IMG/VR virus record: IMGVR_UViG_3300007734_000544
Location: 1 to 28,330 of that record
Strand: one strand, 5' to 3'
Source: a virus
DNA length: 28,330 nucleotides
In this document: positions 1 to 28,330 of the stretch, piece after piece
Layout: each line of letters starts with the position of its first letter
How positions within the stretch are numbered: the stretch's first letter is position 1
Translations under genes and position numbers: made by a program
The notes under the pieces: generated by a model
Seen by the model: the letters and a program-made list of their open reading frames with translations, nothing else
Databases searched by the model: none
What the model was told of the DNA's origin: nothing

Positions 1-512
1 CCAATTCAACAACAGATGTTGAAAGATTAGGAAAATACTTCTTAGACATAAAAAGTCCTAGTGGTCTCTTATTTGTTGCAAAACAAAATTTACTGTCTAG
101 AACAGCAGTCCAAACTCAAGCTAGTGGCAGATTGTTAAATGAAGGAACATACACTCCATTAGGCACTTTAGCACAAGCAGGGGGTGTTGCTTTTGGACTG
201 CATACTTATAAACAAGGACTAAATCCATTCAACAATCCTAATCAATATTATAATGATGCTAAAAAAAAGGTAAACGACATTTTAACTAATAGACTAGTTG
301 AATTAAAGTCTAATTATTCTTTAAATAATAATCCAAATAATCCAAATGATCCAATACAAAAATACCGAGGTGGTCCTGGTTCAACATTAGGCATAGGGCA
401 CACAACAATTTATCGTGCCGAAAACCATCATGTAAAATTAAATGGAAGGGATGATTATAGAAAAGATACTAATAGAACAGACAATATTACACAAGAGTTA
501 AAATATTTATAA
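1..512 (+). CDS. Phage structural protein, C-terminal part (truncated by window edge)
   Basis: The reading frame is open from base 3 and has no start in the window, so this is the C-terminal 169 codons of a longer protein. A TTG at 132 could be taken as a start, but the frame continues upstream with good coding character (SGLLFVAKQNLLSRTAVQTQ), so I do not use it. The stretch LLNEGTYTPLGTLAQAGGVA followed by a GLNPF motif resembles proteins I associate with the tail/baseplate regions of T4-like environmental phages, without a known biochemical role. The C-terminus is rich in Asn and Pro. It sits directly upstream of baseplate genes. Structural assignment is from context; exact function unknown. 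Confidence 0.6.
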   Translation, partial: NSTTDVERLGKYFLDIKSPSGLLFVAKQNLLSRTAVQTQASGRLLNEGTYTPLGTLAQAGGVAFGLHTYKQGLNPFNNPNQYYNDAKKKVNDILTNRLVELKSNYSLNNNPNNPNDPIQKYRGGPGSTLGIGHTTIYRAENHHVKLNGRDDYRKDTNRTDNITQELKYL

Positions 513-524
513 GATATTTACAAG
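502..524 (+). promoter_or_regulatory. Candidate late promoter (class 2 motif) overlapping a stop codon
   Basis: AATATTTATAAGAT begins at 502 and overlaps the TAA at 510-512; a second GATATTTA follows at 513-520. It matches the recurrent nATATTTATnATAA element seen at seven other gene boundaries and has no -33 box. It would serve the baseplate operon starting at 587, leaving a leader of about 70 bases. Function is inferred from recurrence and position. Confidence 0.35.
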
Positions 525-586
525 ATGGTATATAATTCTTAAAGGAATCCAGAATAGACCAATATTCTATTAAATAAAACTAACAT

Positions 587-1726
587 ATGCCTATAATACA
601 AAAACCACTAGGGGTTACCAATACATGGAATAACAAATATAAGAGCATTCCAATTCCTAATCCTACATTAATTGACACAGATTCATTAACTTCAGCTGTT
701 ACTTCAGGTGGTGGAATAAGTAATATTCATTATCAAACATCTATTACTCCAGATAATCCATATAATGTTTACACTCAACAGCAATTAATAGATATTAATT
801 CACTTAACAAAATAACTCAAATTTCATCTTATATTGGAAAAAGTGGAATAACTACCCCTGGTGATTTTAGAGCATTATTGAGAGAAAATCAATCGCCAAC
901 TCAAAAAAGTCAAGATACTCCTCAATTTGGTTCATTAACAAACGCTCCAATATATACTGAGAAAAATATAGAACAAAGAGTAAATCTAGGAGACCCAGGA
1001 AATAGAAGTGGAAAAAACTTAACATCATATGTTAGTGGAGCAGGAGGAGGAGCAGCAAGCATTACAGGTAATAATTCATACGATAAAATAAACTCATCAG
1101 AAGTAGGAGCTAAAAACCCTCAAAATGACTTAGTAAAATTTATAATAGGAGTTATAAATAATGAAACCCCATCACAAACTACTAACATACAATTCAGAGC
1201 ATTTTTAAACAACATCTCGGATGCATATTCATCAGATTGGCAAGCTACAAAATACATAGGAAGAGGTGAAAACTTCTACACTTACGCTGGTTTTGACAGA
1301 AAAGTTTCATTATCTTGGACAGTAGCCGCTCAATCAAAAACGGAACTTATTCCAATGTATAAAAAATTAAACTATTTAGCTTCAATTTGTACTCCAAATT
1401 ACAGCACCAATGGTGGATACATGCAAGGAAACATAGTTAAATTAACAATTGGAGGATATTTTTATGAACAACCGGGTATTATAACAGGTTTAAGTTATGA
1501 AATGAATGATGACAGTGCGGCTTGGGAAATAGCAATTAATGATAGCGGAGATGAAGATGATACAGTTAAACAATTACCACATTTAATTAAAGTGTCTAGT
1601 TTTAACTTTATTCCAATTCATAATTTTGTGCCTAGATTAGTACAAAGTCCAAACACATCAACAATAGAAAGATACATTGCTTTAGCCAATGGAACAGGTT
1701 TAGACAGTACTAATTATAAAGCATAA
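587..1726 (+). CDS. Baseplate tail-tube initiator-like protein (T4 gp48/gp54 type)
   Basis: 379 residues, close to the length of T4 gp48 (about 364). The N-terminal 180 residues are low in complexity and rich in Gly, Ser, Asn and Thr. The region from about residue 182 (LVKFIIGVINN) to 320 looks like a compact tube-type beta domain: FRAFLNNISDAYSSDWQ, then YIGRGENFYTYAGFDRKVSL, and a GYFYEQPGIITGLSYEM segment. In contractile phages this fold builds the first tube rings above the baseplate hub. The next gene, a LysM baseplate protein, starts immediately after its stop. The gp48/gp54 assignment rests on domain appearance and neighbours and could be a related tube-like baseplate protein. Confidence 0.5.
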   Translation: MPIIQKPLGVTNTWNNKYKSIPIPNPTLIDTDSLTSAVTSGGGISNIHYQTSITPDNPYNVYTQQQLIDINSLNKITQISSYIGKSGITTPGDFRALLRENQSPTQKSQDTPQFGSLTNAPIYTEKNIEQRVNLGDPGNRSGKNLTSYVSGAGGGAASITGNNSYDKINSSEVGAKNPQNDLVKFIIGVINNETPSQTTNIQFRAFLNNISDAYSSDWQATKYIGRGENFYTYAGFDRKVSLSWTVAAQSKTELIPMYKKLNYLASICTPNYSTNGGYMQGNIVKLTIGGYFYEQPGIITGLSYEMNDDSAAWEIAINDSGDEDDTVKQLPHLIKVSSFNFIPIHNFVPRLVQSPNTSTIERYIALANGTGLDSTNYKA

Positions 1727-2053
1727 ATGAATAGATATAAAAATACACCTATTGTAAAAACGGATAATAAACTTAACTATCAAACAACTCGTTATCCTGA
1801 GGTACTCTTAAGTGACAACGATGTTTATGTTTATTCAACACAGGGTGACAGATTTGACACTTTAGCAAACCAATATTATGGAGATCAATCATTATGGTGG
1901 ATTATATCAATTGCTAATACTGCAATTGCAGGCACATCGTTACCTTCGGATTTTCCTCAAAATTCACTTATCATCCCTGAAGGACTACAAATACGAATAC
2001 CTGCTGATTACGTTAATGTGTTAAATAATTTTAAGAATTTAAATAGTTTATAA
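1727..2053 (+). CDS. LysM-domain baseplate protein (gp53-like or tail LysM adaptor)
   Basis: 108 residues. The centre holds a LysM-like segment: a GDRFDTLANQYYGDQSLWW core at about residues 40-58, then IISIANTA, ending with IPEGLQIRIPA. This is the pattern of tail LysM proteins that staple the hub to the wedges in contractile tails; T4 gp53 also carries a LysM-like fold. There is no signal peptide, which argues against a secreted wall binder. The start follows the TAA of the previous gene with no gap, and the next gene begins one base after its own stop, so the three are clearly co-transcribed and probably translationally coupled. Confidence 0.75.
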   Translation: MNRYKNTPIVKTDNKLNYQTTRYPEVLLSDNDVYVYSTQGDRFDTLANQYYGDQSLWWIISIANTAIAGTSLPSDFPQNSLIIPEGLQIRIPADYVNVLNNFKNLNSL

Positions 2054-2054
2054 A

Positions 2055-3074
2055 ATGAATATATTAGGCGAAGGATTCCCAGACGAAATAATTAAACAAG
2101 TAGAAGTAAGACAAAAAGTCTACGGCTCAGGTTACAATTCATTAAATCCAAAAACATCAAAAGAAATAGTATATCTAAATGCTAATACTTCATGGGTTAA
2201 ATTAATATCATCAGTTAACATAGACAATCCAAAAATTATTCAAGATAAATCATTAGCTGACTTAGGTGACGCCATTAAAGGTAATGAATTAGCTAAAAAG
2301 TTTGTTTTATTTAATGGAGTTAATGGGGGATCCTCTAATCAAAGATCAGGCATTGCTTTAAATAAAGATATTTTAGGAAACAACAACGCTTATGGCATAG
2401 GAGGAACAGAATTTGGTTTACGCCCAATGATGGGCATAATTTCAGCTGACATAAAACATGAAAATAGAGGTTCTATAAGAAGAGCAACAATAAAAGTTAA
2501 AGCATTTAATAAAGCACAATTTGACATTATAGATGTTTTATATTTAAGATTAGGTTTTAATATTTTATTAGAATGGGGACATTCAATGTATTTCGACAAT
2601 AATAAACAACTCCAAACTGAAATAGATAATAGTTTAGCTGATACCTTTTTAAAGGCTACTAAAGGATTTTATGGTTCAAAAGATGGTGTAACGTCTTTAA
2701 CTTATATAGACTTTCTTAAATTAATAGATAACCGAAGAAAAACATCAAATGGAAACTACGATGCAATGTTTGGTAAAGTTTGTAACTTTCATTGGTCATT
2801 TATGCAAGACGGAAGTTATGATATTACTATAGAATTAGTTAGTATTGGAGACATAATTGAGTCTTTTAAAATAAATGCCTTAATAAGTGGCATTGATCTT
2901 TCTGTAAAAGCAGGAGAAGCAAAAGATCCATCTCAAATGACCAATGAAGAAGTAATTACACAATATGCTAATCAGAGTGAAATAGGAAAATATTTTTGGA
3001 AATTAAGTAATGGTACTATTGCTGCTAATTCAAAAGAAGAAGAAGATTTTGAGGGAGACGGAGGAGAAAGCTAA
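2055..3074 (+). CDS. Baseplate hub-like structural protein, first of two adjacent parts
   Basis: 339 residues. It opens with MNILGEGFPDEIIKQVEVRQ and has two folded-looking segments: MMGIISADIKHENRGSIRRA to about residue 175, and VCNFHWSFMQDGSYDITIEL near residues 240-260. The alternating beta-strand pattern and its place after the tube initiator and LysM genes suggest a hub (gp27-like) component. It ends in an acidic tail (EEEDFEGDGGES). The next gene lies in the same reading frame 39 bases downstream, separated by this stop and a second in-frame TAA, so the two may be halves of one ancestral protein. No sequence-level match to T4 gp27 is visible to me. Confidence 0.5.
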   Translation: MNILGEGFPDEIIKQVEVRQKVYGSGYNSLNPKTSKEIVYLNANTSWVKLISSVNIDNPKIIQDKSLADLGDAIKGNELAKKFVLFNGVNGGSSNQRSGIALNKDILGNNNAYGIGGTEFGLRPMMGIISADIKHENRGSIRRATIKVKAFNKAQFDIIDVLYLRLGFNILLEWGHSMYFDNNKQLQTEIDNSLADTFLKATKGFYGSKDGVTSLTYIDFLKLIDNRRKTSNGNYDAMFGKVCNFHWSFMQDGSYDITIELVSIGDIIESFKINALISGIDLSVKAGEAKDPSQMTNEEVITQYANQSEIGKYFWKLSNGTIAANSKEEEDFEGDGGES

Positions 3075-3113
3075 TCCACCAAAAAATACATTTAAAAATA
3101 TAAAATAGACAAT

Positions 3114-4481
3114 ATGGCAACAGATATGATAGACATAAAATATGGAGGTTTAGAGGATACTATTTATTATGTCAGATTAGGAGCATTCTTAAAATTTATT
3201 GAAACAGACATAATGTATCATTTTGATGTAAATGGAACAGCAGTCCCCGCGTTAACATTTGACACTGAAGTTGAAACAAATTTAATGTACATTGAACCAG
3301 AACAAGTAAGTACTGATCCTACAATTTGTGTTGTTAGCAGAGATGTACTAATTTCAAAAGTTACCTATTCATTTGCTACCGCAGGAGATAAATTTGTTAG
3401 TCTACTTTTCTCCAAGGACCCAAACCCATATGGGCAAATAATGAACATATATGTTAGTATGAAATTTATTTTAAATAAATTAAATGAGTTAAAAAATGCT
3501 GACACTAACAAAGTAGTTTTAATTGATTTGTTGAATGATATATTAGCAGGAATAAATAGTTCTTTAGGAGGAATAAATAAATTAGAAGTCTCCATTAACG
3601 AAACAACAGTAATTATAAGAGATATGAATCCACTTCCAAATATTCAAGAAGTAATTAAAGTGATGAAAGCAAATTCAAAACAATTTAATATTTACGATAA
3701 ACATGCTCAATTTGATTTATATGGTTACAGTACTGTGGGAACTAATTATGAAGGAAAAGGACATGCTTCTTTTATAAAAGAATTTAGTTTTACAACAGAA
3801 ATATCTCCTGAATTATCAACAATGATAACTGTTGGAGCAACAGCAAACAGTGTTGCAGTAGGAGAAAATTCAACTGCTTTTTCAAAATATAATGTTGGTC
3901 TAACAGACAGATATAAAGAAAAAATAGTATATCTTAAAAGTGACGGAACAATAGATACTGAAACTTACACAGATCCATATGGAGACATTGTTTCAACTCC
4001 AGAATCAAGAGCTGAACAAATGGAAGCAACAAACTCCGTAAAACTTTACACAGATTTATATATGAAATATGCTAGTATATATCATAATTATTGTGATTAT
4101 ATAAGAAAACTAGCAGGTGACGGTTATGTAGGTCCAGTATATACTGGTGAAGCTGATGTTTATAAAGACGCATTAGTTAATTTTATTACATTTCGCCAAC
4201 AAGGAATAGCTGCACAAACAGCTTATCAAGTAAAAAAAGATCCTACAAAATATGCATTTCCTTCAGGCTTTAAACCATCAACAGGTTTTATTCCATTCAA
4301 CATGTCACTAACAATGGATGGACTGTCAGGAATGAAAATATATAGTAAATTTAACATAGATACAACATATCTACCAGCAAATTATCCAAATAATGCAAGT
4401 TTTTTAATAAAAAATATAAACCACACCATTTCTAACAATAAATGGTTTACTAAAATAGAATCAATAGTTATATCTCAATAA
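3114..4481 (+). CDS. Baseplate hub-like structural protein, second of two adjacent parts
   Basis: 455 residues beginning MATDMIDIKYGGLEDTIYYV, with no catalytic motif visible. A segment near residues 215-245 (ASFIKEFSFTTEISPELSTM, then ITVGATANS) is typical of extended beta-rich tail proteins. The C-terminus (KNINHTISNNKWFTKIESIV) has the look of the end of a hub protein, where a beta domain closes the ring. It is in the same frame as the preceding gene, and the amidase gene starts 9 bases after its stop. Function is assigned from position between the LysM protein and the cell-wall hydrolases. Confidence 0.5.
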   Translation: MATDMIDIKYGGLEDTIYYVRLGAFLKFIETDIMYHFDVNGTAVPALTFDTEVETNLMYIEPEQVSTDPTICVVSRDVLISKVTYSFATAGDKFVSLLFSKDPNPYGQIMNIYVSMKFILNKLNELKNADTNKVVLIDLLNDILAGINSSLGGINKLEVSINETTVIIRDMNPLPNIQEVIKVMKANSKQFNIYDKHAQFDLYGYSTVGTNYEGKGHASFIKEFSFTTEISPELSTMITVGATANSVAVGENSTAFSKYNVGLTDRYKEKIVYLKSDGTIDTETYTDPYGDIVSTPESRAEQMEATNSVKLYTDLYMKYASIYHNYCDYIRKLAGDGYVGPVYTGEADVYKDALVNFITFRQQGIAAQTAYQVKKDPTKYAFPSGFKPSTGFIPFNMSLTMDGLSGMKIYSKFNIDTTYLPANYPNNASFLIKNINHTISNNKWFTKIESIVISQ

Positions 4482-4490
4482 TTTAATAAA

Positions 4491-5273
4491 ATGCCAGTAG
4501 ACATATTCATAGACGGACCCCCATCATTTAACAACGCCTCTGTAGGTGACGCATCTAAAATTGCTCCTATAAGTAGTAGGGACAGTGTGAATGGACCAAC
4601 AGTAAAAACATCTCCAAGTGGATTTGATTTTAGTACTAAAGCCTTTTCACAAAATGTAACTGTCAAAACACAAATTTACCTTCATCATACTGCTGGATCT
4701 CAACAGTCAGATAAAGGCAAAGGTACAATAAATACTTTAAATAATAGAGAAGTATCTACCCATACAGTAATTGATAAAGACGGACATATTGAATATTTAT
4801 TTGATGATAAATATATTTCATATCATGGTGGAGCAGGACTAATTCCACAAAACTTAGGATTGTCAGTTGAAATAGAAGCTTACGGATGTTTAACACAAAA
4901 CAATGGTATTTTTTATACTGCTTATAAAAATAAATTACCTGATCAAAATACAGCAGGATTAGCAGTAGACATAAATGGAAAACCTACACCATATAAAAAA
5001 CACGCATATTACCAAAAATATACTCCTGCCCAAATAGCAGCTGTTAAAACTTTAATAGTAAATTGGTCTAAAAAACATAACATTCCAGTTAAATGGGAGG
5101 GTCAAAAATCCTTTGACAGATTATTTCCACCAAATGATGTGAAGGGAAATTACACAACAAGTCCAGATGCTTTTAAAGGAATATCAGGCTTATATTCTCA
5201 TAACTCAATTAGAACAGATAAATCGGATGTATTTCCTCAAAAAGAATTAATTGAAATGTTTAAAACATTATAA
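4491..5273 (+). CDS. N-acetylmuramoyl-L-alanine amidase (Amidase_2 / PGRP fold)
   Basis: 260 residues. It cleaves the bond between N-acetylmuramate and L-alanine in peptidoglycan. The first 60 residues form a Ser/Pro-rich leader with no signal peptide. The catalytic domain then shows the zinc motif YLHHTAG (His65/His66), STHTVIDKDGHIEYLFDD, ISYHGG and LSVEIEAYG. A late GLYSHNSIRTDKSDVFPQ block supplies the second zinc-ligand region. This order is standard for Amidase_2. Its place inside the baseplate operon suggests a tail-associated lysin for DNA entry, but a lysis endolysin is equally possible. The next gene starts two bases after its stop. Confidence 0.88.
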   Translation: MPVDIFIDGPPSFNNASVGDASKIAPISSRDSVNGPTVKTSPSGFDFSTKAFSQNVTVKTQIYLHHTAGSQQSDKGKGTINTLNNREVSTHTVIDKDGHIEYLFDDKYISYHGGAGLIPQNLGLSVEIEAYGCLTQNNGIFYTAYKNKLPDQNTAGLAVDINGKPTPYKKHAYYQKYTPAQIAAVKTLIVNWSKKHNIPVKWEGQKSFDRLFPPNDVKGNYTTSPDAFKGISGLYSHNSIRTDKSDVFPQKELIEMFKTL

Positions 5274-5275
5274 AA

Positions 5276-5920
5276 ATGCCATATTATCCACTATCTCAAA
5301 TAACTACCAATTTAAACACTAATGGGGGAGAATTTGAGTACACAATTACAAAACAAGAATATAAAGGAAGATACTGGAAAAATTCTAAAGGAGAATACTT
5401 TACAGGTAAAACTCCCCAAGATACTCCTATTAAAAAATTAACTAAAATAGTTTACAACACAGATAATGCTTTATCTAATAATAAAAGCGTAACTATAGCT
5501 GTATTTCCTAAAGATCCTGATCCTATTATGATACATTATAAATCATCAATAGATATACATGAATATTTAGCGTTAAAAAATACAAATCCTTTACAAATAA
5601 CTTATCTTCCTTCTTATTCCTTACCAACTCCAACACAACAAGACTATGTAAACGGAGAGTTTAAAAGATACTTTTGTAAAAAAACAAATGAAATTATATA
5701 CTTAGAAGTAAGTAAAGAAACACATGATAAGTTAGTAAAACGAGATTCTCAAATTTTATGGCAACTATACTCACCATTTAACTTGACTTGGCAATTGACC
5801 GGCAACAAAGAACAAGTGTTTACAACAAATAAAAATACAGTAGAACTAGCATCAGTAAAACAAAAACTGTTAATGTTGGCAGAATATTTAAAAATGGACT
5901 TTACAAAATACTATAAATAA
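5276..5920 (+). CDS. Phage tail/baseplate-associated protein of unknown function
   Basis: 214 residues with no enzymatic motif. The N-terminal half contains EYKGRYWKNSKGEYFTGKTP followed by a proline/threonine linker. This GxYxxNxxGxYFTG arrangement looks like a small adhesive or baseplate domain often found among phage tail genes. The C-terminal third is helical and charged. It is wedged between two peptidoglycan hydrolases with 2-base and 1-base gaps, so it is translated with them; a role in presenting or anchoring the lysins at the tail tip is an inference from that position only. Confidence 0.5.
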   Translation: MPYYPLSQITTNLNTNGGEFEYTITKQEYKGRYWKNSKGEYFTGKTPQDTPIKKLTKIVYNTDNALSNNKSVTIAVFPKDPDPIMIHYKSSIDIHEYLALKNTNPLQITYLPSYSLPTPTQQDYVNGEFKRYFCKKTNEIIYLEVSKETHDKLVKRDSQILWQLYSPFNLTWQLTGNKEQVFTTNKNTVELASVKQKLLMLAEYLKMDFTKYYK

Positions 5921-5921
5921 A

Positions 5922-6422
5922 ATGACAGACGATAAACCAACTATTGACAGAATAAAGTTACTTCATCCTAAACTAAGAGATGAGGCAACACTAATTTATC
6001 AAGAAATTAAAGCAGCCTTAACAGGAAAAGCCATTTGTAGATTTTCATACACACTAAGAACATTTGCAGAACAAGATGCTTTATTTAACGCTCGTCCTCA
6101 AGTCACAAAAGCAAAAGGAGGACAATCATATCACAACTATGGCTTAGCAGTTGACATAGTACTGTTAGTAGACAAAGATGCTAATGGCTCTTATGAATCA
6201 GCATTGTGGGACGTTAAAAGTGATTTTGATGGAGACAATAAATCTGACTGGATGGAAATTGTAGCAATTTTTAAAAGACATGGCTGGGAATGGGGAGGTG
6301 ATTGGAAATTTTACGATGCTCCTCACTTTCAAAAAACATTAGGAAAGTCAATTGTACAATTGCTTAAAATGCACAACAGTAAAAAATTCATAACTAAAAC
6401 AACATATGTTGATTTAGACTAA
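5922..6422 (+). CDS. M15-family peptidoglycan peptidase (endolysin-like, VanY/CwlK type)
   Basis: 166 residues forming a single domain. The zinc site is recognisable: SYHNYGLAVDI gives His71 and Asp78, and DAPHFQ gives the general-base Asp132 and ligand His135. Ahead of them, FSYTLRTFAEQDALF matches the start of the M15 fold. Family members (for example the T5 endolysin) hydrolyse L-alanyl-D-glutamate or D-Ala-D-Ala links in stem peptides. No signal sequence or wall-binding domain is present, typical of phage lysins against Gram-negative hosts. Together with the amidase two genes upstream it would attack two different bonds. Confidence 0.88.
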   Translation: MTDDKPTIDRIKLLHPKLRDEATLIYQEIKAALTGKAICRFSYTLRTFAEQDALFNARPQVTKAKGGQSYHNYGLAVDIVLLVDKDANGSYESALWDVKSDFDGDNKSDWMEIVAIFKRHGWEWGGDWKFYDAPHFQKTLGKSIVQLLKMHNSKKFITKTTYVDLD

Positions 6423-6449
6423 AATACACTTGACTTTTATAAATTTACT

Positions 6450-6463
6450 AATATTTATGATAA
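6450..6463 (+). promoter_or_regulatory. Class 2 promoter-like motif (nATATTTATnATAA)
   Basis: AATATTTATGATAA directly precedes the ATG at 6464. If its -7 core aligns with the TATATTTA of the -33/-7 promoters, transcription would begin about three bases before that ATG, giving a nearly leaderless message. There is no 20-base-spaced TTG box. Confidence 0.4.
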
Positions 6464-6541
6464 ATGAAAAGATCTGAACTAAAACAAATTATCAAAGAAG
6501 AAATTGATAAAGCATTAAATACAAATAAAATAATAAAATAA
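6464..6541 (+). CDS. 25-residue peptide resembling a capsid-targeting tag
   Basis: A very short gene, MKRSELKQIIKEEIDKALN plus a basic tail (NTNKIIK). The sequence is an amphipathic helix with an I-x-E step (IKE), close to the start of the protein at 26000 (MKKTDLQQIIREEL). Such N-terminal tags resemble the T4 capsid-targeting sequences removed by the gp21 prohead protease at L/I-x-E sites. Here the tag stands alone, so it may be a genuine small peptide or the remnant of a tagged protein whose body was lost. Upstream is the class 2 promoter-like motif; the next gene starts five bases later in another frame. Confidence 0.45.
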   Translation: MKRSELKQIIKEEIDKALNTNKIIK

Positions 6542-6546
6542 TAAAA

Positions 6547-7146
6547 ATGAACAAACAATTTCTACATATGCAAAAACTCGCAGGTTTAATTACTGAGAGT
6601 CAATATAAAAAACTATTGGAAGACCAATCTACTGTTGATAGAATTTTAGACAAAATATCTACTAAAGGTATAGATTCATTAACTGATGAAGAAAAAAATT
6701 ACTTAGACACAGAACAAAAATCACAAGTACCAAATCTAGGAACAACTGAAGTGTATGCAGCAGTGCCCGCAGATGAATTATATAAAATAGTAAATTTTCC
6801 GTCTATGCCTAGTGCTCAAGATGTAATGTTTCCTTGTAATGATGCAACTGAAGAAACTTGTGAGGGTACTTCTGAAATGATTGAAATGCTTAAAAACAAT
6901 GACTTTAAAAAAATTATAAATAAAATAGGATCTCATTATAAAAATAATTGGAGAGCTGATATAGATCAAAATATGTATCCATTTCATGGAATAGATTTTG
7001 ATGGTAATTTTTCCTTACCTTTAAATGTAGCATATGTTCAATTATCAGGTGAATCCATGTTAACTTTTGTAGATAGTTTAAACAGATTTGCTACAGGTTT
7101 TAAATCTGAAGAAGAATGGGGCATAAAAAGTTGGAAAAAACTTTAA
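6547..7146 (+). CDS. Unknown protein with LAGLITE-type N-terminal tag
   Basis: 199 residues. The start MNKQFLHMQKLAGLITESQY looks like a detachable amphipathic tag ending in an L-I-T-E step, a possible prohead-protease site. Next comes a short helical motif, ILDKISTKGIDSLTDEEKNY, reminiscent of small helical hairpins seen in Bacteroidota proteins. The body from about residue 70 (TTEVYAAVPADELYKIVNFP) to the end has two cysteines (CNDATEETC) and no catalytic motif I recognise. It lies between the lysin gene and the polymerase-like gene. A packaged internal protein is a reasonable guess, not shown by the sequence. Confidence 0.55.
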   Translation: MNKQFLHMQKLAGLITESQYKKLLEDQSTVDRILDKISTKGIDSLTDEEKNYLDTEQKSQVPNLGTTEVYAAVPADELYKIVNFPSMPSAQDVMFPCNDATEETCEGTSEMIEMLKNNDFKKIINKIGSHYKNNWRADIDQNMYPFHGIDFDGNFSLPLNVAYVQLSGESMLTFVDSLNRFATGFKSEEEWGIKSWKKL

Positions 7147-7156
7147 AATTTTAAAA

Positions 7157-7188
7157 CTTGGCTTACTAAATACTTTTAAGTATATTTA
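7157..7188 (+). promoter_or_regulatory. Bacteroidota-type promoter (-33/-7) for the family A polymerase gene
   Basis: CTTG at 7157-7160 (reading on as CTTGGCTTA), a 20-base spacer, then TATATTTA at 7181-7188 followed by AGTAAAT. Six other sites in the window have the same boxes with an identical 20-base spacer. Transcription would start near 7192, about 13 bases before the ATG at 7205. Confidence 0.7.
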
Positions 7189-7204
7189 AGTAAATAAAAA
7201 GGTT

Positions 7205-8494
7205 ATGTTTTATATTGCAGAAACTGATGAACAGTTAAAAGAATTTTCAAATATAAAATACAACAAAATATTTGTCGAACTTGTACTTCACAATGATCAT
7301 ACTCACCCAGCGTTAAACGAATTGTCTTTACTGTACATCAAACCATTAAACGGCGATAAAGGCTACATCTTATGTCTTGACCATACTGAGACGCTTTTGT
7401 TAAACAAAACACCTATAACGCATTTACTCGCTGATTATGATGAAATATATGTTAGAAACAGAAAAACATTTATTTACTTTTTCCCATTAAACAATTTAAT
7501 AGACATATCTTTTAATGTACCTGAGTATGTTGAACCCTCAACTTCTGCTCATAATTTCTTTTATCAAAGACAAGGACACTTAACAAACATAAATACAATC
7601 ATACCAATAGTTAAACATTATGAAAAATGTGAACTAATATATGAAATAATAAAAAATTACTGTGTAAAGCCAGACAACAACAAATTTTTAAATAAACTAT
7701 CAACTGTATTTTTTTCAATTGAAAAAAACGGTTTAAAAATTGACAAATATGAATTCAATAAGCATTTTGAACCTAACAATGAAGCGTTTTTTATACACAA
7801 TAATACAGTCTACTCCAAGTATAATTTGTACACTACAACCAGACGGCCTTCCAATAGTTTTAATGGCATCAACTTTGCTGCGTTAAATAAAGACAATGGT
7901 AGTAGAAAGACATTTGTTCCTAAAAATGACTGCTTTATTGAAATGGATGTTAATGGAATGCATCCTAATATATTATGTATGTTAATTAATTATAAATTTA
8001 AAGAAAAAGATATTCATGAATCATTAGCAAAAATATATGGAGTAAGTCGAGAAGAAGGAAAAAAAATTACATTTAAACAATTATATGGTGGAATTTCTGA
8101 AGAATATAAAGATGTTGAATTTTTTCAATTAGTACAAAAATATATATCAAAAACTTGGAAGGAATTTAATGAATCAGGAAACATTACCTTACCTACATCA
8201 GGTCATTGTTTTAGAAAGGATAAATTAAAAGATATGAATCCTCAAAAATTAATAAATTATATAATACAATCAACTGAAACAACAACTAATATATTAATAT
8301 TATGGGAAGTTATTAAAAAAATGAAAAAATTTGAATCTGAAATAATATTGTATGTATATGATTCAATTTTAGTAGATGCTAAAAATAAAGAGATTAAAGA
8401 CATAATAAATATAGTTGAACAAGAATATGAAAAATTAGGATTTTATATTAATGTAAAAATTGGAAATAATTATAATGATTTGGTCTCTCCCTAA
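7205..8494 (+). CDS. Compact DNA polymerase, family A (Pol I palm/fingers)
   Basis: 429 residues. The second half carries the family A motifs in order: a TGR-like TTRRPSNSFNG (about 211), motif A FIEMDVNGMHPN with Asp248, the O-helix REEGKKITFKQLYGG with Arg282, Lys286, Phe290 and Tyr294 in canonical spacing, the Q-helix NYIIQSTETTTN (Asn351, Gln355), and motif C YVYDSILVD with Asp386. Both metal-binding aspartates are present, so it may be active. The usual HDE of motif C is YDS. The N-terminal 150 residues may be a worn 3'-5' exonuclease domain: no Asp-x-Glu pair is visible. Bacterial Pol I is about 930 residues, so this is a minimal form. The phage also has polymerase B at 27250. Codon use becomes more AT-rich after about base 7950. 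Confidence 0.8.
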   Translation: MFYIAETDEQLKEFSNIKYNKIFVELVLHNDHTHPALNELSLLYIKPLNGDKGYILCLDHTETLLLNKTPITHLLADYDEIYVRNRKTFIYFFPLNNLIDISFNVPEYVEPSTSAHNFFYQRQGHLTNINTIIPIVKHYEKCELIYEIIKNYCVKPDNNKFLNKLSTVFFSIEKNGLKIDKYEFNKHFEPNNEAFFIHNNTVYSKYNLYTTTRRPSNSFNGINFAALNKDNGSRKTFVPKNDCFIEMDVNGMHPNILCMLINYKFKEKDIHESLAKIYGVSREEGKKITFKQLYGGISEEYKDVEFFQLVQKYISKTWKEFNESGNITLPTSGHCFRKDKLKDMNPQKLINYIIQSTETTTNILILWEVIKKMKKFESEIILYVYDSILVDAKNKEIKDIINIVEQEYEKLGFYINVKIGNNYNDLVSP

Positions 8495-8500
8495 TTTTAT

Positions 8501-8514
8501 AATATTTATAATAA
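8501..8514 (+). promoter_or_regulatory. Class 2 promoter-like motif upstream of HNH gene
   Basis: AATATTTATAATAA lies seven bases after the polymerase stop. Predicted start is near 8512 with the HNH ATG at 8524. A TTTGG occurs at 8479-8483, but the spacer would be 18 rather than 20, so I class it with the -7-only sites. Confidence 0.45.
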
Positions 8515-8523
8515 ATATATATT

Positions 8524-9207
8524 ATGAAAAAATGTGGAAAATGTTTAAAAGAACAAAATATTATAAATTTTAATAAAAAAACAAAAAGTAAAGATGGATA
8601 TGATAATATATGTAAATGTTGTCAATCAAATTATTCTAAGTTAAGATATATAAATGATAGAGAAAAAGTTTTAAACCAATGTAATAATTGGAGAAATAAA
8701 AATAAAACACAAGCTAATAAAATTTCATCTGATTATTATCATAAAAACAAAGAAAAATTAAATAAAATCCATAAAAAATATGTCGAAGATAATAAAGAAG
8801 ATAGAAATAAATACTGGAGAGAATACCAGAATGCTCGATGGATTAATGACCCACAGTATAAAATACAAAAAACATTAAGAAAACATATATATATTTATTT
8901 AAAAAACATGGATATTTCTAAAAATAAAAAAACATTTGATCTATTAGGATACACACCTCAAGATTATATAAATAAAATAGGAGAAGTACAACAAAATGAA
9001 CATATAGATCATAAAATTCCAATATCTTGGTTTAAAAATGATACTCCTATTAATTTAATATGGTCTTTAGATAATTTACAAAATATAAAAGCCGAAGAAA
9101 ATTGGAAGAAAAATAATCATTTTTCACATGAAATTTCTTTAAAATTTTATGAAAAAATAAAAGAATACATCAAACCAAAATATATAGATAAAATAAAATC
9201 AATTTAA
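8524..9207 (+). CDS. HNH homing endonuclease, free-standing
   Basis: 227 residues, lysine- and asparagine-rich. An N-terminal zinc finger is formed by Cys4/Cys7 and Cys30/Cys33 (CGKC and CKCC). A long basic helical region (about residues 45-110) could grip DNA. The nuclease core is near residues 159-199: EHIDHKIPISWF gives the HNH histidines, then LIWSLDNLQNIKAEENWKK and NNH. It sits between two phage genes with a 1-base gap to the next one and is markedly more AT-rich than flanking replication genes, as expected of a recent mobile insertion. It probably cuts a related phage allele in this neighbourhood. Confidence 0.85.
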   Translation: MKKCGKCLKEQNIINFNKKTKSKDGYDNICKCCQSNYSKLRYINDREKVLNQCNNWRNKNKTQANKISSDYYHKNKEKLNKIHKKYVEDNKEDRNKYWREYQNARWINDPQYKIQKTLRKHIYIYLKNMDISKNKKTFDLLGYTPQDYINKIGEVQQNEHIDHKIPISWFKNDTPINLIWSLDNLQNIKAEENWKKNNHFSHEISLKFYEKIKEYIKPKYIDKIKSI

Positions 9208-9208
9208 A

Positions 9209-9661
9209 ATGAATATAAATTTTATTTCAACAGATACTTTCAATATGTATGATTATACTACGGAAACTGATTTTATGAACAACAGACTATTTGCTACATT
9301 TACACAGCAAAATGAAATAGAAGGACTGATAAATGAATTATCATCCACCTACAGTATAATGTACAAAAAAATGTTTGTTCTTTTCATTAAGAGTACAAAT
9401 GAATATGTTGTAACATACAATGTAGAGCAAGGCAACGTCAACACAATACCTGAAAATACTATATTAGTACATAGAAAAAAAGAATCAAACACTCTATACA
9501 CAATCAACGCATTGAACGATTTGATTAAAAAATTGAACAATGGCGAAATTGATCCAACCTATAAAATAGAATGGCAAAATTATAAAAACTGTGTTCTGTT
9601 AACTCAACAAGGAGAAGTAAAACAATTGAACACAAAAATTTACAAGATTGTAGATCTTTAA
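9209..9661 (+). CDS. Conserved-looking small protein, unknown function
   Basis: 150 residues with mixed alpha/beta character and no cofactor or catalytic motif. Notable stretches are YVVTYNVEQGNVNTIPENTI in the middle and TINALNDLIKKLNNGEIDPT near the C-terminus. Its codon use is ordinary, unlike the HNH gene just before it, so it probably was the direct downstream neighbour of the family A polymerase gene before the endonuclease arrived. A polymerase-linked role is possible but unsupported by sequence. Confidence 0.5.
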   Translation: MNINFISTDTFNMYDYTTETDFMNNRLFATFTQQNEIEGLINELSSTYSIMYKKMFVLFIKSTNEYVVTYNVEQGNVNTIPENTILVHRKKESNTLYTINALNDLIKKLNNGEIDPTYKIEWQNYKNCVLLTQQGEVKQLNTKIYKIVDL

Positions 9662-9672
9662 TATTTATAATA
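9660..9672 (+). promoter_or_regulatory. Class 2 promoter-like motif abutting a start codon
   Basis: AATATTTATAATA overlaps the upstream stop (TAA 9659-9661) and runs straight into the ATG at 9673. The predicted start is near 9671, implying an essentially leaderless transcript. Confidence 0.45.
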
Positions 9673-10866
9673 ATGATTAAATTAATTGATTTATTGAAAG
9701 AAACAATAAATGAGGCTTTACCTATATCTAAAGCTAAAGAATTATATCTTATACAAAAATCTGATAAAGTAGTTCAATATCAAGATAAAATTTTTAATGA
9801 ATTAATAAATACACCTGAATATATAAAATCCAATAAAAATGGAGATAGATTATATTTTAAATTCATTAGAGAAAAAGATGAAAAAGACGAAGAAATTAAT
9901 GTGTCTAAGTTAAATCCTGAAATAATCAAAGTACTACAAGACAATAATTTTAAAGTAAAAGATTACATTAAAGGAACAGCAACAGATAAATACAACAGAG
10001 AAGTTAAAATAGGAAAAATACTACAAAAATTCAATCCAGAACTGTTACAAAAATTCAACAATGATGTTAATAGAGAAGCTTCTAAAGATAAAAATCAACT
10101 AGTTGTAATATCTAAAAGTCCATATGACATAGGAGGTGCATCTACAGACAGAGGCTGGAATTCATGTATGAATTTATACACTGGTAACAATGCTCAATAC
10201 ATCAATTGTGACATTGAACAAGGTACTATAATAGCATATTTAATAGGTGTAAATGATTTAAACATAAGCAATCCTCAAGCTAGAATGTTTATTAAACCTT
10301 TTATAAATGTAAGAAATAAAAAAGACATAATATATTACCCTGAACGTGTAGTTTATGGAACTGCACCTAAGTCATTTGAAGTTTTTATAAACAAAATATT
10401 TGAAAAATATCATCCTAAATCTGGAATGTACTCATTAACCCCATACCTATATGCTGATGATGCTGAGGAAGATCAAGAAAAAATAATTGATTTTACAAAG
10501 ATAATATCTAACAATAGAGATAAACAAATAGAAAAGAAAATAATTAAAAACATCCCTTTATCTAAAGATGAATTAAATGTTGGTAGTTTAATTTTAGTAG
10601 ATAAAAATATTAAGTTACTTCCTGATGGTCTTAACATTGCAAATTTACTTTCACTAGTAGGTAATCCAAATCTTAAACATCTTCCAAACAACATAAAAAT
10701 AGGAGGAAATTTATGGCTATCAGACACAGGCATAGAAGATCTTCCTAAAAATTTAAAATTAAAAAATGTAAGTTTAGACAACACTCCTTTAGCTAAAAAA
10801 TTTAATAATGATTCATCATTAATAAGAAAAGCTTACCCTAATATTGGCGGAGACATTTTTACATAA
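9673..10866 (+). CDS. Tagged protein with central W-x-SC domain and leucine-rich-repeat tail
   Basis: 397 residues. It opens with MIKLIDLLKETINEALPISK, an amphipathic tag with an I-N-E/A step like a T4-type prohead-protease site. A central domain (about residues 145-245) has STDRGWNSCMNLYTG, then GTIIAYLIGVND, PQARMFIKPFINVRN and YPERVVYGTAP. From about residue 290 come degenerate leucine-rich repeats of the bacterial LPxxL kind: LLPDGLNIANLLSLVGNPN, LKHLPNNIKIGGNLWLSDTG, IEDLPKNLKLKNVSLDNTPL. I do not know the central domain's function; its conserved Trp, Ser-Cys and Arg residues suggest an enzyme. A packaged protein delivered with the DNA is one interpretation. Confidence 0.6.
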   Translation: MIKLIDLLKETINEALPISKAKELYLIQKSDKVVQYQDKIFNELINTPEYIKSNKNGDRLYFKFIREKDEKDEEINVSKLNPEIIKVLQDNNFKVKDYIKGTATDKYNREVKIGKILQKFNPELLQKFNNDVNREASKDKNQLVVISKSPYDIGGASTDRGWNSCMNLYTGNNAQYINCDIEQGTIIAYLIGVNDLNISNPQARMFIKPFINVRNKKDIIYYPERVVYGTAPKSFEVFINKIFEKYHPKSGMYSLTPYLYADDAEEDQEKIIDFTKIISNNRDKQIEKKIIKNIPLSKDELNVGSLILVDKNIKLLPDGLNIANLLSLVGNPNLKHLPNNIKIGGNLWLSDTGIEDLPKNLKLKNVSLDNTPLAKKFNNDSSLIRKAYPNIGGDIFT

Positions 10867-10878
10867 TATTTATAATAA
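10865..10878 (+). promoter_or_regulatory. Class 2 promoter-like motif upstream of the SSB gene
   Basis: AATATTTATAATAA overlaps the stop of the preceding gene (TAA 10864-10866). It is followed by about 60 bases with no convincing gene and then by the -33/-7 promoter at 10942, so the SSB gene may have both a class 2 and a class 1 promoter. Confidence 0.4.
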
Positions 10879-10941
10879 ACGATTCATAATACTAGTTCAA
10901 CACTACAAAAAGAAAGGCATGTTCAAAGCTTTAAAAGCTAA

Positions 10942-10973
10942 TTTGGCCTAATAATAAAAAAGTAGTATATTTA
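10942..10973 (+). promoter_or_regulatory. Bacteroidota-type promoter (-33/-7) for the SSB operon
   Basis: TTTG at 10942-10945 (TTTGGCCTA), a 20-base spacer, TATATTTA at 10966-10973 followed by AGTAAAT. Expected start near 10977, giving a leader of about 30 A-rich bases before the ATG at 11007. Confidence 0.7.
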
Positions 10974-11006
10974 AGTAAATTAATAATCAATAAATAAAAA
11001 ACAAAG

Positions 11007-11885
11007 ATGGATTTAAACTCAATCAAAAGTAAGCTTAATGCGCTACAGTCGCAAGGTAAAAGCAAAGAAAAAGTTGACTACACCAAGTCACTATGGAAAC
11101 CAAAGTCAGAAGGTAAATTCCAAATCAGAATAGTACCGTCTATTTTAGACAAGAAAAATCCGTTCAAGGAAGTATTTGTACACTACGGAATTTCAAAATT
11201 TCCAATCTACGCATTAACAAATTGGGGAGAAAAAGATCCAATTGTAGAATTCGTAAAACAACTACGTCAAACATCTGACAAAGAAAATTGGAAGTTAAGT
11301 AAAAAATTAGAACCAAAAATGAGAGTATTTGCTCCTGTCATCGTTAGAGGTGAAGAAGACAAAGGCGTTCGTTTGTGGGAATTTGGTAAAGAAATTTACA
11401 TGCAACTGTTAGGCATTGCAGATGATGAAGACTATGGTGACTACACAGACATAAATGAAGGTCGTGATTTTACTTTAGAAACAGTAACTGGTGACATTGG
11501 TGGTCGTCAAGGCTTAAAATCATCTATTCGCATCAAACCTAAAACATCAGCATTAGGCACAGATAAAACACTTATCAAAATGTGGTTAGATGAACAACCA
11601 GATATTTTAGAACTTCAACGTAAACATGAATTTGATAGTTTAAAAGTAATTTTACAAAACTTCTTAAATCCAGAAGACACAGAAGGCACAGAAGACACAG
11701 TAAATAAAGAAGAAAGTAAAACACCAGCAAATGATTTACCTTGGAAAGACGAAGAAGAAGTTACTAAAACTAAAGTTACTTCCAAAAAAGAATCAAATTA
11801 CACATTAAAAACACCTTCAAAATCATCTAAAGCAGATAAATTTGACGCTTTATTTGAAGAAGAAGAAAATAATTCACCTTTTTAA
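11007..11885 (+). CDS. Single-stranded DNA-binding protein, T4 gp32-like
   Basis: 292 residues, close to T4 gp32 (301). The N-terminus (MDLNSIKSKLNALQSQGKSK) matches the short basic segment used for cooperative binding. The core (about residues 25-200) reads as the gp32 OB-fold region: LWKPKSEGKFQIRIVPSILD, PFKEVFVHYGISKFPIYALT and a VFAPVIVRGEEDKGVRLWEF stretch. The last 70 residues are a flexible acidic/Ser-Lys tail ending DALFEEEENNSPF, the part that contacts replication partners. It opens the replication block and has its own promoter, with UvsX 13 bases downstream. It coats single strands at forks and during recombination. Confidence 0.88.
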   Translation: MDLNSIKSKLNALQSQGKSKEKVDYTKSLWKPKSEGKFQIRIVPSILDKKNPFKEVFVHYGISKFPIYALTNWGEKDPIVEFVKQLRQTSDKENWKLSKKLEPKMRVFAPVIVRGEEDKGVRLWEFGKEIYMQLLGIADDEDYGDYTDINEGRDFTLETVTGDIGGRQGLKSSIRIKPKTSALGTDKTLIKMWLDEQPDILELQRKHEFDSLKVILQNFLNPEDTEGTEDTVNKEESKTPANDLPWKDEEEVTKTKVTSKKESNYTLKTPSKSSKADKFDALFEEEENNSPF

Positions 11886-11898
11886 ATTAAAATAAAAA

Positions 11899-12990
11899 AT
11901 GGCTAAAAAATCAAACGAGGAAGTTTCGTTAATGGAAGCAGTCTCTAAAGAGCTTAAAGGTAAATTTGATCTTAATAAATTTAAAGAAAAAAAGCTATTA
12001 AGTGGAAATGTAAAGTTTAAAGAACAAAAATGGATTCCTTTTTCAAAAGCAATGCAAGACGCTTTATCAATTCCAGGAATAGCTATGGGTCACATCAACA
12101 TAGTACGTGGTGGTAGCAACACAGGAAAAACCACCACGTCTATAGAGACTGTAGTATCTGCTCAAAAAATGGGTGTGTTACCAGTTTTAATGATTACAGA
12201 AATGAAACACAGTTGGGAACATTGGAAAATGATGGGATTTGAAATGAACGAAATTAAAGATGCAGAAGGAAAAACTGTAGACTATGATGGGTTTTTTATA
12301 TATAGAGACAGAGGAAAACTCAATTCAATCGAAGATGTAGCAGAATTTATGTTAGACATGTTAAATGAACAAGATAAAGGAAACTTACCATACGATTTAC
12401 TGTTCTTATGGGACTCAGTAGGTTCTATACCATGTCGATTAAGCATTGAACAAGGTAAAAACAACCCAATGTGGAATGCCGGAGCAATAGCTACTCAATT
12501 TGGAAATTTTATAAACCAAAGGGTTGTATTGTCAAGAAAAGAAGAAAGTAAATACACAAATACATTCTTAATTATAAATAAAACCGGAGTAGCACCAGCA
12601 GAAAATGTCTTTTCCCAACCTAGAATGACTAATAAAGGTGGAAACACATTTTTTTACGATTCATCAGTATGTTTAACTTTTGGTAATGTTACTAACAGTG
12701 GAACGTCAAAAATCAAAGCACAAAAAGATGGAAAAGATGTTGAATTTGCTTTAAGAACTAAAGTAGCATGTGATAAAAATCACGTGAATGGAATTACCAC
12801 TAAAAACACAGTAATAAGTACAGTACATGGTTTTATATCAGATGATCCTAAAGATATTACTAAATATAAGAAAGAACATTCACATGAGTGGGCTAATATT
12901 TTAGGAGAAGGAAATTATAAAACTATTGAAGACAACAGTGAGTGGAATGAAAAAGTAGATGTTTCTGACATTGTAGAATCTGAAGATTAG
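11899..12990 (+). CDS. uvsX: UvsX/RecA-like recombinase
   Basis: 363 residues (T4 UvsX is about 390). Walker A is GGSNTGKTT at residues 71-79; Walker B is YDLLFLWDSVGS with Asp172. Between them, LMITEMKHSWEHWKMMGF is typical of the phage RecA branch. Near residue 240 KGGNTFFYDSSVCLTF fits the L2 region. The C-terminus is acidic (KVDVSDIVESED). The protein forms filaments on SSB-coated single strands and drives strand exchange for recombination-dependent replication and repair. Its position directly after the gp32-like gene and two bases before the RNase H gene supports this. Confidence 0.93.
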   Translation: MAKKSNEEVSLMEAVSKELKGKFDLNKFKEKKLLSGNVKFKEQKWIPFSKAMQDALSIPGIAMGHINIVRGGSNTGKTTTSIETVVSAQKMGVLPVLMITEMKHSWEHWKMMGFEMNEIKDAEGKTVDYDGFFIYRDRGKLNSIEDVAEFMLDMLNEQDKGNLPYDLLFLWDSVGSIPCRLSIEQGKNNPMWNAGAIATQFGNFINQRVVLSRKEESKYTNTFLIINKTGVAPAENVFSQPRMTNKGGNTFFYDSSVCLTFGNVTNSGTSKIKAQKDGKDVEFALRTKVACDKNHVNGITTKNTVISTVHGFISDDPKDITKYKKEHSHEWANILGEGNYKTIEDNSEWNEKVDVSDIVESED

Positions 12991-12992
12991 TT

Positions 12993-14045
12993 ATGGACAA
13001 AGAAAATTTACTTAAACTTCTTAATGACATTAAGGAGGATGACATGCCGTCTTTAGACGAGGGAGAAAGAGTCCTGATTATAGATGGTTTAAATCTCTTT
13101 TTAAGGAATTTTGCAGTGTTAAACTACATCAACCCAGAAGGTACTCACATAGGAGGTTTAGGTGGTTTTTTACGTTCATTAGGTTCATTAGTTAAACAGT
13201 TAAAACCAACATCAATTTACATTGTATTCGATGGAGTAGGTTCTTCTATAAATAGGAAGAATTTACTTCCTGAATATAAATCAGGAAGAAATGTACTACG
13301 AGTTAACAAAACGTCTTTCTCTTCTCAAGAAAAAGAAAATGAATCTAAAACAAATCAAATTATTCATCTTATTCATTATTTACAATGTTTACCTATTAAA
13401 ATTTTATCATTAGATGGAGTTGAAGCAGATGACATTATAGCGTTTTTAAGTAAAGAACTAACCCAAAATAAAAAGAATAAAACATTCATAGTATCAGCAG
13501 ACAATGACTTTCTTCAACTAATAAATGAAAACATTACTATGTATAGATCTGTTGAGAAAGAATTTATTACACCTAAAATAGTAAAAGAAAAATATGGTGT
13601 TCATCCTTTTAATTTTCTCTTATATAAAACACTAATGGGAGACAGTTCTGATAAAGTAGGAGGAGTAAAAGGACTAGGAAAAGGAAAATTTGACAAGTTA
13701 TTTCCTGAAATGTTAGGAGAAAATAACTTAACATTAGATGACATTTATAAAATATGTGCTGAAAAATTTAAAGAACATGTTATATATTGTAGGGCATTAG
13801 AAAATTTTGACAACTTAAGAAAGGCTTATAAAATTATGGATTTAAGTAATCCTATGTTGGATGACCTAGAAAAGGAATATATATTAGATTATGTTAAAGA
13901 GTCTCCATATGAATTAAACATAGAAACGTTTCTTAAATTTTACCATAAAGATGGATTAGGAAATATATTAAAAAATGTAGACTACTGGATAAAAGACATT
14001 TGGAGTCCAATTAATAGATACAATAAAGCAAAAAATAAGTTATAA
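12993..14045 (+). CDS. rnh: RNase H / 5'-3' flap exonuclease (T4 Rnh-type)
   Basis: 350 residues with an N-terminal PIN-like FEN core. Metal-ligand motifs are in order: IIDGLN (Asp31), IVFDGVGS (Asp80), DGVEADD (Glu144, Asp146, Asp147), VSADNDFLQL (Asp170, Asp172) and the helix-hairpin-helix entry GDSSDKVGGVKGLG (Asp217, Asp220). It would remove RNA primers and flaps from lagging-strand fragments. T4 Rnh is about 305 residues; the extra length is an N-terminal lead of about 25 residues and a C-terminal helical extension. It is packed between UvsX and the helicase. I chose the ATG at 12993, two bases after the UvsX stop; Met18 downstream is an alternative start. Confidence 0.92.
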   Translation: MDKENLLKLLNDIKEDDMPSLDEGERVLIIDGLNLFLRNFAVLNYINPEGTHIGGLGGFLRSLGSLVKQLKPTSIYIVFDGVGSSINRKNLLPEYKSGRNVLRVNKTSFSSQEKENESKTNQIIHLIHYLQCLPIKILSLDGVEADDIIAFLSKELTQNKKNKTFIVSADNDFLQLINENITMYRSVEKEFITPKIVKEKYGVHPFNFLLYKTLMGDSSDKVGGVKGLGKGKFDKLFPEMLGENNLTLDDIYKICAEKFKEHVIYCRALENFDNLRKAYKIMDLSNPMLDDLEKEYILDYVKESPYELNIETFLKFYHKDGLGNILKNVDYWIKDIWSPINRYNKAKNKL

Positions 14046-14060
14046 TTTAAAATCAAATAT

Positions 14061-15443
14061 ATGCCATCATTAAATTCTTTAGAGAACTATGGAATCAGTT
14101 TCCAAACAAAGGTTATATCAGCATTATTAACTGATAAACCCTTCTTACAAAACATTAATGATGTTTTAACAGAAGAATATTTCAACAATTCCTCACAAAA
14201 GTGGGTTATAAATGAAATATTAAAATACTATCAAAAGTTTCATTGTCCTCCAACAATGGACGTGTTAAAAGTAGAAATGAAAAAAGTTGAAAATGAAGTA
14301 CTACAACTTTCCATCAGAGAACAGTTAAAAGAAGCATATAGATCATCAGATGAAAGTGACTTAACATACATTAAGCAGGAATTTTCTAATTTTTGTAAAA
14401 ATCAACAATTAAAAAAAGCATTATTGAACTCAGTTGACTTATTAAAAGCAGGTGACTATGATTCTATTAGAATATTGGTTGACAGCGCTTTAAGATCAGG
14501 CCAAGATAAAAATATAGGCCATGAATACAATAAAGACACTGAATCACGCTATAGAGAAGAAGACAGAACACCAATTCCAACACCATGGAATAAATTTAAT
14601 GATGTACTTCAGGGTGGCTTAGGTGAAGGTGATTTTGGCTTAATTTTTGGCAACCCAGGAGGAGGAAAATCATGGAGTTTAATTGCTATAGGAGCACATG
14701 CTGTAAAATGTGGTTTTAATGTTATACATTACACTTTAGAATTAGGTGAAGGATACATTGGAAGACGATATGATGCATTTTTTACAGAAATACCTGTTGA
14801 CAAGTTAAAACACAGTAAAGAAAAAGTAGGAGTAGTAACATCTGATTTACCAGGAAATTTAATTATTAAAGAATATCCAATGGGTAAGGCATCATTATCT
14901 ACAATAGAAAGTCACATTAAAAAATGCATTGACTTAGACTTTAAACCAGATTTAATTGTTATTGATTATGTTGATCTTTTATCATCAAAAAGAACAAATC
15001 GTGAACGTAAAGATGAAATTGATGATATTTATATGAGTACAAAAGGACTAGCTCGTGAATTAAAATTACCTATATGGAGTGTATCACAAGTCAATAGAGC
15101 AGGTGCCAAAGACAGTATTATTGAAGGAGATAAAGCAGCAGGATCATATGATAAAATAATGATAGCAGATTTTGCAATATCTTTATCAAGACAAAAGAAA
15201 GATAAAATTAACGGAACAGGTCGCTTTCACATTATGAAAAACAGATATGGAGCAGATGGTATGACATTTAACGCTAAAATAGATACATCTACAGGACATA
15301 TGGAAATTACAGGTGAACTTGGAGAAGACGAAGAGGAAGAATTAATAAGCAATGATAAAGTAAAATCATCTAATTATGGTTCAAACATAGATAGTTTTGA
15401 TCGTGAATATTTAAGCAAACAATTTTTTGAATTAAGTAAATAA
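14061..15443 (+). CDS. Replicative DNA helicase, DnaB/gp41-like
   Basis: 460 residues (T4 gp41 is 475). An N-terminal helical domain (about residues 10-150) is followed by a RecA-type ATPase: Walker A FGNPGGGKSW (Gly197-Ser204), a Glu in the HYTLELGEGYIGRR element, Walker B DLIVIDYVDLL (near residue 300), and an arginine-rich WSVSQVNRAGAKDS motif corresponding to DnaB sensor regions. The C-terminus is acidic (GEDEEEEL). It forms a hexameric ring that unwinds the fork 5' to 3' on the lagging strand and would act with the SSB and polymerase B here. No primase or clamp gene is seen in this window. Confidence 0.92.
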   Translation: MPSLNSLENYGISFQTKVISALLTDKPFLQNINDVLTEEYFNNSSQKWVINEILKYYQKFHCPPTMDVLKVEMKKVENEVLQLSIREQLKEAYRSSDESDLTYIKQEFSNFCKNQQLKKALLNSVDLLKAGDYDSIRILVDSALRSGQDKNIGHEYNKDTESRYREEDRTPIPTPWNKFNDVLQGGLGEGDFGLIFGNPGGGKSWSLIAIGAHAVKCGFNVIHYTLELGEGYIGRRYDAFFTEIPVDKLKHSKEKVGVVTSDLPGNLIIKEYPMGKASLSTIESHIKKCIDLDFKPDLIVIDYVDLLSSKRTNRERKDEIDDIYMSTKGLARELKLPIWSVSQVNRAGAKDSIIEGDKAAGSYDKIMIADFAISLSRQKKDKINGTGRFHIMKNRYGADGMTFNAKIDTSTGHMEITGELGEDEEEELISNDKVKSSNYGSNIDSFDREYLSKQFFELSK

Positions 15444-15449
15444 TAAAAT

Positions 15450-16127
15450 ATGAAATTATTAAAAATTTTATTAGGAATATACAAAGATGAATATGAATTA
15501 AATCTTAAAGAAGGTTTAATTAAAACTACTAATATTGGTAAAACATTAAATATTTTAGAAAAGAAGTATTCATTAAAGTTTACATTCACCAAAACTAAAA
15601 ACACATTTTATGTGAAAACTTTCAACACAGATGTTAATACTTTATTAAAGGGTATTATTAAAGATGCAAATACTTTAGGATGGTTTCCTTCATTTATAGA
15701 GACTAAAGATTATACTGGAAAGTGGGATGAAAAATATTTTAAAAAAGGTGAAATTAAATTAAGATTTGAACCCAAATTTGATGAAGAAATAATTGAAAAT
15801 ATTCCATCTATTTTATACCATATTGCTCCAACCCAAAATGCTGATAAAATTTTAAATATAGGATTAGTACCTAAATCAAGATCAAAAGCATCATATCATC
15901 CTGATAGAGTTTATTTATCTAAAGATTTAAAGGACATAGAAAATTTAGGAGAAATGTTTTATCAAAAAACAGGAATAAAAAACTGGACAATATTAAAAAT
16001 AAATACAAATATGATTCCTGGAGATTATTTAAAATTATATAACGACCCCAATTATGCCCAAGGATACTATACTCTAAACAACATACCTCCACAAGCAATA
16101 GAAAAAGTTAAAGATACTAATATATAA
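15450..16127 (+). CDS. Putative ADP-ribosyltransferase-fold protein
   Basis: 225 residues. The N-terminal 110 residues are lysine-rich and unassigned. The C-terminal half begins with ILYHIAPTQNADKILNIGL (His124), then PKSRSKASYHPDRVYLSKD (Tyr155), and WTILKINTNMIPGDYLKL. The H...GL.P....hPdRVYL pattern is one I associate with phage members of the ART/KptA-like superfamily, where His and Tyr grip NAD+; the third catalytic residue is not obvious. It lies between the helicase and the ribonucleotide reductase, with a 6-base gap on each side. A host-modifying (Alt/ModA-like) or RNA 2'-phosphotransferase role is possible. Confidence in the fold is modest and lower for the reaction. Confidence 0.45.
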   Translation: MKLLKILLGIYKDEYELNLKEGLIKTTNIGKTLNILEKKYSLKFTFTKTKNTFYVKTFNTDVNTLLKGIIKDANTLGWFPSFIETKDYTGKWDEKYFKKGEIKLRFEPKFDEEIIENIPSILYHIAPTQNADKILNIGLVPKSRSKASYHPDRVYLSKDLKDIENLGEMFYQKTGIKNWTILKINTNMIPGDYLKLYNDPNYAQGYYTLNNIPPQAIEKVKDTNI

Positions 16128-16133
16128 ACCATT

Positions 16134-17993
16134 ATGCTAAATAAAGAATCACAGATTTTATCAGAAGTCACTACCCATTTAAAATATGCTAAATATTCTC
16201 CTGAATTAAAAAGAAGAGAGACATGGGGAGAATTAGTAGACAGAAACAGAAGTATGCATCTAAAAAAATTTCCTGAGTTAGAAAAGGAAATAAAAGAGGC
16301 ATATCAATATGTTTATGATAAAAAAATATTGCCTTCAATGCGTAGTTTACAATTTGCAGGTAAACCGATTGAAATAAATAATTCAAGAATATTTAACTGT
16401 TCTTACTTACCAATAGATGATCATAGATCATTTTCTGAAATAATGTTTTTACTACTTTCAGGATGTGGAGTAGGATATTCAGTACAAACCCACCATGTAG
16501 AAAATTTACCTGATATTAGAAAACCACTAAAATTTAAAAGATATTTAGTTGGAGATAGTATTGAAGGATGGGCGGATGCTGTTAGAATGTTGATTAAGTC
16601 TTATTTTGGACTTATAAGTTCTTGTCCTAAATTTGACTTTAGAGACATTAGACCTAAAGGAGCACATTTAATTACTGTAGGAGGAAAAGCACCAGGACAT
16701 GAACCGTTAAAAATAGCTTTAGTACATGTTAAAGCAATATTAGACAGAAAAAATGACGGAGAAAAATTAACATCTGTTGAATGCCATGATATGATTTGTC
16801 ATTTAGCTGATGCTGTATTGTCAGGAGGAATCAGAAGAGCAGCTTTAATTGCTTTATTTGACTTAAATGATGAAGATATGTTAACATGTAAGTTTGGAAA
16901 TTGGTGGGAAATAAATCCACAAAGAGGAAGAGCAAATAACTCAGCAGTGTTACTTCGTAATAAAATAGACAAAGAAACATTCCTTAACTTATGGAAAAAA
17001 ATTGAAGCATCAAACAGTGGAGAACCAGGATTTATTTTTACAAACGATAAAGACGCAGGTACAAACCCATGTGCTGAAATTAACTTAAAAGCTAATCAAT
17101 TTTGTAATTTAACAGAAATTAATGCTTCTGACATTGACTCACAAGAAGAATTTAACGTAAGATCAAAAGCAGCCGCATTTATAGGCACACTACAAGCATC
17201 ATACACTGACTTTCACTACTTAAGAGATGTTTGGAAAAAAACAACAGAAAAAGAAGCATTACTAGGAATAGGAATGACAGGTATAGCGTCAGGAAATGTA
17301 CTAAAACTTAACATGAAAGAAGCAGCTAAAATAGCTTGTGAAGAAAATGAAAGAGTAGCAAATATTATAGGAATAAATAAAGCAGCTCGTGTAACTACAG
17401 TTAAACCATCAGGCACAACATCTTTAGTATTAGGAACATCAAGTGGCATTCATGCTTGGCATAGTGAATATTATATTCGTAGAATTCGTTTAGGAAAAAA
17501 TGAAGCACTGTACACATATTTGTCAATATTTCATCCTGAATTATTAGAAGATGATTTTTTTAAACCAACAATTCAATCCATTGTAAAAATACCTCAACAA
17601 GCTCCAGAAGGAGCCATCACAAGAAAAAATGAATCAGCAATTAACTTATTGGAAAGAATAAAGTTAATAAACCAAAAATGGATAAAACCAGGTTATAGAA
17701 AAGGTGCAAACCAACATAACGTTTCAGCTACTGTTACAATCAAAAATGATGAGTGGGATGATATTGGAGATTGGGTATTTGAAAATAGAGAATACTTTAC
17801 AGCATTGTCTTTCTTACCATTTTCAGATCACACATACACTCAAGCACCGTTTGAAGACATTACAAAAGAACAATTTGAAGAAATGGTAAAACAATTACAT
17901 GAAATTGACTTAAGTAAAGTTGTTGAATTAGATGACAATACATCATTAATGGAAAGCGCAGCTTGTCAAGGTGGAAGCTGTGAAGTTACATAA
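16134..17993 (+). CDS. nrdJ: Ribonucleotide reductase, class II (adenosylcobalamin-dependent)
   Basis: 619 residues. It converts ribonucleotides to deoxyribonucleotides using a B12-derived radical. All key cysteines are present: Cys89 in FNCSYLPI, Cys313 in NPCAEINL with Glu315, Cys324 in FCNLTEI, and the C-terminal pair Cys611/Cys616 in ACQGGSCEV. The spacings 313-324 and 611-616 equal those of the monomeric Lactobacillus enzyme (408-419, 731-736; about 739 residues), so this is a shortened RTPR-type enzyme. No small-subunit (NrdB) gene is adjacent, as expected for class II. No B12 riboswitch can fit: only six bases separate it from the upstream gene. The thioredoxin at 22477 could re-reduce its C-terminal pair. 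Confidence 0.9.
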   Translation: MLNKESQILSEVTTHLKYAKYSPELKRRETWGELVDRNRSMHLKKFPELEKEIKEAYQYVYDKKILPSMRSLQFAGKPIEINNSRIFNCSYLPIDDHRSFSEIMFLLLSGCGVGYSVQTHHVENLPDIRKPLKFKRYLVGDSIEGWADAVRMLIKSYFGLISSCPKFDFRDIRPKGAHLITVGGKAPGHEPLKIALVHVKAILDRKNDGEKLTSVECHDMICHLADAVLSGGIRRAALIALFDLNDEDMLTCKFGNWWEINPQRGRANNSAVLLRNKIDKETFLNLWKKIEASNSGEPGFIFTNDKDAGTNPCAEINLKANQFCNLTEINASDIDSQEEFNVRSKAAAFIGTLQASYTDFHYLRDVWKKTTEKEALLGIGMTGIASGNVLKLNMKEAAKIACEENERVANIIGINKAARVTTVKPSGTTSLVLGTSSGIHAWHSEYYIRRIRLGKNEALYTYLSIFHPELLEDDFFKPTIQSIVKIPQQAPEGAITRKNESAINLLERIKLINQKWIKPGYRKGANQHNVSATVTIKNDEWDDIGDWVFENREYFTALSFLPFSDHTYTQAPFEDITKEQFEEMVKQLHEIDLSKVVELDDNTSLMESAACQGGSCEVT

Positions 17994-18013
17994 TATATGC
18001 TTGAAAAAATTAG

Positions 18014-18045
18014 TTCGGCTTTCGAAATTCTTTAACATATATTTA
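18014..18045 (+). promoter_or_regulatory. Bacteroidota-type promoter (-33/-7)
   Basis: TTCG at 18014-18017 (TTCGGCTTT), a 20-base spacer, TATATTTA at 18038-18045 followed by AGTAAAC. Expected start near 18049, 19 bases before the ATG at 18068. It separates the reductase gene from the next transcription unit. Confidence 0.65.
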
Positions 18046-18067
18046 AGTAAACAAATAAATAAAAAAT

Positions 18068-18331
18068 ATGCCTTTAAAACCACAATCAATTCGTAAGGGA
18101 GCTAGTATTACTGTAAATGGTAGTAAAGCAGAAAAAGAAGAAGTAATTGAATTAAGTAAAAGTTGGACTGATCAACAGTTATTGTTTTTTAAAAAACTAC
18201 TTCAACAGGGAGGTTCAACATCATTTAATGGAATATCCTTTAGGGTTACTTTAAAAGATAAAATAGTTACATCTGCAGGTTTAAAAGACACAGGTATAAT
18301 AGTATATCCGGGATTAGATTCAAAATATTAA
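18068..18331 (+). CDS. Small unknown protein
   Basis: 87 residues. No recognised domain. It has a basic start (MPLKPQSIRKGASITVNG), a central helix (EVIELSKSWTDQQLLFFKKL) and a short beta-like segment (GISFRVTLKDKIVTSAG). It is first in a transcription unit behind a strong promoter and is followed one base later by the membrane protein gene, so the two are likely made together. Confidence 0.5.
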   Translation: MPLKPQSIRKGASITVNGSKAEKEEVIELSKSWTDQQLLFFKKLLQQGGSTSFNGISFRVTLKDKIVTSAGLKDTGIIVYPGLDSKY

Positions 18332-18332
18332 A

Positions 18333-19304
18333 ATGAAAAAATATTTATTTCCAACGCTGATAGCATTTTCAGCATTAGCCGTAAGTGCAACTGCTGCTTT
18401 TTACTCAATAACCGGTTTGTCAAAATTATTTATAGGGGCTAGTTTTGCAGTTATAATAATGGCTGCATCTTTAGAATTAGCTAAATTAGTAATTGCATCT
18501 TATTTATATCAATATTGGTCAAAAACAAATGTTTTACTAAAAATATACTTAACAATAGCTGTACTTGTGTTAATTTTAATTACATCTGCTGGCATATATG
18601 GTTTTTTAAGTTCAGCATATGAACAAACGGCTTCGAAAAATATAGTAGTAGAAAAACAAATTGCTGCTTTAGAAAATAAAAAAGTAAGATACTTAGACAC
18701 TAAAGAATCTTATTCTAAAGAAAAAATAGAAACAACAAAAAATACATCAGAATTAAGACAAGCCTTATCAATAGGAAGTATTACTCAATATAAAGATAAA
18801 GAAACAGGTCAAATTCTTAACATAGCAAATAGTGGCAACAGAAAAGCATTTGAAAAACAACTGGAAAACACCCTTAAAAAAGACTCAATGCTTGATGTTA
18901 AAATAAACACAGTAAATGATAGTATATTTAGTTTAGAGTCTCAAATACTTACTTCTCAATCTAAAGCAGAAATCTCGGGTGAATTAGGTCCTCTAAAATA
19001 CATAAGTAAACTATTGAATGTTCCTATGGACAAAATCATAAATTGGTTTATTTTAGTTATAATATTTGTATTTGATCCATTAGCTGTAAGTCTAATTATA
19101 GCGGCTAACAATGCTTTTAATAAAATTAAATTACCCCAACAGTTAGCAATATACAATGAAAAACCAATTGTTGAAGTGCCTATTTCTCAAAGTGTACAAA
19201 TACCACAAATTCCAACATATCTTGAATCTTTAAAAAGTATTTATCAATATGTTCCACCTGTTTTTAAAAAGAAAAAAGATGATGATGATGTAAAAACATA
19301 CTAG
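18333..19304 (+). CDS. Membrane protein: three helices, long coiled coil, one C-terminal helix
   Basis: 323 residues. Three hydrophobic segments lie in the first 100 residues (about 5-22, 30-52, 68-90; for example IYLTIAVLVLILITSAGIYG). A charged, coiled-coil-like region follows from about residue 100 to 215 (VEKQIAALENKKVRYLDTKE onward). A fourth segment is near residue 232-255 (WFILVIIFVFDPLAVSLIIA), and the tail is basic/acidic (KKKKDDDDVKTY). With four spans the coiled coil and both termini would lie on defined sides of the inner membrane. No transporter or enzyme signature is visible. A membrane anchor, superinfection or lysis-timing role is open. Confidence 0.55.
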   Translation: MKKYLFPTLIAFSALAVSATAAFYSITGLSKLFIGASFAVIIMAASLELAKLVIASYLYQYWSKTNVLLKIYLTIAVLVLILITSAGIYGFLSSAYEQTASKNIVVEKQIAALENKKVRYLDTKESYSKEKIETTKNTSELRQALSIGSITQYKDKETGQILNIANSGNRKAFEKQLENTLKKDSMLDVKINTVNDSIFSLESQILTSQSKAEISGELGPLKYISKLLNVPMDKIINWFILVIIFVFDPLAVSLIIAANNAFNKIKLPQQLAIYNEKPIVEVPISQSVQIPQIPTYLESLKSIYQYVPPVFKKKKDDDDVKTY

Positions 19305-19332
19305 GCTTATAGAATTTAATAATTTATATTTA
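19301..19332 (+). promoter_or_regulatory. Bacteroidota-type promoter (-33/-7) for the transglycosylase-like gene
   Basis: CTAG at 19301-19304 (CTAGGCTTA), a 20-base spacer, TATATTTA at 19325-19332 followed by AAATAAA. The -33 box overlaps the TAG stop of the preceding gene. Expected start near 19336, eight bases before the ATG. Confidence 0.65.
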
Positions 19333-19343
19333 AAATAAAAGTT

Positions 19344-20156
19344 ATGATTAAAATATCCCATGAAGTTCCTTTATGTTTGTTAAAAGAAAGTTTACTCTTT
19401 AATGATGTAGATTACTGTTTGCCTCATTTAATGGATGAAAATGAAGAATATAAACAATTTTTTATTAAAGCAAAAGCAGATGGTCGTTACATAATGATGG
19501 ATAACAGTTTACATGAATTAGGACAACCATACAGTAAAGAAAGATTAATATACTGGCTGCAAACACTTCAACCAAATGAATTTTTTGTTCCTGATTATTG
19601 GGAAAATAAAACAGACTCAATAGTCTCTGCTAGAGAATGGTATCAATATCAAAATAATTTACCTAACACGTTGTTTATAGCAGTTGTTCAAGCAAAAGAA
19701 ATACAAGACGCTGTAGAATCTTATCAAATATATAAAGATTTAGGATATAAAAAAATAGCATTTAGTTATGGAGCATCATATTATAATGATGTATGTCCCC
19801 ATCCAAATAAAAATTTAGGTAAAGCATTAGGTCGTATTCAAGTAATTACTAAACTACATGATTGGGGAATAATAAACAAAACTGATTCAATACATTTATT
19901 AGGTTGTGCTTTACCTCAAGAGTTTGGATGGTATAAAGATATGCCTTTTATTACATCTATAGACACTTCAAATCCAGTTATGGCTACATTAGATGGAAAA
20001 GAATATGAAGGATGTGGTTTAATAGATAAACCTAAATCATGTATGAATGATAATTTTTACATTGATAAAAAAAATATTAATTTAAATTTATTAAGTAGAA
20101 ATCTAAGATTATTTAGAATAATAAATGGATTTAAAGTTTGGAATTTAGAAAAATAA
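19344..20156 (+). CDS. DpdA/TGT-like 7-deazaguanine DNA transglycosylase
   Basis: 270 residues with TIM-barrel character. Landmarks fit the tRNA-guanine transglycosylase superfamily: MMDNSLHELG (Asp53, where TGTs have the base-binding DSGG Asp), FVPDYW, IAVVQAKE, YKKIAFSYG, IHLLGCALPQEF (the LMGxG-like strand) and FITSIDTSNPVMATLDG, whose Asp207 is at the nucleophile position. It is shorter than tRNA-acting TGTs (about 375) and lacks a visible zinc-binding Cys cluster, as in phage DpdA proteins that put preQ0 or relatives into DNA in exchange for guanine. The neighbours QueC, QueD, QueE and FolE make the substrate. Assignment to a particular DpdA clade is not possible by eye; a tRNA target is the main alternative. 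Confidence 0.72.
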   Translation: MIKISHEVPLCLLKESLLFNDVDYCLPHLMDENEEYKQFFIKAKADGRYIMMDNSLHELGQPYSKERLIYWLQTLQPNEFFVPDYWENKTDSIVSAREWYQYQNNLPNTLFIAVVQAKEIQDAVESYQIYKDLGYKKIAFSYGASYYNDVCPHPNKNLGKALGRIQVITKLHDWGIINKTDSIHLLGCALPQEFGWYKDMPFITSIDTSNPVMATLDGKEYEGCGLIDKPKSCMNDNFYIDKKNINLNLLSRNLRLFRIINGFKVWNLEK

Positions 20157-20168
20157 TTTATATATTTA
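20137..20168 (+). promoter_or_regulatory. Bacteroidota-type promoter (-33/-7) inside the end of the transglycosylase gene
   Basis: TTTG at 20137-20140 (TTTGGAATT), a 20-base spacer, TATATTTA at 20161-20168 followed by ATTAAAT. The -33 box lies within the last codons of the upstream gene. Expected start near 20172, 17 bases before the ATG at 20189. Confidence 0.65.
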
Positions 20169-20188
20169 ATTAAATAAAAAATAAAAAT

Positions 20189-20434
20189 ATGGAAGAAAAA
20201 AACTTTGTATCATTGTTTGACTTTTTAGGAAGATCAGCAGGAAAAGATTTAGGTAAAGAAGTTTACACTAAAGCTAAAGAATTAAAAAAATCTATACAAC
20301 AAAAAAATATTGTTACTAGTAAATACTCAGGTAAGGTAATGATGTATGAACATGATTTTTTAGTAGAATATTTTAAACCAAAAGAATCTCCTGTTTCTTT
20401 AAAAGTAGAGGAAGATGATGATTTACCATTTTAA
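20189..20434 (+). CDS. Small protein with SSB-type acidic C-terminal tail
   Basis: 81 residues. The first 60 are helical and basic (FVSLFDFLGRSAGKDLGKEV, then KAKELKKSIQQK) and show no OB fold. The C-terminus is VEEDDDLPF. This matches the tip of bacterial SSB proteins (DDDIPF in E. coli; DDLPF-like endings in Bacteroidota), through which SSB recruits repair and replication enzymes. The protein may therefore dock onto SSB-binding host proteins or mimic SSB. It lies between the transglycosylase and QueC genes, with its own promoter and a 10-base gap to queC. Function is unknown. Confidence 0.6.
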   Translation: MEEKNFVSLFDFLGRSAGKDLGKEVYTKAKELKKSIQQKNIVTSKYSGKVMMYEHDFLVEYFKPKESPVSLKVEEDDDLPF

Positions 20435-20444
20435 AAAATAAAAT

Positions 20445-21389
20445 ATGAAACAAGCCGTATTAAGTTTAAGTGGAGGAATGGATAGTAGTACATTGTTACT
20501 TCACTTACTAGCTAATGATTACGAAATAACATGTCTAAGTTTTGACTATGGACAAAAACATAAAGTAGAATTAGAACGAGCAGTTGAATTAGTAAAATAC
20601 ATTAATAGTAAAGCTGATGAAACTAAATATAAATCAGAAACATCAGAAGTTATTATGCATCATTTTCCTAAAATTAAACATCAAATTATCAAATTAGATG
20701 GTTTAAGTCAACTGCTAGTAAGTGGATTAGTTGATAATAATTCTATGGAACTCAAAACAGGACATTATGCACATGAAAATGCTTTAACTACTGTAGTTCC
20801 AAACAGAAATGCTATATTTGCATCAATTACTTATGCTGTTGCATTATCTATTGCTAAAAAAACAGGAGAATCATGTAAAATAGCATTAGGAACTCACATG
20901 GGTGATTTTGATAATAAAAAACAAAGCGGAATATATCCAGATTGTTCAGAAGAATTTAAAATTGCTCTTGAACATGCATTTAAAATAGGTAATTGGGATT
21001 CTGAAAAAGTAGATTATTTTGCTCCTTATAATATTACTGATAAAACAGGAGTGTTAAAAGACGGAATTAAATGTTGTGAAAAATTAGGTTTAGACTATAA
21101 AGAAATTTATAAACGTACTAATACTAGTTATACTCCTATATTTGTTAAAGATGAAGAAAAAACAAAATTATTAGGACTAACAGAATCTACTCCAGGAATA
21201 GGAGTATGGTACAGTGATTACAAATCAGGTGCTAGTATTGAACGAATTATTAGTTTTATTATTCTAGGTTTGGAAGATCCAATTCAATATGCTGAAGAAG
21301 ATGGAACATTAGTGTCTTGGGATTTTGTAAAAAACTATGCTATTAAAATAGAAGAAGAATTTACTGAAAAAAAATTCGATTTTCAATAG
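20445..21389 (+). CDS. queC: QueC-like 7-cyano-7-deazaguanine (preQ0) synthase
   Basis: 314 residues. QueC turns 7-carboxy-7-deazaguanine, ammonia and ATP into preQ0. The PP-loop is SLSGGMDSST (residues 7-16), followed by SFDYGQKHKVE, VVPNRNAIFASIT, ALGTHMGD and YPDCSEEF (Cys167), all diagnostic. Two departures stand out. The C-terminal zinc site (a WSCY block and a CxxC pair) is missing; only Cys210-Cys211 lie nearby, and the region reads YKRTNTSYTP instead. The protein also runs about 90 residues beyond the usual 220-230, without a recognised domain. It follows the SSB-tail gene by 10 bases. A GIY-YIG endonuclease gene separates it from the rest of the pathway. Confidence 0.87.
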   Translation: MKQAVLSLSGGMDSSTLLLHLLANDYEITCLSFDYGQKHKVELERAVELVKYINSKADETKYKSETSEVIMHHFPKIKHQIIKLDGLSQLLVSGLVDNNSMELKTGHYAHENALTTVVPNRNAIFASITYAVALSIAKKTGESCKIALGTHMGDFDNKKQSGIYPDCSEEFKIALEHAFKIGNWDSEKVDYFAPYNITDKTGVLKDGIKCCEKLGLDYKEIYKRTNTSYTPIFVKDEEKTKLLGLTESTPGIGVWYSDYKSGASIERIISFIILGLEDPIQYAEEDGTLVSWDFVKNYAIKIEEEFTEKKFDFQ

Positions 21390-21395
21390 AATTTT

Positions 21396-21408
21396 CATAT
21401 TTATAATC
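21396..21408 (+). promoter_or_regulatory. Class 2 promoter-like motif abutting the GIY-YIG start
   Basis: CATATTTATAATC runs into the ATG at 21409, as at 9660 and 6450. The predicted start is near 21407. No -33 box is found at the 20-base spacing. Confidence 0.4.
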
Positions 21409-22341
21409 ATGATACATTATGTTTATAAAATTACAAATTTAAAAAATCAAAGATATTATATAGGCTCTAGAACATTTTCTATACCTGAAAAAGATGAATA
21501 TATGGGGTCTTCAAAAGTAATGAATAATCTTTATAATATTATAGGTAAGGATAATTTTAGAAAAGAAATTTTATTTAAATTTAAAACTCGAAAAGAGACC
21601 AATATTAAAGAACACGAATTAATTTGTTTTGGATTAGAAAATGAATCTGATCTAATATATAATCTTAGAAAATCCGGTTATAATATTGACAATAACATAA
21701 ATATATTTAATAAAAGAAATGATATTTGGGGAGACTTTTACAATGAAATAAGAAATAAATATTCAGACGGGATAAGACCAAATCAATTATGTAAAATATA
21801 TAAATGTGATAGAGGAACTATTGATTCTGTTATTAAGGATTTAATAATAAATAATAGATGGAGTGACGCATGGAAATTTGAACAAGAAATTATAAATAAT
21901 TATAATAATAATTATTCTAGAAAATACTTAGCTAAAAAATACAAATGTGATATAGGGACTATTAAAACAATATTATTGAAAAATAATATAAAAGTTCGTT
22001 CTATGAAAGAACAAATAGAACTTAATAAGATAAATAATATCCCTACTAATAAAAAGAAAACAGTAGATTTATTTTTATTAAAAAAACTATATTCTACTCA
22101 GAATTTATCTTTAAAAGAAACTGCAAAAAAATTAAATATAGGGATAGATGCCTTAAAAAGAATATTATTAGAAAACAATATTCCTATTAAATCATATAAA
22201 TGGGCAAATAAACAACCTAGACATAAAGCATGGAAATTAAGAGAGGAAATAAAAAAAGATTTAAAAAATATGTTAAAAAAAGATGTATTAAAAAAATATA
22301 ATATTAAAGATTATTCAACTTTAAATAAAATCATTAAATAA
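21409..22341 (+). CDS. GIY-YIG homing endonuclease with repeated DNA-binding helices
   Basis: 310 residues. The nuclease domain occupies the first 95: YVYKITN and YYIGSRT form the GIY-YIG core with Arg21, and KEHELICFG holds the metal-binding Glu. The rest holds three helix-turn-helix-like units of similar build, RPNQLCKIYKCDRGTIDSVI, SRKYLAKKYKCDIGTIKTIL and SLKETAKKLNIGIDALKRIL, plus a partial fourth near the end (KKDVLKKYNIKDYSTLNKII). Such arrays read the target site. Very AT-rich codon use and insertion between queC and thioredoxin fit a mobile gene. Confidence 0.88.
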   Translation: MIHYVYKITNLKNQRYYIGSRTFSIPEKDEYMGSSKVMNNLYNIIGKDNFRKEILFKFKTRKETNIKEHELICFGLENESDLIYNLRKSGYNIDNNINIFNKRNDIWGDFYNEIRNKYSDGIRPNQLCKIYKCDRGTIDSVIKDLIINNRWSDAWKFEQEIINNYNNNYSRKYLAKKYKCDIGTIKTILLKNNIKVRSMKEQIELNKINNIPTNKKKTVDLFLLKKLYSTQNLSLKETAKKLNIGIDALKRILLENNIPIKSYKWANKQPRHKAWKLREEIKKDLKNMLKKDVLKKYNIKDYSTLNKIIK

Positions 22342-22363
22342 ATCTAGTTCTGCTATAAGTGAA

Positions 22364-22431
22364 TACTGTAATGGGAAAAAGAAAAACAGCATATAAATAC
22401 ATTTGGAAATTCTAAAGCTAGGATTACAGTA
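22364..22431 (+). repeat. Nine-base inverted repeat overlapping a promoter
   Basis: TACTGTAAT at 22364-22372 and its exact reverse complement ATTACAGTA at 22423-22431, 50 bases apart. The right arm falls in the spacer of the promoter at 22418-22449. It could be an operator or an RNA stem; chance is possible in such AT-rich DNA. Confidence 0.35.
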
Positions 22432-22449
22432 AAATATTACTTATATTTA
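22418..22449 (+). promoter_or_regulatory. Bacteroidota-type promoter (-33/-7) for the thioredoxin operon
   Basis: CTAG at 22418-22421 (CTAGGATTA), a 20-base spacer, TATATTTA at 22442-22449 followed by AAATAAA. Expected start near 22453, 24 bases before the ATG at 22477. Confidence 0.6.
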
Positions 22450-22476
22450 AAATAAAAACCAAATAAAAAACAAAAA

Positions 22477-22722
22477 ATGAAACAAGTACTTTACTTTACA
22501 GCACAATGGTGTTCCGTATGTCAAGATATGACTCCAATTGTAGAACATTTAAAAAAATCAATACCTATAGAAAAAATAGACACAGATTATGATGTTTCTT
22601 ACACAGAAAAATATAATGTAAAATCTATTCCAACAGTTATTGTTTTAGAAAATGGAAAAGAAATTAAAAGACACACAGGAAAATTAAACAATAACCAATT
22701 AAATACATTTATTAATGGCTGA
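22477..22722 (+). CDS. Small thioredoxin
   Basis: 81 residues in a minimal thioredoxin fold. The active site is QWCSVCQ (Cys12, Cys15) and the cis-proline loop is SIPT (Pro52). YFTAQ before the active site and VIVLENGKEI after the cis-Pro are standard strands. It has no signal peptide, so it is cytoplasmic. The probable partner is the class II ribonucleotide reductase at 16134, whose C-terminal cysteine pair needs a dithiol donor; this is an inference. It overlaps the next gene by eight bases. Confidence 0.88.
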   Translation: MKQVLYFTAQWCSVCQDMTPIVEHLKKSIPIEKIDTDYDVSYTEKYNVKSIPTVIVLENGKEIKRHTGKLNNNQLNTFING

Positions 22723-22996
22723 TTTTTCTAAACAATACTGTGAAAAATATATGTCTGGACTACCAGGTAACTTTGACATTATTGAAGTGTTTAATAAATT
22801 AAAAGAACATTCATCTGTTGATTTAATTTGTGAAGGATATGGTTTTGTATCTATTGGAAAAGATCAAGAACAATCTGAACCAATATTGTTATTTAGTTTT
22901 AGAATGGCTATTCAAGAAGGATACTGGAATGAACCATTACCAGAAAATTTAAACATAGATGATTATGTTTGGATTAATTATAATAAATTAAAATAA
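22715..22996 (+). CDS. Small acidic unknown protein
   Basis: 93 residues with no recognised domain. It includes CEKYMSGLPGNFDIIEVFNK, a strand-rich centre (VDLICEGYGFVSIGKD) and a Trp/Tyr-rich end (GYWNEPLPENLNIDDYVWIN). Its start lies inside the end of the thioredoxin gene (eight-base overlap), so the two are translationally coupled. It probably belongs to the same functional unit as thioredoxin or the preQ0 genes downstream. Confidence 0.5.
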   Translation: MADFSKQYCEKYMSGLPGNFDIIEVFNKLKEHSSVDLICEGYGFVSIGKDQEQSEPILLFSFRMAIQEGYWNEPLPENLNIDDYVWINYNKLK

Positions 22997-23001
22997 AAAT
23001 T

Positions 23002-23172
23002 ATGAATAAAGAAACAAAACACCCAAATGCTAAAAAACATTTACAATTATCTTTTGCTAAATCTTTAATCAGAATTTTAGCTTGTGGAGCTGGAATGTTT
23101 GGATTATATGATGTAGCGTTTATAGGATTAATTTTAGCAGAAATAGTAGGAATAAAAGAAGAACTAGTATGA
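23002..23172 (+). CDS. 56-residue single-span membrane protein coupled to queD
   Basis: A short gene. The N-terminal 20 residues are basic (MNKETKHPNAKKHLQLSFAK); a hydrophobic segment follows (LIRILACGAGMFGLYDVAFI, continuing GLILAEIVG), then an acidic end (IKEELV). Its stop overlaps the queD start (ATGA at 23169-23172), which supports it being real and translated with QueD. Role unknown; the length of the hydrophobic stretch allows one membrane span or a re-entrant hairpin. Confidence 0.6.
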   Translation: MNKETKHPNAKKHLQLSFAKSLIRILACGAGMFGLYDVAFIGLILAEIVGIKEELV

Positions 23173-23636
23173 ATAAATTTCAATCAACAAAACTATTTGA
23201 TGGATACAGCACTTGCTTTCGTCAATGGAAAGCAGAAGATACTCATTGTAAATTTTTACATGGTTATGGTATTTCATTTAGAGTATGGTTTGAAGGTGAA
23301 TTAGACGAACGCAATTGGGTATGGGACTTTGGAGGCATGAAACGTGCTAAAGGTACTATTGGAGGAATGAATCCTAAAGTATGGATGGATCATATGTTTG
23401 ATCACACTACAATTATAGCAGAAGATGATCCACAAATTGAATTTTTTAAAGTTATACATTCTAAAGGAATGATTCAACTAAGAATTATACCTGCTACTGG
23501 AGCAGAACAATTTTCTAAGTATATCTTTGAAAAGTTAAATGTCTTTGTAAAAGAGGAAACAGAAAATAGAGTAAAAGTAACTCAAGTAGAATTCATGGAA
23601 CATAGTAAAAATACAGCAATTTATAAAGGAAATTAA
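23169..23636 (+). CDS. queD: QueD-like 6-carboxytetrahydropterin synthase
   Basis: 155 residues. QueD makes 6-carboxy-tetrahydropterin from dihydroneopterin triphosphate, the second preQ0 step. The layout fits: catalytic Cys27 with His31 in DTHCKFLHGYG, VWDFGGMK, FDHTTIIAEDDP with the Asp78-His79 pair, and TGAEQFSKYIF with the late Glu. In the E. coli enzyme zinc is held by His16, His31 and His33; here position 16 is Cys (STCFRQW) and position 33 is Tyr (HGY instead of HGH). So one ligand is lost or replaced. I have the impression that other phage QueD-like proteins share this pattern, but cannot check it. It is coupled to the upstream membrane peptide by ATGA. Confidence 0.8.
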   Translation: MNKFQSTKLFDGYSTCFRQWKAEDTHCKFLHGYGISFRVWFEGELDERNWVWDFGGMKRAKGTIGGMNPKVWMDHMFDHTTIIAEDDPQIEFFKVIHSKGMIQLRIIPATGAEQFSKYIFEKLNVFVKEETENRVKVTQVEFMEHSKNTAIYKGN

Positions 23637-23638
23637 TT

Positions 23639-23695
23639 ATGTGGACATCAACAACAACTTTCGGAGACGTAAAATTTAACTATATATTAAAATGA
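23639..23695 (+). CDS. Possible 18-residue coupling peptide
   Basis: MWTSTTTFGDVKFNYILK, read between queD and the 106-residue gene. It starts two bases after the queD stop and its TGA overlaps the ATG of the next gene (23692), continuing the ATGA coupling used in this cluster. Too short to judge by composition; it may be a leader reading frame or chance. Confidence 0.3.
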   Translation: MWTSTTTFGDVKFNYILK

Positions 23696-24012
23696 ATGAA
23701 ACTCTCTTCAATAAAGATTTTAATAAGAGAACAGTTAAATTTACTGAAGAAATAAATCCATACTTTAAAAGAAACTACATTCATTCTTTAGACAAAGAAC
23801 TTACCAACAACATAAAGAATATGTTAAAATCAGTTGATAGTGGGGATATTAAATTAGCTTTAGGCATATTGAATCATTGTAACTTAGATGATAAGCAAAC
23901 GTTAGAGAATGTAAAAATGATTATAGAAGAAACAGAATGTTTCCTATGTTTTGATGTACTAGACTCAGGAAATGAAACAACATATTTAAATTTTACAAGT
24001 GCAAAATTATGA
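23692..24012 (+). CDS. Small unknown protein coupled to queE
   Basis: 106 residues, mainly helical, with no known motif. It contains HSLDKELTNNIKNMLKSVDS and LALGILNHCNLDDKQTLENV, and a CFLCFD stretch whose CxxC might bind metal or be accidental. Its TGA overlaps the queE start (ATGA, 24009-24012), so translation is linked. A weak promoter-like pair (TTCG at 23660-23663, TATATTAA at 23683-23690, spacer 19) lies just ahead, too close to the ATG for a leader. A helper for QueE is conceivable on position alone. Confidence 0.5.
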   Translation: MNETLFNKDFNKRTVKFTEEINPYFKRNYIHSLDKELTNNIKNMLKSVDSGDIKLALGILNHCNLDDKQTLENVKMIIEETECFLCFDVLDSGNETTYLNFTSAKL

Positions 24013-24881
24013 CAAAAGATAAATTATTAATCAGCAGTGACTTCTACTCCGTTCAAGGAGAAGGAATATCATCAGGAATACCTTCATACTTCGTTCGTTT
24101 AGGTTTATGTAACTTAAACTGTGGTATGTCAAGAAAGTTTACAAACAAACTATTGAAAGAAGCAACATTAGCAGATGGTGAAATATTCAAAGGTGACTTA
24201 GAATTAGAAGGTAAAGCATCTTGGACTTGTGACTCAACGTCTCAATGGTTGTGGAGAGGTGAAGATAAAGACTTTCAATACTTAATTGATCAATGGAAAC
24301 AACAAGGTATATATGATGACATAGTAAATGGTACTATTCACATCATTTGGACAGGTGGAGAACCTACAATTAAAGGTCATCAAGAAGCAATTGTAAACTT
24401 TAGAGCATATTGGTTTAGACAAGAATATGATAAATTGTTTGCCAATCCTGGTGTTATTACTACAAAAGGAACTGTAGGAAGTTTTATTCCATTTGATGAA
24501 ATTGAAACAAATGGTACTATAGTAATTGAACAGCCACTATTTGGTATACTTGATCAAATCAACTGTTCACCAAAGCTGTCTAACTCAGGTATGGAAGAAA
24601 AGAGACGTATAGTTCCTGCAGCCATTAAACGCATAATGGAACACGCAAACTACCAGTTTAAATTTGTTATTTCAACTGAAGATGACATTAAGGAAATGTT
24701 TCGCGACTTTGTAGAGCCGTTTAAAATTCCACTTAAAAACGTTGTTTGTATGCCTGGTTTAGACAGTCAAACTGACTTCCACGAACGCACTCAATTTTGC
24801 TTAGAAATGGCTAAAAAGTATAAGTTTAGAGGAATGACTCGTTTACACATTTCAGCTTGGGATAAAACTTTAAATGTTTAA
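24009..24881 (+). CDS. queE: QueE-like 7-carboxy-7-deazaguanine synthase (radical SAM)
   Basis: 290 residues. QueE rearranges 6-carboxy-tetrahydropterin to 7-carboxy-7-deazaguanine using an iron-sulfur cluster and S-adenosylmethionine. The start FYSVQGEGISSGIPSYFVRL is diagnostic; WTGGEPT is the SAM-binding motif, and DEIETNGT is the next conserved strand. The cluster cysteines are unusual: Cys34 and Cys38 (LCNLNC) are followed not by CxxC but by a 35-residue insert before Cys74 (SWTCDST). The usual pattern is Cx3Cx2C. The protein is also longer than typical QueE (about 210-250). It closes the ATGA-coupled chain starting at 23002. Confidence 0.87.
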   Translation: MTKDKLLISSDFYSVQGEGISSGIPSYFVRLGLCNLNCGMSRKFTNKLLKEATLADGEIFKGDLELEGKASWTCDSTSQWLWRGEDKDFQYLIDQWKQQGIYDDIVNGTIHIIWTGGEPTIKGHQEAIVNFRAYWFRQEYDKLFANPGVITTKGTVGSFIPFDEIETNGTIVIEQPLFGILDQINCSPKLSNSGMEEKRRIVPAAIKRIMEHANYQFKFVISTEDDIKEMFRDFVEPFKIPLKNVVCMPGLDSQTDFHERTQFCLEMAKKYKFRGMTRLHISAWDKTLNV

Positions 24882-24883
24882 GA

Positions 24884-24915
24884 TTTGGCTTACAAAATCT
24901 ATCTTTATATATTTA
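24884..24915 (+). promoter_or_regulatory. Bacteroidota-type promoter (-33/-7) for the 142-residue gene and folE
   Basis: TTTG at 24884-24887 (TTTGGCTTA), a 20-base spacer, TATATTTA at 24908-24915 followed by AATAAAA. It is one of the best matches in the window. Expected start near 24919, 11 bases before the ATG at 24930. Confidence 0.7.
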
Positions 24916-24929
24916 AATAAAAAAATAAT

Positions 24930-25358
24930 ATGAAAAGATTAAAAATTTTTTTAAAATGGACATATTTAAGATGGCTAGTTAACATTGATAAAAGAGCATA
25001 TAAAAAACGCAAATTAAATATAGATGAAAGATTAATAAAAAATGTACTAATTAAAATAGTATCAAATCCTAAAAATTTAATTATTATATGTCCTTTGTCT
25101 AAAACTATATATCTTCAAACTGAAAATAAAGATTACACAATAGTATTAGGAACAGATATTATTAAAATTACCAATCATAAAATATTTATAGAAACGTCTA
25201 CTGATTTTTTCTTTAATAAAGAACTATTTGAAATAGTTTATCATTATGTAGAAAAGTATAGAATAAATTTAGACAAAGAATTATTTAACAATGAAATAAA
25301 TAGTCTTAATTATATGTTAAACCAGTTAAATCAAAATGAAAATGAAATACACCACTAA
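24930..25358 (+). CDS. Unknown basic protein overlapping folE
   Basis: 142 residues. The N-terminus is strongly basic with a hydrophobic patch (MKRLKIFLKWTYLRWLVNID), possibly a membrane- or DNA-contacting helix. A strand-rich middle follows (LIIICPLSKTIYLQTENKDY, then TIVLGTDIIKITNHKIF) and a helical Asn/Glu-rich end (NSLNYMLNQLNQNENEIHH). The last 23 bases overlap the folE reading frame, so the two are coupled. Composition is more AT-rich than folE. No family recognised. Confidence 0.5.
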   Translation: MKRLKIFLKWTYLRWLVNIDKRAYKKRKLNIDERLIKNVLIKIVSNPKNLIIICPLSKTIYLQTENKDYTIVLGTDIIKITNHKIFIETSTDFFFNKELFEIVYHYVEKYRINLDKELFNNEINSLNYMLNQLNQNENEIHH

Positions 25359-25977
25359 AGCAAATGAAAATACACCTCGTACAGCTGAGGAAATTGAAAG
25401 TATGATTAAAGAAGCATCTATTCATTATGGACACTTTTTAAAAGCAATGGGGTTTGACTACACAGCTGATAGACAAACTATTGACACACCTTTACGTGTA
25501 GCAAAATCGTGGTGTAAAGATCTTATAATTGGATCAATTACAGAAGCACCTTCAATGACTGTGTTTCCAAATGAAGAAAATTACAACGGAGTAGTTATTC
25601 AAACAGGAATTCCAGTAGTATCTATGTGTGCTCATCACAACTTACCTTTTACAGGATATGCCTCAGTAGCATATGTTCCAGGAGAAAAAGTAGTAGGATT
25701 AAGTAAGTTAAACAGAGTAGTAGATTGGTTTTCTCGTAGACCACAAATGCAAGAGTCTCTAACTCAACAAATTCATACTTTTTTATCTGAACAAATGTCT
25801 TGCAAGTCAGTAGCAGTTAGCATTGCAGCTAAACATATGTGTTGTTCAAACAGAGGCATTAAACATCCAACATCAACAATGTGCACTAATAAGTTTAGTG
25901 GAGTGTTTATGGAACCAAGTAACATGATTCGTGATGAGTTTTTACAAGCAATTATGAAAAACGGTTATTCTCTATAG
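25336..25977 (+). CDS. folE: GTP cyclohydrolase I
   Basis: 213 residues, normal for the family. It converts GTP to dihydroneopterin triphosphate, the entry to preQ0 synthesis. Zinc ligands are intact: SMCAHHNLPF (Cys98, His101) and AKHMCCSNRG (Cys169), with catalytic His100 and His167 in place. GLSKLNRVVDWFSRRPQMQE is the canonical central block. Unlike QueC, QueD and QueE here, it shows no departure from the classic enzyme. ATG codons at 25336 and 25342 are both possible starts; I take the first, 23 bases inside the upstream gene. Confidence 0.94.
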   Translation: MKMKYTTKANENTPRTAEEIESMIKEASIHYGHFLKAMGFDYTADRQTIDTPLRVAKSWCKDLIIGSITEAPSMTVFPNEENYNGVVIQTGIPVVSMCAHHNLPFTGYASVAYVPGEKVVGLSKLNRVVDWFSRRPQMQESLTQQIHTFLSEQMSCKSVAVSIAAKHMCCSNRGIKHPTSTMCTNKFSGVFMEPSNMIRDEFLQAIMKNGYSL

Positions 25978-25982
25978 TTTAT

Positions 25983-25996
25983 GATATTTATCATAA
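25983..25996 (+). promoter_or_regulatory. Class 2 promoter-like motif, palindromic version
   Basis: GATATTTATCATAA lies within TTTATGATATTTATCATAAA, an exact palindrome at 25978-25997. The predicted start is near 25994, six bases before the ATG at 26000. The symmetry could equally bind a dimeric regulator. Confidence 0.4.
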
Positions 25997-25999
25997 AAC

Positions 26000-26491
26000 A
26001 TGAAAAAAACAGACTTACAACAAATCATTAGAGAAGAACTTATTACTTCTACTTATGAATTAATGTTTGAGTCTGTTAATCCTAATAACCATTATAATTT
26101 TGAACATAGTCGTAAAAATGTTTGGGTGTTTAAAGATAGAAAAGATATACCTTATTTCATAATTATTAATCAATCATTATATAAAGGTAATACTAGGGCA
26201 GAAATTAAATTTGGATGGGTTGACGATACAGGAAATAAAAGATATGATAAACCTCCAACATATGACGAAAAAATATTTAACACTTATATCTTTATTTTAT
26301 TGAATGAAATCTTAAAATACTACTCAGAATATTTTACTGAGTTTTACTTAGAAGCTAACGATTCATTACGACATAGACTTTATAGACAAACTCTAAACAG
26401 TTTATTAGATAAAGATAAATATAAATTAAATGAATTACCTGATTCTAATGTATTGTTAATCATACCAATTCCATCACCTTTATCAAATTAA
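26000..26491 (+). CDS. Unknown protein with capsid-targeting-like tag
   Basis: 163 residues. The start MKKTDLQQIIREELITSTYE closely resembles the 25-residue peptide at 6464 (MKRSELKQIIKEEIDKALN): an amphipathic helix with I-x-E steps. The body has a WVFKDRKDIPYFIIINQSLY strand pair, an aromatic helix (IFILLNEILKYYSEYFTEFY) and a terminal LLIIPIPSPLSN. No catalytic motif is seen. A virion-packaged protein is suggested by the tag and by the class 2 motif ahead of it, both inferences. Confidence 0.5.
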   Translation: MKKTDLQQIIREELITSTYELMFESVNPNNHYNFEHSRKNVWVFKDRKDIPYFIIINQSLYKGNTRAEIKFGWVDDTGNKRYDKPPTYDEKIFNTYIFILLNEILKYYSEYFTEFYLEANDSLRHRLYRQTLNSLLDKDKYKLNELPDSNVLLIIPIPSPLSN

Positions 26492-26492
26492 C

Positions 26493-26506
26493 CATATTTA
26501 TAATAA
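26493..26506 (+). promoter_or_regulatory. Class 2 promoter-like motif
   Basis: CATATTTATAATAA begins two bases after the stop of the preceding gene. The predicted start is near 26504, 13 bases before the ATG at 26517. Confidence 0.4.
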
Positions 26507-26516
26507 ACACAACATT

Positions 26517-26732
26517 ATGGTACATAGATATTGGTCACCAACTCCTAAAAAATGGAGAAAAATAGGCGACAGTCTATTAGCGTCTGCAACAGTAATTGCT
26601 GTTGGTGGCGTTTGGCAATTTGATGCACTTAAAGAAGTATTTACCGCAGGACAATTAAAAGCAATGATTATCAGTTCAATTGTATTCGGAGTTGTAGGCA
26701 AATTTTTAACTAACTTCTTTAAAGAAGATTAA
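26517..26732 (+). CDS. Small two-helix membrane protein, holin candidate
   Basis: 71 residues. A basic start (MVHRYWSPTPKKWRKIGDSL) precedes two hydrophobic segments: LLASATVIAVGGVW (about residues 20-33) and AMIISSIVFGVVGKFLTNFF (about 49-68). The end is charged (KED). Size, two spans and a basic N-terminus fit a class II-type holin, which would release the M15 or amidase lysin at lysis. It follows a class 2 motif, which would fit late expression. It is far from the lysin genes, and other small membrane roles remain possible. Confidence 0.45.
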   Translation: MVHRYWSPTPKKWRKIGDSLLASATVIAVGGVWQFDALKEVFTAGQLKAMIISSIVFGVVGKFLTNFFKED

Positions 26733-26738
26733 GGAAAG

Positions 26739-26770
26739 CTTGAAAAATTAAATTTTTTTACATATATTAA
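26739..26770 (+). promoter_or_regulatory. Weaker -33/-7 promoter for dUTPase
   Basis: CTTG at 26739-26742, a 20-base spacer, TATATTAA at 26763-26770. The -7 box differs from the TATATTTA consensus by one base. The expected start is at or just before the ATG at 26775, so the message would be almost leaderless. Confidence 0.45.
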
Positions 26771-26774
26771 AATT

Positions 26775-27233
26775 ATGAAAAAAATTACAATTTACGCACA
26801 TAAAACTCATCCAGACGCAGTTATTCCTCAAATCGCTTACAACAACACAAGCGCTTGTTTTGACATAACATGCACCGAAACAACAATAATTCCAGCTAAA
26901 TCATCAGCTGTGGTGCCAAATGGTTTAAACCTAACAATAGATCAACAAAAAAATTATTGGATGCAAATTCAATTACGCAGTTCTAAAGGTTTCAAACATG
27001 CTTTAATACCCCATTATGGAACAGTAGACGCAGGATACACAGGCGACTTAGGAGTAAAAATATACAATGTTGGAAATGTTGACGTGACTATTGAAAAAGG
27101 TGAACGTTACGCTCAAATAGCAGTTATAGAAAAACCACAATATGAAATTGTAGAACTAGAAGGAGACAATTGGGAAACATTTAAAAAATCTCAACAAAGA
27201 GGAGACGGTGGTTTTGGCTCATCAGGAAAGTAA
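26775..27233 (+). CDS. dut: dUTP diphosphatase (dUTPase)
   Basis: 152 residues, the usual size of a trimeric dUTPase subunit. Family motifs appear in order: ACFDITC near residue 27, LRSSKGF, HYGTVDAGYTGDLGVKIYNV with the catalytic Asp, GERYAQIAVIEKP and the glycine-rich C-terminal arm GDGGFGSSGK that closes over the substrate. It hydrolyses dUTP to dUMP, keeping uracil out of DNA and feeding thymidylate synthesis. It stands just ahead of polymerase B with a 16-base gap, so the two probably share the promoter at 26739. Confidence 0.93.
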   Translation: MKKITIYAHKTHPDAVIPQIAYNNTSACFDITCTETTIIPAKSSAVVPNGLNLTIDQQKNYWMQIQLRSSKGFKHALIPHYGTVDAGYTGDLGVKIYNVGNVDVTIEKGERYAQIAVIEKPQYEIVELEGDNWETFKKSQQRGDGGFGSSGK

Positions 27234-27249
27234 ATGTTAAATAAAAGTT

Positions 27250-28330
27250 ATGTATCAAGCACTTCATTATTCATTTGAGGACTACACATATTATCTTCGA
27301 GATGATAAAAATGGATGGTCTAAATTTCAATATCAACCCACTTATTGGAAGAGAGTTGATGAATGGCAAGAAGGTGCTCAACCTATCTTAACTGGAGGAT
27401 TTGCAATTCCAATTAAAAAATACAGTAAAGACAATGTAAACATATTAGAAAAAGACATTAACAAAGAACTAATACTGTTAAGGGATCTATATTCTCAATA
27501 TGATGATGTAGTTCCTTCATATCACAACATCTTATACTTAGACATTGAAATTGAAATGGGGGGTGCTTTAACACCTGAATACATCAAGGCTGCTCCTATG
27601 CCTATAACTTCAATTGCTTTAATAGACATTTCTACAAAGACTAAAATATGTTTTATTATAGACAAAAACAAGGAAATTGAAGAAGTAAATGAAAGTGGAA
27701 AACACATCATACCTTGCATTTCTGAAAAGGAACTCATTAAGAAATTTTTAAACAAGTGGGAAGAATTAGACCCAACAATAGTAGTAGGATGGAACAGTGC
27801 TTACTTTGACATGCCTTACTTATACTTTAGAATCAAACAAATATTAGGCAAAAATGAAGTGTTAAAATTATCTCCAATCAAAAAAGTCCACTTTAAAGAA
27901 TTTGCAGGTACTTTACAAATTTCCATAGGGGGAGTCAACCATTTAGACTACATGTTGCTTCATAAAAAGTACATTATGAAGGAAGAGCCATCATATAAAT
28001 TAAATGACATTGGTTTAAAATATGTTGACTTAGGTAAGGTAGAATATGAGGGAAATTTAAATACGTTGTTTAAAAACGATTTAAATGTTTTTATTGACTA
28101 TAACTTACGTGATGTTGAAATTATTGAAAAATTAGAAGAAAAACTTAAATTTATTGAATTAACCATAATGATATCTCATATATGCAACATACCTTATGAG
28201 AGTATTTACTACAACACAGTAATGAATGAAGGTGCCATTTTAAAATATCTCAAACGAGAAGGCATCATTTCACCAAATAAACCAACAACACACAATCCAT
28301 CTTTAAAAATGGCAAATGAAACATATGCTG
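27250..28330 (+). CDS. DNA polymerase, family B (gp43-like), N-terminal part cut by window edge
   Basis: The first 360 codons run off the end of the window. The 3'-5' exonuclease motifs are complete: Exo I YLDIEIE (Asp98, Glu100), Exo II VGWNSAYFDMPYL (Asn182, Asp187) and Exo III YNLRDVEI (Tyr284, Asp288). The N-terminal domain (ALHYSFEDYTYYLRDDKNGW) and the HLDYMLLHKKYIMKEEPSYK segment followed by LNDIG resemble T4 gp43. It should be the main proofreading replicase, working with the SSB and helicase of the block at 11007. The palm and fingers lie beyond the window. The ATG at 27250 follows an A-rich leader without a Shine-Dalgarno sequence. Confidence 0.93.
   Translation, partial: MYQALHYSFEDYTYYLRDDKNGWSKFQYQPTYWKRVDEWQEGAQPILTGGFAIPIKKYSKDNVNILEKDINKELILLRDLYSQYDDVVPSYHNILYLDIEIEMGGALTPEYIKAAPMPITSIALIDISTKTKICFIIDKNKEIEEVNESGKHIIPCISEKELIKKFLNKWEELDPTIVVGWNSAYFDMPYLYFRIKQILGKNEVLKLSPIKKVHFKEFAGTLQISIGGVNHLDYMLLHKKYIMKEEPSYKLNDIGLKYVDLGKVEYEGNLNTLFKNDLNVFIDYNLRDVEIIEKLEEKLKFIELTIMISHICNIPYESIYYNTVMNEGAILKYLKREGIISPNKPTTHNPSLKMANETYA

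Follow-up and report, generated by a model that had tools for sequence, protein, structure and literature searches.

Why would a phage that encodes a family B DNA polymerase with its own exonuclease domain also keep a compact polymerase of family A? The question is raised by a 28,330-nucleotide stretch of viral DNA (IMG/VR record IMGVR_UViG_3300007734_000544, hereafter the window), which carries genes for both enzymes. Phages seldom keep two DNA polymerases: in the survey of Yutin et al. 2024 (Virol J 21:200, PMC11348598), just 2 out of 563 polymerase-encoding subtrees had two different polymerase families in one genome. One group named there, divPolA1, includes gp001 of Flavobacterium phage immuto. 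It was reported from 14 genomes, 155-190 kb in size, each with a regular PolA, PolB or PolC as well, and was described as having a truncated thumb, a dead exonuclease (catalytic Asp replaced) and replication genes downstream; its polymerase activity was concluded to be most likely retained (PMC11348598). The window gene is a divPolA1 member, and so is not new in kind. It is homologous to immuto gp001 over its full length (38% identity, E = 2e-97), and has a PolB beside it, a truncated thumb, a decayed exonuclease domain and replication genes downstream. New here are an extension of the range of the family, an invariant histidine in the active site, the fixed length of the bridge in place of the thumb, the finding of purifying selection, counts of linkage to a flap endonuclease (FEN), the persistence of the gene beside either PolA or PolB and a test of the link to modified guanine. 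The words "histidine", "steric" and "flap" are absent from the main text of PMC11348598, where the invariant His, the FEN linkage and gap filling go unmentioned. The features of the window that bear on the argument are collected in Table 1.

Table 1. Features of the window, with coordinates, strand and the basis of each assignment.
Feature	Coordinates	Strand	Basis or remark
divPolA1, compact family A DNA polymerase, 429 aa	7205-8494	+	Pfam; AlphaFold; Klenow TM (query) 0.79
N-terminal domain, modelled as a decayed 3'-5' exonuclease (DEDD fold), aa 1-164	7205-7696	+	Own model and PDB matches
Short bridge at the place of the Pol I thumb, aa 172-204 (IEKNGLKID to VYSKYN)	7718-7816	+	Length count
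Motif A, EMDVNGMHPNI (aa 246-256)	7940-7972	+	Catalytic D248; His253 where E. coli has the Glu710 steric gate
O-helix, aa 282-295	8048-8089	+	K286, F290, Y294, G295; K-x3-F-x3-YG
Motif C, LYVYDSILVD (aa 382-391)	8348-8377	+	Catalytic D386; YD[S/A] in place of HDE
HNH / endonuclease VII-like gene	8524-9207	+	PHROG_1035, E = 6e-13; follows divPolA1, ahead of the next operon gene
Conserved 150-aa protein, function unassigned	9209-9661	+	Next operon gene, 47/51 loci
gp32-type single-strand DNA-binding protein	11007-11885	+	Pfam gp32, E = 6e-12; 51/51 loci
UvsX/RecA-type recombinase	11899-12990	+	PHROG_97, E = 6e-18; 50/51 loci
5'-3' exonuclease / flap endonuclease (FEN), Pol I N-domain homologue, proposed partner	12993-14045	+	Pfam 5_3_exonuc_N, E = 4e-34; 51/51 loci
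DnaB-type replicative helicase	14061-15443	+	PHROG_19, E = 1.7e-76; 51/51 loci
DpdA homologue	19344-20156		37% identity to immuto DpdA; best PHROG family phrog_19058, "unknown function"
Family B DNA polymerase start (exonuclease domain), cut by the window end	27250-28330	+	Pfam DNA_pol_B_exo1, E = 1.1e-18

The gene has an ATG start and an uninterrupted frame, and its product is a family A DNA polymerase, an assignment well above chance. The match of the window protein to Pfam DNA_pol_A (PF00476) scores 32.0 bits (E = 8.6e-8) against a curated cut-off of 34.3, which the immuto homologue exceeds at 42.7 bits, and the PHROG_17 DNA polymerase family matches the protein as well (E = 2.4e-8). A profile of the divPolA1 family matches Klenow at E = 6.5e-4, and profile-profile comparison with 13 PolAs, a set rich in immuto-type PolA, gives a probability of 96.6 and E = 5.7e-10 at 20% identity. 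The exonuclease-like part of divPolA1 lies outside this last alignment, so its identity rests on structure. An AlphaFold model of the window protein, for which an alignment of 53 relatives served as input, has a pLDDT of 94 and a pTM of 0.91, and its top matches in the PDB are DNA polymerase I only (E about 1e-17), in line with the family A palm expected in the original prediction. In the structure search Klenow superposes on the model with a TM of 0.79 (query length), a value that requires the N-terminal part to superpose too, since palm and fingers make up just 63% of the query. The model has the Pol I-type palm/fingers fold by which we recognize family A, and template-directed DNA synthesis is the predicted activity of divPolA1.

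Other identities were considered and rejected. An RNA polymerase was ruled out because the 50 top-ranking PDB or viral structure matches of the model include no such enzyme. Motif A (DVNGMHPN) might be read as a family B motif of the DFTSLYPS kind, but the K-to-YG spacing of the O-helix matches family A, and Pol I was all that the fold search returned. Origin as a recent copy of the phage's own long PolA is unsupported, the two aligning at only 20% identity in the profile-profile comparison and divPolA1 being present in PolB phages too.

Modelled alone, residues 1-164 give a pLDDT of 88.5, and all PDB matches of this model are DEDD exonucleases or Pol I exonuclease domains (RNase D, Rrp6, NrnC, Pol I exo; best E = 2.3e-5). 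By this modelling a DEDD/DnaQ-type exonuclease fold in decayed form makes up the N-terminus, as had been suspected. The observation that no exonuclease catalytic pair is visible also held: neither the DTE motif nor the ExoII Asp was found at the matching columns of the family alignment. Paired by eye, those columns place V24/L26 (or E25/V27, with a one-residue shift) at ExoI and F89 at ExoII, with E143 as the ExoIII acid. divPolA1 is very probably non-proofreading, and the description of a second, compact family A enzyme of this kind beside PolB is borne out by both its fold and the decay of its exonuclease. From the family alignment, the thumb appears to be absent and replaced by a bridge of fixed length, in agreement with the truncated thumb of Yutin et al.: residues 180-204 form a stretch of 25 residues in 159 of 165 members, and the same two landmarks are ~110 residues apart in Klenow.

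Residues of divPolA1 were paired with those of E. coli Pol I through the profile alignments (family versus Klenow and family versus the 13 PolAs). The catalytic aspartates are kept, D248 (E. coli D705) in 165/165 relatives and D386 (D882) in 160/160, as are R214 (R668; 165/165), K286 (K758) and F290 (F762; each 164/164), Y294 (Y766; 163/164), G295 (164/164), N351 (N845; 163/164) and Q355 (Q849; 164/164). Other positions have changed. At the E710 position all 165 relatives have His253; a tyrosine, Y385, occupies the H881 position in 160/160; residue 387, at the E883 position, is Ala in 94 and Ser in 66 of 160; and the R754 column holds Tyr in 144 and Arg in only 3 of 165, the window protein itself having Arg. 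E710, R754 and H881 are all invariant in the 13 reference PolAs. A Glu gate, an O-helix Arg and an HD in motif C are typical, not strictly defining, features of family A, and divPolA1 as a family lacks them. The original prediction, in which all major palm and fingers motifs fit into 429 residues with exact O-helix spacing, is therefore correct for D248, K286, F290, Y294, G295, D386 and the K-x3-F-x3-YG spacing; it does not extend to the gate, which is His, to motif C, which reads YDS, or to the Arg of the window protein, which is not a family trait. Within the O-helix, K-x3-F-x3-YG alone is invariant. With the R754 and Glu710 positions lost and His881 replaced by Tyr, catalysis could be weak or unusual.

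The family is large and under constraint. In IMG/VR a profile scan gave 540 candidate relatives, the best 80 of which were listed, and a second scan with immuto gp001 as the query returned 312, which may overlap with the 540; the family alignment holds 165 relatives, a lower bound on family size. Members reach down to 25-27% identity, the farthest being Microcystis phage Mel-JY01 (27%) and the uncultured 484-kb phage LR756508. Across 777 pairs in the immuto clade the median dN/dS is 0.076, with 0.062 for palm/fingers and 0.106 for the exonuclease-like part, and between the window gene and its relative on contig L005 dN is 0.011 and dS 0.155 over codons 1-238. divPolA1 is under purifying selection in both parts, so the dead exonuclease domain is still constrained, as expected for a scaffold. 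The L005 gene is itself a mosaic: when L005:10001-11137 is set against window positions 7205-8341, codons 1-240 are 95-100% identical in DNA (one block 78%) and identity then falls to 30-63%. The drop sits just before motif A and the contig ends inside the gene; either recombination within the gene or a chimera at the contig end may account for it.

The family B polymerase begins ~19 kb from divPolA1, and only its exonuclease part lies in the window. It was completed from contig L168, which is 98.9-99.3% identical in DNA over 17598-28330 and extends the PolB frame through motif A (DFTSLYPS), K-x3-NAMYG and DTDS; the separate proofreading family B enzyme that had been reported is real. divPolA1 is carried by 18 of 20 large records (the two without it, of 105 kb and 124 kb, are possibly fragments), and each of the 18 has a second polymerase: PolB in 11, a long PolA in 7 and never both. 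Mapped onto the divPolA1 tree, the PolA label of the partner changes once, on a topology in which the two longest branches are weakly placed; seven of the PolA-labelled rows were picked via their PolA. The presence of a full-size polymerase of either family in 18/18 records indicates that the role of divPolA1 is independent of the main enzyme's family and is not that of the main replicase, a role we consider ruled out. The missing thumb, the invariant His and retention whatever the family of the main polymerase are stronger oddities than the compactness that first drew attention to the gene. In LR756508.1 (260623-266900), family B polymerase matches are spread over two separate reading frames of 1022 and 625 aa, which may point to an intein, an intron or a split gene.

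The neighbourhood of divPolA1 was compared over 51 loci with at least 9 kb of downstream sequence. The order divPolA1, gp32, UvsX, FEN, DnaB is constant in all of them (UvsX in 50), and FEN lies 2.3-4.8 kb downstream of divPolA1 on the same strand. FEN is also present in 21/21 large records. In the window an HNH gene directly follows divPolA1; elsewhere such a gene is found at this place in just two loci (L012 and L022), and it is probably a mobile insertion and possibly a homing endonuclease. The conserved 150-residue protein encoded next has no PHROG match and is a candidate polymerase accessory factor.

Three functions had been suggested for the second polymerase: gap filling, lesion bypass and incorporation across modified guanine. 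Gap filling is the best supported of these, because FEN, a homologue of the Pol I N-domain, is in the same operon in 51/51 loci and co-occurs with divPolA1 in 21/21 records. Our preferred reading, held tentatively and at a little under an even chance, is that divPolA1 and FEN together form a split Pol I in which divPolA1 is the gap filler. divPolA1 would keep its dead exonuclease domain as a scaffold and, with no thumb, reduced fingers and an intact two-aspartate site, would extend a primer in short bursts, without proofreading and with low processivity. The FEN of the operon would strip RNA primers and flaps, and divPolA1 would fill the short gaps left at Okazaki junctions and at UvsX/gp32 recombination intermediates; bulk replication would fall, in this phage, to the family B enzyme. 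The observations themselves establish the family, the fold, the conservation of the catalytic residues, purifying selection, the operon and the existence of a separate main polymerase; activity, low processivity, gap filling and the FEN partnership are what we infer from them. Against the split Pol I reading, operon position is no proof of partnership: a helicase, a recombinase and a single-strand binding protein are encoded there too, so a role at the fork or in recombination fits equally. Moreover, in T4-like phages PolB fills gaps by itself, and a Pol I is present in the host, which leaves the need for divPolA1 less than obvious.

The same gene order bears on a recombination polymerase, which we judge unlikely. 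Such an enzyme would extend the invading 3' end in UvsX/gp32 D-loops, initiating recombination-dependent replication, and then hand over to the main polymerase, its adjacency to FEN being incidental. In nearly all loci divPolA1 and FEN are indeed separated by the gp32 and UvsX genes, and the window phage encodes gp32 and UvsX along with a DnaB helicase, but nothing favours this role over primer removal, and FEN is conserved as much as UvsX.

The changed gate suggests a primer-handling polymerase, like eukaryotic Pol alpha, that would extend primase products or add ribonucleotides to them, an explanation we find rather improbable. His253, present in every relative, replaces a Glu found in 13/13 PolAs, and in the Pol I of E. 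coli and Bst this Glu, E710, is the steric gate that excludes the 2'-OH of ribonucleotides, its change to Ala admitting rNTPs (PMC7200780, PMC13228545). The thumbless form would also suit short synthesis. However, the bulk of His could make it a gate too, like the Tyr that family B enzymes have at the matching position, and F290, whose equivalent is a helper in sugar selection, is kept. Immuto has an ordinary DnaG-type primase (gp091), so primer synthesis is covered; with that gene annotated, and with weak zinc-ribbon matches in immuto and four other large records, primase activity was ruled out as the main role of divPolA1. The fuller proposal, that a thumbless, His-gated divPolA1 has altered sugar selectivity and is a Pol alpha counterpart that extends RNA primers or mixes in rNTPs before handing over to PolA or PolB, is improbable in our estimate.

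A translesion or modified-base polymerase, copying past 7-deazaguanine or damaged bases at which the family B enzyme stalls, is very unlikely. The window phage encodes FolE, QueD, QueE, QueC and a DpdA homologue, QueC is found in 17/21 and DpdA in 19/21 divPolA1 records, and the absence of proofreading and of a thumb would be compatible with bypass. However, searches of the whole 190-kb Mel-JY01 record and of LR756508 (484 kb) gave no QueC or DpdA match, yet in both phages divPolA1 is present in its usual operon. The polymerase is therefore not bound to the modification, and where the two occur together elsewhere this reflects common descent. None of the inserts or loops of theta/nu-type family A enzymes was identified in divPolA1. 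As a general role, incorporation across modified guanine is not supported, given these two phages. Two immuto-like genomes (G002 and G003, loci L129 and L146) have no QueC match and just a very divergent DpdA-like match (29% identity), the modification there having possibly changed or being supplied by the host. Another DpdA homologue (G025:C1:47665-48462) has one in-frame TAA, and in the window the gene directly after queC (21409-22341) matches a GIY-YIG (SegE-like) endonuclease and a helix-turn-helix.

A non-catalytic protein, a structural or regulatory replisome part that merely keeps the fold, is highly doubtful: E710 and H881 have changed to His and Tyr, R754 to Tyr, and the thumb is lost, but both Asp residues, the O-helix Lys, Phe and Tyr and the equivalents of R668, N845 and Q849 are kept down to 25-27% identity, and a scaffold would have no such need.

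Being kept while the large polymerase swaps family marks divPolA1 as a fixed part of the replisome, and its presence across hundreds of relatives, irrespective of the main polymerase in use, suggests a separate job such as gap filling. The invariant His and the lost thumb give clear predictions, for rNTP use and for processivity respectively. Immuto on Flavobacterium sp. LMO8 is a cultured host-phage pair (the paper of the isolation group, PMC7077304, does not mention immuto) in which genetic tests would show whether phages split the job of Pol I between two genes.

In kind, the window member is essentially like the published divPolA1 proteins; its particulars are a PolB partner and the HNH gene inserted after it. 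Beyond divPolA1 and divPolA2 we found no thumbless or His-gated family A enzyme in the literature. divPolA2, from barbaviruses, is likewise a divergent, thumbless family A enzyme beside PolB, and is set apart by its description in PMC11348598, which gives it an unrelated N-terminal globular domain, variable neighbourhoods and perhaps RNA polymerase activity. The full-length PolA of immuto (gp199, 777 aa) belongs to family A like divPolA1 and occurs in the same phage, but it has an active-looking exonuclease (DTETTGL) and normal motifs, and takes the place of PolB as the main polymerase in its clade. With bacterial Pol I and its Klenow fragment, divPolA1 shares the layout of palm and fingers with a DEDD exonuclease fold, the catalytic Asp pair and the equivalents of K758, F762, Y766, R668, N845 and Q849, and a FEN homologue is encoded nearby. 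It differs from Pol I in having no thumb, a dead exonuclease site, His for E710, loss of R754 and YD[S/A] for HDE, and in that its FEN is a separate protein.
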